Source of the DNA: an uncultured Lachnospiraceae bacterium
GTDB taxonomy: Bacteria; Bacillota; Clostridia; Lachnospirales; Lachnospiraceae
Assembly: GCA_947305245.1 (NCBI GenBank)
Contig: CAMZDG010000006.1
Location: 1 to 64,000, forward strand
Length of the DNA stretch: 64,000 nucleotides
Direction: 5' to 3'
Positions 1 through 64,000 of this stretch are shown in pieces. Made by a program: the position numbers and the translations under genes. Numbering within the stretch: position 1 is the stretch's first letter; each line of letters starts with the position of its first letter. The notes under the pieces were generated by a model. That model was not told the origin of the DNA and ran no database searches. It saw only the letters and a program-made list of their open reading frames with translations.

Positions 1-120
1 TCTGGTACGTCCGGCCACGCTCTTTGGACTTACTTACCGAACGCGAAACTTATTTTGGTTTCTTATAGAGATAAATTCCGCGGCGCCCTTTGGTCTTACC
101 CGGCGGAACTGATCACGATA

Positions 121-1080
121 TTAATTCTCGTCGCTGGGACTGAGCTGGAGATTCAACTCCTTCAGCTTTGCCAATACTTCCTCAAGGGACTTACGGCCAA
201 GGTTACGAACCTTCATCATGTCCTCGGGAGTTCTGTTGGTGAGCTCCTCAACGGTATTGATGCCGGCACGCTTCAGGCAGTTGTAAGAACGAACGGAAAG
301 CTCCAGTTCGTCGATGCTCATCTCGAGCACCTTCTCCTTCTCGTCATCTTCCTTCTCGATCATAACCTCAGCGGTCTTTGCATTCTCGGAAAGGTCGATG
401 AACAGGCTCAAATGCTCGCTGAGCACTTTCGCCGCAAGGCTGACAGCCTCATCGGGAGCCAGGGTTCCATTGGTGAATACGTCAAGGGTCAGCTTGTCGA
501 AATCAGTGATCTGGCCAACACGGGTGTTCTCAACGCTCACGTTCACTCTCTCAACGGGAGTGTAGATGGAGTCGATGGCGATCACGCCGATGGGAAGATC
601 ATCATGCTTGTTCTTGTCAGCGCTTACGTAGCCGCGGCCCTTGGTAATGGTCAGCTCCATGTAGAGCTTGGTGTCCTTACCGCTCAGGGTAGCGATCGTA
701 AGGCCGGGGTTCAGGATCTCGATGTCCTGATCTACCTGGATGTCAGACGCCTTTACAACGCCCTCACCAGAAAACTCAATATAAGCGGTCTTTGCCTCAT
801 TGGTCTCGCTGTGATTCTTGATCGCAAGGCTCTTAATGTTCATGATGATCTCAGAAACATCCTCTTTTACGCCGGGGATGGAACTGAACTCATGCAGAAC
901 GCCGTCAATCTTAACCTGGCTCACTGCTGCGCCGGGAAGGGAAGAAAGCATGATTCTTCTCAGGGAGTTACCAAGAGTAATGCCATAGCCTCTCTCCAAG
1001 GGCTCCACCACGAATCTGCCATATTTCTTATCTTCAGAGATCTCAGCAACATCAATATTGGGTCTCTCAAAATCAAACAC
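121..1080 (-). CDS. rpoA: DNA-directed RNA polymerase subunit alpha
   Basis: 319-aa [47 protein letters not shown] is the RpoA N-terminus, C-terminal alphaCTD present. Confidence 0.98.
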
Positions 1081-1155
1081 TGTAACGCCCTCCTTATGGG
1101 ATAGAAACTCTTAGGCAGCCAGGCCTTGGCTGCCCAAAAATGTTCTGTTTCGGTA

Positions 1156-1749
1156 TTACTTGGAGTACAACTCGACGATAAGCATCTCGTTTACGGGAAC
1201 GTCAATCATCTCTCTGGTAGGAAGATTCTTGATGGTACCCTTCAGTCCTTCCATGTCTACGTCCATCCATTCAGGAGTCAGTCTTCCGCCAGTTACCTCA
1301 AGGATATCCTTGTATCTCTGCATGGACTTTGCCTTCTCGCGGATCTCGATCACGTCGCCTGCCTTCACAAGATAGGAAGGAATCTGAACGGGCTTGCCGT
1401 TCACGGATACGTGCTGATGTCCAACGATCTGTCTTGCCTCTCTTCTGGTTCTTGCGAAGCCCATTCTGAACACAACGCTGTCCAGTCTGCTCTCCAGCAT
1501 TACCATCAGGTTTTCACCGGTCATGCCCTTCATTCTGTCGGCCTTCTCATAGTAGTTACGGAAAGGCTTCTCAAGCACGCCATAGATGAACTTAGCCTTC
1601 TGCTTCTCGCGAAGCTGAAGTCCATATTCACTGACCTTCTTGCCTGCTCTGGGGTTCTTTCTCTTGGAGGTCTTGCTGTAACCCAGGTATGCGGGCTCAA
1701 GATCCAAGGATCTGCATCTCTTTAATACGGGTGTGCGATTTACTGCCAT
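1156..1749 (-). CDS. rpsD: 30S ribosomal protein S4
   Basis: 197 aa; [37 protein letters not shown]4 domain. Confidence 0.97.
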
Positions 1750-1855
1750 TTTTATTTTTCCTTTCTTGTCTGTTTACAACGCATCAGCGCCTTCGTCCAG
1801 ATTGATTAACTGATACAAAAACACTCGAGAATCACGCTGCTACGCAGCCGATCCA

Positions 1856-2266
1856 TTAGACGCGACGTCTCTTAGGAGGACGGCATCCATTATGAGGAAC
1901 AGGAGTTACGTCAGCGATGCTGACAACCTCCAGACCACTTGCAGACAGTGCTCTGATTGCTGCCTCACGGCCTGAACCGGGTCCCTTTACAAATACGTCA
2001 ACATACTTCAGTCCATGCACCAGAGCAGCCTTGGTAGCAGTCTCTGCTGCCATCTGTGCTGCATATGGAGTAGATTTCCTTGAACCTCTAAATCCCAGAC
2101 CACCGGCACTTGCCCAGCTAAGAGCATTACCTTCAGCATCCGTCAGGGTAACAATGGTATTGTTAAAGGAAGACTGAATGTGTGCCTGTCCGCGTTCAAC
2201 GTTTTTCTTTACGCGCTTCTTTGCTACCGTCTTCTTGGCAGCTGCGCCTGCAACTTTCTTTGCCAT
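1856..2266 (-). CDS. rpsK: 30S ribosomal protein S11
   Basis: 136 aa; [34 protein letters not shown]. Confidence 0.98.
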
Positions 2267-2315
2267 AATAAACTAACCTACTTTCTCATAATTGTTTACG
2301 GTTACGATTTCAAAA

Positions 2316-2687
2316 TTACTTCTTCTTGTTAGCAACGGTTCTCTTGGGTCCCTTGCGGGTTCTAGCGTTATTCTTGGTATTCTGACCACGAACGGGCAGA
2401 CCCTTACGATGACGGATGCCACGATAGCAACCGATCTCCTGAAGTCTCTTGATGTTCAGCGCTACTTCTCTTCTGAGGTCACCCTCTACCATAACGCCGA
2501 GCTTCTCGATTGCTTCGGTGATCTTCTTTACTTCGTCGTCGGTCACGTCTCTTACTCTGGTATCAGGATTCACGCCTGCTTCAGCAAGAAGCTTGTCAGC
2601 AGTGGATCTGCCGATTCCAAAGATGTAAGTAAGTCCGATCTCAATTCGTTTCTCTCTAGGTAAGTCAACACCTGCGATACGAGCCAT
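2316..2687 (-). CDS. rpsM: 30S ribosomal protein S13
   Basis: [27 protein letters not shown]..; start trimmed from the ORF track to the ATG at 2687. Confidence 0.97.
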
Positions 2688-3013
2688 TTTGTTTCCTCCA
2701 TCTTTCTGCGTCTTATGACGCGTCCTATTGCTGCACTCATCCTTAGATGAGGTTTGCACCCAAAGGTGCGGTTCACGCCTTGGTCTGTGAATGGCGTGTT
2801 CTTACTAAGTTGACTGGGGCTTTCACCCAATCGGACAGATGATCCGATCTTTCCTAAGCGTTTGCTTAAGTATCAACAAGTAATCTCCTGTAAGCTCGTG
2901 CTCGCAATGATTATGATAATCGACGTAAATGACGCCGGTTCAGCCGCACATAATATTGTAAGACAAGAACTCACGTACCAATCTTCTTATTTCATAAGAA
3001 CAATGGCTGGTGA

Positions 3014-3127
3014 TTATCCCTGTCTCTGCTTATGCTTCGGATTCTCGCAGATAATTCTGATCTGTCCCTTTCTCTTGATGACTTTGCACTTCTCGCAAAT
3101 CGGTTTTACGGATGATCTAACCTTCAT
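3014..3127 (-). CDS. rpmJ: 50S ribosomal protein L36
   Basis: 37-aa ORF read by hand: [37 protein letters not shown]; missing from the ORF track because of its size. Confidence 0.97.
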
Positions 3128-3160
3128 CTCAAACCCTCCTTTCAAAAAAGACCATTTTCG

Positions 3161-3189
3161 ATTATAACATAGGTCCTTGGGGTTTGCAA
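3161..3189 (-). promoter_or_regulatory. Candidate sigma-A promoter inside the operon (upstream of rpmJ)
   Basis: TTGCAA-N17-TATAAT with extended -10 TGT, in the infA/rpmJ spacer. Confidence 0.65.
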
Positions 3190-3219
3190 GCTCTTTTTTT
3201 ATTTATTTCTTACGCCTTT

Positions 3220-3438
3220 TTACTTATCTCTCCAAATGATCCGGCCCTTGGTCAGATCGTAGGGAGACAGCTCCAGCGTAACCTTGTCGCCGGGAAGGAT
3301 GCGAATAAAATTCTGGCGAAGCTTGCCGCTAATGTGCGCCAACACACGGTGCCCGTTTTCCAATTCCACCTGAAACATGGTATTGGGTAACTTTTCCACT
3401 ACAGTTCCTTCGATTTCAATTACGTCGCTTTTTGACAT
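3220..3438 (-). CDS. infA: Translation initiation factor IF-1
   Basis: 72 aa; [38 protein letters not shown]. Confidence 0.98.
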
Positions 3439-3473
3439 ACATATCCTCCATAAGAGAAAAACAACTAAATTAA

Positions 3474-4226
3474 TTAATAGAGAGTTAAAATTTCCGGTTC
3501 CCCGTCAGTGATGAGGACGGTGTTCTCATAGTGGGCCGAGAGAGATCCGTCTGCGGTGACGATCGTCCAGTCATCATCCAGCCATTCCACTTCCCAGCCA
3601 CCCATGTTGATCATGGGCTCGATGGCGAAGGTCATGCCGGCTTCCAGACGAAAGCCCCTTCTCTTCTGTGCGAAGTTCGGGATCTGCGGATCCTCGTGAA
3701 GCTTGGTTCCGATGCCGTGCCCCACCATGTCCCTGACAATGCCGTAGCCATAAGGCTTGATATAAGCGTCAATGGCATTGGAGATGTCATACAGTCTGTT
3801 CCCTGCCTTAGCCATCTTTACGCCTGCGAAGAAGCTCTCCCTCGTTACGTCGATGAGCTTCTTAGCTTCCGGTGAAATCTTGCCAACGCCGTGAGTTCTC
3901 GCCGCGTCGGAATGATATCCCTTGTAGATCAGGCCGGCGTCCAGGCTGACGATGTCGCCCTCCTGCAGCACGCGCTTCGCGGTGGGAATGCCGTGTACCA
4001 CTTCGTCATTGACGGAGACGCAGATGCTGGCGGGATAGCCATTATAATTCTTAAAGTTGGGAATGCATCCCAGCTTGCGGATGAGGTTTTCTCCCGCCAC
4101 GTCAATGTCCTTGGTGGTGATCCCGGGACGGATCATCTGCTCCAGTTCTTGATGAACGATGGCAAGGAGTCTGCACGACTCCCGCATCAATTCGATTTCG
4201 CGCTCGGACTTAATTGTAACTGCCAT
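3474..4226 (-). CDS. map: Type I methionyl aminopeptidase
   Basis: 250 aa; [45 protein letters not shown] motifs. Confidence 0.97.
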
Positions 4227-4307
4227 TTGAATTACTTCCTTTCGTAGATGCTTTTCTTCTATAAGAAAATACCTACCTTTGAAAACTCATGAGTCTCTTG
4301 ACCCTTC

Positions 4308-4949
4308 TTAGCCCAGGATTGCAACGATGGCTGCGAATACGGACTTCTGATCCACGGTGCCGTCCACGGACTTCAGCACGCCCTTTGCGGTATAGAAGTC
4401 GATCAGGGGCTGAGTCTGGTCGTGATAAACCTTCAGGCGGTTCAGCACGGTCTCGGGCTTGTCATCATCACGCAGCACCAGGGGCTGGCCACATACGTCA
4501 CAGATGCCTTCCTGCTTGGGAGGGATGTGCTCGATATGATAGGTCGCGCCGCAGGAGAGACATGCGCGTCTGCCAGACATTCTGCGAACGATGTTCTCAT
4601 CGGGAACGTCCACGTTGATGGCGTAGTCGATCTTGTCGCCCAGCTTCGTGAGCGCTGCATCGAGAACCTCTGCCTGAGGAATGGTGCGAGGGAAGCCGTC
4701 CAGCACGTAGCCGTTCGCGCAATCAGCCTGCGCCACTCTGTCCAGAAGGATCTTTACGGTCAGCTCATCGGGAACAAGCTGTCCCTGATCCATATATTTC
4801 TTTGCTTCCTTGCCGAGCTCGGTGCCGTTCTTGATGTTGGCACGGAAGATGTCACCGGTGGAAACGTGGGGGATCTGATACTTCTCTGCGATCATTTTTG
4901 CCTGCGTGCCCTTGCCTGCGCCAGGAGCGCCTAACATGATAATCTTCAT
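4308..4949 (-). CDS. adk: Adenylate kinase
   Basis: [24 protein letters not shown]; zinc-lid cysteines; start trimmed to 4949. Confidence 0.97.
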
Positions 4950-5042
4950 TTGAAATCCTCCTTTTTCTATGAGCAAGGAAATCCGAACAATGATTCATCG
5001 TTCGGATACCCTGCGTTTCTATGGTTCATTTTTACTAAACTC

Positions 5043-6365
5043 TTAATCCTGCAAGAAGCCCTTGTAGTTGCGAACCAACATCAGGGATTCTGCCTGCTTG
5101 AGCGTCTCAAGCACTACGCTCACCACGATGATGAGGCTGGTGCCGCCGAAGGAAACCTTCGCGCTGAAGATGCCCTGGAACACGTACGGGATGACTGCAA
5201 CGATGGTCAGTCCAAGAGCGCCAATAAAAATGATATAGTTTAATACTTTGTTCAGATAGTCGCTGGTAGGCTTACCAGGTCTGATGCCCGGGATAAAGCC
5301 GCCCTGCTTCTTCATGTTGTCTGCCACCATCATGGGATTGAAGGTGATGGACGTGTAGAAATATGCGAAGAACACGATCAGGACTACGTAGATCAAAAGA
5401 CCAACGGAATACTTGATCTCTGCCGGCTTACACCAGTAATCGGATCTAAGGCATCCATAGATATATCCCCAGAAGCCCGTGCTAGGCTGCACCTTTAAGA
5501 AGGTACAGATCAGAACTGGCAGCTGCAGGATGGAGGATGCGAAGATCACGGGGATCACTCCCGCGGTGTTCACGCGAAGAGGAATGTTGGAGGTCTGTCC
5601 TCCGACCATCTTTCTTCCCTGCATTTTCTTTGCATATTGTACCGGGATCTTACGGGTCGCACTGTTCAGGAGTACTACCAGAACGATCACGCCAACGATC
5701 ACGGCGATGATAATGAGTGCAGCCAAAACTGCGGTTGCAGGAGCAATGCCTTCCTTCAGCACGAACTGCTGGAACAGGCTTGCAATGTCCTGCGGCATTC
5801 TCGAGACGATGTTGATCACCAGGACAATGGAGATACCATTGCCGATGCCCTTCTCGGTAATGCGCTCACCGATCCACATCAGGAATGCACTGCCGGCCGT
5901 AAGTCCGGCCACGGCGATGGTGACGTTGAAAGGATCGAAGGAAGTGAGATATCCACTGTAACCAAATCCGATCACCATTGCAACGGACTGGATCAATGCC
6001 AGGAGCACCGTTACGTATCTGGTGATGGAAGCGATCTTCTTTCTTCCGTCTTCACCGTCATTCTGCAGCTCTTCCAGCTTCGGGATGGCAATCGTCATCA
6101 GCTGCATGATAATGGATGAAGTAATGTAGGGGTTGATACCCAGTGCTAACACAGCCATCTGGCTGAAGGAACCACCTGTTATCGCATCAAAAAAACTGAA
6201 GGAATCGGCTGTGTTTTGTTCAAACCATTTTCTAAAGATCTCACCGTTGATACCAGGTGCCGGGAGCTGTGATCCGATACGGATCACAACCAGCATACCC
6301 AGGGTAAAAAGGATCTTGTTTCTTAACTCCTTAATTTTGAATGCGTTTTTCAGTGTTGTAAGCAT
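5043..6365 (-). CDS. secY: Preprotein translocase subunit SecY
   Basis: 440 aa; multi-TM; GINPYITSSIIMQLM, GIRPGKPTSDYL. Confidence 0.97.
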   Translation of the reverse strand: MLTTLKNAFKIKELRNKILFTLGMLVVIRIGSQLPAPGINGEIFRKWFEQNTADSFSFFDAITGGSFSQMAVLALGINPYITSSIIMQLMTIAIPKLEELQNDGEDGRKKIASITRYVTVLLALIQSVAMVIGFGYSGYLTSFDPFNVTIAVAGLTAGSAFLMWIGERITEKGIGNGISIVLVINIVSRMPQDIASLFQQFVLKEGIAPATAVLAALIIIAVIVGVIVLVVLLNSATRKIPVQYAKKMQGRKMVGGQTSNIPLRVNTAGVIPVIFASSILQLPVLICTFLKVQPSTGFWGYIYGCLRSDYWCKPAEIKYSVGLLIYVVLIVFFAYFYTSITFNPMMVADNMKKQGGFIPGIRPGKPTSDYLNKVLNYIIFIGALGLTIVAVIPYVFQGIFSAKVSFGGTSLIIVVSVVLETLKQAESLMLVRNYKGFLQD

Positions 6366-6808
6366 TAAATCACCTCTGCCGTTCCACCGAGAGCCTCGAT
6401 CTTCTCCTTTGCGGTCGCACTAAATGCATTTACCTTTACGTCGAGCTTCTTGGTAAGTTCTCCGTTTCCGAGTACCTTAACGCCATCTCTGACTTCCTTG
6501 ATGATACCTGCTGCAAGAAGTGCTTCTACGTCTACGGTAGCACCATTCTCGAACTTCTTCTCAAGAACGCTCAGGTTGATGCTAACGATTTCCTTGCCGT
6601 TTCTGTTGGTGAAGCCTCTCTTGGGGATACGTCTGTACAGAGGCATCTGGCCACCCTCGAATCCAGGTCTGGGTGCGCCACTGCGGGCCTTCTGACCCTT
6701 GTGACCCTTACCAGCGGTCTTGCCGTTGCCTGAAGCATGTCCACGGCCTCTTCTGAATTTATCATAATGTTTGGAGCCTTCAGCGGGGCTTAAATTGGAT
6801 AATTCCAT
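6365..6808 (-). CDS. rplO: 50S ribosomal protein L15
   Basis: [24 protein letters not shown]-type N-terminus. Confidence 0.97.
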
Positions 6809-6829
6809 TTCTTACACCTCCTTGTCCGA

Positions 6830-7021
6830 TTAGTTTTCTTCGATTTCTTCTACCTTGAGCATGTGATTAACCAGGCGGATCTGTCCTCTGGTTGCATCAT
6901 TGTCAGGGAGAATAACGGTCTTTCCAACCTTGCGAAGTCCCATGGATTCCACGATTGCCTTGTTCTTGGGAACAGCACCGATGGTGGACTTTGCTAAAGT
7001 GATCTTTAACTTCTTTGCCAT
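6830..7021 (-). CDS. rpmD: 50S ribosomal protein L30
   Basis: 63 aa; MAKKLKITLAKSTIGAVPKNKAIVESMGLRKV. Confidence 0.96.
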   Translation of the reverse strand: MAKKLKITLAKSTIGAVPKNKAIVESMGLRKVGKTVILPDNDATRGQIRLVNHMLKVEEIEEN

Positions 7022-7035
7022 GATTTTGCTCCTTT

Positions 7036-7545
7036 CTAGGCTAAAATCTCTTCAACGGATTTGCCACGGTTCTTAGCCACTTCTTCGGGAGCCTTCAGCT
7101 GAGACAGACCCGAAATGGTTGCAAGAACGACGTTCTGCTTGTTGTTAGAACCAAGAGACTTGGTACGAATGTTCTTGATGCCTGCAAGCTCACACACCAC
7201 ACGGGCGGGACCGCCTGCGATGATACCGGTACCTTCCGGTGCCTTCTTCAGCAAAACGTTTGCGGAGCCGTACTTACCAATGAAGTCATGCGTAATGGAA
7301 TGGTTCTCGTCCAATGCAACCTGCACGATGTGCTTCTCTGCATCTTCCTTACCCTTGCGGATCGCTTCGGGAATTTCCACTGCCTTGCCAAGACCTGCGC
7401 CTACGTGACCATTGCCGTCACCTACTACAACGAGTGCGGTGAAACGCATGGTACGTCCGCCCTTAACGGTCTTTGCTACGCGCTTAATGGTTACAACCTT
7501 ATCGGTGAGCTCCAACTGGCTTGCATCTATGATCGTATGTTTCAT
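7036..7545 (-). CDS. rpsE: 30S ribosomal protein S5
   Basis: 169 aa; [28 protein letters not shown]. Confidence 0.97.
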
Positions 7546-7565
7546 GACGTCTTCCTCTTCCTTTC

Positions 7566-7940
7566 CTAGAATTCCAAGCCAGCTTCTCTGGCTGCCTCAG
7601 CAAGTGCTGCGACCTTACCCTGGTAAATGAAGCCGCCTCTGTCGAAAACAACTTCCTTGATACCCTTCTCGATCGCGCGCTTAGCGATTACGGTTCCCAG
7701 ATATGCTGCAGCTTCCACGTTGTCGGTCTGCTCCAGCTCACCCTTGATCTCCTTCTCCAGGGTGGATGCAGCTACCAGCGTGTGTCCAACGGTGTCGTCA
7801 ATGATCTGCGCATACATATGCTTGTTGCTTCTGAACACTGCAAGACGAGGTCTTTCAGCAGTGCCGCTGAAGCGGTTACGTATTCTCATGTGCTTTTTAG
7901 CACGTACTTCTTGTCTAGATTCCTTACTAACCATCTTCAT
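7566..7940 (-). CDS. rplR: 50S ribosomal protein L18
   Basis: [46 protein letters not shown]. Confidence 0.97.
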
Positions 7941-7955
7941 ACACTCCTTATCTTA

Positions 7956-8504
7956 TTATTTCTTACCCTTACCAGTCTTGCCTTCTTTACGTCTAATGGT
8001 TTCAGTAGCATACTTAATACCCTTACCCTTGTAAGGCTCAGGTCTTCTCTTGTCTCTGATCTCTGCTGCGTACTGACCAACCTTCTCCTTATCAATACCC
8101 TTGATAATGATCACGTTCTGGCCTTCCACAACGGACTCGATTCCTTCGGGATCCTGCATTTCAACGGGATGGGAGTAACCAAGGTTCAGGGTTAGCTTCT
8201 TGCCAGCCTTTGCAGCTCTGTAACCAACGCCATTTACCTCAAGCTTCTTCTCGTAACCCTGGGTAACGCCAACAACCATGTTGTTGATCAGGGTTCTGGT
8301 CAGTCCGTGAAGGGACTTCATCTTCTTTAAGTCATTGGGTCTGCTGACGGTCAGCTCAGCGCCCTCAAGCTTGATCTCCATCTCTGCGGGTAATACTCTC
8401 TCAAGAGTTCCCTTAGGTCCTTTAACAGTTACCTTATTATTTTCTGCAACCTCTACAGTTACGCCTGCGGGGATCGCGATTGGCATTCTTCCAATTCTTG
8501 ACAT
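7956..8504 (-). CDS. rplF: 50S ribosomal protein L6
   Basis: [47 protein letters not shown]. Confidence 0.98.
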
Positions 8505-8621
8505 GCCCGTACCTCCTAAATTTATTATAACAATTAATAGTTACCTGAAAATTTCATCTCGAAAAGCAGCCGCTTCGCGTCTGTCGCTGCTTCGCAGCTC
8601 ATCCTTTTCTCGATGTCGGTC

Positions 8622-8700
8622 GCACGAAATCAAATACTTCGCTTCGCTCGTGCTTGATTTCGTTGCTTTCGGTTTCGTCATTTGTTTTACCAAACAAATG
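8622..8700 (-). other. Inverted-repeat-rich rplF/rpsH spacer
   Basis: GCACGAAATCAA(8622-8633)/TTGATTTCGTTGC(8654-8666), plus perfect 9-bp CATTTGTTT/AAACAAATG (8679-8700) with the rpsH stop codon at its loop. Confidence 0.7.
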
Positions 8701-9088
8701 CCAAAACCTCTCCTCCAACCTGGAGCTCACGAGCCTTCTTGTCAGTGATGACGCCCTGGTTAGTGGAGATGATCGCGATACCAAGACCGCCAAGTACTCT
8801 GGGAAGCTCATCCTTGCCAGCGTATACGCGCAGACCAGGCTTGGAAATTCTCTTGATGCCGGAGATGATCTTCTCGTTCTTGTCTGCACCATACTTTAAG
8901 GTGATGCGGATCGTCTTGAAGCTCCCCTCGTCGATCAGATCATACTTCTTAATAAATCCTTCATCCAGAAGAATCTGTGCGATGGACAGCTTCATCTTGG
9001 AAGAGGGAACGTCAACAGTATCATGCTTTGCGGTATTCGCATTGCGGATTCTTGTAAGCATATCTGCAATAGGATCAGTCATAGCCAT
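8687..9088 (-). CDS. rpsH: 30S ribosomal protein S8
   Basis: [40 protein letters not shown]; start trimmed. Confidence 0.97.
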
Positions 9089-9107
9089 TTTCGTATTTCC
9101 TCCTTCC

Positions 9108-9293
9108 TTACCAACTTGCCTTCTTAACGCCAGGGATCTGACCCTTGTACGCCAGTTCACGGAAGCAAACTCTGCAGATACCGTACTTTCTCAGAACGGC
9201 ATGAGGGCGTCCGCAAATATTGCAACGAGTATAAGCCTGGGTAGAGAACTTGGGCTTGCGCTGCTGTTTAATTTTCATTGATGTCTTTGCCAT
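9108..9293 (-). CDS. rpsN: 30S ribosomal protein S14, zinc-binding type
   Basis: 61 aa with CNIC..CRVC zinc ligands. Confidence 0.97.
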
Positions 9294-9310
9294 CAGAATT
9301 TACCTCCTTA

Positions 9311-9850
9311 TTATTTCGCGAACGGCATGTTGAACAGGGTTAACAGTTCGCGTGCCTCTTCATCGGTCTTTGCCGTGGTAACGAAGATGATGTCCATGCC
9401 ACGGGTCTTGTCAATCTTATCGTACTCGATCTCAGGGAAGATGAACTGCTCCTTGATGCCAAGTGCATAGTTTCCTCTGCCATCGAATCCGTTAGGATTA
9501 ATACCTCTGAAGTCACGTACTCGAGGTAATGCAAGGTTTACGAGGCGATCCAAAAACTCATACATCTTATCGCCGCGAAGGGTGGTCTTACAACCAATTG
9601 CCATACCCTCACGAATCTTGAAGTTTGCGATGGATTTCTTAGCCTTGGTGAGAACTGCCTTCTGACCGGTGATCTGCTCCATGTCATGAACTGCATTCTC
9701 AAGTGCCTTAGCGTTGTCCTTTGCTTCGCCAACGCCCATATTTACAACGATCTTGTCAAGCTTGGGAACTTCCATTATGTTCTTATAACCGAACTTCTTG
9801 GTCATTGCAGCAACAATCTCGTCCTTGTAAAAATCTTTCAGTCTTGCCAC
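9311..9850 (-). CDS. rplE: 50S ribosomal protein L5
   Basis: [44 protein letters not shown] start at 9850 fits L5 better than the longer track ORF. Confidence 0.95.
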
Positions 9851-9873
9851 TTTATTTTCCTCCTTCCCATCGA

Positions 9874-10185
9874 TTAGTCGATCACTTCGCCAGTCTTCTT
9901 GGCAAAGCGAACCTTCTTGTCGCCGTCCATCTTGAAGCCAACTCTGGTGGGCTGACCCTTGACAACGAGCATTACGTTGGAAATATCGAGCGGAGCTTCC
10001 TTCTGGATGATTCCGCCATCGGGATTTGCCTGAGAGGGCTTGCAATGCTTGGTTACCTTGTTAATACCCTCAACCAGGATCTTGTGATTCTTCACGTCGA
10101 CGGAGAGAACCTTGCCCTCTGCGCCTGCATCTTTACCGGCGATGACTCTAACGGTCTCACCTTTTCTAATCTTCAACGAAGCCAT
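9874..10185 (-). CDS. rplX: 50S ribosomal protein L24
   Basis: 103 aa; KOW motif [23 protein letters not shown]. Confidence 0.97.
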
Positions 10186-10197
10186 GTGGTTACCTCC

Positions 10198-10566
10198 TTA
10201 CAGTACTTCGGGAGCCAGAGAAACGATCTTCATAAACTGTTTCTCACGAAGCTCTCTTGCAACGGGTCCAAAGATACGAGTTCCTCTGGGGGTCTTGTCA
10301 TCCTTGATGATCACTGCTGCATTCTCGTCAAACTTAATGTAGGAACCGTCCTTACGGCGAGCGCCCTTAACGGTACGAACCACAACAGCCTTCACTACGT
10401 CACCCTTCTTTACAACGCCGCCTGGTGTTGCATCTTTAACGGAAGCAACGATGATGTCACCAATCGCCGCATATCTTCTTGTAGATCCGCCCATAACACG
10501 GATGCAAAGCAGTTCCTTCGCGCCGGTGTTATCAGCAACCTTCAGTCTAGTTTCCTGCTGAACCAT
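10198..10566 (-). CDS. rplN: 50S ribosomal protein L14
   Basis: [28 protein letters not shown]. Confidence 0.98.
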
Positions 10567-10581
10567 GATTCTTCCTCCTAA

Positions 10582-10839
10582 TTATTTCACTTTCTCTACG
10601 ATCTCGACAAGTCTCCATCTCTTATCCTTGGACAGAGGTCTCGTCTCCATTACCTTAACGGTGTCGCCGATGCTGCACTCGTTGTTCTCGTCATGAGCCT
10701 TCAGCTTATAGGTCTCCTTTACGATCTTCTTGTAGAGGGGATGAGCTACGTGCTCCTCGATCGCAACAACGATCGTCTTATCCATCTTATTGCTAACGAC
10801 CTTACCGATACGGGTCTTTCTTAAATTTCTCTCTTCCAC
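10582..10839 (-). CDS. rpsQ: 30S ribosomal protein S17
   Basis: [32 protein letters not shown]. Confidence 0.97.
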
Positions 10840-10853
10840 GGCTGATCTCCTTT

Positions 10854-11057
10854 CTACGCGTTAGCCTTCTGGTTCATAACGGTCTGGATGCGGGCGATGT
10901 TCTTGCGAACCTCCTTGATCCTAGCCGTGTTGTCCAGCTGGTTCGTAGCGTTCTGGAATCTCAAATTGAAAAGTTCCTTCTTTGCAGATACCAGCTCAGC
11001 TGCAAGCTCTGCAGCATTCTTACTCTGTAACTCTTCTAAGTATTTATTAGTTTTCAT
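10854..11057 (-). CDS. rpmC: 50S ribosomal protein L29
   Basis: [35 protein letters not shown]; start trimmed. Confidence 0.95.
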
Positions 11058-11484
11058 TTGACGCACCGCCTTCCAGATCTGCCTTAGCGACGATCTTACA
11101 CTTGCAGGGAAGCTTATGCATTGCCAGACGAAGTGCCTCACGAGCGGACTCCTCAGGAACTCCGCCGATCTCGAACATGATACGGCCGGGCTTTACAACT
11201 GCTACCCAATACTCCAAAGTACCTTTACCGGAACCCATACGAGTTTCAGCAGGCTTTGCCGTTACGGGCTTATCCGGGAAAATTTTGATCCAAACCTTAC
11301 CAACACGCTTGGTGTATCTGGTAAGTGCAATACGGGCTGCCTCGATCTGATTGGACTTGATCCAACAGGGCTCAGTAGCTACCAAACCGAACTCTCCATA
11401 AGTCAGAGTGTTACCTCTGGAAGCTTTGCCGGCCATGGAGCCACGGAACTGCTTACGACGCTTTACTCTTTTCGGCATTAACAT
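11047..11484 (-). CDS. rplP: 50S ribosomal protein L16
   Basis: [25 protein letters not shown]. Confidence 0.98.
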
Positions 11485-11486
11485 AA

Positions 11487-12146
11487 TTATTTATCGCTCC
11501 CTTCCGTCGGCTCTCCTTTTGTAGGAAGAATCTCGCCTTTATAAATCCAAACCTTAACACCGACCTTACCATAAGTGGTATCAGCCTCAGCGAAGCCATA
11601 GTCGATGTCTGCTCTGAGAGTCTGCAGGGGAATGGTTCCCTCACTGTAGAACTCACTTCTTGCGATGTCTGCACCGCCAAGACGTCCCGCGCAAGCTGCC
11701 TTGATACCAAGGGCGCCAGCCTTCATGGTGCTGGCCATGCACTTCTTAACGGCACGTCTGTAGGATACGCGGTTCTCAAGCTGCTGAGCAATGTTCTCTG
11801 CAACCAGCTGCGCATCTCTGTCAGGTCTCTTGATCTCCTTGATGTCAACCTGTACCTTCTTGCCGGTCATCTTTGCCAGCTCGGTCTTGGTTGCCTCGAT
11901 GTCTGCGCCGCCGCGTCCAATGATCAGGCCGGGCTTTGCGGAGTAGATCACTACCTTTACTCTGTCGGACGTTCTCTCGATCTCAATCTTTGCAACGCCC
12001 GTGTTCTTCAGCTTTGCCTTCAGGTGCTTTCTGATCTTGTAGTCCTCTGCAAGATAATCAGCAAACTCAGACTCAGCATACCATCTGGAATCCCAATCTT
12101 TAATAACACCGACTCTTAAGCCGTGAGGATTAACTTTCTGTCCCAT
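11487..12146 (-). CDS. rpsC: 30S ribosomal protein S3
   Basis: [27 protein letters not shown] domain [12 protein letters not shown]. Confidence 0.98.
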
Positions 12147-12166
12147 TGATTTCTTTGCTCCTTTCC

Positions 12167-12556
12167 CTACTTCTTCTCATCCAGTACAACAGTGATGTGG
12201 CTCATGCGCTTCTCGATGCGATAAGCTCTACCCTGTGCACGGGGTCTAACGCGCTTCATTGTAGGTCCTTTGTTTGCATAGCACTCTGCAACGTACAGGT
12301 TCTCAGCCTTCATGCCGCTGTTGTTCTCAGCGTTAGCGATTGCAGACTGCAGGAGCTTCTTTACAAGGCTGGAAGCATATCTGGGATTGTACTCCAGAAT
12401 TGCAAGCGCCGTCTGTACGTCCTTTCCTCTGATCGCATCCAGTACGAAGCATGCCTTCGTTACGGATACTCTTGCGTAAGACAGCTTTGCTGAAGGTCTC
12501 GTGTCCTTCTGAGCATTACGCTCTCTCTTGATTTGGGATCTATGTCCTTTAGCCAT
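12167..12556 (-). CDS. rplV: 50S ribosomal protein L22
   Basis: [50 protein letters not shown]. Confidence 0.97.
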
Positions 12557-12581
12557 AGATTTTGTCCTCCTTTTCTAATAG

Positions 12582-12665
12582 AACGCATCCGGTACGGCAT
12601 CTTGGCCGCAGCCGGACGGGTCAGCTTGCTGACCTGCGGTTGCCCTCTCCGGGCAGCCATGCGTT
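12582..12665 (-). other. Candidate structured RNA element in the rpsS/rplV spacer
   Basis: Outer 7-bp stem AACGCAT/ATGCGTT enclosing TGCCC/GGGCA and CCGCA/TGCGG capped by GGTCAGC/GCTGACC. Confidence 0.6.
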
Positions 12666-12679
12666 GTTTACTGATAATC

Positions 12680-12961
12680 TTACTTTACCTTGGTCTTCTT
12701 CTCGTCCTTGCCGTGACCTCTGAAGGTTCTGGTAGCAACGAACTCGCCAAGCTTGTGACCAACCATGTCCTCGGTAACGTATACCGGAACGTGCTTTCTG
12801 CCATCATGAACGGCAATCGTATGTCCTACAAAGGAAGGGAAAATTGTAGAACGACGGGACCAGGTCTTGATAACCTGCTTCTGTCCGGATGCGTTCAGGG
12901 CATCTACTTTCTTCAACAGACTAGCGTCTGCGAAAGGTCCTTTTTTCAGTGATCTTGCCAT
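12680..12961 (-). CDS. rpsS: 30S ribosomal protein S19
   Basis: [37 protein letters not shown]. Confidence 0.98.
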
Positions 12962-12979
12962 CGTCTTTTTCCTCCTCTA

Positions 12980-13822
12980 TTATTTGATTGCCCGACCGTC
13001 ACGTCTTCTTACGATCAGCTTGTTGGAAGCCTTCTTAGCCTTTCTGGTCTTCAGGCCGAGAGCGGGCTTGCCCCAAGGAGTGGAAGGACCGGGACGACCG
13101 ATACCGGTCTTACCCTCACCACCACCATGAGGATGGTCGTTGGGGTTCATCACGGAACCGCGTACGGTGGGACGGATGCCCATGTGACGCTTACGTCCTG
13201 CCTTACCAATGTTGATCAGGTTGTGATCAATATTTCCAACAATGCCTACGGTTGCGCGGCAAACAAGGGGAACCATTCTCATCTCACCGGAGGGGAGACG
13301 AAGGGTGGCATACTTGCCTTCCTTAGCGATCAGCTGAGCGCTGTTGCCGGCTGCGCGAACCATCTGGCCGCCCTTGCCGGGATAGAGCTCAATGTTGTGT
13401 ACCTGAGTACCTACGGGGATCTCGGACAGAGGCAGGCAGTTGCCAATTCTAACCTCGGCCTGGGGTCCGTTCATCACCTTCATGCCGTCGGTCAGGCCCT
13501 GAGGAGCGATGATGTAGGACTTCGTGCCGTCTGCGTAGCAGATCAGCGCGATGTTTGCGGATCTGTTGGGATCGTACTCGATACCCATTACGATGGCAGG
13601 GATGCCATCCTTATTTCTCTTGAAATCTACGATTCTGTACTGTCTTCTGATGCCGCCGCCCTGATGACGAACGGTGATCTTACCCTGATTGTTACGTCCG
13701 GAATTCTTCTTCAGAGATACGGTAAGGCTCTTCTCAGGAGCTTTCTTCGTGATCTCGGAGAAGTCAGAACCGGTCATCTGTCTTCTAGAGGGTGTATAAG
13801 GTTTGTAAGTCTTAATACCCAT
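12980..13822 (-). CDS. rplB: 50S ribosomal protein L2
   Basis: 280 aa; [32 protein letters not shown]. Confidence 0.98.
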
Positions 13823-13894
13823 TGTTCTATCTCCTTTTCTGATTGATTCTTTGCGCAGCGCTCATGCGCCGCATACTTTAATCTGAAACGCTCC

Positions 13895-14194
13895 TTACAG
13901 ACCAGCGTAGATCTCAATGTCCTTGCTGTCAGCGGTAAGCTTTACAATGGCCTTCTTGGTCTTTGCGGTCTTACCAAATACCATGCCGCGTCTCTTCGTC
14001 TTGCCATCACAGTTCATGGTGTTAACCTTTTCTACCTTAACGCCATCGAACATCTTCTCTACGGCTTCCTTGATCTGAGACTTGTTTGCCTCAGGGTTTA
14101 CCAGGAAGGTATACTTCTTCTCGGCAGTGTCTGCCATGCTCTTCTCGGTGATCACGGGCTTCAGGATCACGTCATAATACTTAATGTCAGCCAT
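13895..14194 (-). CDS. rplW: 50S ribosomal protein L23
   Basis: [37 protein letters not shown]. Confidence 0.97.
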
Positions 14195-14814
14195 TATGCA
14201 TATACCTCCTCAATCTTACTAACGGCATCCTTGGTCAGAACCAGGGTCTTTGCCTTGAGTATGTCATATACGTTGATCGCATTCACCTGCGCGGTATTTA
14301 CTTCTGCAACGTTCTTTGCGGACATTACCACGTTCTGATCATTCTCTGCGAGAACTACCAGGCCGCTCTCAACCTTCAGGTTCTTCATTACGTTTACGAA
14401 ATTCTTGGTCTTGATCTCATCGAACTTCAGCTCGTCAAGAACGATCAGATTGCCGCCTGCTACCTTGTCGGACAGAACGGACTTCAGGGCTGCCTGCTTC
14501 TCTTTCTTGTTCATCTTGAAGCTGTAGTCTCTGGGAACGGGAGCGAATACAACTCCGCCGCCCTTCCACTGAGGAGCACGGATGGATCCCTGTCTTGCAT
14601 GACCGGTTCCCTTCTGTCTCCAAGGCTTTCTTCCGCCTCCGGATACCTCAGCGCGGGTCTTAGCCTTCTGGGTTCCCTGACGATTATTTGCAAGCTGCTG
14701 TACAACTGCCATGTGTACCAAGTGCTCATTCACCGCTACACCAAATACGGCATCGTTTAATTCGATTGTACCAACTTCCTTGCCTTCCATATTATATACA
14801 GATACGTTTGCCAT
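14194..14814 (-). CDS. rplD: 50S ribosomal protein L4
   Basis: [29 protein letters not shown]. Confidence 0.98.
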
Positions 14815-14840
14815 CTGATTGGTCCTCCTTTCTCCTTAAA

Positions 14841-15509
14841 CTAGCACTCAACCTTAACGGTCTCTTTGATGGTTACCAGAGCCTTCTTGGGTCCGGGTAC
14901 TGCACCCTTCACCAGCAGAAGATTCTTGTCAGCGTCTACTCTTACTACCTCGAGGTTCTGAACGGTCACCTTTACGTTACCCATGTGACCAGGCATTCCC
15001 TTGCCCTTGAATACGCGGCTGGGGCTGGAACATGCACCGTTGGAACCCTGATGACGATGGAACTTGGAACCGTGCTTCATGGGTCCTCTGTGCTGACCAA
15101 GTCTCTTGATCGCACCCTGGAATCCCTTACCTTTGCTGATCGCAGTTGCGTCGATCTTGTCGCCTGCTGCAAAGATGTCAGCCTTGATCTCATCGCCAAG
15201 CTTATAATCGGAAGCGTTCTCAAACTTGAACTCGCGAACGTATCTCTTGGAGCTTACGCCGGCCTTCTTGAAGTGACCTGCCTCAGCCTTGTTCACGCCG
15301 TGAGCATGAATGAGCGTTCCCTCTTCGCTGTACTTGTTCTTCTTGTCAACGAAGCCAACCTGTACTGCGCTGTAGCCGTCGTTCTCAACGGTCTTAACCT
15401 GCGTTACTGCGCAAGGGCCAGCCTGAAGAACAGTTACGGGAACCAGAACGCCGTCCTCGTTAAAGATCTGGGTCATGCCGATCTTAGTTGCTAAAATTGC
15501 TTTCTTCAT
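14841..15509 (-). CDS. rplC: 50S ribosomal protein L3
   Basis: [47 protein letters not shown]; start trimmed. Confidence 0.97.
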
Positions 15510-15641
15510 GTTTTGTTTTACCTCCATTGTTTCATCTACATAGTGGACCGGATCATCGTCCGTTCATACGTCTAAGTAGAGGTTTCATAGTTTCCTTCCG
15601 TTGCACTTTTTACTACTTAATAACAGAAATTGCTGTTCCTA

Positions 15642-15959
15642 TTATCTGGTCTTCATCTTAATGTCAATGTAAACGCCGGCAGGCATTTCCAGTCTCTGCA
15701 GTGCATCGATCGTCTTCTGGTTGGGAGCGATGATGTCGATCAGTCTCTTGTGGGTACGCTGCTCGAACTGCTCTCTGGAGTCCTTGTACTTGTGTACGGC
15801 TCTAAGGATGGTAACCACTTCCTTCTTCGTGGGAAGAGGCACGGGGCCGCTGACCTGGGAGCCCGTCTTCCTTACCGTTTCGATGATCTTCTTTGCAGAT
15901 GCATCCACCTGCTGATGCTCGTAAGCCTTCAGGGTAATTCTCATTACTTGACTTGCCAT
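15642..15959 (-). CDS. rpsJ: 30S ribosomal protein S10
   Basis: [24 protein letters not shown]; start trimmed. Confidence 0.97.
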
Positions 15960-16000
15960 AAAAAAAGTCTCCTCCTTTTCGCACTTTTGATTTCGAAAGT

Positions 16001-16150
16001 ACGACAAGTGGCGACTGTACACCCTCCCGTGTGTGTCCTGAACCATCTGCAACGTATGTCCGGCTCATTCCCTTACACGTCGTTTCTGCCCCGGGGGCAG
16101 ACATTGTAGAACTTCAGCAAAAGTTCCTTTGGTACACAGTGACTTGTCGT
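16001..16150 (-). other. Candidate structured leader of the S10 operon
   Basis: 9-bp ACGACAAGT(16001-16009)/ACTTGTCGT(16142-16150) enclosing TCTGCCCC/GGGGCAGA (16085-16101) and GAACTT/AAGTTC hairpins; lies between the promoter and rpsJ. Confidence 0.5.
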
Positions 16151-16249
16151 CAGTTTCCTAACTTGACATTCGCTCCACGGAAAACCCGTATTCCGTCACC
16201 GAAACACGGCAACCTCACGCTTCACAGCTATCATGCCACAGCGTTATTT

Positions 16250-16278
16250 AGTATAAATGACAAAGGAGATTTGTGCAA
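16250..16278 (-). promoter_or_regulatory. Candidate sigma-A promoter of the S10-spc-alpha operon
   Basis: TTGCAC-N17-TATACT about 290 nt upstream of rpsJ. Confidence 0.7.
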
Positions 16279-16299
16279 GTACGAATTTCACAAATCTCC
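16265..16299. promoter_or_regulatory. 11-bp perfect inverted repeat overlapping the S10 promoter -35
   Basis: GGAGATTTGTG-13 nt-CACAAATCTCC. Confidence 0.55.
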
Positions 16300-16301
16300 A
16301 A

Positions 16302-16328
16302 GAAAAATTGTATTTTTTTAAATACAAT
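16302..16328 (-). terminator. Rho-independent terminator downstream of the 16346-17125 ORF
   Basis: ATTGTATTT-4 nt-AAATACAAT followed by TTTTT on the minus strand. Confidence 0.65.
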
Positions 16329-16345
16329 CCGAAATATTTTGTTTT

Positions 16346-17125
16346 TTAGTCGAAATTCTCATATTTCATCTCGCCGTAAGTATATCTCACCGTGGCTCTA
16401 AGATCATTTTCGGTGCAGTCCTCGGGCGTCGCAAGGTAATGATCACATCGCCAGGAGAACGTCATATTCATGCCATTCATCGTAAAGAGGTCTTCCAGCT
16501 TCTCGATCGAGATATTCTCTTCCTTACTATAATAGGTAATGGTAATGCAAAGTGGATGACGATAAACCAAGTCTTTGTCATTTTTCCATCGATAAATGTA
16601 ATAACCAAACGTATCCGGCGTCAGGTAAGACGGTAACGTCTGGAGGTCTTCCGGCTCTCCCTTCCCCTCGAGTTCCGTAAACCCGATTCTGTTTTCTCCC
16701 CAAGGAGAGAGCGATATCTCTATGGTGCCCTTGCGAAACAGTCCCCTTTGGTCGATCTGCTTTTTCACCTCATCCACGATCGCCTCATAGAGTGCCCTGG
16801 AATAGTATGTGGTAGATACCACCTTGCTGCTGGCATGAAGACTTACGTCGACCTCGGCATAATAATCCTTTTCGTGCGACGTAAATTCAAATAAGTAGGT
16901 CCCCCTGTTCGCAGGGTCATTCTCAACCTTCCAGATCGCATACTCGCCTTCCGTCAAGCCATACGCCTCCATGGTCTGTTGAAAGGCCAGCCGTGCCTCA
17001 TCGTCCCTTCTTTCTTGCTCCTGTTCTCTGATCTTCGGAAAGATCAGCACAAACAGAATGAACATGAGAAAAAGGATCACAATGGCCCATCCGATGCATC
17101 CAATGGCGCTGTTTTTCTTTTCCAT
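16346..17125 (-). CDS. Hypothetical membrane-anchored protein
   Basis: 259 aa; one N-terminal TM helix (IGWAIVILFLMFILFVLIF). Confidence 0.7.
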   Translation of the reverse strand: MEKKNSAIGCIGWAIVILFLMFILFVLIFPKIREQEQERRDDEARLAFQQTMEAYGLTEGEYAIWKVENDPANRGTYLFEFTSHEKDYYAEVDVSLHASSKVVSTTYYSRALYEAIVDEVKKQIDQRGLFRKGTIEISLSPWGENRIGFTELEGKGEPEDLQTLPSYLTPDTFGYYIYRWKNDKDLVYRHPLCITITYYSKEENISIEKLEDLFTMNGMNMTFSWRCDHYLATPEDCTENDLRATVRYTYGEMKYENFD

Positions 17126-17169
17126 GTCAATCCTCCTGATCCATTGATGCCTGCCGAGTTGTTACTTAA

Positions 17170-18693
17170 TCACTCCGTCTCCTGCCCTGCCTTGTCGAAA
17201 AGTGCGGTGATCTCATTGGAGGGCTCTACGTCCCACTTGGATACCAGGATTGCCGCGATCATGCTGGCGATGAAACCGGGAATGATCTCATACAGGCCGG
17301 TAGGACCAGACAGGAATACGTACCAAAGTGCATCCACCACGAATCCGGTCACGATACCGGCGATGGCGCCCTTATAAGTGAATCTCTTCCAATATAATGA
17401 CAACAGGATGGCAGGACCAAAGGCTGCGCCGAAGGCCGCCCACGCGCACTCAACGAGGGCCATGATGCCCTTACAGCTCGGGCTCATTGCGATGAACAGT
17501 GCGATGACGGAAATGATGCCTACCACAATTCTGCCCGCCCAAAGCATTTCCTTATCGGAAGCATCCTTGCGAAATACGGGCTTATATACGTCAGACGCAA
17601 AGGCGGAGGAGGATGCGAGCAGCTGGGAATCTGCGGTACTCATGGATGCAGCGAGGATCGCGGAAAGCATAACGCCTGCAAGCAGTGCCGGGAAGATCTG
17701 GCGAACGATGGTAATGAACACAAGCTGCTGGCTGCCCTGCTCAAGATAAGCGCCGAGGAACTGATGGCCTGCAAGACCAACGATGGACGCCATGGCAAGG
17801 ATCAGACCCGTCCAGCAAATGCCGATGACGCGGGACTTTTTCATTTCCGCCTCAGACTTTACGGACATGTAGCGCACGAGAATGTGAGGCATGCCCATGT
17901 AGCCAAGGCCCCAGCCGAGACCGCTTAAAATATCGGAAAGGCTCTTCCAGTCAAACTTACCGCTCGATAACAGATTATAATAGTTCGGATCCGTCGAAAC
18001 CTGCGCCAGCGGAGCAAAATCAGATGCCTGCATCGCGAAGTTCACGATCAGCGGCGTTGCCATCAAAGCCGTGAGCATCAGCATGCCCTGGAAAAAGTCC
18101 GTCCAGCAAACGGCGTTAAATCCGCCAAGGAAGGTATAGAGCAGAATGATCACTGCGGCGCAGATCATGTAGAAGGTCGCATTCATTGTAATGCCACCCA
18201 CCTCGCGCACGCCAAATACCGTCGTAAACAGGTTGCCGCAGGCCACAAGACTGGATGCCGCATAGACGCAATACGCCACGATGAAAATGATCGCGCAGAT
18301 GATCTGCAACACGGAACTCTTCGAAAGAAAACGCTTCGTCAAAAACTGCGGGATCGTAATGGCATCGCCTGCAGCGATGGAATAACGGCGAAGCTTCGGT
18401 GCAACGAAGATCCATGCACAGATTGTTCCGATGAGAAGTCCCACGGAGATCCAAACCTGTCCCATTCCCCAAAGATAAATGGAACCGGGAAGGCCCATCA
18501 GCACCCATGCGCTCATGTCGGAAGCGCCTGCGGACAGAGCCGCAACCCAACCGTTCATCTTTCTTCCGCCAAGGAAATACTCCTTGTCACCGCCCTGCAG
18601 CTTGCTTCCCTTAACGAAGAAATACACGCCGACGCCGAGGACGATCACCAAGTAACAGACAAATGCAACTACCTCAAGAATACTACCACCCAT
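17170..18693 (-). CDS. putP: Sodium/proline symporter (SSS family)
   Basis: 507 aa; YFLGGRKMNGWVAALSAGASDMSAWVLMGLPG; multi-TM. Confidence 0.92.
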   Translation of the reverse strand: MGGSILEVVAFVCYLVIVLGVGVYFFVKGSKLQGGDKEYFLGGRKMNGWVAALSAGASDMSAWVLMGLPGSIYLWGMGQVWISVGLLIGTICAWIFVAPKLRRYSIAAGDAITIPQFLTKRFLSKSSVLQIICAIIFIVAYCVYAASSLVACGNLFTTVFGVREVGGITMNATFYMICAAVIILLYTFLGGFNAVCWTDFFQGMLMLTALMATPLIVNFAMQASDFAPLAQVSTDPNYYNLLSSGKFDWKSLSDILSGLGWGLGYMGMPHILVRYMSVKSEAEMKKSRVIGICWTGLILAMASIVGLAGHQFLGAYLEQGSQQLVFITIVRQIFPALLAGVMLSAILAASMSTADSQLLASSSAFASDVYKPVFRKDASDKEMLWAGRIVVGIISVIALFIAMSPSCKGIMALVECAWAAFGAAFGPAILLSLYWKRFTYKGAIAGIVTGFVVDALWYVFLSGPTGLYEIIPGFIASMIAAILVSKWDVEPSNEITALFDKAGQETE

Positions 18694-18928
18694 TTCTTTT
18701 CCCCTCTCTCCTTTTTCGGTCTTAGGAAACGCCTTTTACTTTATTAAATTAACGCATTCCAACACTAAAATAATAAATGGAAACCGCGAAAAAAGCAATG
18801 GATTTTTCTAAAAAAGCATGGGATTTGCGGAAAATCTGTGATACACTAGGATCGAGCGGCGGGAATCGCTCCCGCGCCTTAGTAAGATCAGAAGGCCGAA
18901 AGATGAGAAAGATAAAGGAGCAATACAT

Positions 18929-19861
18929 ATGTGGATTGCCGATCATTGGAAAGATTATGAAGTTTTGGACACTTCTAACGGAGAGAAATTAGAGCGCTGG
19001 GGGCAATACCGCCTGGTTCGACCCGACCCCCAGGTGATCTGGAACACCCCGCATGACAACGAGGGCTGGAAGAACAAGAACGGCCATTATCACCGCTCCA
19101 ACAAGGGCGGCGGCGAATGGGAATTTCGAAACCTTCCCGAGGAGTGGACCATTCATTATCAGGGCGAAAGCTTCGTGAAAACCAATCCCGCTCCCTCCAA
19201 AGGCGGCGGCGAGCTCACCTTCCACTTAAAGCCCTTCAGCTTTAAGCACACCGGCCTCTTTCCCGAGCAGGCCGTGAACTGGGACTGGTTTTCCGGGATC
19301 ATTCAGAAGGCAAAAAAAGAAAACCCTGACCGCGAGATCAAGGTTTTGAATCTCTTTGCATATACGGGCGGCGCGACCATCGCTGCTGCCGCTGCCGGCG
19401 CAAGCGTCACCCACGTGGATGCCGCAAAGGGCATGGTGGCCTGGGCGAAGGAGAACGCCATCTCCTCTGGGCTGGAAAACGCTCCGATCCGTTATTTCGT
19501 GGATGATTGCGTGAAGCTCGTGGAGCGTGAGATCCGCCGCGGGAACAAATATGACGGCATCATCATGGATCCGCCCTCCTACGGTCGCGGCCCCAAGGGC
19601 GAGGTCTGGAAGATCGAAGAAAGCATCTTCCCCTTCTTGGAGCTCACGGCGCAGCTCTTAAAGAAGGATTCCCTCTTCTTCCTGATCAACTCCTACACCA
19701 CGGGGCTGCAGCCTGCCGTCCTGACCTACATGCTAAACACCGTCATCACCAAGCGCTTTGGCGGCACCGTCGTCTCCGACGAGATCGGCCTGCCCGTGAC
19801 GGAGAGCGGCCTCATCCTCCCCTGCGGCGCTTCCGGCCGCTGGACAAGCCAAAGCGAATAA
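18929..19861 (+). CDS. Class I SAM-dependent methyltransferase (RlmI/COG1092-like)
   Basis: 310 aa; VLNLFAYTGGATIAAAAAGASVTHVDAAKGMVAWAKEN; DPPSYGRGPKGEVW. Confidence 0.85.
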   Translation: MWIADHWKDYEVLDTSNGEKLERWGQYRLVRPDPQVIWNTPHDNEGWKNKNGHYHRSNKGGGEWEFRNLPEEWTIHYQGESFVKTNPAPSKGGGELTFHLKPFSFKHTGLFPEQAVNWDWFSGIIQKAKKENPDREIKVLNLFAYTGGATIAAAAAGASVTHVDAAKGMVAWAKENAISSGLENAPIRYFVDDCVKLVEREIRRGNKYDGIIMDPPSYGRGPKGEVWKIEESIFPFLELTAQLLKKDSLFFLINSYTTGLQPAVLTYMLNTVITKRFGGTVVSDEIGLPVTESGLILPCGASGRWTSQSE

Positions 19862-19884
19862 TATAGAAACATCACATAAAAACA

Positions 19885-19909
19885 GGGAACGGATCTTCCA
19901 TCCGTTCCC
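19885..19909. terminator. Bidirectional terminator
   Basis: GGGAACGGAT-cttcc-ATCCGTTCCC between convergent genes; TGTTTTTAT on the minus side. Confidence 0.8.
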
Positions 19910-19955
19910 TTCTTTCATGCACTTCTTTCCACCCGTCTCGGGAGGTCATGCCACG

Positions 19956-21038
19956 TTATAGGACGTACTTCCGCATCGGCGGGATCAGCCGCAGTACCCA
20001 GGTCGAGAACGCCGCTCCAAAAAAGGCAATGCAGAAGAATAACGGCGTGCCCCAGTAAAACCTAAAATTCATGATCGAGATCTTCAGAATCTTATAAAAT
20101 AGGTTTAGAAAGGCGGGGTGGATCAAGTAAATCCCAAAGCACAGCGGATTCATAAAGGCAACCACCTTTAAAAGGAAAGCGCTAGTCCCGGCTTCTGCCT
20201 TACTTCGTTGCGCGGCCAGCTTCTGGAAGGTCCAGCAGGCATGGAATAAAAGCAGCGCCGCGAGAAGCGTCGGCGGATAGCCATACGCCATGTCAAGCTC
20301 ATACCCTTCGACAAATCGGCTCCCCATCTCCAGGAGCAATATCACGAAAAATAGGGAGAGGCACGCGATGCCCTCCTTTTTGTTCGGCCTATGCTCACTC
20401 ACTGACCAGAGATACCCGCACAGAAAATAGAACAGATAAATCCCCTGGTCCGGGATCGCCAGAAATCGGGGCCACACAAAGAGGACCTCGATATAAGGCA
20501 GGATGCTCACTCCCAGTGCAAGGATCGCCATCAAGGCATAAACTGCCGCCTTCGGGACCTTTTGCAAAATCCACTTTAAGAGCGGCGTCACCAGGTACAG
20601 GATCAAGATCAGATAGCAATACCACATGTGCGACCAGCTTCGTCCCATGGCCGTGTTCTTGATCCCCCGCGGGATCATCCACCATTCAAAGGTGTGAAGA
20701 TAGCCCACCAGCTCCAGCACGGCATAGGGAATGCCGAAAAGGATCAGCACGAGAATAATACGGCGGCAATACTTTAAGAAGGTATCCTTCCAGGTGATCC
20801 GTTTTTTCGGATTCAGGAGTAGGTACCCGCTGACGATCAGGAAGATCGGAACGCTCCAGGAGGTCGCGTCGATGATCGCCCGAAACGCCTTGATCCTGCG
20901 CTCATACCCGTTCATGTCAAAGTAGCCGTACAACACGCCAGACACCGTGTGCATCATGACCACGGCAATCGTCGCCGTCACGCGAAGGACGTCCAGGAAC
21001 ACCTGTCGGTCTGTCTGTTTTTTCTGGGTCTCACCCAT
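19956..21038 (-). CDS. Acyltransferase family 3 membrane protein
   Basis: 360 aa; multi-TM; RQVFLDVLRVTATIAVVMMHT and SWSVPIFLIVSGYLLL motifs. Confidence 0.85.
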   Translation of the reverse strand: MGETQKKQTDRQVFLDVLRVTATIAVVMMHTVSGVLYGYFDMNGYERRIKAFRAIIDATSWSVPIFLIVSGYLLLNPKKRITWKDTFLKYCRRIILVLILFGIPYAVLELVGYLHTFEWWMIPRGIKNTAMGRSWSHMWYCYLILILYLVTPLLKWILQKVPKAAVYALMAILALGVSILPYIEVLFVWPRFLAIPDQGIYLFYFLCGYLWSVSEHRPNKKEGIACLSLFFVILLLEMGSRFVEGYELDMAYGYPPTLLAALLLFHACWTFQKLAAQRSKAEAGTSAFLLKVVAFMNPLCFGIYLIHPAFLNLFYKILKISIMNFRFYWGTPLFFCIAFFGAAFSTWVLRLIPPMRKYVL

Positions 21039-21041
21039 GCT

Positions 21042-21917
21042 TTATTCCTCCCGTGCCATCTCCGACAGATGCCACTTATATTCTTCATAATCCCAGCCCT
21101 CGTCCATGATCTCGAAGGTGCCGGGCCTTCCCATGATCTGCAGGTACTTCCCGCTGACTACAAAGCAGTCCGTCACGGTGCCGTTTCGATCATAGACACG
21201 AAGCGTCACATAGTCCGTAAAGGTTTGATCTTCTACGGCACGCAGTTCCACCCGCTGTGTAAAGAACACATAGGTGGCCTTAGAAAGCTGCTCATAATTC
21301 ATCAGGAAAGGCGTCTCGTCGCCGATCTGCACTTCCATGTATTTATCACTGAAATATTCCTCCGTATCCGCACCGGCAAAGTCATTTCCATAGCCGTTAA
21401 GGTCAGAAACGAAATGATAGAATTTCCCTTCTCCCTTGAGGTCTATCTTAGTTTCATCGTCTTGCTTCAGGCTCGAAGTCGCACTGTTTGTCTGAGATTC
21501 CATGGCAGCTTCCGCGCTCCAGTCCACGGTCGCTTCCGCGTCGCGATGATCCGCCTCTTCCGCATAAGGCGCGCCCGCCTGCTCATTCTCGATCGCAGCC
21601 GCCGCTTCGTTATAGATCATTTCACTCTTCTGATTCACCGCTCCGTCGGTTGCACTCTTAGCCCGCTCTGAGGAGGCAGAATCCGAAACGAAATTAGCGC
21701 TCTCTGCCTTTGGAGATCCGAGATTCCGAAGGGTCGCATAACAGGCCGTGCCCACCACAATGAGTGCAAGGCAGGCTGCGGCTGCTCTGGTAAACCGCTG
21801 GAATGGAATGATTTTCTTTTGTTTTACGGGCTTTTCGCTCCGAAGCAACAGATCCGGGTCAACACCCTCCATCGCTTCATATAAGCGCATCGCACCTTCC
21901 ATTTTCTTTTCGTCCAT
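21042..21917 (-). CDS. Putative anti-sigma factor-like membrane protein
   Basis: 291 aa; cytosolic N-terminus, single TM, extracellular domain; directly downstream of an ECF sigma gene. Confidence 0.55.
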   Translation of the reverse strand: MDEKKMEGAMRLYEAMEGVDPDLLLRSEKPVKQKKIIPFQRFTRAAAACLALIVVGTACYATLRNLGSPKAESANFVSDSASSERAKSATDGAVNQKSEMIYNEAAAAIENEQAGAPYAEEADHRDAEATVDWSAEAAMESQTNSATSSLKQDDETKIDLKGEGKFYHFVSDLNGYGNDFAGADTEEYFSDKYMEVQIGDETPFLMNYEQLSKATYVFFTQRVELRAVEDQTFTDYVTLRVYDRNGTVTDCFVVSGKYLQIMGRPGTFEIMDEGWDYEEYKWHLSEMAREE

Positions 21918-21927
21918 AAAAACATCC

Positions 21928-22491
21928 TCACAAAATGATCCCTTGCTTTTCCAAGAAAGCCTTCAGCTTTCCCCTGGTACGGAATAGCGAAGTTTTCACG
22001 GAATTCAGGTTCATGCCATATCGCTCCGCGATCTCCGTATATTCCTCGGAATACCAATACCTGCGAAGGAACACGTTACACTCCTTTTCCGGCAATGTCC
22101 GAAGGAATGCATTGATCATTCGCTTCAGCTCTGCCGCCTCCACGGCCTCCTCCGTACTGGTCCCCGCCGCGGGAATGCATTCCGCCAGCTCTTCCAGCTC
22201 CAGCTCCGTCTCACCACAGCCGCGCTTCGCGGCCTTCTTTTTCTTCCAACGGTCAAAGGAAAGATTCCTCGTGATCTTGCCAAGATATAGATTTAGGTGC
22301 TCCGGCCTGTTCGGAGGGATGGAGTTCCATGCCCTCATCCAAGTATCATTGACGCATTCATCCGAGTCCTCCTGATCATGAAGGACGTGGAATGCAATGC
22401 TAAAGCAGTAGGTTCCGTAACTTTTCTGGGTCTCGGCGATCGCCTGTTCATTTCGGGCAAAGTAGAGATCCAGGATTTCCGCATCTTTCAA
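21928..22491 (-). CDS. ECF RNA polymerase sigma factor
   Basis: DSDECVNDTWMRAWNSIPPNRPEHLNLYLGKITRNLSFDRWKK and sigma-70 region 4; TTG at 22491 preceded by GGGAGG preferred over the ATG at 22536. Confidence 0.85.
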   Translation of the reverse strand: MKDAEILDLYFARNEQAIAETQKSYGTYCFSIAFHVLHDQEDSDECVNDTWMRAWNSIPPNRPEHLNLYLGKITRNLSFDRWKKKKAAKRGCGETELELEELAECIPAAGTSTEEAVEAAELKRMINAFLRTLPEKECNVFLRRYWYSEEYTEIAERYGMNLNSVKTSLFRTRGKLKAFLEKQGIIL

Positions 22492-22555
22492 GCCTGTATC
22501 CTCCCTGCGTTTTGCCACCGAAGGCAAAGCGCTCATCTGCTGCTCTAATAAAAGA

Positions 22556-22579
22556 GACGACGTACTTTTGCAAAAGTTC
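22556..22579 (-). promoter_or_regulatory. Candidate ECF-type promoter of the sigma operon
   Basis: GAAC-N16-CGTC within an 11-bp inverted repeat AAGAGACGACG/CGTCGTCTCTT (22552-22606). Confidence 0.4.
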
Positions 22580-22628
22580 TTTCCTTTTCCAAAATCGTCG
22601 TCTCTTATTTTAACAAATTTTTACCAAT

Positions 22629-22659
22629 GCGGCAACACGCAATTTTTGCGCGTTCCCGC
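22629..22659 (-). terminator. Hairpin downstream of the GH-like gene
   Basis: GCGGgAACGCGCAA/TTGCGTGTTgCCGC on the minus strand. Confidence 0.5.
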
Positions 22660-22661
22660 GA

Positions 22662-24098
22662 TCAATACAGTCCCACTCTTCCAGGCACCTCATAACGGAT
22701 GCGAAACTCCGGCGCGCTCGTTAGCTCGCTATAATAATTCGTCGCCCAATCCTCGGCATCCGTCCTCGGATTCACGCCGTCCGCAGGCGTTCCAAAGATC
22801 CGCATCGGAAGTACGCAGGGCCCGGAAAGCTTCTTTTCGAAGAACAGGCTCATGAAATCGATCGTCTTTACGCCCTTCGCCTTATAAAACCACTTGCCGC
22901 CGAACTCGATCATAAGACAGGCATCCTCTTCAAAGGTGGCCTCGCAGAATTCCGGCGTTCCCTCGAATTGTACGGGGATCTCAATCCCGTCCGCGTCATC
23001 CGATCCGCCCCAGCGAAGCCTTGCCGGGAAGGACGCTGCCTCGCCCCGCTTCATCTCCGGCAGGAAATACGGATCATAGATCAGCTTCTTATAATCTGCC
23101 AGCACGGGCTGCTCAATACCGACTGCATGATTATTAGGATCCTCGATCTCCAGGCCAAGGCGCCCTCTGTCGCGGAACTGATACATGGAAATGCCGTCGA
23201 ACCAGTCGCTGGTCCGATGATCCCTGAAATACTCGGCGAACTTCACCACGGCTTCTCCCTGATGGAACGGTCCCGTCACGTCGCCGTCCGTATTGCACTC
23301 TGCCGTGCTCATGGGATTGTTCTTCCCCGTCACCTCGCGAAGACGCTTCGCCGTCGCCTCGAAAAGGTCATAAATCTCACGCAGATTATCCGCCTTATAG
23401 CTGCCGCCGCCAACCTCCGCAATATCATAAGGCCAGCCGTAATGCAGCGCCGGATAACTGTCCGCGGACCAAATGTCCGCCGTCTTATATGCCTCAAGGA
23501 ACGCATCCTCACGGTCCACCTTGCCGTCCGGCTTTACAAAGCCCGCGCAGAAGATGGTCTTCACGTTCGGTGCCTCTTCCTTAATGATCTTGGCAAAGCG
23601 AACGAAAAATGCGCCGATCTCCTCAAAGGTAAAACGCTTATTATGCGTGAACCAGTTGCCCTGACACTCATGATTGATGCGGATCCGCATGCGGCCAAAC
23701 TCTGCGAACTGCCTTGCCACGCCGCGAAGATACTCGTCATCCAAAGAGCAGTCCACCGTCAGCGTGAGCAGTACGTCCTGCCCGTGCCTTCTGATGTCCT
23801 TCATCTGCCCGAAGGGCTGTCCGTCCGCGCCAAAAGGAAAATAATCATCATAGGGATAATCCCACTGGAACTTTACGTCCATGTCCGCGCAGGCCTTGCT
23901 GATCCTCTGCGGCCACTGGGCATCCTTCGGATATAAGGTGTACATAATGTTGACGCAGCGATGCGGCCTTCCCAGCTTATGCAGGATATAATCCTGATCC
24001 ACGTATTCCGCGCGCTCACTTCCGTCTCCCAGATCCAGCCCGCACTTTGCTTTTCCAAGCTTCACTTCATACAGTTCCATATGTCCCTCCAAGTTCAT
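22662..24098 (-). CDS. Putative glycoside hydrolase (TIM-barrel, GH26-like)
   Basis: 478 aa; MRIRINHECQGNWF, DIWSADSYPALHYGW, MSTAECNTDGD resemble clan A hydrolases; family assignment uncertain. Confidence 0.5.
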   Translation of the reverse strand: MNLEGHMELYEVKLGKAKCGLDLGDGSERAEYVDQDYILHKLGRPHRCVNIMYTLYPKDAQWPQRISKACADMDVKFQWDYPYDDYFPFGADGQPFGQMKDIRRHGQDVLLTLTVDCSLDDEYLRGVARQFAEFGRMRIRINHECQGNWFTHNKRFTFEEIGAFFVRFAKIIKEEAPNVKTIFCAGFVKPDGKVDREDAFLEAYKTADIWSADSYPALHYGWPYDIAEVGGGSYKADNLREIYDLFEATAKRLREVTGKNNPMSTAECNTDGDVTGPFHQGEAVVKFAEYFRDHRTSDWFDGISMYQFRDRGRLGLEIEDPNNHAVGIEQPVLADYKKLIYDPYFLPEMKRGEAASFPARLRWGGSDDADGIEIPVQFEGTPEFCEATFEEDACLMIEFGGKWFYKAKGVKTIDFMSLFFEKKLSGPCVLPMRIFGTPADGVNPRTDAEDWATNYYSELTSAPEFRIRYEVPGRVGLY

Positions 24099-24210
24099 AT
24101 TCTTGCTTTAAGTTCTTTCTCGATCCTTACTTATTCTACTTGAAAATCCCCGCCTCTGACAACCCTCTATCTTGCTGATCTACCCGACTTTCTTGCCTAT
24201 CTTTCGCCCG

Positions 24211-24342
24211 TCCATTCGCCTTCACAGGCGACCCTGCTCATCCAAGCCTCTCCAATCCATTCGCTTTCACAGGCAGCCCTGCTCATTCAAGCTTCTCCAG
24301 CCCATGCGTCTTTGCAAACGGCTCTTACTCAAACTTCGCCAG
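24211..24342 (-). repeat. Three imperfect 42-45 bp tandem repeats covering the 3' end of the 24325-25032 gene
   Basis: Copies 24211-24255, 24256-24300, 24301-24342; the last contains the gene's terminal codons and stop. Confidence 0.8.
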
Positions 24343-25032
24343 CAACTCCTCAAAGAGTCCCGTACCTTCATAAAATTTTTTCACGTCGCCATAAACGCGC
24401 CGAAGTTCATTCCATTTATCCTTATATAATGTCATGACGGGGCGCATCCTTACACAGGCGAGGATCTTCTTACGATAGCCTTCGAGATCCTCTAACAGCT
24501 CTGCGTTCGGCATCTCCTGGAAGCTGGCCATCACCTGCTCCGAAAGCTGACGGAACCGCTCCCCGTCCATGCTCTCCGCCGAAGACTGCAGATACTCCTT
24601 CATCTCCTTCAGCGCCTTCTCCTGCTTTGCCCTCTTTAAGTTTTCCTCATTTTGGTCCTCACCCAGGGCCCCTCCGGCACACTCCGTGACCTTTCCCTTC
24701 TTTAAGGCCGCCAGGACGCTTACGTCTCCCTCGAGCAACGCCTTGATCCATCTCGCCAGCTCCGGAACGACATATTCATCATATTCATAATGGGTCATCG
24801 CAAGTCCGTCCGCCTGTTCTCCCAGCGGCGTCTCATGATACTCCTTAATAAACTTGAACTCCTCTTCGAGCTTCTTCGGGAAGGAATACGGCCCGAACAT
24901 GCTGTCGTAGGAACGATGCACGTACCCGCCAAACCTCGCCATGATCTCCTGATACAGGCGCTTTAACTCCGCCTGATCGAGCTCCACTTCCTGCTTCACC
25001 AAAATCGGATCCTGATCTTCTACGTAATACAT
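24325..25032 (-). CDS. Hypothetical protein
   Basis: Intact ORF; GGGAGGG upstream of the ATG at 25032; no family recognised. Confidence 0.7.
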   Translation of the reverse strand: MYYVEDQDPILVKQEVELDQAELKRLYQEIMARFGGYVHRSYDSMFGPYSFPKKLEEEFKFIKEYHETPLGEQADGLAMTHYEYDEYVVPELARWIKALLEGDVSVLAALKKGKVTECAGGALGEDQNEENLKRAKQEKALKEMKEYLQSSAESMDGERFRQLSEQVMASFQEMPNAELLEDLEGYRKKILACVRMRPVMTLYKDKWNELRRVYGDVKKFYEGTGLFEELLAKFE

Positions 25033-25369
25033 GCCATACCCTCCCATTCTCGCGTTATTTTTCTTGCTTCCTAAGATACAGTTTTTTGCAAATTCCTTCC
25101 TTTTATGATAATCTTGTGCTTATCTTTTGCAGCAGCGCCTCCTGAAGAACCCTTGACAAGCGGCAGGATGCCTTTAGACAGGTATCCTGATAAGAAAAGA
25201 ATAAACCAAATGGCAATAAAAGTCAAAGACGAAACCCTTGCATCTTCCCTTCCTCACGAAAATCATGACGAATGACATAAAATACGCGGCAAAATACAAA
25301 AAAAGATTGAAATCTTTGAAAAAAATGGTATCATAGCTCCTATAATGATTTTTTAAGGAGGAAAAAGAG

Positions 25370-26755
25370 ATGAGAACAAAGATCAAAGAGCTGTTCAGAA
25401 ACCTTTCTGAATATGCATCCAAAGAAGTGACCATCTGTGCCTGGGTCCGTACCAATCGCGCACAGTCACAGTTTGGATTCCTGAACGTAAACGATGGTTC
25501 GTTTTTTGAGAATTTACAGGTGGTTTACGAGAATGGACTTGATAATTTTGACGCCATCTCCAAGATAAGAGTTGGGGCAAGCGTTCAGGTCACTGGTAAG
25601 GTGGTTCTGACCCCCGAAAATCAGCAGCCCTTCGAATTGAAGGCGACCAGCGTGGCACTCCTTGGCGACTGTCCTGAGGACTATCCCATCCAGCCCAAGC
25701 GCCACACCAGAGAGTTCCTTCGTACGGTTGCACATCTGCGTCCCCGCACGAACCTGTTCAGCGCCGTGTTCCGCATCCGCAGCGTTGCTGCCATGGCGAT
25801 CCACAGCTACTTCCAGGAGAGAGGTTATCTCTACGTGCACACGCCTCTGATCACCTGCGCGGACTGCGAGGGCTCCGATCAGATGTTTAAGGTCACCACC
25901 CTGAACATGAACGATCTTCCCAGGACCGATGATGGCAAGGTAGATTTCAGCAAGGACCTCTTCGGCAAGCAGAGCTTCATCACCGGTTCCGGCCAGCTCC
26001 AGGGCGAGACCTTCGCCATGGCATTCGGCGACATCTACACCTTCGGTCCTACCTTTAGAACCGAGAATTCCAACACCCAGACCCATGCGAACGAGTTCTG
26101 GATGATCGAGCCAGAGATGGCATTCTGCGACCTGCAGGGCCTGATGGACATCGAGGAAGAGATGCTCAAGTACGTGGTGAAATATGTTTGCGACAAGTGC
26201 CCTGAGGAGATCGCTTTCTGCGACAAGTTCGTCTCCAAGGGCTTGAAGGAAAAGCTGGACGACATTGTGAACGCTCATTTCACCAGAATCTCCCATCATG
26301 ATGTGATCGACCTCTTGAAGAAGGCCGACGTAACGTGGGAGTTCCAGCCTGACTACGGCGAGGACATCGCAAAGGAGCATGAGAAATATATCGTAGATTA
26401 CTTCCACGGCCCCGTGTTCGTGACCGACTGGCCGAAGGAGATCAAGGCTTACTACATGAAGGTGAACCCCGACAACAAGACCGTTGCGGCAGTAGACCTC
26501 CTCGTTCCTCAGGCAGGCGAGCTCATGGGCGGCAGCCAGAGAGAAGAAAACCTGGACAAGCTCATTGAGAGAATGAACGAGATGGGCGTTGACAAGGACG
26601 GCATCGACTGGTATCTCGACACCAGACGCTACGGCGGCTGCATCCACAGCGGCTTCGGCATGGGCTTCGAGCGCCTGATCATGTACCTGACCGGCGTTGA
26701 AAACATCCGCGACGTCATCCCCTACCCCCGCACCCCCCGCAACTGCGAATTCTAA
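25370..26755 (+). CDS. asnS: Asparaginyl-tRNA synthetase
   Basis: 461 aa; QVTGKVVLTPENQQPFELKA, FRTENSNTQTHANEFWMIEPEMAF, GFGMGFERLIMYLTGVENIRDVIPYPRTP. Confidence 0.97.
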   Translation: MRTKIKELFRNLSEYASKEVTICAWVRTNRAQSQFGFLNVNDGSFFENLQVVYENGLDNFDAISKIRVGASVQVTGKVVLTPENQQPFELKATSVALLGDCPEDYPIQPKRHTREFLRTVAHLRPRTNLFSAVFRIRSVAAMAIHSYFQERGYLYVHTPLITCADCEGSDQMFKVTTLNMNDLPRTDDGKVDFSKDLFGKQSFITGSGQLQGETFAMAFGDIYTFGPTFRTENSNTQTHANEFWMIEPEMAFCDLQGLMDIEEEMLKYVVKYVCDKCPEEIAFCDKFVSKGLKEKLDDIVNAHFTRISHHDVIDLLKKADVTWEFQPDYGEDIAKEHEKYIVDYFHGPVFVTDWPKEIKAYYMKVNPDNKTVAAVDLLVPQAGELMGGSQREENLDKLIERMNEMGVDKDGIDWYLDTRRYGGCIHSGFGMGFERLIMYLTGVENIRDVIPYPRTPRNCEF

Positions 26756-26808
26756 AAAACTCGAGAAACATAATATTATAAGCGTCTACTCAAAAAGATA
26801 GCAACAAC

Positions 26809-26836
26809 AAAGCCCAACCTTCACAGGCTGGGCTTT
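26809..26836. terminator. Terminator-like hairpin downstream of asnS
   Basis: AAAGCCCA-ACCTTCACAGGC-TGGGCTTT. Confidence 0.65.
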
Positions 26837-26876
26837 CACTATGTCTATTATAAATGAATCATGTCCATTACCTCAA

Positions 26877-27013
26877 GGGGGAGGATTAAGCCCTCTCTCT
26901 CAGGCATGTGTGCCAAGCGTCGGTACTTAGGCGACGTCTTTTGGCGCCTTAGTACCGCTACGCTGCACTCATAGCGCGAGCGTGCCTGAGAGAGAGGGCT
27001 TAATCTATCCCCC
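26877..27013. repeat. 137-bp near-complete inverted repeat (MITE-like or structured element)
   Basis: Perfect 23-bp arms GATTAAGCCCTCTCTCTCAGGCA (26884-26906) / TGCCTGAGAGAGAGGGCTTAATC (26983-27005), outer GGGGG/CCCCC, inner CGGTACTTAGGCG/CGCCTTAGTACCG. Confidence 0.9.
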
Positions 27014-27017
27014 GGGG

Positions 27018-28220
27018 TCAATCCTTAATCGTAATCACGTCCTTCAGCACATAGTGGAAGGAGGGCGCCGACGCGCTCTTGTTCTCCTCATATCCGCTGC
27101 GAAGATCGATCACGTCCTCGGGATTTAGCGGATCCACGCCCACGTAATCCCCCACGAAGACCATCAGCTTCTCTTTCTTGAACTTCTCGATCGCCTGGTC
27201 CACGGCCGCCTGCGTGCCGTCCGCGATGATCAGCCCGTTCAGGTCCAGGATCTGCACCCAGCCCTGCTCAAAGCCGGCTCCCACGTCATTTCCGTTCACG
27301 TTCCCCTCAATGGATTTCTCGATCGGCTTTTCATTCAGAACGGCCTCCGTCGCCGCGATGATATAATGCGACCAGTCAATCCTGGTGCTGACGAGGGAGG
27401 TGGTGGGCGCGATGTCGATCATACTCTGGTTATAGCCGACGTGATACACGCTCTTTCCCTGCTCCGCCGCCTCTTCACAGACCACGGCCGGCCCGATCGT
27501 GTCGGAGTGCTGCGCAAGGATGACGCACCCGTCGTCGATCAGCGACTGCGCGCATTTCTTCTCCAGCACGTAACTGGTCCAGGTATTGGTATATTGCACC
27601 TCCATCGTCGCCGTCGGCACGATGCTCCTGACGCCGAGCAGAAAAGCCGTATACCCGGAGATGACCTCCGCGTAAGGGTATGCCCCGACATATCCAAGCT
27701 TCGCTTCTTCCGCCGTGATCACTCCCTGATCGATCATTTCCTTCAGCTTCATTCCGGCGACGATCCCCGTAATGTATCTTCCCTGATAGATCTCGCCCAT
27801 AAAGGTGTGATAGTTCGGAAGCGGATCCTGGTTCGCGTTGTCACAGGTTGCCTCGCAGAACTGAACCTCCGGATATTCCTTGGCAATGCGCTTTGCCACC
27901 TCGCCGTACCCATAGCTCGTCGTAAAGATCAGATCGCAGCCTTCCTCGATCAGCTCGCGGATGGCCTGCTCGCAGGTCTCGTCCGAAACGTTCTCCTTCG
28001 CGACCGTCGTCACCCTTCCGCCGAAATCATAGGCGTCCAGCTTCTTTTGCGCGCGAATGAAATTATAGGAATACGGAGCGCTCGCGTCCCCGTCATAAAC
28101 GAACCCGACCTTGATCGTTCTGGACTGGTCATCATCCTTCGTGGCAAGATAATTGATGAAAGCAAAGATGCAGATCATCACGAGGGCGGTGATCACTGTC
28201 ACAATTCTCATTCTCTTCAC
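27018..28220 (-). CDS. BMP family (PnrA-like) substrate-binding protein, membrane-anchored
   Basis: 400 aa; KVGFVYDGDASAPYSYNFIRAQ, FTTSYGYGEVAKRIAKEYPEVQF, GRYITGIVAGMK; N-terminal TM without a clear lipobox. Confidence 0.8.
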   Translation of the reverse strand: MKRMRIVTVITALVMICIFAFINYLATKDDDQSRTIKVGFVYDGDASAPYSYNFIRAQKKLDAYDFGGRVTTVAKENVSDETCEQAIRELIEEGCDLIFTTSYGYGEVAKRIAKEYPEVQFCEATCDNANQDPLPNYHTFMGEIYQGRYITGIVAGMKLKEMIDQGVITAEEAKLGYVGAYPYAEVISGYTAFLLGVRSIVPTATMEVQYTNTWTSYVLEKKCAQSLIDDGCVILAQHSDTIGPAVVCEEAAEQGKSVYHVGYNQSMIDIAPTTSLVSTRIDWSHYIIAATEAVLNEKPIEKSIEGNVNGNDVGAGFEQGWVQILDLNGLIIADGTQAAVDQAIEKFKKEKLMVFVGDYVGVDPLNPEDVIDLRSGYEENKSASAPSFHYVLKDVITIKD

Positions 28221-31200
28221 TTAGCCTTGCCCTCCTCATCATTTGCCGTGTGCGCGGTCTGCTCCCGCTCCTCAAGGAACCACTTCGGGAGCTCCACATG
28301 CGTATGATACAGCGCATCCAGATTAATCTTTCCCTTTCGGATGAGCCGGAACAGAATGTCCACCAGCTTCGGGTCGAACTGTTTTCCCCTGCCGCACCGA
28401 AGCTCCTCCAAAACGATGGAAAAGTCCAGCTTCTTACGGTAGACACGGTTCGCCGTCATGGCATCGAACGCATCCGCGATGCCTATGATCCTGCCGTACA
28501 GCGGGATGTCGTCGCCCTTCAGGCCCTGCGGATAACCGCTTCCGTCGTATCTCTCATGATGATAGGTCACGCCGTCGACCACGTGCTCCACCAGCGTAAA
28601 GTCCTTGAGGATCTCCGCGCCCCTCGTCACATGCGACTTCATGATCTCATATTCCTTATCATCCAAGTGCGCAGGCTTATTCAAAACCTTATCCGGAATG
28701 CCGATCTTTCCAATGTCATGAAGCAGCGCGGCCTTCCGCAGGTTCTCGCATTCCTCCGCCGAGAATCCAAGCTCCTTGGCGATGAGCACGCTGTACTCTG
28801 AAACGCGCTGCGAGTGCTGGCTGGTGTTCTCATCCTTTGCGTCCACCGTCTTCGCGATGGCGAGAATGGTCTCATTCCCCATCTTCACCTGGTTCTTCGC
28901 GAACTCGAGCTCCTTCTTCTGGAAGTTGATGGTGCGCTGGATCTGCGTCCTCGCGATGAACCAAGTCAGCCAGGCAACCGCCAGCATGGCAACCACGAAC
29001 ATATAAACGTGGAACCACCCGGTGTCGTACATTTCCTGCTCTTTGACGATCTCGAACACGCTCTCTTCGATCTTTTTCTCATTCTTATTATCGAGCACGG
29101 TAAAGTGGAACTGATAGGTCCCGGCGGGCAGGTTTGTGTAGATGATGCTCGTCAGGGCGCTCTGGCGCGTTATGGTCGGCGCGGCGTCAAACCCTTCCAG
29201 ATAATAACTGATGCCCGGATCGTCCGCGGTATAATTGATGATCTCAGGGAAGATCTCCAGCTTGGAGACGTTCCTTCCGACATAGAAGGTCTCGCCTCGT
29301 TCGAGCTCCCGCTCCACGCCGTCCAAGTAGACGGACGAGATCTTCAGACGATAGGACCTTCTGACTGCGCCATAATCATGAATGTTGAAGCAGTAGACAC
29401 CGTCGTCGCAGGCCAGATACATGTCACCGTTACTCTCCAGATAATCCCAGGAATTCGCGGTGAGCGCCACGTTCAGGCCGCGCTTGGAATCGAGCAGTTC
29501 ATACTCGGGCTTCCCGCCTCCAAACAGCTCGTCCCGGTCCGTTACGTAGATGCCGCCACTGCTGAGCACAAAGAGCGTTCCGTCGTCCATGGCCCAGACG
29601 TCATAGTTATTATAATACGGGAAATTGTCCAGGAAGCGGATCTTATCTTCCCCGTCCATATAGCAAAGCCCGTTACTGGTCACGATGTACGCGCCCTTCT
29701 CCACTGGATCCTCCACGATCCTGAGGATGACGTCAGAGCTGAGGCCGTCCTTCTTGGAGAGATACCCTGCCGGCTTATCGTTCTCAATGACCACGATACC
29801 CTCTCCGTCCGTTCCGCAAAGGATCCGTCCGTCCGAAAGCTCCACCAGGCAAAGGATCATCGCCTTGCTCAGGCCGTCCTCATACCGCACCGTATTTTCC
29901 AGTTCATTTCCGCGAAAGAATCCAAGTCCTACGTCGCTGGAGGCCAGAAGTCTTCCGTCCGAGAGCTCGATCACGACTCTCGCCCAGTCGCCAAAATCCT
30001 TTCCGCCCGCCGTGCCGTCAAAGGTCGTGATCCTTCCGCTCTTTTCCGCGTGGATCAGTCCCTTGCCGTAGGTGCAGACCCAAAGTCCGCCGTCTGCATC
30101 CGCCTTGAGACACCGGACGCGCACGCCGGAGAGCATGCTCGTCAGCTCCGTATCCCATTTTTTCTTATATTTCGTGTCGATGAGGTCCAGTCCCTCATCC
30201 GTTCCCACATACAGATTGCCCTGCCATTTCGTGATGGCATTGACAACGCTCCCCTTGATCCCCGACTGCCGGTATAGGTCCGTAAACGGCGACGCGGAGA
30301 GCTTTAAGAGCCCAAGCCTGGACGAGGAAAACCACAGATTTCCCTGATAATCCATCGTCATATTGTCGATGGAATTACGGAATTCCCCGAGATTGAGCAC
30401 GTGGAAGGTATCCGCATCGTCCCAGTAGCCAACGCCATTATCGGCGCAGACATACTTTGTGCCGTCCCCCTTGAGATAAATCCTGTTGAGGTGGTTGATC
30501 TCCTTGCTGCTGAGGATCCCCTGCTCCTTCAGAGTCCCCTCCGAAACGTCATAAGCGTACACGTGGTTCGAGCTAGTCCCCGCATAGAGCGTCCCGTCTT
30601 CCTTAAATTGCACGCAGGTATAGATTTCCTGCTCCGCGCTTAAGCGCTGCGAGGCAAGGATCTCCGTCCCGCGGATCAGGAACAGTTCGCCGTCATTGGT
30701 CGCTGCGGCGATCATGCCGTCCGGACCCGCCGAGGAGGAATGCGCGTAGACGATCTCAGGAAGCTCAGCGAGAATGCTAAGCCCGCCGTCCAAAGTCAAT
30801 ATGATCATGCTCGAGGTCGTGCCGATGTAATACTCTCCCTGCGAGGACATGGTGATGCTCCGCACGGAATTCGCAGGCAGACCGTTGGAGGCGTCGATCA
30901 CGTTCGCGACGCGCTCCTGTATGGCAATGGATACGCCATTGTCATTGGTTCCGATCCAAAGTCTTCCCTCTTCATCCAGGTAGAGGCAGTTCACGTTTCT
31001 GACCGACGAATAGTCCATCAGCCGAAAATCCGCACCGTTATAACGGTACAGGCCGGCATAGGTGCCCACCCAGAGAATACCGTCGTTGGTCTGGATGACG
31101 TCATTTGCTTCCCCGCAGGGCAGGCCGTTGTCACTGCTATAAACGATCTGAATATTATTGTTGTGAATGTCATTGGACTTCGCCTGCGCCGCATCGCCAA

Positions 31201-31801
31201 GGAGCATCGAGGCCGCTAAGGCGAGCACGCCAAAAAGCGCAGCGGACTGCGCGAGATGCTTCCTGCGGAGACGGAACAGCTGGATCGTCAAAAACAGGAT
31301 CAGAAGCGTGATGAACTTATCCAGGAAATCAACATAGAATTCTCCCACGATGGTCGCGAGGAAGGGATGGACCTCCTGCTCCAGGAGATAAGAAACCACG
31401 CCGTCTCCCCACTGGTTCCCAACCATGCCTCCATTGACGAGCAGGTTGATGGGAGCAGAGATGGCGACGGAGCACATAGTGATGATGACGCTGGAAGTCA
31501 GAATGCCGAATAGGGACTCACACAGCTTTTTCCTGGCGCAGATGCCTGCGCTGATGCCAATGGCGATGCTGGTGAGCCCGTATAGAAACGACGTTGGATC
31601 CTGAAATCCATACGCAAGATTCAGGGTCAGTCCTACGATCGCGCCGCAGAACGGGTCGCAGACATAAGCTGCGGTCACCGTTCCGAGCGAATCCATCCAG
31701 ACTGGTAAGGAATAATGGTTCGCGATCATTTTCCCGAAATAATTGAACAGGATCATGGAAATCACGAACAAAACGATCTGATAAGTTTTTCTTTGACTCA
31801 T
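28217..31801 (-). CDS. Multi-domain sensor: ECF-S-like membrane domain, Reg_prop beta-propeller, Y_Y_Y, HD-GYP
   Basis: 1194 aa; TM region with LPVWMDSLGTVTAAYV; repeats like QTNDGILWVGTYAGLYRYNG; AGTYQFHFTVLDNKNE; HSQRVSEYSVLIAKELG..LLHDIGKIGIPDKVL..YHHERYDGSGYPQGLKGDDIP. Confidence 0.85.
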   Translation of the reverse strand: MSQRKTYQIVLFVISMILFNYFGKMIANHYSLPVWMDSLGTVTAAYVCDPFCGAIVGLTLNLAYGFQDPTSFLYGLTSIAIGISAGICARKKLCESLFGILTSSVIITMCSVAISAPINLLVNGGMVGNQWGDGVVSYLLEQEVHPFLATIVGEFYVDFLDKFITLLILFLTIQLFRLRRKHLAQSAALFGVLALAASMLLGDAAQAKSNDIHNNNIQIVYSSDNGLPCGEANDVIQTNDGILWVGTYAGLYRYNGADFRLMDYSSVRNVNCLYLDEEGRLWIGTNDNGVSIAIQERVANVIDASNGLPANSVRSITMSSQGEYYIGTTSSMIILTLDGGLSILAELPEIVYAHSSSAGPDGMIAAATNDGELFLIRGTEILASQRLSAEQEIYTCVQFKEDGTLYAGTSSNHVYAYDVSEGTLKEQGILSSKEINHLNRIYLKGDGTKYVCADNGVGYWDDADTFHVLNLGEFRNSIDNMTMDYQGNLWFSSSRLGLLKLSASPFTDLYRQSGIKGSVVNAITKWQGNLYVGTDEGLDLIDTKYKKKWDTELTSMLSGVRVRCLKADADGGLWVCTYGKGLIHAEKSGRITTFDGTAGGKDFGDWARVVIELSDGRLLASSDVGLGFFRGNELENTVRYEDGLSKAMILCLVELSDGRILCGTDGEGIVVIENDKPAGYLSKKDGLSSDVILRIVEDPVEKGAYIVTSNGLCYMDGEDKIRFLDNFPYYNNYDVWAMDDGTLFVLSSGGIYVTDRDELFGGGKPEYELLDSKRGLNVALTANSWDYLESNGDMYLACDDGVYCFNIHDYGAVRRSYRLKISSVYLDGVERELERGETFYVGRNVSKLEIFPEIINYTADDPGISYYLEGFDAAPTITRQSALTSIIYTNLPAGTYQFHFTVLDNKNEKKIEESVFEIVKEQEMYDTGWFHVYMFVVAMLAVAWLTWFIARTQIQRTINFQKKELEFAKNQVKMGNETILAIAKTVDAKDENTSQHSQRVSEYSVLIAKELGFSAEECENLRKAALLHDIGKIGIPDKVLNKPAHLDDKEYEIMKSHVTRGAEILKDFTLVEHVVDGVTYHHERYDGSGYPQGLKGDDIPLYGRIIGIADAFDAMTANRVYRKKLDFSIVLEELRCGRGKQFDPKLVDILFRLIRKGKINLDALYHTHVELPKWFLEEREQTAHTANDEEGKAK

Positions 31802-31824
31802 TGATATGCTACTTCCACAAATAA

Positions 31825-32811
31825 TTAAGATTTCAAGTAACCCATCTTCACGAGCACGTTCATAAATCTCTCGCGAAGCTCAGCATCATAATAGGCGCCC
31901 ATGGGCTCAACGTTCTGCTTTGCGATAAAGCCGCCTGCCATGGAAGCATGTCCGCCGGCATTGCCTAGGCCGGACAAGGCGTCGCGGATCAGATACCCGG
32001 CATGCACCTGCTCGATCTCGGAACGCACGGAGAACTTCAGGCCGTCCTCACGAACGGAGATCACAACCACAACCTCCACCTCGTCGAGTGCCAGAATAAA
32101 GTCCGCCAGCATTGCGATCAGGCTGTCGGGGCAGGCAAAGGGCACTACCGTAAAGCCGAAGCGGTCATATACCTGAATATTCTCGATGGCCGCGCCATAC
32201 GCCTTCAGGTCACGGAATGCCATGGTGTTCTGCTCCAGCTTCGAGATCTTCGCCTTGTTATGCAAAGGGAACAGGAAACGCAGCGCCGCGATGTCGAGAT
32301 CCGTCACGCCGCGGGAGAATTGCATGGTATCCATCTTCAGGCCATACATCAGCGCGGAGGCCACGTTCTCCTCCGGCGTAAGGCCCAGCTCCATGTAATA
32401 TCCCGTGATCAGCGTCGCGCAGGCACCGGTGATCCGAATGTCGGTATAATAATACTTCTCCTCCACAAAGGTGGGATGATGATCGATGCAGGCCACCTCG
32501 TCTCCGATGAAGTCGAGAATGTTGCCTCCGTTCTTCTGGCTGTCCACGCAGATGATGGGATCCTCTTCCTTCATGTCTTCCTTGATCTCATCATAGGAAT
32601 AAATGCTGATCCCAAACTCCTCGAGCATCCTGGAAGTACTCAGCTTATCGATCCTGCCGGCATAGCAAAGCGTCGGCTCGATCCCAAACTTCTCCAGAAG
32701 CTTTTGCAGACCAAATGCCGTTCCGATCGCGTCCGGATCCGGGAAATTATGCGTCTGGATATATACCTTTGGTCCTCTTTCTTTACAAAGCTCGATCAAA
32801 TCCTGTACCAT
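31825..32811 (-). CDS. DHH family phosphoesterase (NrnA-like)
   Basis: 328 aa; THNFPDPDAIGTAFGL, CVDSQ, DHHPT, GNAGGHASMAGGFI (DHHA1-type GGH). Confidence 0.88.
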   Translation of the reverse strand: MVQDLIELCKERGPKVYIQTHNFPDPDAIGTAFGLQKLLEKFGIEPTLCYAGRIDKLSTSRMLEEFGISIYSYDEIKEDMKEEDPIICVDSQKNGGNILDFIGDEVACIDHHPTFVEEKYYYTDIRITGACATLITGYYMELGLTPEENVASALMYGLKMDTMQFSRGVTDLDIAALRFLFPLHNKAKISKLEQNTMAFRDLKAYGAAIENIQVYDRFGFTVVPFACPDSLIAMLADFILALDEVEVVVVISVREDGLKFSVRSEIEQVHAGYLIRDALSGLGNAGGHASMAGGFIAKQNVEPMGAYYDAELRERFMNVLVKMGYLKS

Positions 32812-32839
32812 CTCATTTCCCTCCTTCGTATTTTTAAAT

Positions 32840-32866
32840 GGGGAGAGAACCTTCGGGCCTCTCCCC
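32840..32866 (-). terminator. Hairpin downstream of carB
   Basis: GGGGAGAG/CTCTCCCC with inner pairing; weak U-run. Confidence 0.5.
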
Positions 32867-32877
32867 GTAATAATGTC

Positions 32878-35800
32878 TTACTTATCCTTGATCTGTCCGT
32901 GCAGGCTCTGCAGGGAGTGAACCTCTCCCCTTCCGGCCTTCTGTACGTACAGGATTCCTTCCGCGGTCGCCCTTGCGGCTGCGATGGTGGTCATGTAAGG
33001 GATCTTGCCCTTGATGGCTGCCTTACGCAGGTAGGAATCGTCATGCACGCTGTCGGCACCGATGGGCGAGTTCACGATCAGGTCGATCTCGCCGTTCGTG
33101 ATCATGTCGAGAATGTTCGGTCTGCCCTCATAGAGCTTCTTCACCTTCTCAGCGGGAATGCCTGCTGCCGTGATGAGGTCACAGGTGTTTCCGGTGGCGA
33201 TGATCTTAAAGCCTGCCTCGTTGAACATCTTCGCAACGTCAACGACCTCGGCCTTGTCCTTGCGGTTTACGCTGATGAGTACGGTGCCGCCCAGAGGGAG
33301 CCTAGTCTGGGTTGCCTCCTGCGCCTTGAAGAATGCCTCGCCGACGGACTTGGAAAGGCCAAGCACCTCACCGGTGGAACGCATCTCAGGCCCAAGGATC
33401 GGGTCAACCTCCTGGAACATGTTGAACGGGAACACGGCTTCCTTCACGCCATAGTAAGGGATGTCCTGCTCTTTGAGCGCGGGCACGGGCGAAGGACGGC
33501 CAGTGATCTCGGAAGTGATGATGTCGGTCGCGATAGGCACCATGCGCACGTTACATACCTTCGATACCAGCGGCACGGTACGGGATGCGCGGGGATTCGC
33601 CTCGAGCACGTATACCTTGTCGTTCTCGATCGCGTACTGCATGTTCATAAGTCCGCGCACGTGCATCTCCTCTGCGATCTTTCTCGTATATTCCTTAATG
33701 GTCTCCACGTTCTTCTCGGAAATGTGCTTGGAAGGAATGATGCAGGCACTGTCTCCGGAGTGTACGCCGGCGAGCTCGATGTGCTCCATGACTGCAGGCA
33801 CGAAGGCATGGGTGCCGTCGCTGATGGCATCTGCCTCACACTCGGTCGCGTGATTTAAGAAACGGTCGATCAGGATCGGTCTGTCAGGCGTTACGCCAAC
33901 GGCCGCCTGCATATAGCTTGTAAGGTTTGCGTCGTCATATACGACCTCCATGCCGCGTCCGCCAAGCACGTAGGAAGGACGAACCATTACGGGGAAGCCG
34001 ATCTTGTGAGCCACCTCGAGGGCCTCTTCCACGGTGGTTGCCATGCCGGATTCAGGCATCGGGATCTCCAGCTTATCCATCATCGCGCGGAACAGGTCTC
34101 TGTCCTCCGCGAGATCGATGACTGCGGGAGAAGTTCCAAGGATCTTCACGCCGTTCTTCTCCAAGTCAGATGCCAGATTTAAGGGCGTCTGTCCGCCGAA
34201 CTGCGCGATCACGCCGACGGGATTTTCCTTCTTATAGATCGAGAGCACGTCCTCCAGGGTCAGGGGCTCGAAATACAGCTTGTCGGAGGTATCATAGTCA
34301 GTCGAAACCGTCTCAGGATTGCAGTTTACGATAATGGTCTCGAAGCCGAGCTTCTTTAATGCCAGCGAAGCATGTACGCAGCAGTAGTCGAATTCGATAC
34401 CCTGGCCGATCCTGTTCGGGCCGCCGCCAAGGATCATTACCTTCGGCTTGTCATTTCGGATCGGGTTCTTGTCCGCTCCATTATAGGTCGAGAAGTAATA
34501 TGCGCTGTCCTGCGTGCCGCTTACGTGAACGCCCTCCCAGGTCTCTTCCACGCCAAGGGCAATTCTCTTATTCCGAACGTCCGCCTCGGGAACGCCCAGC
34601 AGGATGCTCAAGTACTTATCGGAGAAGCCGTCCTTCTTTGCCTGGATCAGCGCCGCGTCAGCGGGAAGGCTGCCCTTGCATGCAAAGATCGCTGCCTCTT
34701 CCTCCACCAGCTCCTTCATCTGCTCGATGAAGTACTTCTTTACGTGAGTGAGCTCATGGATCTCGTCCACGGTCGCGCCCTTCTTCAGCGCCTCATACAT
34801 TGCGAAGTGGCGCTCGCTCGAAGCCGTTGCCAGCATGTTCAGGAGCTGCTCCTTCGTCTTTGCCTCCAGCTTTGCAATGTGGCCAAGGCCGTAGCGGCCG
34901 GTCTCAAGGCTGCGGATGGCCTTCTGGAAGGCCTCCTTATAATTCTTACCGATGCTCATAACCTCGCCAACGGCGCGCATCTGCGTTCCAAGCTTGTCTT
35001 CCACGCCCTTGAACTTCTCGAAGGCCCAGCGCGCAAACTTAATCACGACATAATCGCCATCGGGAACATACTTGTCAAGGGTGCCATACTTTCCGCAAGG
35101 GATCTCGGAGAGCTTGAGGCCCGATGCCAGCATTGCGCTCACGAGTGCGATCGGGAAGCCGGTCGCCTTGGAAGCCAGTGCGGAGGAACGGGAGGTTCTG
35201 GGGTTGATCTCGATGACGATGACTCTGTCGCTCACGGGATCATGTGCAAACTGCACGTTGGTTCCGCCGATAACCTGTACGGATTCCACGATGCGGTATG
35301 CGTAATCCTGCAGTCTTGCCTGCAGCTCCTTGGAGATGGTCAGCATGGGGGCCGCACAGAAGGAATCTCCGGTGTGCACGCCCATGGGGTCGATGTTCTC
35401 GATAAAGCAAACGGTGATGAGGTTGTTGTCCGCGTCGCGCACCACCTCGAGTTCCAGCTCTTCCCAGCCGAGGATGGATTCCTCTACCAGAACCTGGCCC
35501 ACCAGGCTGGCCTGCAGGCCTCTCGCGCAGACCGTCTTCAGCTCATCCTTATTATAAACCAGTCCGCCGCCGGCGCCGCCCATGGTGTAGGCCGGACGAA
35601 GAACGACGGGATATCCTAACCTATCAGCGATCGCAAGCGCCTCGTCTACGGAGTAGGCAACCTCGCTGCGTGCCATCTCGATGCCGAGCTCGTTCATGGC
35701 GTTCTTGAATTCGATACGGTCCTCACCGCGCTCGATGGCATCCACCTGCACTCCGATGACCTTTACGTTATACTTGTCAAGGATGCCTGCGCTGGCAAGC

Positions 35801-36102
35801 TCTGCGCAGAGGTTCAGGCCCGACTGTCCGCCAAGGTTCGGAAGCAGCGCGTCAGGACGCTCCTTTGCGATGATCTGCTCCAGACGCTCCTTGTTCAGGG
35901 GCTCGATGTAAGTGACGTCAGCCGTCTCGGGATCCGTCATGATCGTTGCGGGATTGGAGTTCACCAGCACGATCTCGTAGCCAAGCTTCTTTAATGCCTT
36001 ACAAGCCTGGGTACCGGAATAGTCGAACTCGCAGGCCTGTCCAATAATGATGGGGCCGGAGCCGATGATCAAAACCTTGTGTATGTCTGTTCTCTGCGAC
36101 AT
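32878..36102 (-). CDS. carB: Carbamoyl-phosphate synthase large subunit
   Basis: 1074 aa; duplicated ATP-grasp; KVLIIGSGPIIIGQACEFDYSGTQACKALKK. Confidence 0.97.
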   Translation of the reverse strand: MSQRTDIHKVLIIGSGPIIIGQACEFDYSGTQACKALKKLGYEIVLVNSNPATIMTDPETADVTYIEPLNKERLEQIIAKERPDALLPNLGGQSGLNLCAELASAGILDKYNVKVIGVQVDAIERGEDRIEFKNAMNELGIEMARSEVAYSVDEALAIADRLGYPVVLRPAYTMGGAGGGLVYNKDELKTVCARGLQASLVGQVLVEESILGWEELELEVVRDADNNLITVCFIENIDPMGVHTGDSFCAAPMLTISKELQARLQDYAYRIVESVQVIGGTNVQFAHDPVSDRVIVIEINPRTSRSSALASKATGFPIALVSAMLASGLKLSEIPCGKYGTLDKYVPDGDYVVIKFARWAFEKFKGVEDKLGTQMRAVGEVMSIGKNYKEAFQKAIRSLETGRYGLGHIAKLEAKTKEQLLNMLATASSERHFAMYEALKKGATVDEIHELTHVKKYFIEQMKELVEEEAAIFACKGSLPADAALIQAKKDGFSDKYLSILLGVPEADVRNKRIALGVEETWEGVHVSGTQDSAYYFSTYNGADKNPIRNDKPKVMILGGGPNRIGQGIEFDYCCVHASLALKKLGFETIIVNCNPETVSTDYDTSDKLYFEPLTLEDVLSIYKKENPVGVIAQFGGQTPLNLASDLEKNGVKILGTSPAVIDLAEDRDLFRAMMDKLEIPMPESGMATTVEEALEVAHKIGFPVMVRPSYVLGGRGMEVVYDDANLTSYMQAAVGVTPDRPILIDRFLNHATECEADAISDGTHAFVPAVMEHIELAGVHSGDSACIIPSKHISEKNVETIKEYTRKIAEEMHVRGLMNMQYAIENDKVYVLEANPRASRTVPLVSKVCNVRMVPIATDIITSEITGRPSPVPALKEQDIPYYGVKEAVFPFNMFQEVDPILGPEMRSTGEVLGLSKSVGEAFFKAQEATQTRLPLGGTVLISVNRKDKAEVVDVAKMFNEAGFKIIATGNTCDLITAAGIPAEKVKKLYEGRPNILDMITNGEIDLIVNSPIGADSVHDDSYLRKAAIKGKIPYMTTIAAARATAEGILYVQKAGRGEVHSLQSLHGQIKDK

Positions 36103-36201
36103 GATAGAACCTCCCTGGGATATGAAATTTGTTCTGTTTCGAACTTTTTACTCAATTGATTAGTATAACATATTCCACGCCAGATTACTAGCAATTTTTC
36201 A

Positions 36202-37608
36202 TCACTCGTGCAATTGATATTCCTTGTCCTCATCAATGATCTCAACCATGCATTTTGCAGGCTTTTCATCAAACTGCGTGCCTATGTTATTGAGGATCTC
36301 GCTGCGCACCTTCTCCTGCGGGAGCAGATTGCGGTAGCTTCGGTTCGAGGTCATGGCGTCATAGGAATCCGCCACGGCGATGATGCGCGCTTCAAGCGGG
36401 ATTTCCTCTCCCTTCTTATGCTCCGGATAGCCCGTGCCGTCGTAGTGCTCGTGATGATATTCCGCACCGTAGGCCAGGTCGGGGCGGCTCTTGATCTCGG
36501 CGAGGATTTCATAGCCCTGATTCGTATGAACCTGGATGACGCCAAATTCCTCGTCCGTCAGCTTCCCCTTCTTGTTGATGATCTCGTTGGGAACCGCGAT
36601 CTTTCCGATGTCATGCAAAAGTCCCATGTAATATATTGCCTCCTGCCGTTCCTCGGAAAGGCCCATCTTTTCTGCGATCATGCGGCTGTATTTTGCAACG
36701 CGCAGGGAGTGACCCTTGGTGTACATATCCTTGGCATCGATGGTGCGCGCAAGCGCCTCCATGACCTCGCGGTTCAGCTCCTTGATGTCTTCCTTGGCCT
36801 TGATCGCTTCGTTCAGATACTGGATGTTCTGCACGATCACCGCAAACGCAATGATCAGGACCAGCGTCACAAAGGCCACGGAATAAAAGAGCATGTCCGG
36901 TACCCTTTCGATGGAGGTTTGAATAATCCCCCGAACCTTATCGCGCACAAGGTCTGCGTTTTCGTCCGGCGTGATCTGTCCGATCATTTCTCTGATAAAC
37001 TTGATGTCCTCATCCATCAAGGTGACCTTAAAGAATATGATCATGGACATGATAAACGTAACACTGTTGTAAAGCGTGGTCAGCGCCGGCAACAGGATAA
37101 AAAGCTTTGAATTTGTCGTCATACGTTCCTTTGTCAGCCTCGAAAGCGGCGGAACAAGGACAAAGTAGAACGCAATGACCAAAGCGGCCTGTAACGTGAC
37201 GCCGATGAGCGGCCATTCCAGCATCACGTCGTAATACAGATTGGGCACCATCATCGCAAAGCACAGAAACACGAACATGGCGATGGATGCGTTCTTTGCC
37301 TTTACAAACTTTACGTACCCTACAAGGAACAGAACAAGGCCGACGATCTGAAAAAGGCTGTAGGAAATACTGTAGGACACAATGCTTTGGACGGATTGTA
37401 TCTGAAAATCCTCCAGTACGTTGATCGCGATATAATCCGAGACCAAAATAGCCGTCACGGGGGATAAAAAGGCGCAGCCAAGAATCTGCAAAATGGTACG
37501 CTTCCAGGAGGTTTTTTCAAAAAATAGCTTTCTTGTGATCAGGACGAAAATGATCAGTTCGAATACATAGACGGAAAAACAGATTGCGATGTCACGACTT
37601 TCTAACAT
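36202..37608 (-). CDS. Membrane HD-GYP domain protein
   Basis: 468 aa; multi-TM N-terminus; HSLRVAKYSRMIAEKMG..LLHDIGKIAVPNEII..YHHEHYDGTGYPEHKKGEEIP. Confidence 0.88.
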   Translation of the reverse strand: MLESRDIAICFSVYVFELIIFVLITRKLFFEKTSWKRTILQILGCAFLSPVTAILVSDYIAINVLEDFQIQSVQSIVSYSISYSLFQIVGLVLFLVGYVKFVKAKNASIAMFVFLCFAMMVPNLYYDVMLEWPLIGVTLQAALVIAFYFVLVPPLSRLTKERMTTNSKLFILLPALTTLYNSVTFIMSMIIFFKVTLMDEDIKFIREMIGQITPDENADLVRDKVRGIIQTSIERVPDMLFYSVAFVTLVLIIAFAVIVQNIQYLNEAIKAKEDIKELNREVMEALARTIDAKDMYTKGHSLRVAKYSRMIAEKMGLSEERQEAIYYMGLLHDIGKIAVPNEIINKKGKLTDEEFGVIQVHTNQGYEILAEIKSRPDLAYGAEYHHEHYDGTGYPEHKKGEEIPLEARIIAVADSYDAMTSNRSYRNLLPQEKVRSEILNNIGTQFDEKPAKCMVEIIDEDKEYQLHE

Positions 37609-37714
37609 AAACTTTTCTCCTTACCCTGCCAATATCTTTTTTATTATACACTTTTTTGCGTTACTTGGCAAAAGAAAGTTGTCAAAAATTGGGGTTTATG
37701 AGACAAGTAAATAC

Positions 37715-37743
37715 TTGACTGAAAAACTGCAATCATATAAAAT
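37715..37743 (+). promoter_or_regulatory. Candidate promoter of the trpB-like gene
   Basis: TTGACT-N17-TAAAAT. Confidence 0.55.
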
Positions 37744-37820
37744 ATAAAAGATTTATGCAAACGCACGGAATTGGCGAAACTGTCGTCTCCAAAGAACGGA
37801 ATAAGAAAGGAAAAGAAAAC

Positions 37821-39185
37821 ATGAGCGAAATCCCTTACAAGATTTATCTCGAAGAAAACGAGATGCCGACGCAGTGGTACAACGTACGCGCCGACATGAA
37901 AAAGAAGCCTGCTCCCATTCTGCATCCCGGGACCCTGCAGCCCGTAACGGTTGCAGATCTCGCACCGATCTTTTGCGAAGAGCTGGCAAAGCAAGAGCTT
38001 GATGAAACCACGCCCTACATCGAGATCCCGGAAGAGATCCGCAACTTCTACCGCATGTACCGTCCTTCACCGCTGGTACGCGCTTACTGCCTGGAGGAAA
38101 AGCTTCAGACGCCCGCGCATATCTATTATAAGTTCGAGGGCAACAACACGTCCGGAAGCCACAAGTTAAACTCTGCGATCGCGCAGGCTTACTACGCAAA
38201 GAAGCAGGGCCTTAAGGGCGTAACCACCGAGACCGGCGCAGGCCAGTGGGGTACCGCACTTTCCATGGCATGCTCCTACTTCGGACTGGACTGCCAGGTT
38301 TACATGGTAAAGTGCTCCTATGAGCAGAAGCCCTTCCGCCGCGAGGTGATGAGAACCTACGGCGCACAGGTAACGCCTTCTCCTTCCATGAGCACCAACA
38401 TTGGCCGCAAGATCAATGCTGACTTCCCCGGCACCACCGGAAGCCTTGGCTGCGCGATCTCCGAGGCTGTGGAAGCTGCCACGACCCAGGAAGGGTATCG
38501 CTACGTGCTCGGCTCCGTTCTGGCGCAGGTGCTCCTGCATCAGTCCGTGATCGGTCTCGAGACCCACACCGCCCTGAAGAAGTATGGCATCAAGGCTGAC
38601 ACCATCATCGGCTGTGCCGGCGGCGGTTCCAACCTCGGCGGTCTGATCTCTCCCTTCGTCGGCGAAATGCTTCGCGGCGAGGCAGACTATGAGATCATCG
38701 CAGTGGAGCCTGCATCCTGCCCGAGCCTGACCCGTGGCAAATATGCCTATGACTTCTGCGATACCGGTAAGGTTTGTCCTCTTGCAAAGATGTACACCCT
38801 TGGCTCGAGCTTCATTCCTTCCGCAAACCATGCGGGCGGCCTTCGCTATCACGGCATGAGTTCCATCGTGTCCGAGCTGTATGATCAGGGTCTCATCAAG
38901 GCGCGCAGCGTGGAGCAGACCTCCGTCTTCGAGGCGGCAACGACCTTCGCAAGAGTGGAAGGCATCCTTCCCGCTCCCGAGAGCAGCCATGCCATCAAGG
39001 TTGCCATCGACGAGGCACTCAAGTGCAAGGAGACCGGCGAAGCAAAGAACATCGTCTTTGGTCTCACCGGTACCGGATACTTCGATATGTATGCTTACCA
39101 GGCTTACAACGACGGCACCATGACGGATTACATTCCTTCGGATGAGGAGATCGCATCCTATCTGAAGACCCTGCCTCAGGTTTAA
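37821..39185 (+). CDS. trpB: Tryptophan synthase beta chain-like protein (TrpB2 type)
   Basis: YYKFEGNNTSGSHKLNSAIAQAYYAKKQGLKGVTTETGAGQWGTALSMA; start trimmed to MSEIPYK. Confidence 0.88.
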   Translation: MSEIPYKIYLEENEMPTQWYNVRADMKKKPAPILHPGTLQPVTVADLAPIFCEELAKQELDETTPYIEIPEEIRNFYRMYRPSPLVRAYCLEEKLQTPAHIYYKFEGNNTSGSHKLNSAIAQAYYAKKQGLKGVTTETGAGQWGTALSMACSYFGLDCQVYMVKCSYEQKPFRREVMRTYGAQVTPSPSMSTNIGRKINADFPGTTGSLGCAISEAVEAATTQEGYRYVLGSVLAQVLLHQSVIGLETHTALKKYGIKADTIIGCAGGGSNLGGLISPFVGEMLRGEADYEIIAVEPASCPSLTRGKYAYDFCDTGKVCPLAKMYTLGSSFIPSANHAGGLRYHGMSSIVSELYDQGLIKARSVEQTSVFEAATTFARVEGILPAPESSHAIKVAIDEALKCKETGEAKNIVFGLTGTGYFDMYAYQAYNDGTMTDYIPSDEEIASYLKTLPQV

Positions 39186-39330
39186 TAGGACGGGGAGGCA
39201 CCCAGCAGACCTACCCCAGGTTTTAATGTAACGGGGAGGCACCCGGCAGACCTACCCCAGGTTTAATGTAACGGAGAGACACCTGGTAGACCTACCCCAG
39301 GTTTAATGTAACGGAGCGGTGCCTCCCCCT
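39167..39330 (+). repeat. About four 40-41 bp tandem repeats beginning in the trpB 3' end
   Basis: Starts at 39167, 39208, 39249, 39289; consensus GACCTACCCCAGGTTTAATGTAACGGGGAGGCACCCGGCA. Confidence 0.85.
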
Positions 39331-39341
39331 TATGTGAATTG

Positions 39342-39643
39342 TGGCTAAGCAGGTGATCAAGCGCTGATTTAGCCAAAGATTCTTTTGATTTTCCCTCATT
39401 TTGATATTGATTTCAAAGTACCTTGTGACTAAAACATGGGTTATGGCATGTTTTAGTCACATTTTTTTTGCATTTTAGAAACTTGCCAGACATATCTCTG
39501 CATTACTTTGGCTAGTTTTGAGCAAAATTTGTGACCAAAACTAGTGTTTTGGCATGTTTTAGATAAATTTTCCTCTCAATCTGAACGCAGAGACAGAATT
39601 CTTTGTGACTAAATCTTAGCATTGGGGTTGTTTTAGTCACAAA
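39342..39643 (+). repeat. Four degenerate stem-loop units (TTGTGACTAAA..TTTAGTCACA)
   Basis: Units near 39342-39375, 39424-39461, 39529-39575, 39602-39643. Confidence 0.7.
39424..39469 (+). terminator. Strong rho-independent terminator downstream of trpB
   Basis: TGTGACTAAAACATG-8 nt-CATGTTTTAGTCACA followed by T8. Confidence 0.85.
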
Positions 39644-39711
39644 CCGCCCAAAACACAGGTCAAGTAGGAGGAATTTCTCACCCGTTAGAGCGCGCCCATG
39701 GCGTGCAAACC

Positions 39712-39741
39712 AAAAAAAGCAGACCCCGAAAGGTCTGCTTT
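39712..39741 (-). terminator. Rho-independent terminator downstream of the MCP
   Basis: AAAGCAGACC-6 nt-GGTCTGCTTT plus T-run on the minus strand. Confidence 0.85.
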
Positions 39742-39807
39742 GGATGCCATGGAGGAAGGACAAGCATTCTTCTTTTGAAGGCATGTGGTCCAAACATTCT
39801 TCCCTTG

Positions 39808-39951
39808 GCAAGTTATTGATGACATGCAAGTTATTGATGACAAGCAAGTTATTGATGGCAGGCAAGTTATTAATGGCAGGCAAGTTATTAACAGCATGCA
39901 AGTTTTAAACAGCAAGCAAGTTTTAAACAGCAAGCAAGTTATAAACAGCAA
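39808..39951 (-). repeat. 18-bp tandem repeat array, 8 copies
   Basis: GCAAGTTATTGATGGCAG-type units in exact 18-bp register. Confidence 0.95.
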
Positions 39952-39965
39952 GCACTTCGTTCGTC

Positions 39966-42026
39966 TTAGGATTTGAAGAAGTCCATGGTCCTGTCGAGGG
40001 TGAGGGACATCTTGTTGAGGTTGTTGACCTTCTCGTTGATGAGCGAAATGTTCTCCACGATATTGCGCATGGAGTTGGACACCTCTTCGTTGGAAGCGGT
40101 ATTCTCCTCCGAGATGGCCGACAGGGAAGTGATCTTGTCGATGATGTCGTTGCGGATCGTCTCCAAAGAGTCCGTCTTCGCGCTGATCGAATCGATCTCT
40201 TCCACCGACCTCGTGATCTCATTGGATAGGGTTGCGAAGCAGTTCTTCGTCTCCGTAAGGATCCCCTTCTCCTGCTCCAAAGTCTTTTCCACGTCCTTCG
40301 AAAGCGCCATGGTTCCGGAGGATTTCGTGATGATCTCCTCCGCGATCATCTGGATCTCAACGGCGCTCTCATTACTCTGATCCGCCAGCTTCTTGATCTC
40401 TTCCGCCACGACTGCAAAGCCTCTGCCGGCCTCGCCCGCGCGCGCCGCCTCGATGGAAGCATTCAGCGAAAGCAAGTTGGTCTGATCCGCGATCTCCTTG
40501 ATCATGTCGATGGCCTCGGAAATCTTGCCGACTGCCGTATTTGTATTGCGGATCTGCTCGCTGACGTTGCGAATGTATTCCGCGGACTGATTCGAGCTCT
40601 GCTCCATGGAAGTGATGAAATTCGCGGCGTCGCCGTTCGCCTTCTCCATCTCTCCCGCCGACAGGCTTAAGGATTCCACGGCCGTCACGATGTCACTGAT
40701 ATTATCATTCATGATGCCGATCTGCGCATTGACTTCCTGCACGTCCTCCGCCATCTGGTTGGATGCCTGCGACAGCTCGTTCACCGCCACGGAAACCTTT
40801 CCGGTGGCCTCATTGCTGGACGAGATCATGCCTTCCACTTCATCCGCCGTCTGTGCGACAAAGCTCACCTCATCCCGGATCTGATCCACCGTCTCCGACA
40901 GCTTCTCACGCAGCCTTTGCACCGCGCCTGCGATCCTGCTCAGCTCCTCGAGCGTAAATTCTTCGGGCAGCTCTTCCTTCACGTCGCCGTCCGCCATCTT
41001 TTCCACGGCCTTCACGAAAAGATTACACTTGCGGTTCAGCATCACCGTCAGCAGAATGCTTCCTCCAAGGCAAAGCAGAAGGATCGCCACGTTCACTGCA
41101 ACCGTGATGAGATTTGTGCTCATCACGCCGTCATAAATGCCATGTACGGAACGATACATGATCATGATCATGTTATACTGCGGCATCACCTTGGCGGTCA
41201 CGATGGACTTCACGCCGTCGATCTTATAGAAGCCCTGAATGGTGTCGCCGTTTTCCAAAGCCTCCTTGATCAGGCTCTCATGCATTTCATTCTCAATGGG
41301 CGCGCAGCTCTCATATCTCTGGTCATTCGTCAGCACGTAAATGTCCTGCACGTAGTCCGCAAGGATAAAGTTCGCGCCAACGAGCTCGCCCTCCGTAATG
41401 TCTGCCAGCTCGCTGCCAAGCTCCGTCAGGAACGGGCCGCCGCCCACCAGGCCGACGGGCTTTCCGCTGTCATCACAGATCATCTGGCGAAGGTTTAAGA
41501 TCATCTTTTGCGAAGCAGGCGAGATGAACGCGCCGCCGTCAAAGAACCCGTCCGCCTGCGCCGTCATGGTCGCGCGGTATGGATCGAGGTCATCGCCCTT
41601 TCTGGTCTGCATGCCGATCACTGACTGATTCGAGTGCACCTGCACCACCGTATCCCAGTCGCTGACATAGATGCCCTCCCAGCCGTACAGGCCCTTAAAG
41701 TAATCCTCCGTATAAGCCTGCACCTTCTTTTGCAGCTTGGCGGCCTGCGCCTGGTCCTTGCGATCGAGCGCCACGAGGAGCTCCTTGATCTCCGGCGATT
41801 TCGCATAGAGCTTAAGGTATGTCTCCGCGCCGTCCACGTAGTTCTGGATCGCTGACATCCGATCATCCAGGATCAGATTCATCTGACGATATACGCTGGC
41901 CTCACAGGAAAGCTTCGAGGTCATCAGCAGGGTCGTTATGGTACTCAGGGAAGAGATCAATAAGGGAATCATGCACGCGATCGCACATAACCAGCCAATC
42001 TTCAAATGTCTCTTATTATCATCCAT
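39966..42026 (-). CDS. Methyl-accepting chemotaxis protein
   Basis: Two TMs with extracellular sensor; [43 protein letters not shown] hairpin tip. Confidence 0.93.
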
Positions 42027-42145
42027 GGCAAGTCCACCTTTTTGTATTCTGAAAACAAATCTTCCGTTCTCCAAAAGCTGCTTTTCATTGTCTGAAAACG
42101 ATAATATTCCTTTTATATTTTAACACTATTACGCATAAAAAGCAA

Positions 42146-42181
42146 TAAAAACACAGCCCCTCCCCGAAGGGAAAGGCTGTG
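42146..42181 (-). terminator. Terminator of phosphoketolase gene
   Basis: CACAGCC/GGCTGTG hairpin followed by TTTTTAT on the minus strand. Confidence 0.75.
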
Positions 42182-42204
42182 AAAAGGAAGGAAATATATA
42201 TGAA

Positions 42205-44577
42205 TTATTTGTTCTCGGGTAACTGCCACTTCCAGTCGCGAACCTCCGGCAGATCCAGACCGTACTCGGCGATGTACTGATCATGTGCCACAAGGGTGTC
42301 ACGCATCTGCTGAAGCAGATATGCGCCGCGGTTGCCAAGCTGAGGCAGGTGATTGATGATGTCCATTACCAGGTGGAAACGGTCGATCTCGTTCTGCACT
42401 CTCATGTCGAACGGAGTCGTGATGGTACCCTCCTCCTGATAACCGTGAACGGAAAGGTTACGGTTATGACGGTTATAGGTCAACTCATGAACCAGCGTAG
42501 GATAGCCGTGGAATGCGAAGATGATGGGCTTATCCTTGGTGAACAAAGCGTCGTAATCTACGTCGGTCAGACCATGAGGATGCTTGGTGTGAGGCTCGAG
42601 CTTCATCAGGTCTACGACATTGACGAAACGGATCTTTACTTCCGGCAGATTTGCGCGAAGGATGGTCACTGCTGCCAGTGCTTCCTTGGTGGGCGTATCA
42701 CCGCAGCAAGCCAGCACTACGTCAGGCTCTTCGCCCTGGTCATTGCTTGCCCAATCCCAGATGCCGATACCCTGGGTGCAGTGCTTTACGGCCTGCTCCA
42801 TGGTCAGCCACTGATGGCTGGGATGCTTACTTGCCACGATCACGTTCACGTAGTTCTTGGAACGGATGCAGTGATCGAAGCAGGAAAGCAGGCAGTTTGC
42901 ATCGGGCGGAAGATAGATACGTACCACGTCTGCCTTCTTATTCGCGATGTGATCCATAAAGCCGGGATCCTGATGCGTAAATCCGTTGTGGTCCTGTTGC
43001 CATACGTTAGAGGTCAGGATCAGGTTCAGGGAAGCAATCTTCTGTCTCCAGGGCAGCTCACTGCAAACCTTGAGCCACTTTGCATGCTGTGCACACATGG
43101 AGTCTACGACGCGGATGAATGCCTCGTAGGATGCGAAGAAGCCATGACGACCGGTGAGAAGATAGCCCTCCAGCCAACCCTCACACATATGCTCGGACAG
43201 ATAGGAATCCATGATGCGTCCATCATGTGCCAGATCCTCATCCTTCTCATGATAATCGCCGTTCCAGTCACGCTTCGTCTCCTCGAACACCTTGTAGAGA
43301 CGGTTGGACATGGTCTCGTCGGGTCCAAAGATACGGAAGTTCTTTGCTTCCTTGTTCAGCTTAAAGATATCACGAACAAATCCGCCAAGCTCGATCATGT
43401 CCTGCTTCTCTACGGCGCCGGGAGCGGTTACGTCCACGGCATAATTCTTGAAGTCAGGCAGGCGCAGGTCACGAAGCAGCTTACCGCCGTTCGCATGGGG
43501 ATTTGCGCTAATTCTGTGATCGCCCTTAGGAGCGATGTAACGAAGTCTTTCGACGAGACGACCTTCCTCGTCAAAGAGCTCTTCGGGATGATAGGAAAGG
43601 AGCCACTCCTTCAAAAGATCCAAGTGCTCAGGCTTCTCCATGGTGATGGGAACCTGATGAGCACGGAAGGAGCCCTCCACGGGAAGTCCGTCCACAACCT
43701 TGGGACCGGTCCAACCCTTCGGGGAACGCAGAACGATCATGGGCCAGAAAGGTCTCTCCTCATTGCCGTTCTCTCTTGCGTCCTTCTGGATCGCCTTGAT
43801 CTCTTCGATACACTTGTCGACAGCCTCAGCCATGAGCTTATGCATGGTCATAGGATCGCTGCCCTCTACGAAGTAAGGCTTCCAGCCACATCCATGCAGG
43901 AAGCTCTCGAGCTCCTCATGAGAGATGTGGGACAAAACAGTAGGATTACTGATCTTATATTCATTCAAATGCAACACGGGAAGCACTGCACCGTCGGTCT
44001 TTGCATTCAGGAACTTGTTGGAATGCCATGCAGTTGCAAGAGGACCGGTCTCAGCCTCGCCGTCGCCGACGATCACGGTAGCGATCAGATCAGGGTTATC
44101 AAAGGCAGCGCCGAACGCATGCGCGATGGAATAACCAAGCTCACCGCCCTCGTTGATGGAACCGGGCGTCTCAGGTGCCACGTGGCTGGAGATACCGCCG
44201 GGGAAGGAGAACTGCTTATTCAGTCTCTTCAGGCCTTCGATATCCTGAGAAATGTTGGGATATACTTCGCTGTAAGTACCCTCAAGGTAAGAGTTTGCCA
44301 CAAAGAAATTTCCGCCGTGGCCAGGTCCGGAGATCAGGATCATGTCCAGATCATACTTATTGATCGCACGATTCATGTGCGCATAGACGAAGTTCTGTCC
44401 GGGAACGGTTCCCCAGTGACCTACGATCTTCTTCTTGATCATGTCCTTCGTCAGAGGCTCTCTAAGCAGGGGATTGTCCAGCAGATACAGCTGCGTTGCT
44501 GCCAGATAGTTCGCTGCGCGCCAGTATGCATTCAGGTCGGACAGATATTCGTCCGTCATAAATTTGTCAACCGACAT
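42205..44577 (-). CDS. xfp: Xylulose-5-phosphate/fructose-6-phosphate phosphoketolase
   Basis: 790 aa; [70 protein letters not shown]. Confidence 0.95.
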
Positions 44578-44754
44578 TCTATATTCCTCCTATGTAAATT
44601 GAGTCTGTTAATTTTTTAACTAAGAGAATTATAACGCAACCCTTTCAGAAATACTATTCACATATTGTGCAAATATAACGAAATATTGCCATCTTTCCTG
44701 TGAAAAATAACTAGCATCGCTTTGGTAAAAATGACAAAGCCTTTGCCAAGCAAA

Positions 44755-44816
44755 AAGGACTGCGTTTTCAAGGAATCCGGAGCCTCTTACGCTCCGCTCC
44801 TTCCTGCGCAGTCCTT
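44755..44816 (-). terminator. Compound terminator at the end of the NHL/FecR/cyclase locus
   Basis: Outer AAGGACTGCG/CGCAGTCCTT, inner CGGAGC/GCTCCG, then TTTTT on the minus strand. Confidence 0.75.
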
Positions 44817-44822
44817 CTTATC

Positions 44823-46064
44823 TTATTGCTTCATTACGTAAACCCTTCTGGAAAAAGGATCACAGATATATACCTTGTCCTCATGGCAGAAGATTCCCGC
44901 AGGAGAGACGGGGGAAGTCGTCAGTTCCTTCTCCGGGAGCGACAGGATCGTCGTCACCTTTCCGTTCTTGATCCGGCGAATGGAGGCATTCACGGTATCG
45001 CTGACATAAACGGCGCCGTCCTTTCCAACCGCAACACCCTGAGGGGAGGCAAAGGTCGCTTCATGCGCTTCCCCGTCCTCATCTCCTTCTTCACCCTTAC
45101 CGGCGAACACGGTCTTCACGCCGCCGTCGATCTTCACGATCTGGTGCTCCAGCGTCTCGGCCACGTACATCACGCCGTCCTTCCAACAGATGCCCATGGG
45201 GCCGTGTAATCCCTCCTGGAAAATGTCCACCTGCCCCTGTTCCGTGATCACATAGATGATCCCGCGGGCAGTGTCCGCCACGTAAAGTCTTCCCTGGCTA
45301 TCGGTAGCAAGTCCCGTCGGGGTATCAAAGGTCACGCCCATGTCTCCCGTCTCCAGGGTATCAGAATGACCATTGATGGTCTCCACGCTGCCGTTTCGAA
45401 GAAGTCTCACCACATGGTTTTCCGTATCGGAAACAGCATATCCATCCAGGAAAGGCGTGATGGCCCAAGGCTCCTTAAACAGGCTCTCCTCGAAGGATCC
45501 GTCCATATAACCGCCCATGGGTTGTCCGGAGGCATCCTGCACGGTAGACGCACCCGCATAGACCACGGCCTTGTCGCCCTGTACCTTCCAGATCTTCTTT
45601 CCATAGACGTCCGTCACCAGGAAATCGCCCTCCTTGCTGACGGTGATCCCGCTGGGGCCGCACATGACGTCCAGCCCCTCGAGATATGCCATTTTTTTCG
45701 TCGAACCGGATCCCGGCTTATGACAGACCGCGGCGATGATCACGATCAGAAGGAGCACGACAACGCTGATCCCGCCAATAATGATCCGCTTCTTGTTCTT
45801 TTCCAAGTACATCTTGGTTTCTTCCGCATGCTTTTGCGCCTTGGCTTCACTCTCCGCCTTGACCCATTCCTGAATGCTCATGTCCGCATCCGAGGATTCC
45901 TTTGCCAGATCCTTTTCCTCCATAGGCTTATCCTTTGGCGCTTCTTCCTTGGGCTGCTCGTCCTTGGGTTTTTCTTCCTTGGTAGGCTCTTCCATTACGA
46001 TTTCCTCTTCCAGCTCTTCGCCCATAAAATCATCCTTAGGTTCTTTTTGATTATTATCGCTCAT
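44823..46064 (-). CDS. NHL-repeat beta-propeller membrane protein (paralog 1)
   Basis: 413 aa; acidic/charged N-terminus, TM IIIGGISVVVLLLIVIIAAVC, repeats like PTGLATDSQGRLYVADTARGIIYVI. Confidence 0.8.
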   Translation of the reverse strand: MSDNNQKEPKDDFMGEELEEEIVMEEPTKEEKPKDEQPKEEAPKDKPMEEKDLAKESSDADMSIQEWVKAESEAKAQKHAEETKMYLEKNKKRIIIGGISVVVLLLIVIIAAVCHKPGSGSTKKMAYLEGLDVMCGPSGITVSKEGDFLVTDVYGKKIWKVQGDKAVVYAGASTVQDASGQPMGGYMDGSFEESLFKEPWAITPFLDGYAVSDTENHVVRLLRNGSVETINGHSDTLETGDMGVTFDTPTGLATDSQGRLYVADTARGIIYVITEQGQVDIFQEGLHGPMGICWKDGVMYVAETLEHQIVKIDGGVKTVFAGKGEEGDEDGEAHEATFASPQGVAVGKDGAVYVSDTVNASIRRIKNGKVTTILSLPEKELTTSPVSPAGIFCHEDKVYICDPFSRRVYVMKQ

Positions 46065-46090
46065 CCTACTTCTCCCTAAAGTCTCATGTT

Positions 46091-49000
46091 TTATTCATAT
46101 ACGGCGACAAAGTACATGTTTCCCGTTACGGTTGGCGGTACGCCGCCCGGTTCTCCACCATTTAACGACCATCCTTTGAAAGTAAGCGTTTCTCCAGAGG
46201 CGGGGTCAACGATCGAGTCTGGTACATTGGACGGAACAGTAATTGGATCTCCATAATGTACCTGCTTATAGGAATATGCACTCATGCTCGTTGAATCTCC
46301 AAAGGCCAATTCATAATCATGATAAGCAGAGATGGCAAAATACGCATAGTATGTCGCATCTCCCGTCACTTCTGGCATTGCATCATAATTACCACCATAG
46401 AGGGGCGTCGGTCTTCCTGAACCAGCAGGAGGCGTCGCTGCAGTCGTCCAACCCATGAAGGAATAATAACCTACTTCATCATCCGTCTTTGAAGGGTATG
46501 CGTGGGAAGGGGTATCCCTATATTCCCATTTTGTCGTTTCGATCAGCGATCCGTCGTAGTTGCGCCAGGTAATGTCATACTTCCTTGTCGTCTCTGTCCA
46601 TTCCGCCACGAAGAAAATACTCTCCTCAATCCCAGAGAATGTACCTCCGGCTGGAATTGGTGACCCTTGAGATCCATATACAAGCCATTGCTTGAAAGTA
46701 TAGTCCGTATCTACGCTGCTTGCCTTGGTCGGCGAATTGGGAGCCTTAGAACTCCCGCCATGTGCCACCTGTTCTTCTTTATAAATAGTACCGTCTGCAT
46801 CCGCCCACTTTGCAGTATAGCCCGTCACTGTGATCGAACAGCTTGCAGAATAATTACCGTCATTCGTCGTTACCGTGATCGTTGTAGTGCCAAAGCCCTT
46901 CGGCGTTACGGTTGCAGTCAGTCCGTTTCCGGATACCGTTGCCACGGAGGTGTTACCGCTCCTCCAGGTAACGGACGTATCCGTTGCATTGGTCGGTTGA
47001 ACCGTTGCCGTAAGCGTGATGGGTCCATCTTGTCCGAGGAGGAACGCTACTTTATCCTGATCCAGGCTGACATCGGTTACGGGCCGCTTTACCGTCACGG
47101 CGCAGGTCGCTGTCTTCCCGCCGTCTGCCGTAGTTACCGTAATTGTCGCCGTTCCAACGCCCTTCATCGTAACCGTCGCGCTCAATCCATTTCCGGAAAC
47201 GTCTGCCACCGAAGCATTGCTTGTACTCCAGGTCACGTTCTGATTGGACGCGCCGGAGGGATTGATCGTTGCCGTAAGCGACGCCGTTGCCACCATTTGA
47301 GGAGTATAGTTCACGTTTAGCGTAGTGTGGTTTAGCGTAACTCCCGTAACTGCAGTCGTTACGCTCACGTTACAGCTTGCCGAGAAGCCTCCGTCCTCCG
47401 TGGTCGCGGTGATGGTCGCCGTTCCATTTCCTTTGGCAGTCACGGTACCGGTGAGGCCGTTTCCGCTCACCGTTGCAACGCTGCTGTTTGAAGTGGACCA
47501 GGTCACCTTCTGATTGGTCGCATAGGAGGGTGCGATCGCCGCTTTCAGCGTTGCCGTATTGCCCTTGTTCATAGAAATCGATTGCTGATCCAGGCTGATG
47601 CCGGTCACGGATGCATTTACCGTCACCTGACAGGTTGCAGTCTTGCTTCCATCCTCCGTCTTCACAGTGATCGTCGCCGTGCCGCCCTGTTTTCCGGTGA
47701 TAGTTGCAGTAAGGCCATTCGCCTTCACGCTGGCCACGGCTTCATTACTGCTGCTCCAGGTTACCTTCTGATTGGTTGCATCCGAAGGATTGATGGTCGC
47801 CGTAAGAATGCCGGCCGCGCCGCCGATCTGGAGCTTTAGGCTCGTCTGATCCAGCGTAATTCCCTTCACTGCCACCGTCGGCTCTTCCTTGGAAATCTCA
47901 TTAAAGGTTGCGACATAGGTCGCGTCACCGCTTGCGGAAACAACCTCCGGCGTCCAGCCGATAAACTGATAACTAAACTGATCGCTCTCCTCGCGAGTCG
48001 GCTCCGCACCGTCATACGTGGGAACGCTTTCCTCGAGCACGTTCTTATCCACCTCAAGAACCGTTCCATCCCAGTTCTTCCAGGTGATCTCATATTTCTT
48101 CGTCTCCTCGCCCACTTTCGCAAACACCGCGCTGATGATCACGTCGTGGCCGGGCATCACGAAGCAATACGAATCATCCAAACCAACCGCCTCACCGGGA
48201 GCTTTGCCGAAACCGTTATAATAATGCACGGACGCGGAATCCAACTGATATCCATTCTCCGGCTTGATCTCTAACGTAACTCTCGCGCCAGTCTCCACTT
48301 CCTTCGGAGCGCTCACGGTTCCATTCTTTATATTCCCGTCCAAAACAACCGCGTGGCTGTCAACGACGCCCTGCGCGATCAGATGATACATGCCATCCGT
48401 GCGGTAAATGGACGCTGCATGATACTTCGAAAGATCCACGCCTTGTCCGAGCAAGGTATCGGTTGCCCCGGCAATATCCGTGCCAAGGGAACTGATCGTG
48501 AAATCGCCTGCGTTCACCTGCAGAGTTGCAGCGTCATTTTTCAAGTTGACGATCTCACCGCCGCTCAGATCCAGCACAGCCTTCGCGCCGTCCTGAACCT
48601 TGACGACGGAATCATGATTGGCCGATTGAATGCTACCGTCCTTCATCGCAAACGTTCCGCCGCTCACCTTGATCAGCGCTTCTCCCGCTGACGCATCCTC
48701 CGCCTCGATCACGCCCTCATTCGTAAAGCTGCCGGTCGTCTCCGCACCCTTGGAAAGCACGACGCGTCCGCTTGCAGTATTTTCAAAGTCACCCTTGTTA
48801 TATAAGATCCCGCCCACTCTCAGCGTGTTGGAACTCAAAACGACAAGCCTTCCTTGGTTCGTTACGTCGTCACGAAGGTTTGCCGTCCCCTTTACGGTGA
48901 ACGTCTTCCCGTTATCAACCTGCACCGGAACCTTTTCCTTTGCAGCAAAAAGCTTCCCTTCCGGTACCTCGAAGGCAATGTCAACCTTCAAGGTATTATC

Positions 49001-49996
49001 CTCCTGCGAACCACTTCCCGGAACCAGAACAACCTGTTTTACGTTACTCTGATTCAGATATCCCTGAACCGTTTCCGCCTTCTGGGGCATGGTCAGATAG
49101 ACAATGCCATCCTCCTTGCCGCCATTCGCCGTGTTCCAAACGGGCTCCTTCGCAACGATGCTCTGCTCCCTGGAGGCCTCCATCCGGATCTTCTCGTTCT
49201 CCTGGGCATGCTTTTCCTCATCTGCCTTCAGCCTGGCCTGAGCCTGTTCCATGGTCAGTCCCCGAAGGTCGATGCCGGATTCATCATAAATCTTCTGGAT
49301 CAGCGCATCATCCCCCACGAGCTCCACAAGAATGAAGCCCGGAATGTCTTCCTTCTGAAAGCTCTTGGTCTCAATGCGGCAGGAGTCCGCCTGGCTCTTT
49401 TCCGCCAAGGGAACTACGTAAAAGTCGCAGACGGTACCCGGCTTTATGGTCGTCTTCTCGGACTTACCGTCCGTGGGATTGATCACAACGCTCTCGAGCG
49501 CGCCCGTGAGCAGATATACTCTGGTGGACCAGTCCCCGGTGACCTCAAACCATCCACAGGTTCCGCGGATACCAGTCACCATGGTGGAGGTTCTGATGTG
49601 GAAGGCCTCATCCTTTTCCAGAGGAACCGTCACGTTAAAGAAGAGATTTCCGGAGTCCAAAAGAACCTCCAGCTTCTTCCATTTCTTTCGAAGCTCCGAT
49701 TCACTGTTCTCGTCCAGTTTCACAGCCTTTTTGTCATCCAGGTTCATCCAGGCATAGCTCTGCTTCGAGGTGATCTGATGGTCACCGCCGTAGAGAAGCA
49801 TGTCCGGCGTCAGACTCTGCTCTTCCTTCGCGCTGTTTTTCACCGTCACGGTTCCTTCCGTACGCGCAAGGCGTATGGTCGTAGCCTTATTCTTCGCCGC
49901 ATATGCCACTGCGGCGATCATCAGGATCACGGCCACCAGAAGGACAACGCTCTTAAACCCTCTTTTGCCAACATGCCGCTTTGAATGCTTTATCAT
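46091..49996 (-). CDS. FecR-domain surface protein with four Big_2 domains and InlB-type repeats
   Basis: N-terminal TM anchor; TIRLARTEGTVTV..RTSTMVTGIRGTCGWFEV (FecR); four VTGISLDQ..TATLTATI..VTWSSSN units; GGAGGG before ATG at 49996. Confidence 0.8.
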   Translation of the reverse strand: MIKHSKRHVGKRGFKSVVLLVAVILMIAAVAYAAKNKATTIRLARTEGTVTVKNSAKEEQSLTPDMLLYGGDHQITSKQSYAWMNLDDKKAVKLDENSESELRKKWKKLEVLLDSGNLFFNVTVPLEKDEAFHIRTSTMVTGIRGTCGWFEVTGDWSTRVYLLTGALESVVINPTDGKSEKTTIKPGTVCDFYVVPLAEKSQADSCRIETKSFQKEDIPGFILVELVGDDALIQKIYDESGIDLRGLTMEQAQARLKADEEKHAQENEKIRMEASREQSIVAKEPVWNTANGGKEDGIVYLTMPQKAETVQGYLNQSNVKQVVLVPGSGSQEDNTLKVDIAFEVPEGKLFAAKEKVPVQVDNGKTFTVKGTANLRDDVTNQGRLVVLSSNTLRVGGILYNKGDFENTASGRVVLSKGAETTGSFTNEGVIEAEDASAGEALIKVSGGTFAMKDGSIQSANHDSVVKVQDGAKAVLDLSGGEIVNLKNDAATLQVNAGDFTISSLGTDIAGATDTLLGQGVDLSKYHAASIYRTDGMYHLIAQGVVDSHAVVLDGNIKNGTVSAPKEVETGARVTLEIKPENGYQLDSASVHYYNGFGKAPGEAVGLDDSYCFVMPGHDVIISAVFAKVGEETKKYEITWKNWDGTVLEVDKNVLEESVPTYDGAEPTREESDQFSYQFIGWTPEVVSASGDATYVATFNEISKEEPTVAVKGITLDQTSLKLQIGGAAGILTATINPSDATNQKVTWSSSNEAVASVKANGLTATITGKQGGTATITVKTEDGSKTATCQVTVNASVTGISLDQQSISMNKGNTATLKAAIAPSYATNQKVTWSTSNSSVATVSGNGLTGTVTAKGNGTATITATTEDGGFSASCNVSVTTAVTGVTLNHTTLNVNYTPQMVATASLTATINPSGASNQNVTWSTSNASVADVSGNGLSATVTMKGVGTATITVTTADGGKTATCAVTVKRPVTDVSLDQDKVAFLLGQDGPITLTATVQPTNATDTSVTWRSGNTSVATVSGNGLTATVTPKGFGTTTITVTTNDGNYSASCSITVTGYTAKWADADGTIYKEEQVAHGGSSKAPNSPTKASSVDTDYTFKQWLVYGSQGSPIPAGGTFSGIEESIFFVAEWTETTRKYDITWRNYDGSLIETTKWEYRDTPSHAYPSKTDDEVGYYSFMGWTTAATPPAGSGRPTPLYGGNYDAMPEVTGDATYYAYFAISAYHDYELAFGDSTSMSAYSYKQVHYGDPITVPSNVPDSIVDPASGETLTFKGWSLNGGEPGGVPPTVTGNMYFVAVYE

Positions 49997-50036
49997 GTGC
50001 CAACCCTCCAACAAATCAAATCGTTTACAAAATGTA

Positions 50037-51896
50037 TTATTCGCGCTTCAGCGAATCCAGGCGCAGGATCTCAAAGCCTTCCGCCTTACCCTTCAACTTA
50101 ATGGTCGAACCAAGGCTCGTGCACTCCGCGCGGTCACCGAGCTGATCAGCCACGGCACGGGAGATCAGGATCTGTCCGCCGGGCGCGTTCGCCTCCAGAC
50201 GGGCAGAGGTGTTTACGGTATCACCGATGGCCGTATAGTCCATACGCTTGGGAGCACCGATGTTACCAACGACTGCAGGGCCCCAGTTCACGCCGATACC
50301 GAAGGACACGCTCCTTCCGAAACGCTTCTGCAGCTCTTCTCCGAGTGCCTTCGAGCCCTCCACCATGTCCATGGCGGCGCAGCAGGCAAGGTACACCGGA
50401 TCCTCCTGCGCGATGGGCGCATTCCAGAATGCCATCGTACAGTCACCCACGAACTTATCCAGAACGCCGTGATTCTTGATGATACATTCCGTCGTCAGCG
50501 TCAGGTACCGGTTAACAATTTCAACGACCGTGGGAGGATCCATGTTCTCACTCATGGTAGTGAATCCACGCACGTCCACGAACAGCACGGCGATGTCATA
50601 CATCTTGCCGCCGAGCTCCAAAGCAGAGGGTCCCTGCTCCAGCAGCGTATTCATAATGGAAGGATCCACGTAATGACCAAAGGTATTCTGCACGCGGCGC
50701 TTCTCCCTTGCGGCCCGCAGGTAATTCAGCGCAACGGATGCGATGAACAGCACCGTCACGAAGAGCGGCACCCACAGCACGTGTAAAACAATCCGACAGC
50801 GATATGCGATCAGACAAAACACGATCCACAGCACCACCGCGCCCACTTCAGCGGCCACGGCATGGATCACGTGCCTGTCATAGAAGAACAATAGCGCTCC
50901 AAAGCAGATAAAGAAGAGGAGCACCAGCTGCAGCATCTGCGACGCATGCCTCGGATAGAAGCCATCAATAAAATTATCCGTCAGATTCGCCATCCACTCC
51001 ACGCCATACATGGGCGCCGCGTGATCGACGGCAGTGAAATAATAGTCACCAAGGCCAACGGTATAAGGTCCGATATAAACGATCTTTCCCTTAAAGCTCA
51101 GCCCCTTCTTTTTCGAGTCGGTCTCTTCCGTCTGGTTTTCGAGCTCCTCCATTCCCTTCACGAGGTCCGCGAAGGAAATACGCTCGTAATATCCGCCGCC
51201 CTTCTTTGTAAAGTTCACGTAATATCTGTTGAGATTTGTACTCGTCTTCGGCAGCGGATTCGGCGTGATCCCGTTGTAATCGCAATACATTTCATAAACC
51301 ACTCTCGGCATGGAATAAACAAAGCCCTTGCCCGGCACGTCGATCCCAAGGATCGCATGCCTCAAAATGGCATCCGTGTCCTCCATGGCATTGATGTGTC
51401 CCAAGGAAGTCACATCCAGCAGGTCTTCGATTGGCTCTGACCAGTTTCTGACAGCTTCCCTGTCCATGCGGAAATCACCGTTCTCTTCCACCACCACTTC
51501 GCTTCCGATGGTGGCGAATCCAGCCAGAACAACGTTGCCGGCTTCCTTACAGGCCTTGATCAGCGCCGCATCATCCTCCGGATTCGAACTGGGTGCGTCG
51601 TACAAAACATCGATCGCAATCACGGCAGGCCTGTTCTCGGGATCCCTGTTGAGATACTCGATGGCCTTCGCCATATAACTGCGCGGTCCGGGCATCGGGC
51701 CCAGTTCGTCAATGGCCTTTTGATCCATGCCGATCACCTTGATCTCTCCGTCCGTCACGCTCTCATGTTGATACAGGAAATCCGACAGCACCGTGTCCGG
51801 ATAGTCCAATGCCCCCAGACCCGCGATCGTGCAAAACAGCGCTGCCGAGAGCGTTGCCGCAACCAGCTTGATGATCCACCTGCGTTTTTTATTCAT
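50037..51896 (-). CDS. CHASE2-domain class III adenylate/guanylate cyclase
   Basis: 619 aa; CHASE2-like extracellular N-terminus, TMs, AVLFVDVRGFTTMSE, DKFVGDCTMAFWNAP, RMDYTAIGDTVNTSARLEA. Confidence 0.92.
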   Translation of the reverse strand: MNKKRRWIIKLVAATLSAALFCTIAGLGALDYPDTVLSDFLYQHESVTDGEIKVIGMDQKAIDELGPMPGPRSYMAKAIEYLNRDPENRPAVIAIDVLYDAPSSNPEDDAALIKACKEAGNVVLAGFATIGSEVVVEENGDFRMDREAVRNWSEPIEDLLDVTSLGHINAMEDTDAILRHAILGIDVPGKGFVYSMPRVVYEMYCDYNGITPNPLPKTSTNLNRYYVNFTKKGGGYYERISFADLVKGMEELENQTEETDSKKKGLSFKGKIVYIGPYTVGLGDYYFTAVDHAAPMYGVEWMANLTDNFIDGFYPRHASQMLQLVLLFFICFGALLFFYDRHVIHAVAAEVGAVVLWIVFCLIAYRCRIVLHVLWVPLFVTVLFIASVALNYLRAAREKRRVQNTFGHYVDPSIMNTLLEQGPSALELGGKMYDIAVLFVDVRGFTTMSENMDPPTVVEIVNRYLTLTTECIIKNHGVLDKFVGDCTMAFWNAPIAQEDPVYLACCAAMDMVEGSKALGEELQKRFGRSVSFGIGVNWGPAVVGNIGAPKRMDYTAIGDTVNTSARLEANAPGGQILISRAVADQLGDRAECTSLGSTIKLKGKAEGFEILRLDSLKRE

Positions 51897-51954
51897 GTCC
51901 TTGGTACCCCTTCCTCGTTTTCACGACTTTGTTTACCAAAATCTTATTTCATTT

Positions 51955-53040
51955 TTATTCCTGCGCCAGCACGTAAACTCTTCTGGAGAATACGTCACAT
52001 ACGTACAATGCATGATCCTTGTAGCACATGCCCACGGGGCTCGTGGGATAGGTCGAAAGGGCATCTCCCGCGTACTCCAGCACCGTGTCCACCATGCCGT
52101 CCTTGATCCTGCGAACCGTCCCGTTCACCGTGTCGCTCACGTACACCGCTCCGTCGTCCCCGACCGTAACGCCCTGCGGCGAGGAGAAGGTTGCCTTCGA
52201 CGCGATCCCGTTGTCGTCTCCCTCTTCGCCCGTGCCCGCAAGCACGATCATCGAGCCGTCCTTGATCTGCAGGATCCGGTTCTCTCCCGTCTCCGCAACG
52301 TAAAGCGCTCCGTCCGCCCAGCAAAGCCCCATCGGCCTGACAAGGCCCTCCTCGTAGACCTCAACCCGGCCCTGCTCCGTGATCACGTAGATCGTGCCGC
52401 GTGCCGTGTCCGCCACGAAGAGCCTTCCCTGATCGTCCGCCGCAAGTCCCGTCGGCTGGTCAAAGATCACTCCCATGTCGCCCATCTCCAGCACGTCCGA
52501 CGAGCCGTTCACGGTCTCCACCGTGCTTCCCCGGACAAGGCGCACCGCGTTGTTCTTCGTATCGGACACCGCGTAGCCGTCCAGGAAGGGCACGATGGCC
52601 CAGGGCTCCTTGAAGAGGCTCTCCTCGAGCGATCCGTCCTTATAGCCTCCGAGAGGCTCTCCGGAAGGGTCCTTCTCCGTTGCCGCCCCGGCGTACACCT
52701 CCGCGCCGGTCATGTCCGCCTTCCAGATCTTCTTTCCGAAGACGTCCGTCACGAGGAAGCTCCCGTCCTCCATGGGCGCGATGCCGTTCGGCCCGCACAT
52801 GACGTCAAGGCCGCTCAAGTACATGATGTTCCCCAGCGGCGTCCCCGTCTTTTTCTTCGTCACGAAGTGCCCGATGAGGAAGATCAGCGCGATCACCAAA
52901 AGGACGATCACGGCCGCCAGGATGATCCAGAGCTTACGCTTCCCGCCCCGGCCGCCGTTTCCTTTCCCTGCGGCGCTCCTGGCCTTTCCTTCCTTCGCCA
53001 CCCAGTCTTCAATTCTTTCACTGTTTTGTACTTCACTCAT
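51955..53040 (-). CDS. NHL-repeat beta-propeller membrane protein (paralog 2)
   Basis: 361 aa; highly similar to the 44823-46064 product; TM IILAAVIVLLVIALIFLIGHFV. Confidence 0.82.
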   Translation of the reverse strand: MSEVQNSERIEDWVAKEGKARSAAGKGNGGRGGKRKLWIILAAVIVLLVIALIFLIGHFVTKKKTGTPLGNIMYLSGLDVMCGPNGIAPMEDGSFLVTDVFGKKIWKADMTGAEVYAGAATEKDPSGEPLGGYKDGSLEESLFKEPWAIVPFLDGYAVSDTKNNAVRLVRGSTVETVNGSSDVLEMGDMGVIFDQPTGLAADDQGRLFVADTARGTIYVITEQGRVEVYEEGLVRPMGLCWADGALYVAETGENRILQIKDGSMIVLAGTGEEGDDNGIASKATFSSPQGVTVGDDGAVYVSDTVNGTVRRIKDGMVDTVLEYAGDALSTYPTSPVGMCYKDHALYVCDVFSRRVYVLAQE

Positions 53041-53059
53041 GATTTCCTATCCTCCCGGG

Positions 53060-56000
53060 TTAAGCGTTTTCGTCTTCCAAGGTAACCGGATCTTCCGGCT
53101 TGATCGCATCGTCCTGTCTGATCACGTCTTCCTGCTTGATCACGTCTTCCTGTTTGATCGCGTCTTCCTGCCTGGTATCGTCTCCGTTCCCGTCATCCGA
53201 ATTGTTACCGCTCTCCTGTCCGATATCGTCCAAGCCTGCGAACAAGTCAACCGACACCATGATATCTTCCGACGCGCCTGCATCATCTGCCGCATCCTGG
53301 CCTTCCGACGCGCCTTCATCATCTGCCGCATCCTGGCCTTCCGACGCGCCTTCATCATCTGCCGCATCCTGGCCTTCCAGTCCCGCATCGTCTGCATCGT
53401 CCTGGCCAACTTGCGCGCCTACTGCGTCAGCCATATCCTGGCCATCCGGCATGCCTGCATCATCCGTCGCATCCTGGCCTTCCGACGCGCCTGCTTCTTC
53501 GGCATTGCCTTCGACCTGCTCCGGATTCCCGATATAGGCTCCGAAGCCTTCGGTTGCAGCCTTTGCGCCTGCTGCCGAATCGATCACGCCGTCATTTTTC
53601 ACAAGACTTCCGTAGGTATTATCAAGCTCGCCTTCATTGTTGATCAAGCCACCTTCCGAATTTCGGATCAGACCGTAGTTATCGATCTCACCGTTATTCT
53701 GCAGGATACCGTTCACGTTATCAAGGATACCCTCTACCACGATCACGCCGCTTTCATAATTGACAATGCGGCCTGCATTCTCCTCGTCACCGTTGATCAG
53801 CGCTCCGTTTGGACCAATCTTAATGGTTCCGCTGTTATGGATCGAATGATAGCTGACGTTCATAATGGCTGCCTGCGTCTCACCAGATACTCCATATCCA
53901 ATATTCACCGTCACGCCTTCGCAAACCACCAAGGTCTTTCCGCTCGGAATGACAACGTTATCATAGATCCAAATCACGTTTTGATCAGGATCCGGGCCGG
54001 GCTTCAGCGTAACAATCTGAATGCTGTCGTCCTTGAACATCTCTTCGAGCGTACTATAGTAAATCTCATCCACGCCAAGCGTCAAAACCGCCGTTTCGGG
54101 TTGGCTTGCAGGTCCAATGGTGCCAAGGTCTTTCTCGCTCGTCCCACTTTCCTTGTCACTTCTCGCGATACACGTAATATTGGTTCCAACGTCATCTGCG
54201 GTCAAAGTATAGGTATCTCCGGTGACAGGCGTTCCGATCAATGCTCCCTCATCATTGTGCTTCTCCCAGGAATAAGTGATCGTTCCCTTGTTCGGCCAGG
54301 TTCCGGTGTAATCCATACTTGCAGCCAGCGTCTCGCCTGCCTGCCTATAGCCAAGGACTGCCACCTGTCCACGGATGGGCGCCATCGTAAAGTATCCGGC
54401 CGCCGCGCCCGCGCTGTCAATGCATGCCATGCTTCCGCCCATATTATTTTCATCATAATGCGTTCCGTTGCCGCCCACCAGAGCCGTACAGTTTGCAAAC
54501 ATGCCTTCGCTCGCCGTTCCCGCAGGTGCAACGAAGAGATCCGTTGCATAGATCACAATAAGGCTTGTGTTATCAGCGAACATATCACTCATGTCCGTCA
54601 CCTGCGCCGTGTCAAAGGTGCTAAGGTCAAGATGCAAGAAATTCGAACAGCCTTTGAACATATTGCTCATGTTTTTCACGTTCGCCGTGTCAAAGCTGCT
54701 AAGGATCACTTCGCCTAAGCCAACGCACCCCTGGAACATGGCAGACATCTGCTCCACCTTGGCCGTGTTAAAGCTACGCACGTCAATCTGTTGGAGAGAC
54801 ATACAGCCATAGAACATACCACTCATGTCTTTGACATTCGCCGTGTTAAAGCCCGTCAGATTCAGTTCGCCAAGATAGTTACAACCGTAGAACATGTTCT
54901 GCATGCTCTCCACCTTCGTGTTCTTTAAGCCGCTCAGGTTGATGCTGCTTAAGTGGGTGGATCCTGCGAACATATTTTCCATGCTTTGTACGTTGGAGGT
55001 ATCAAAGGTGCTCAGATCCAGATCGTAATATGCGCCTGCCCCCCCGTTCCAGATTCTGGAGAATGCCTGCTTCATGCTGGTTACGTTCTCCGTATGGATC
55101 AGATCCAGATTCAAGAACTGGACGTCGCCCATGTCATAGAAGGCCTGCTCCATGCTGGTGGGATAGATGTCCTCCATCACGATGACGCCAGGGATGGTCG
55201 CATTCGCAACATTCGTTCCGTCCGTCGGCGTAAATTCAGAGCTCTTGATCGCATTATTCGGAAGCTGCATCCTGCCGCCGCCGGAATGCCCGTACAATCT
55301 GATGAAGTAGTAATCCTCGGTGCCGCCCTGCCCGTCATCTTCCTGCACAAGCGTCATAGAGTAATATACGCCCGCCGCGCCAAGCTGCGTCTTATCCGTA
55401 AGGTAACCAGGGTTCGTCGTTCCGCCGTCAGGGATGGCACGCTCTATGCCCACATATTGAGGATTATAGGCCGTTCCATTGCTGCCCTCGAGTCCGAAGT
55501 CGCCATCGAACATATCGTCGCCGGTAGCGTTCGTCACGTCAAAGTTCGACGATACGTAAATCGTGGTAAGCTGCGTATCACGCTCCATCATAAACATCTC
55601 GTCCATGTTCGTCACGTTCGCAGTGTTAAATCCACTTAGATCAAGCATCTGCATGCTTTCGCAATTCTTGAACATGCCACTCATATCTTCCACGTTCGCC
55701 GTTTCGAATTCGTTCAGGCTTAGCGTCTTTAAGCTTCCACATCCATTAAACATATATGCCATCGTTGTGACATAAGGATTCGTCCATCCGTCGAGGATCA
55801 GACTCGTCAGATCATCACACTCCGCGAACATCTCGTCCATGGAAAGCACGTTACCCGTGTTAAACGAGGTCAGGTCAAGGGAGGTAAGGCCCGTGCGCAT
55901 GAAGGAATAACGCATGTCCATCACATTGTCCGTATGGAGATTTTCAATGTTCTCGATGGTCTTTAGTCCTCTCATTTCATAGAACGCAAACAACATGTTC

Positions 56001-59000
56001 GTAGGATAGATCGGATCTTCGAAAACAATCTTCGTTACGTCCGCATAATCGTAGTTACCATCATCATATGCCTCGTAGTACAAGATTCCCTTCTTCAGCT
56101 CTTCAAAGCCGCCCCAACTATCATTGTTATAGAAATGCAGGACAGTGTCCTTTCCATCCTCCGTAATTTCATAGTAGATCGATGCCGCGAGCGCACCCTT
56201 TTCAGAGAAGTATCCCTGCTTGTGATCCTTGCCGTCTATGCGTGCAAAGGTCTTATCGACAGGATTTGTGATCTCACCAGTCTTAATTCTGGTTCCGAAG
56301 CCGCCCATCAGGTTGGTACACCCGTAGAATATGTTTCCTTCACCGTCATCATCGTTCACGCCGTCCGTTACGCTCGTCACAACAAACTTGTCGGAAGCAT
56401 AGATGGTCTCCAAGGCCGCACAGCCGTAGAACATATGGGCCATCTTCGTCACGTTCGTCGTATCAAATCCGCTCAGGTCAAGCTCCTTCAGGCTTCGACA
56501 ATTATTGAACATATAGGACAGATCCGTTGCAGTATCGCTAAGTTGCAGTCTGTCAAGGTTCTCAATGACGCTCAGGTTCGTCAGTCCGTCAAAGGCATTT
56601 GCCACGCTTTCCGGGCTGATCTCTTCCATGATGACCACCATCGTGATGCCGCTCTTCAGGTTAGCGACTCCGCCAGAGGGCGCATACTCTTCGCTGCTCA
56701 ATTTCTTGCTTGTGATTTCCGTTCTGTCAGTCCCGTTATGTCCATACAGGCGCAAAATCTTATCCGAGCCAACGTTCTGCATGCTATAGAACAGACCCGT
56801 CGCCGCAGTGATATCATTCTTGTCCGTAAAGTATCCGGGCGCCGCAGCAGTATCAAGCCTTGCATAGGTAGCGTCGATAACTGATGCGTCATAACTAGTA
56901 CCGTTACCGCCCATCAGGCTGTAAAGATTCCAGAACATAGCCTCGCCGCCATTGGTATCTAAGCTGTCAAGCGTAAATTCATCGGAAGCATAGATCGTCG
57001 TCAGTTTATGATTCGGCTCACTCATGCTGAACATGTAAGTCATGGTTTTTACTTTGGCGGTGTTAAAGCTGCTCAGATCCAGAGTCGATAAACCGTAACA
57101 ATCGCTGAACATTTGCTGTATGTTATCCGCGTTGCTCGTGTCAAAGCTACTCAGATCCAAGGAAGTCAGTTTACTACAGCCAGAGAACATCCGGGCGAAA
57201 CAGGTTGCGGACGAGGTATCGAAATTCGTAAGGTCGACAGAGGTCAGGTTTCCGCAATCACTGAACAAGTTTTCAAAACTAGTAACGTTCGAGGTGTCAA
57301 GATTGCTAAGATCCATGGTCTTCAGACTTCCGCAGCCTGCGAAGGCCGAACCCATGTCCGTCACCTTCGACAGGCTCAGGCCGTTGAGTTTGATTCCCGT
57401 CAGATTCCATGCGCCATAGAACATATCACGCATGTCCGTCAGGCTCGAGGTATTCCACTTCGTCAGATCAAGTTCTCCTGCCAGGCCTGAGTTATAGAAT
57501 GCTCCCGCCATGCTCATAACCTTGTCCGTCTTCAGGTTATCAAAATTCTCAAATGCCGTAAGAGGCATCTCTCTGAATGCGGTGATCATGTTCGTAGGAT
57601 GGATCTCGTCTACGAAATTGACCTTCGTGATTTCCATGGCAGAATATCCATTCATGTTAAGCGAATTGGAATAGATGTCCCCCATCGGAAGCTGCTCTCT
57701 TCCAGTGCCTGCACTCGCATAGAAGCTAAGAACAATGTCCGTCCCTACCTTCTTGATGTCATAATAGAGCGATGCCGGGGTCGCATTCTTATCCGTAAAG
57801 TAACCAGGCAGATTGTTCCTTCCGTCAATGCGGGCATATTCCTTATCCGCCGTGTTCAAAGTCGCCTCATAGCATTCATAGCGAGTTCCGGCGCCGCCCA
57901 CCAGGCAGTCGCAGTGATCAAACATGTCAGGGAGGCCGTACTGATCATAGGTATCCGTCACCTGCGTAACCACAAAGGTATCCGAAGCATAGATGGTTTG
58001 CAGGTAATCGCAATAATAGAACATATTGTCCATCTCAGTTACCAGAGAAGTGTCAAAGCTGCTAAGATCAAGTACGCTGACCTTGCTATTGGTGAACATT
58101 TTCGCCATGGTTGTTACGCTGGAGGTGTCAAAGCCTGAGAGATCAAGCGTTTCATCGCTTAGCCTGCAATCCTCGAAAGCGCTGCTCATGTCCGTTACTG
58201 CCTTCGTGTCGATCAGATCAATGTTTTCAATGGTTTTCAGATTCGTACAGCCCTTGAAGGCACCCGCCATGCTCTTTGGAGCAATCTCCTCAGTAATGAT
58301 TACTCTGTCGATATCTGCCGGGGCATAGCCACTGTTAGAACTCTCATCATATAGGTCGCTGCTCAGTACGCCGTTCGGAAGCTCCTTCCTGCCGCCGCCG
58401 GACTGATTATAGAGCCTTAAGACAACCTCAGAGTCTTCCAGTCGCAGCAAATAGTATAGTCCGCTGACGATCGTCGACTTATCCGTAAAGTAACCAGGAT
58501 TTCCGTTTACGCCGTCAATCTGCGCATAGACATAGGAAATATGGGAAGCATCTGAGTCATCATAGACCGTACCATTTCCGCCGATCAGGCCCTGGCGTCT
58601 TTCGAACATATAACCGCCATCTGCCGTAAATGTACTCGTCACGAACTTATCCGACGCGTAAATGGTGGTTAAGTTACGATCCACGTTTGACGAAGCGAAC
58701 ATCATATAGGCAGTCTGCACGCTCGAAGTGTCGAAGCTACTCAGATCAAGCGAGCTTAAGCCGGTACAATCACTAAACATATACCTCATGCTCGTCACGC
58801 TCGAAGTGTCGAAATTGTCAAGCTTCAGGGTGGCAAGCTTGGTACACCCGGAGAACATACTATCCATGCTCGTTACGCTCGAAGTATCGAAGTGGTTCAG
58901 ATCCAAGGAAGTAAGCTCCGTGCACCCATAGAACATTCTATCCATGGTCGTCACGCTGGAAGTGTCGAAGCCGCTTAAGTTGATGGAAGTCGCTTTGCAC

Positions 59001-62000
59001 TGACTGAACATGCCTGACATATTCTCAACGCTTTCCGTGCTGATGCCAGTGAGATCGATCTCCGTCAAGGATGCACAGCTATCAAACATGCCGCTCATGG
59101 TCGTCACGTTTTTCGTGTCAAAGTTGCTAAACTGCACCGAGGTCAGGTCCGTACACCTGGAGAACATTCCTGCCATGCTCGTCAACTGACCCGTAGCGCC
59201 CTTCAGCTTGATGGAAGGCACCTTGGAGCAGTAATAGAACATGTTATTCGCATTTGTTAAGCTCGACAGATCCCAGGAGCTCAGATCCAGCTCCTGATCA
59301 AAACTGGACAGTGACACAAACGCGTATTCCATGGAAGTCACGTTCTTGGTGTCAATCTTGTCAAGTCCAACGATGGAAGTCACGTCGCCCATGGAACCAA
59401 AGGCATACGTCATGTCATACGGCACGATGGTATCCTCGATGCGGATTGCGGTCACTTTATACCGCGAGCTGGTCAATTCATTTTCATAGGAGAGGCTGTG
59501 CATAGCGCCGCCGATCAGCCTTGTCCTGTCAGTTCCTGCTGCATTATAGAAATGAAGCGTATACTCATCCGTCTTACCGGTATTCAACGTAAACTGATAG
59601 TAGATGGAGGAAGGATCCACAATGTCCTTTCCGGTAAAGTATCCCTTCTTTCCGTCCTTGCCGTCGATCCAGGCATAGGTCTTATCCACGACACTGCCAG
59701 AGCTCTCGCCATACAGATAGCATCTCGTTCCAAGACCACCGATCAGTCCCCTACAGTTATTAAACATATTTTCGTGGCTTGCAGCGTCCGTAAGCTGCGT
59801 TACGACAAAGGCATCGGAAGCATAGATCGTCTTCAGCTTGCTGCTGAATGCGAACATATATGCCATGTCCGTTACGCTGGAGGTGTCAAATCCGCTCAGA
59901 TCCAGAACGGTTAATGCGCCACAGCCCCTGAACGCCTGTGCCATGGAGGTCACGGCTTCCGTATGGAGATGCCCCATATTCTGGATTTCCTTCAGGTTGC
60001 TACACTGATAGAACGCGGAATCCATGTTGGCAGGATAGATCGGCTCCTCAATGATGACCTGAGTAATATTGCTTCTGTTAATGGCCGTCTCACCGCTCGT
60101 ATCCGTATACTGCGAACTGTTCAGCATTGCGCCGTAAATCTGGGTCCATCCCGTCTCGGGAGTCGCGGACAGATGAAGCACCGTCTCGCCACTTTCCACG
60201 GAGAGCTTATAGTAGATCCTCTTATCCAGCTGATTCTTGTCCGTAAAGTAACCCTGCTGCGAAGCCACAGGATTATCGATCCGGGCATACTCCCCATCCG
60301 TATGAGGATCGTCCACAAACTTAGTACCCTGGCCGCCCACCAGACCCTTTCGGCCGGTGAACATGTCATCCTGACGGCCAGACTGTGAAGTGCTGGCGTC
60401 AAGCACAAAGTTCTGCGAAGCATAGATGGTCGTCAGCTTCGTATCATCCGTATTCGCACAGAAGATTTTCGAGAAATTGCCAACCCTGTTCGTGTTAAAG
60501 CTCGACAGATCCAGCTCGGTCAGGCTCGTGCAATCTTCAAACATGCTGGACATATCTGCCACGGTTACCGTGCTAAAGCTTGACAGGTCAAGTGTCTTCA
60601 GGCTGGAACATCCCTGGAACATGGTATTCATGCTACCCACGTTGCTGGTAACGAAGCTTGACAGGATAATGGTTTCAAGACTCGAGCAGCCCGCAAACAT
60701 TCCTGCCATGTTCGATACGTGGGAAGTATCGAAATGAGACAGATCCAATGCTACAAGGGACGAACAATTTTCAAACATGCAGATCATGGCCTGCGCGCTC
60801 GAAGTGTCAAAGCTTGACAGATCAAGCTCCATCAAGGAAGTACAACCGCTGAACACGTAAGTCATGTCATTCAGATCCTTCGTATCCAGATAGTTCAGGT
60901 TCTCAATCTTCTTCAGGTCAGCACAATCCTTAAACGCCGATCCAATGCCCTCGGGAGCGATCGGGGAGTCGATGACAACCTTCGTGATCTGCGTGTGATC
61001 ATAGCTAGTCGTTGCGGTGGAAGGTGTCTGGTACTGAGAGCTATCCAGTTTATTATCCGGAAGCGGAGTTCTGCCGGTCGCTTCCCTCGCATAGAGCGTC
61101 AGCACGATTTCTCCGTTGCCGTCTTCTTCCAAGGTGTAGTATACTCCGGTTTTCTCCTCCCAAGTCGCGCAGAAGGTCATGGCACCGGAGTCGGTGGTGC
61201 CAACTTCCGTGACGATCGTGCCAGGCGTATTCACTTCATACCATCCGGTGAACTTGTAACCGTCTCTGGTCACGTTCGCGGGCAGGGTCGCTCCAGTGCC
61301 ATAGGTATATTCCGTAGGCACGGTGGTGTCATTGATCTTTGCCGTCGCGTCATTTTCGGCCTTCAGATCATAGGTAATGCCATATTTGCGGGCGGTTGCC
61401 GCATAATATGCCTTGAGCGTCGATACGGCAGTGATCTGCGGCATGTCGTCTCCGCCCGTATAGATCGTAGGCGTCGTGCTCGTATCCGTAGACAGGATCC
61501 AGCCCTTGAATTCATAGGTATATCCAGGGCTATCCGCCTTCGAAGGCTCCTGTGATCCGTTATAAGCGGGCTTAGCTTCATAAGCTACCTTCTGCGTCTG
61601 TCCGAGCACGGTGGTGCCGTCTTCATCCACAAAGGTGACGTCGAAGGTCTCCTTCTCGAATTTCGGCACAACCTTTACGTCGTATGCAGGCATATAGAAG
61701 GTGTAACAGTCTTGATTTGTCTGCGTCGTCGCGATCGTCTCTTCCGTTTCCACGTTATTCTCCACCTTGTAGAAGGTAAAGCCTTCGAACGTGTGATGCT
61801 CAGCGGCATTGAAAATCAGGTCGACTTCGTCATTTTGCAGTGCACAAATAAAATAATTCGTTGCGACGGTGCCGCCGGTAACCTGCGCGATCTCCACCTG
61901 ATAATTGATGACGGTGATCTCCGCGGTGCAATCCTTGGCAGGCATGGTAAAGGAGTAAACTCCGTTTGACCCGGTGGTGGTGATCACGTTGCCGTCCGCG

Positions 62001-64000
62001 TCCTTAACGGAAATCGCATTCGGCTGGAAGGAGTAATTCTCGCCGTCTCCGCGGCTTCCGTAGAACTTAAGGTAAACTGTCTGATCCGTCGCGTAATCAT
62101 AAGTAGCAGTCGCGCCGACAGCATCGATCTGCGCGTCCTTCGAATCGTCGAGATTCGTACTGGAGGAGCAAAAGTAGCTAAAGACTCCGCTGCCGTTTGC
62201 GGACAGAGTCAACGTGTTCTTATTTGCCGTCCACTTCGCATGATATTCCTTATCTTCCGCTTCCGTCGCGCCGATGGTCGTCACGGCCGTGTCATTGGCC
62301 GTAGGCGCATCAGAAGTAAACCAGCCGTCGAAACGATAGCCGTCTCTGGTCACGTTCGTGGGCAGGGTTGCTCCGGTACCGTAAGTATAGTTTGCAGGCG
62401 CGTTGGCATCATTGATCTTCGCCGTCGCGTCATTTCCCGCATTCAAATAATAAGTTATGGTAAAGCTGTTTCCGGTTGCCTTAAATCTTGCATAGTAATC
62501 CGCATCGCCCAGTACCGCAGAAAGCGTGGTCTCGGCTCCGCTTGCGTTATTCCAGCCAACGAAGGAGAACGTCTCCTGCACGGTCGCCGCTTTCTTGGGC
62601 GCAGGCCCGTCATATACGGGCGTCGTGTTATACGCCACGTTCATGGTATAAACATAGTTCGGATTCGTATCGTCCGTGTCATGGAAGCGGATCTCATATT
62701 TCCGCGCGGAGGCGGTATAGGTTGCCACATAGATCACGTCAGCCGTCACGTTCGGAATGGCATTTGCCAGATAGGTGTTCGTGCCGTCATACCAACCTGC
62801 AAACGTGAATTCTTCCTCCGTAGAGGGATTTCTGGTGGGATCTGCAGGGATCGTGAGTTCATCGCGCGTCTTGTTATAATCGTACTTTTGCTCTGCCTGC
62901 AGCGTATTTCCGTTATAATCATTAAAGGTTACGGAATACTGTCTGACATGCTCCTCAAACTCCGCCTTATAGGTGGCCTGGCCCGTTACGGTCTCGATCG
63001 TCGGCGTCCAACCCTTGAAGCTGTAGGTATTCGAAATGGTATCTTCTCTGGTGGGAGCATCCGTTCCGGGATAGGAGGGCATGTCGCCATAATCATAAGT
63101 CTGCACCGTGAGAACCGCATCGTCATAGTTTGCCCAGGTGATCCTATACTGGTTCGTGATCTCGTCATAGGTTGCCTGATAGGTCTGATTTCCGACCACG
63201 GGCCCTATCGCAGGCGACCAATCCGCAAAGGAATAGCTGAACTGTGCATTGCCTTCCTTCGTCGGCGTTGTTGCATAAGACGGCGTCGTGCCATAGGCCT
63301 GATCAGTAAGCGTATCCAGCAGGCTTCCGTCGTCGTTCTCGAAAATGATCGTATAAGTATTGACTCTCTGCTGGAAAACGACAGAGTAAGTCGCATTCCC
63401 GGTGACTGCGGGAAGATTGGTCCCGACTGCATAGGTAACGTTGCTCTCACTCTTCCAGCCGGCGAAATCATAGCTAAACTGTGCGTCGCCCTGCTTCTCC
63501 GGATCTGCATGCTCATAAACGGGGATCTCGCCATAAGGCAGGGTAACGGCATTTCCCATCTGGTTACCGTCTTCATCCGTCCAAGTGATCTGATATTCAT
63601 TGACCTCAGATTCATAGGTTGCAACGTAAGAGACGTTACCCGTCACCTCAGGCATCTCACCAATGTTTTCATATAAATTGCTTCCGTCACTCCATCCTCT
63701 GAACGTAAAGGTATATTGTGGCGTTCTTTCCCTGAAGGGTTCCTCACCGTCGAAGCTTGGCCTTGCGCCTCTTAGCAGGTTCGTATCTTCTTCGAGAATG
63801 GTGCCGTTCCAGTTTCTCCAGGTCACCGTAAAGACAGTGGGCGCAACGTAGGGCTTATCCAGCTCCTTCTTCGCATAGACTGCGATAAACTTCGCATCTT
63901 CCTTCACTGCGGGAAGCGCTGCGTCTGCCGCGTAAGTCTCCTTGCCGAGCTTCCAGCCTGCGAAGGTATAGGAATACTCCTCGTCGGATTCCTTCTCCGG
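53060..64000 (-). CDS. Giant InlB-repeat/DUF285 (BspA-like) surface protein, 5' end outside the window
   Basis: Open >3615 aa; the frame continues past the GTG at 63907 to the window edge; InlB-type repeats then many MFxxCxxLxxLDLSxFDTSxVxxM repeats and GYFTDK linkers; acidic repetitive C-terminus. Confidence 0.88.
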   Translation of the reverse strand, partial: PEKESDEEYSYTFAGWKLGKETYAADAALPAVKEDAKFIAVYAKKELDKPYVAPTVFTVTWRNWNGTILEEDTNLLRGARPSFDGEEPFRERTPQYTFTFRGWSDGSNLYENIGEMPEVTGNVSYVATYESEVNEYQITWTDEDGNQMGNAVTLPYGEIPVYEHADPEKQGDAQFSYDFAGWKSESNVTYAVGTNLPAVTGNATYSVVFQQRVNTYTIIFENDDGSLLDTLTDQAYGTTPSYATTPTKEGNAQFSYSFADWSPAIGPVVGNQTYQATYDEITNQYRITWANYDDAVLTVQTYDYGDMPSYPGTDAPTREDTISNTYSFKGWTPTIETVTGQATYKAEFEEHVRQYSVTFNDYNGNTLQAEQKYDYNKTRDELTIPADPTRNPSTEEEFTFAGWYDGTNTYLANAIPNVTADVIYVATYTASARKYEIRFHDTDDTNPNYVYTMNVAYNTTPVYDGPAPKKAATVQETFSFVGWNNASGAETTLSAVLGDADYYARFKATGNSFTITYYLNAGNDATAKINDANAPANYTYGTGATLPTNVTRDGYRFDGWFTSDAPTANDTAVTTIGATEAEDKEYHAKWTANKNTLTLSANGSGVFSYFCSSSTNLDDSKDAQIDAVGATATYDYATDQTVYLKFYGSRGDGENYSFQPNAISVKDADGNVITTTGSNGVYSFTMPAKDCTAEITVINYQVEIAQVTGGTVATNYFICALQNDEVDLIFNAAEHHTFEGFTFYKVENNVETEETIATTQTNQDCYTFYMPAYDVKVVPKFEKETFDVTFVDEDGTTVLGQTQKVAYEAKPAYNGSQEPSKADSPGYTYEFKGWILSTDTSTTPTIYTGGDDMPQITAVSTLKAYYAATARKYGITYDLKAENDATAKINDTTVPTEYTYGTGATLPANVTRDGYKFTGWYEVNTPGTIVTEVGTTDSGAMTFCATWEEKTGVYYTLEEDGNGEIVLTLYAREATGRTPLPDNKLDSSQYQTPSTATTSYDHTQITKVVIDSPIAPEGIGSAFKDCADLKKIENLNYLDTKDLNDMTYVFSGCTSLMELDLSSFDTSSAQAMICMFENCSSLVALDLSHFDTSHVSNMAGMFAGCSSLETIILSSFVTSNVGSMNTMFQGCSSLKTLDLSSFSTVTVADMSSMFEDCTSLTELDLSSFNTNRVGNFSKIFCANTDDTKLTTIYASQNFVLDASTSQSGRQDDMFTGRKGLVGGQGTKFVDDPHTDGEYARIDNPVASQQGYFTDKNQLDKRIYYKLSVESGETVLHLSATPETGWTQIYGAMLNSSQYTDTSGETAINRSNITQVIIEEPIYPANMDSAFYQCSNLKEIQNMGHLHTEAVTSMAQAFRGCGALTVLDLSGFDTSSVTDMAYMFAFSSKLKTIYASDAFVVTQLTDAASHENMFNNCRGLIGGLGTRCYLYGESSGSVVDKTYAWIDGKDGKKGYFTGKDIVDPSSIYYQFTLNTGKTDEYTLHFYNAAGTDRTRLIGGAMHSLSYENELTSSRYKVTAIRIEDTIVPYDMTYAFGSMGDVTSIVGLDKIDTKNVTSMEYAFVSLSSFDQELDLSSWDLSSLTNANNMFYYCSKVPSIKLKGATGQLTSMAGMFSRCTDLTSVQFSNFDTKNVTTMSGMFDSCASLTEIDLTGISTESVENMSGMFSQCKATSINLSGFDTSSVTTMDRMFYGCTELTSLDLNHFDTSSVTSMDSMFSGCTKLATLKLDNFDTSSVTSMRYMFSDCTGLSSLDLSSFDTSSVQTAYMMFASSNVDRNLTTIYASDKFVTSTFTADGGYMFERRQGLIGGNGTVYDDSDASHISYVYAQIDGVNGNPGYFTDKSTIVSGLYYLLRLEDSEVVLRLYNQSGGGRKELPNGVLSSDLYDESSNSGYAPADIDRVIITEEIAPKSMAGAFKGCTNLKTIENIDLIDTKAVTDMSSAFEDCRLSDETLDLSGFDTSSVTTMAKMFTNSKVSVLDLSSFDTSLVTEMDNMFYYCDYLQTIYASDTFVVTQVTDTYDQYGLPDMFDHCDCLVGGAGTRYECYEATLNTADKEYARIDGRNNLPGYFTDKNATPASLYYDIKKVGTDIVLSFYASAGTGREQLPMGDIYSNSLNMNGYSAMEITKVNFVDEIHPTNMITAFREMPLTAFENFDNLKTDKVMSMAGAFYNSGLAGELDLTKWNTSSLTDMRDMFYGAWNLTGIKLNGLSLSKVTDMGSAFAGCGSLKTMDLSNLDTSNVTSFENLFSDCGNLTSVDLTNFDTSSATCFARMFSGCSKLTSLDLSSFDTSNADNIQQMFSDCYGLSTLDLSSFNTAKVKTMTYMFSMSEPNHKLTTIYASDEFTLDSLDTNGGEAMFWNLYSLMGGNGTSYDASVIDATYARLDTAAAPGYFTDKNDITAATGLFYSMQNVGSDKILRLYGHNGTDRTEITSKKLSSEEYAPSGGVANLKSGITMVVIMEEISPESVANAFDGLTNLSVIENLDRLQLSDTATDLSYMFNNCRSLKELDLSGFDTTNVTKMAHMFYGCAALETIYASDKFVVTSVTDGVNDDDGEGNIFYGCTNLMGGFGTRIKTGEITNPVDKTFARIDGKDHKQGYFSEKGALAASIYYEITEDGKDTVLHFYNNDSWGGFEELKKGILYYEAYDDGNYDYADVTKIVFEDPIYPTNMLFAFYEMRGLKTIENIENLHTDNVMDMRYSFMRTGLTSLDLTSFNTGNVLSMDEMFAECDDLTSLILDGWTNPYVTTMAYMFNGCGSLKTLSLNEFETANVEDMSGMFKNCESMQMLDLSGFNTANVTNMDEMFMMERDTQLTTIYVSSNFDVTNATGDDMFDGDFGLEGSNGTAYNPQYVGIERAIPDGGTTNPGYLTDKTQLGAAGVYYSMTLVQEDDGQGGTEDYYFIRLYGHSGGGRMQLPNNAIKSSEFTPTDGTNVANATIPGVIVMEDIYPTSMEQAFYDMGDVQFLNLDLIHTENVTSMKQAFSRIWNGGAGAYYDLDLSTFDTSNVQSMENMFAGSTHLSSINLSGLKNTKVESMQNMFYGCNYLGELNLTGFNTANVKDMSGMFYGCMSLQQIDVRSFNTAKVEQMSAMFQGCVGLGEVILSSFDTANVKNMSNMFKGCSNFLHLDLSTFDTAQVTDMSDMFADNTSLIVIYATDLFVAPAGTASEGMFANCTALVGGNGTHYDENNMGGSMACIDSAGAAAGYFTMAPIRGQVAVLGYRQAGETLAASMDYTGTWPNKGTITYSWEKHNDEGALIGTPVTGDTYTLTADDVGTNITCIARSDKESGTSEKDLGTIGPASQPETAVLTLGVDEIYYSTLEEMFKDDSIQIVTLKPGPDPDQNVIWIYDNVVIPSGKTLVVCEGVTVNIGYGVSGETQAAIMNVSYHSIHNSGTIKIGPNGALINGDEENAGRIVNYESGVIVVEGILDNVNGILQNNGEIDNYGLIRNSEGGLINNEGELDNTYGSLVKNDGVIDSAAGAKAATEGFGAYIGNPEQVEGNAEEAGASEGQDATDDAGMPDGQDMADAVGAQVGQDDADDAGLEGQDAADDEGASEGQDAADDEGASEGQDAADDAGASEDIMVSVDLFAGLDDIGQESGNNSDDGNGDDTRQEDAIKQEDVIKQEDVIRQDDAIKPEDPVTLEDENA
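53099..53174 (-). repeat. 18-bp in-frame tandem repeats at the giant gene's 3' end
   Basis: Encode QEDAIK/QEDVIK/QEDVIR/QDDAIK. Confidence 0.85.
53264..53405 (-). repeat. 36-bp in-frame tandem repeats in the giant gene
   Basis: Encode GASEGQDAADDE; neighbouring copies nearly identical at DNA level. Confidence 0.85.

Follow-up and report, generated by a model that had tools for sequence, protein, structure and literature searches.

A five-gene cluster of this uncultured Lachnospiraceae genome encodes a predicted adenylate cyclase with a CHASE2 sensor domain, together with FecR and NHL beta-propeller proteins. Comparison across genomes supports the view that this gene combination is not accidental. 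We read the locus as a receptor adenylate cyclase whose CHASE2 sensor is served by extracytoplasmic FecR and NHL partners; the partner step, which we infer, is an even call. A more specific version is a tentative proposal that may well prove wrong: in this Gram-positive receptor system, the one CHASE2 adenylate cyclase would be gated by interchangeable FecR/NHL surface subunits, some of them FecR proteins as long as 4000-6000 aa, and its cAMP would target ion-transport proteins instead of a CRP regulator.

The window (the whole 64,000-nucleotide stretch analysed) is the first 64 kb of the 123,464-bp contig C6. The five genes and the terminator lie on the minus strand. The leading gene, at 53060-64000 in the window, is the 3' part of a giant FecR-DUF285/PARCEL-Flg_new protein, whose whole gene spans C6:53060-66271 (4403 aa). 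Next come an NHL beta-propeller protein with an N-terminal membrane anchor (51955-53040; 361 aa), the predicted CHASE2 receptor-type class III adenylate cyclase (50037-51896; 619 aa), a secreted FecR-Big_2 protein (46091-49996), and a second NHL propeller protein, with a long charged N-tail and a single TM helix (44823-46064; 413 aa). The intergenic gaps are 19, 58, 22, and 26 bp. A compound intrinsic terminator, formed by a nested hairpin with a U-run, lies 3' of the last gene (44751-44820; −39.4 kcal/mol, z = −6.5 against shuffles). No sigma-70-like promoter was found on the minus strand between 44500 and 53300, and terminator-like matches there are at chance level. From the gaps and terminators, it is plausible that the five genes form one transcription unit.

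This layout agrees in coordinates, gaps (19-58 bp), and hairpin with an earlier sequence-only reading, which had described five same-strand genes with short spacing and a compound terminator. Its domain assignments (DUF285, NHL, CHASE2, cyclase, FecR, and Big_2) likewise were matched by Pfam, with scores of 9e-33 for CHASE2, 3e-21 for Guanylate_cyc, and 3e-20 and 4e-21 for the two NHL matches in the locus. The locus proteins contain four Big_2, 14 DUF285, and 25 PARCEL repeats. A phosphoketolase gene (42205-44577, minus strand) lies downstream of the unit, and the closest cyclase homologue (at locus L006) also has a phosphoketolase gene after it. Elsewhere in the window is an S10-Clostridia ribosomal protein leader (Rfam RF03136; 16144-16233, minus strand).

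The cyclase has a predicted TM helix at residues 11-29, the CHASE2 domain (50901-51809), hydrophobic helices within residues 321-391 (a 1+3 TM topology), and the catalytic domain (50082-50597). The catalytic residues are intact: metal-binding D441 and D485, transition-state N562 and R566, and the ATP-type pair K481/T555. These six residues are invariant in 77 sequences, although this invariance is partly selected, as two search patterns lay there. Residues K481 and T555 align with those of the adenylyl cyclases CyaB and CyaC, whereas Glu occupies the Lys position in the guanylyl cyclase Cya2. Because it carries this Lys/Thr specificity pair, the protein is predicted to be an adenylate cyclase. 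The sequence-only reading had proposed that it sets cAMP or cGMP; the first half of this proposal is retained as a prediction, and guanylate cyclase activity is rejected on the specificity residues. The structure model has a mean pLDDT of 90.8, and its catalytic part matches CyaB with a target TM-score of 0.91. (Foldseek matches to the whole cyclase are dominated by the catalytic domain.) A genome search returned this Guanylate_cyc match and no other, so the protein is the only class III cyclase detected there. Among the five products, a class III cyclase is indeed the one cytosolic output, as originally read.

The FecR-Big_2 protein more likely starts at ATG 49996 (about 1301 aa) than at TTG 50014, where the open reading frame begins (1307 aa). 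Pfam detects its FecR domain (49496-49771) at 2.4e-9 in the N-terminal 374 residues, and does not report it for the full-length 1307 aa. Foldseek pairs the model of this domain (pLDDT 91.9) with the cell-surface signalling domain of PupR (6ovk, 2e-5) and with BDI_1681 (4m0h and 4m0n). When the full-length FecR alignment was used as a profile against the PDB, only the repeat region was matched. Across the FecR proteins, the FecR domain is conserved and the C-terminal repeats are variable. Only a short N-terminus precedes the hydrophobic segment of the FecR-Big_2 protein, which has no cytosolic anti-sigma domain.

The two NHL proteins, of 413 and 361 aa, are 57-58% identical. Anchors vary among their relatives: some have a TM helix, others a lipobox, and 14 of 27 carry SLH domains. 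What these proteins have in common is therefore extracytoplasmic. The idea of a conserved cytoplasmic motif in the N-tail was abandoned, because the relatives are lipoproteins or SLH-anchored proteins without such a tail.

The giant protein was originally read from its 3' part as a DUF285 protein. The 14 DUF285 repeats bear this out; the complete gene, which begins at C6:66271, adds an exported FecR domain at the N-terminus (C6:65744-66022, beyond the window edge; Pfam 4e-9). Further upstream, a near-duplicate unit (C6:86239-66480) contains a second FecR giant and an NHL gene. This second giant (C6:67613-86239; 6208 aa) combines FecR, DUF285, BspA-type LRR_5, Flg_new, and Big_2 domains. DNA identity between the two giants is 93.5% across their first 2.6 kb, leader included, and the upstream NHL gene (C6:66479-67566) is 99.0% identical in DNA over 1088 bp to the NHL gene at 51955. 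A terminator-like hairpin (C6:66409-66366) directly precedes the first giant. The simplest reading of this arrangement is two units: giant 2-NHL, then giant 1-NHL-cyclase-FecR-NHL. The two near-identical NHL genes, spaced within 15 kb, and the similar giants may reflect recent duplication or gene conversion or, less probably, an assembly error in the draft genome. A 1158-aa protein with a TIR_2 domain and beta-propeller repeats is encoded on the same strand 173 bp upstream of the second giant (C6:86413-89889, minus strand; L087:2413-5889).

The sequence-only reading had suggested a search for conserved neighbourhoods across Clostridia, and here co-occurrence of the CHASE2 cyclase, FecR, and NHL genes was found in two genome samples. 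The first comprised 76 homologous cyclase loci from a genome collection, with partners counted in the same-strand run. FecR genes were present at 38 of these loci, MBL-fold hydrolase genes at 32, GAF-HD-GYP genes at 30, and NHL genes of this family at 26. Among the 40 loci flanked on each side by three or more open reading frames, 33 had at least one FecR, NHL, MBL, GAF-HD-GYP, or GAF-GGDEF gene within three genes. Several homologous loci have no adjacent NHL or FecR gene, although many of the contigs are short. Culturable relatives with loci of the MBL-GAF-HD-GYP-FecR-cyclase-NHL type include Butyrivibrio sp. AE3009 (locus L013) and Lachnospiraceae P6A3 (locus L061), the set of partners varying from member to member. 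The second, independent set comprised 61 genomes, in which CHASE2 was scored from matches covering the CHASE2 part, and those to the cyclase domain alone were left out. FecR was present in 21 of 23 CHASE2-positive genomes and in 2 of 38 CHASE2-negative genomes (Fisher p = 4.8e-12, ignoring the shared species tree). Of the 61 genomes, 11 carry the NHL family of this locus, and CHASE2 is present in 10 of these (Fisher p = 1e-4, species tree likewise ignored); nearly every gene of the family has a CHASE2 or FecR gene nearby.

The same association is evident within the genome itself. Its five FecR genes are confined to three clusters, C6, C16, and C57, and the same set of clusters holds all four of its members of this NHL family. 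Cluster C6 has three FecR genes, three NHL genes, and the cyclase gene; C16 has MBL, GAF-HD-GYP, FecR, and NHL genes without a cyclase gene; and C57 (L005, 3926-9454, minus strand) encodes a CHASE2-HD-GYP receptor and a FecR-DUF6273 protein, followed by an ECF sigma factor and a serpin. FecR thus is paired with CHASE2 whatever the output domain: cyclase in C6, HD-GYP in C57, and histidine kinase in Burkholderia (PMC5192318). That FecR follows CHASE2 across output domains favours a role on the sensor side.

Enzymes that might remove the messenger are found at C16; in many relatives, the corresponding MBL and GAF-HD-GYP genes adjoin the cyclase gene. Both proteins look catalytic, because neither the metal-site residues of MBL nor the HD-GYP signature varies in the alignments of their families. 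Two points count against a role for them here: RNase Z-like folds fit the MBL profile far better than does the cyclic nucleotidase Apyc1, and the usual substrates of HD-GYP proteins are cyclic dinucleotides. Three proteins with cNMP_binding domains are candidate cAMP effectors: an ABC transporter, a 160-aa protein, and a Na+/H+ antiporter fusion. The 160-aa stand-alone protein is encoded directly after an RCK K+ channel-like gene (L132 on C17, 77-1755, plus strand). No CRP-type cAMP regulator was found in the genome, which is 94.6% complete.

Together, these observations suggest a model for signalling at this locus. The conserved FecR domain and the NHL propeller would contact the CHASE2 ectodomain or present ligand to it, while the variable C-terminal repeats (DUF285/PARCEL, BspA LRR, Big_2, and Flg_new) would reach targets on surfaces or glycans. 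The CHASE2 cyclase would alter its cAMP synthesis upon binding, and the MBL or HD-GYP enzymes, or both, would remove the messenger. The cNMP-binding transport proteins would act as effectors, since a CRP-type regulator was not found. The homologous loci without an adjacent NHL or FecR gene count against the model, and a result from Sinorhizobium argues against the partner role: S. meliloti perceives the tested plant signal without the FecR protein SMc02177, which is encoded near cyaD1 (PMC5498481).

The same protein speaks for a different arrangement, in which CHASE2 detects a cue by itself, and the surface proteins (FecR, NHL, and the giants) serve the same pathway as effectors, grouped with the cyclase for joint regulation. 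Its gene, smc02177, is among the Clr/cAMP targets and is needed for the infection phenotype though not for perception of that signal (PMC5498481), and the giant LRR/PARCEL proteins here are adhesin-like. Against this arrangement, no CRP-type cAMP regulator was found in this genome, and the tracking of CHASE2 by FecR where the output is HD-GYP (C57) or a histidine kinase (PMC5192318) ties FecR to the sensor, not to cAMP. We therefore regard the surface proteins as unlikely to be outputs, while giving this explanation appreciable weight.

Less probable again is that the locus monitors envelope integrity, with FecR and NHL proteins as parts of wall or surface-layer assembly, and CHASE2 reading that assembly instead of an external ligand. 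This would account for the SLH domains in half of the NHL relatives, the LysM domain on the Burkholderia FecR partner (PMC5192318), and the structural-looking repeats of the giants. The proteins of this system in the genome itself, however, have no SLH domain, LysM domain, or LPxTG-like end. (By sequence, this explanation and the partner model are hard to tell apart.) Finally, chance juxtaposition of a cyclase gene and unrelated surface genes, to which the restriction of the giant DUF285 architecture to this genome alone among those examined might point, is barely credible: it is contradicted by the co-occurrence statistics, by adjacency in independent genomes, and by clusters that are split and re-duplicated within the same genome.

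If CHASE2 is indeed partnered by FecR and NHL proteins, the conserved cassette names concrete candidates for the partners of CHASE2 receptors, whose ligands and partners are mostly unknown. It may also provide access to cAMP signalling in Clostridia of the gut and rumen, and it broadens FecR-type extracytoplasmic signalling to include bacteria in which FecR proteins have no anti-sigma domain.

How much of this is new? The sequence-only reading recognised no described system, but the CHASE2-FecR pairing already has been published in Campylobacterota (PMC9239204) and in Burkholderia and relatives (PMC5192318). In S. meliloti, too, there is a FecR gene close to cyaD1 (PMC5498481). The recurrence of these partners beside the cyclase in many related bacteria points to a Gram-positive version of a receptor module that is already known. 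The NHL partner and the clostridial cassette appear largely undescribed; in the open literature, outside which subscription papers mostly lie, no paper on a clostridial version or an NHL partner was found.

Classical FecA-FecR-FecI and PupR signalling shares the periplasmic FecR domain fold, but this locus has no cytosolic anti-sigma domain, ECF sigma factor, or TonB transducer. (No ECF sigma factor gene is among the C6 neighbours; one follows FecR at the separate C57 locus.) In S. meliloti, the CHASE2 adenylate cyclases CyaD1, CyaD2, and CyaK function with NsrA and Clr (PMC13001267, PMC5498481). Both systems have CHASE2 adenylate cyclases and a nearby FecR gene, whereas the S. meliloti system involves the outer-membrane protein NsrA and CRP-family Clr, has no NHL protein, and has its FecR protein as a dispensable Clr target with respect to the tested signal. 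The biofilm operon of Burkholderia and Pseudomonas encodes a LysM-FecR protein and a CHASE2 histidine kinase (PMC5192318). There too, an exported FecR protein adjoins a CHASE2 membrane sensor, but output is through a histidine kinase and response regulator, the FecR partner bears LysM, and NHL is absent.

The Campylobacterota cluster, for which horizontal transfer has been proposed, consists of CHASE2 adenylate cyclase, phosphodiesterase, FecR, and TPR genes (PMC9239204). It shares with this locus a CHASE2 adenylate cyclase beside an exported FecR-domain protein. The phosphodiesterase is encoded in the Campylobacterota cluster, whereas the candidate hydrolases here (MBL and GAF-HD-GYP) are encoded at another locus, and the window genes scanned gave no TPR match. 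In the Gram-positive Clostridia, NHL propellers stand in place of TPR proteins, and this genome has several FecR paralogues, the longest of 6208 aa.
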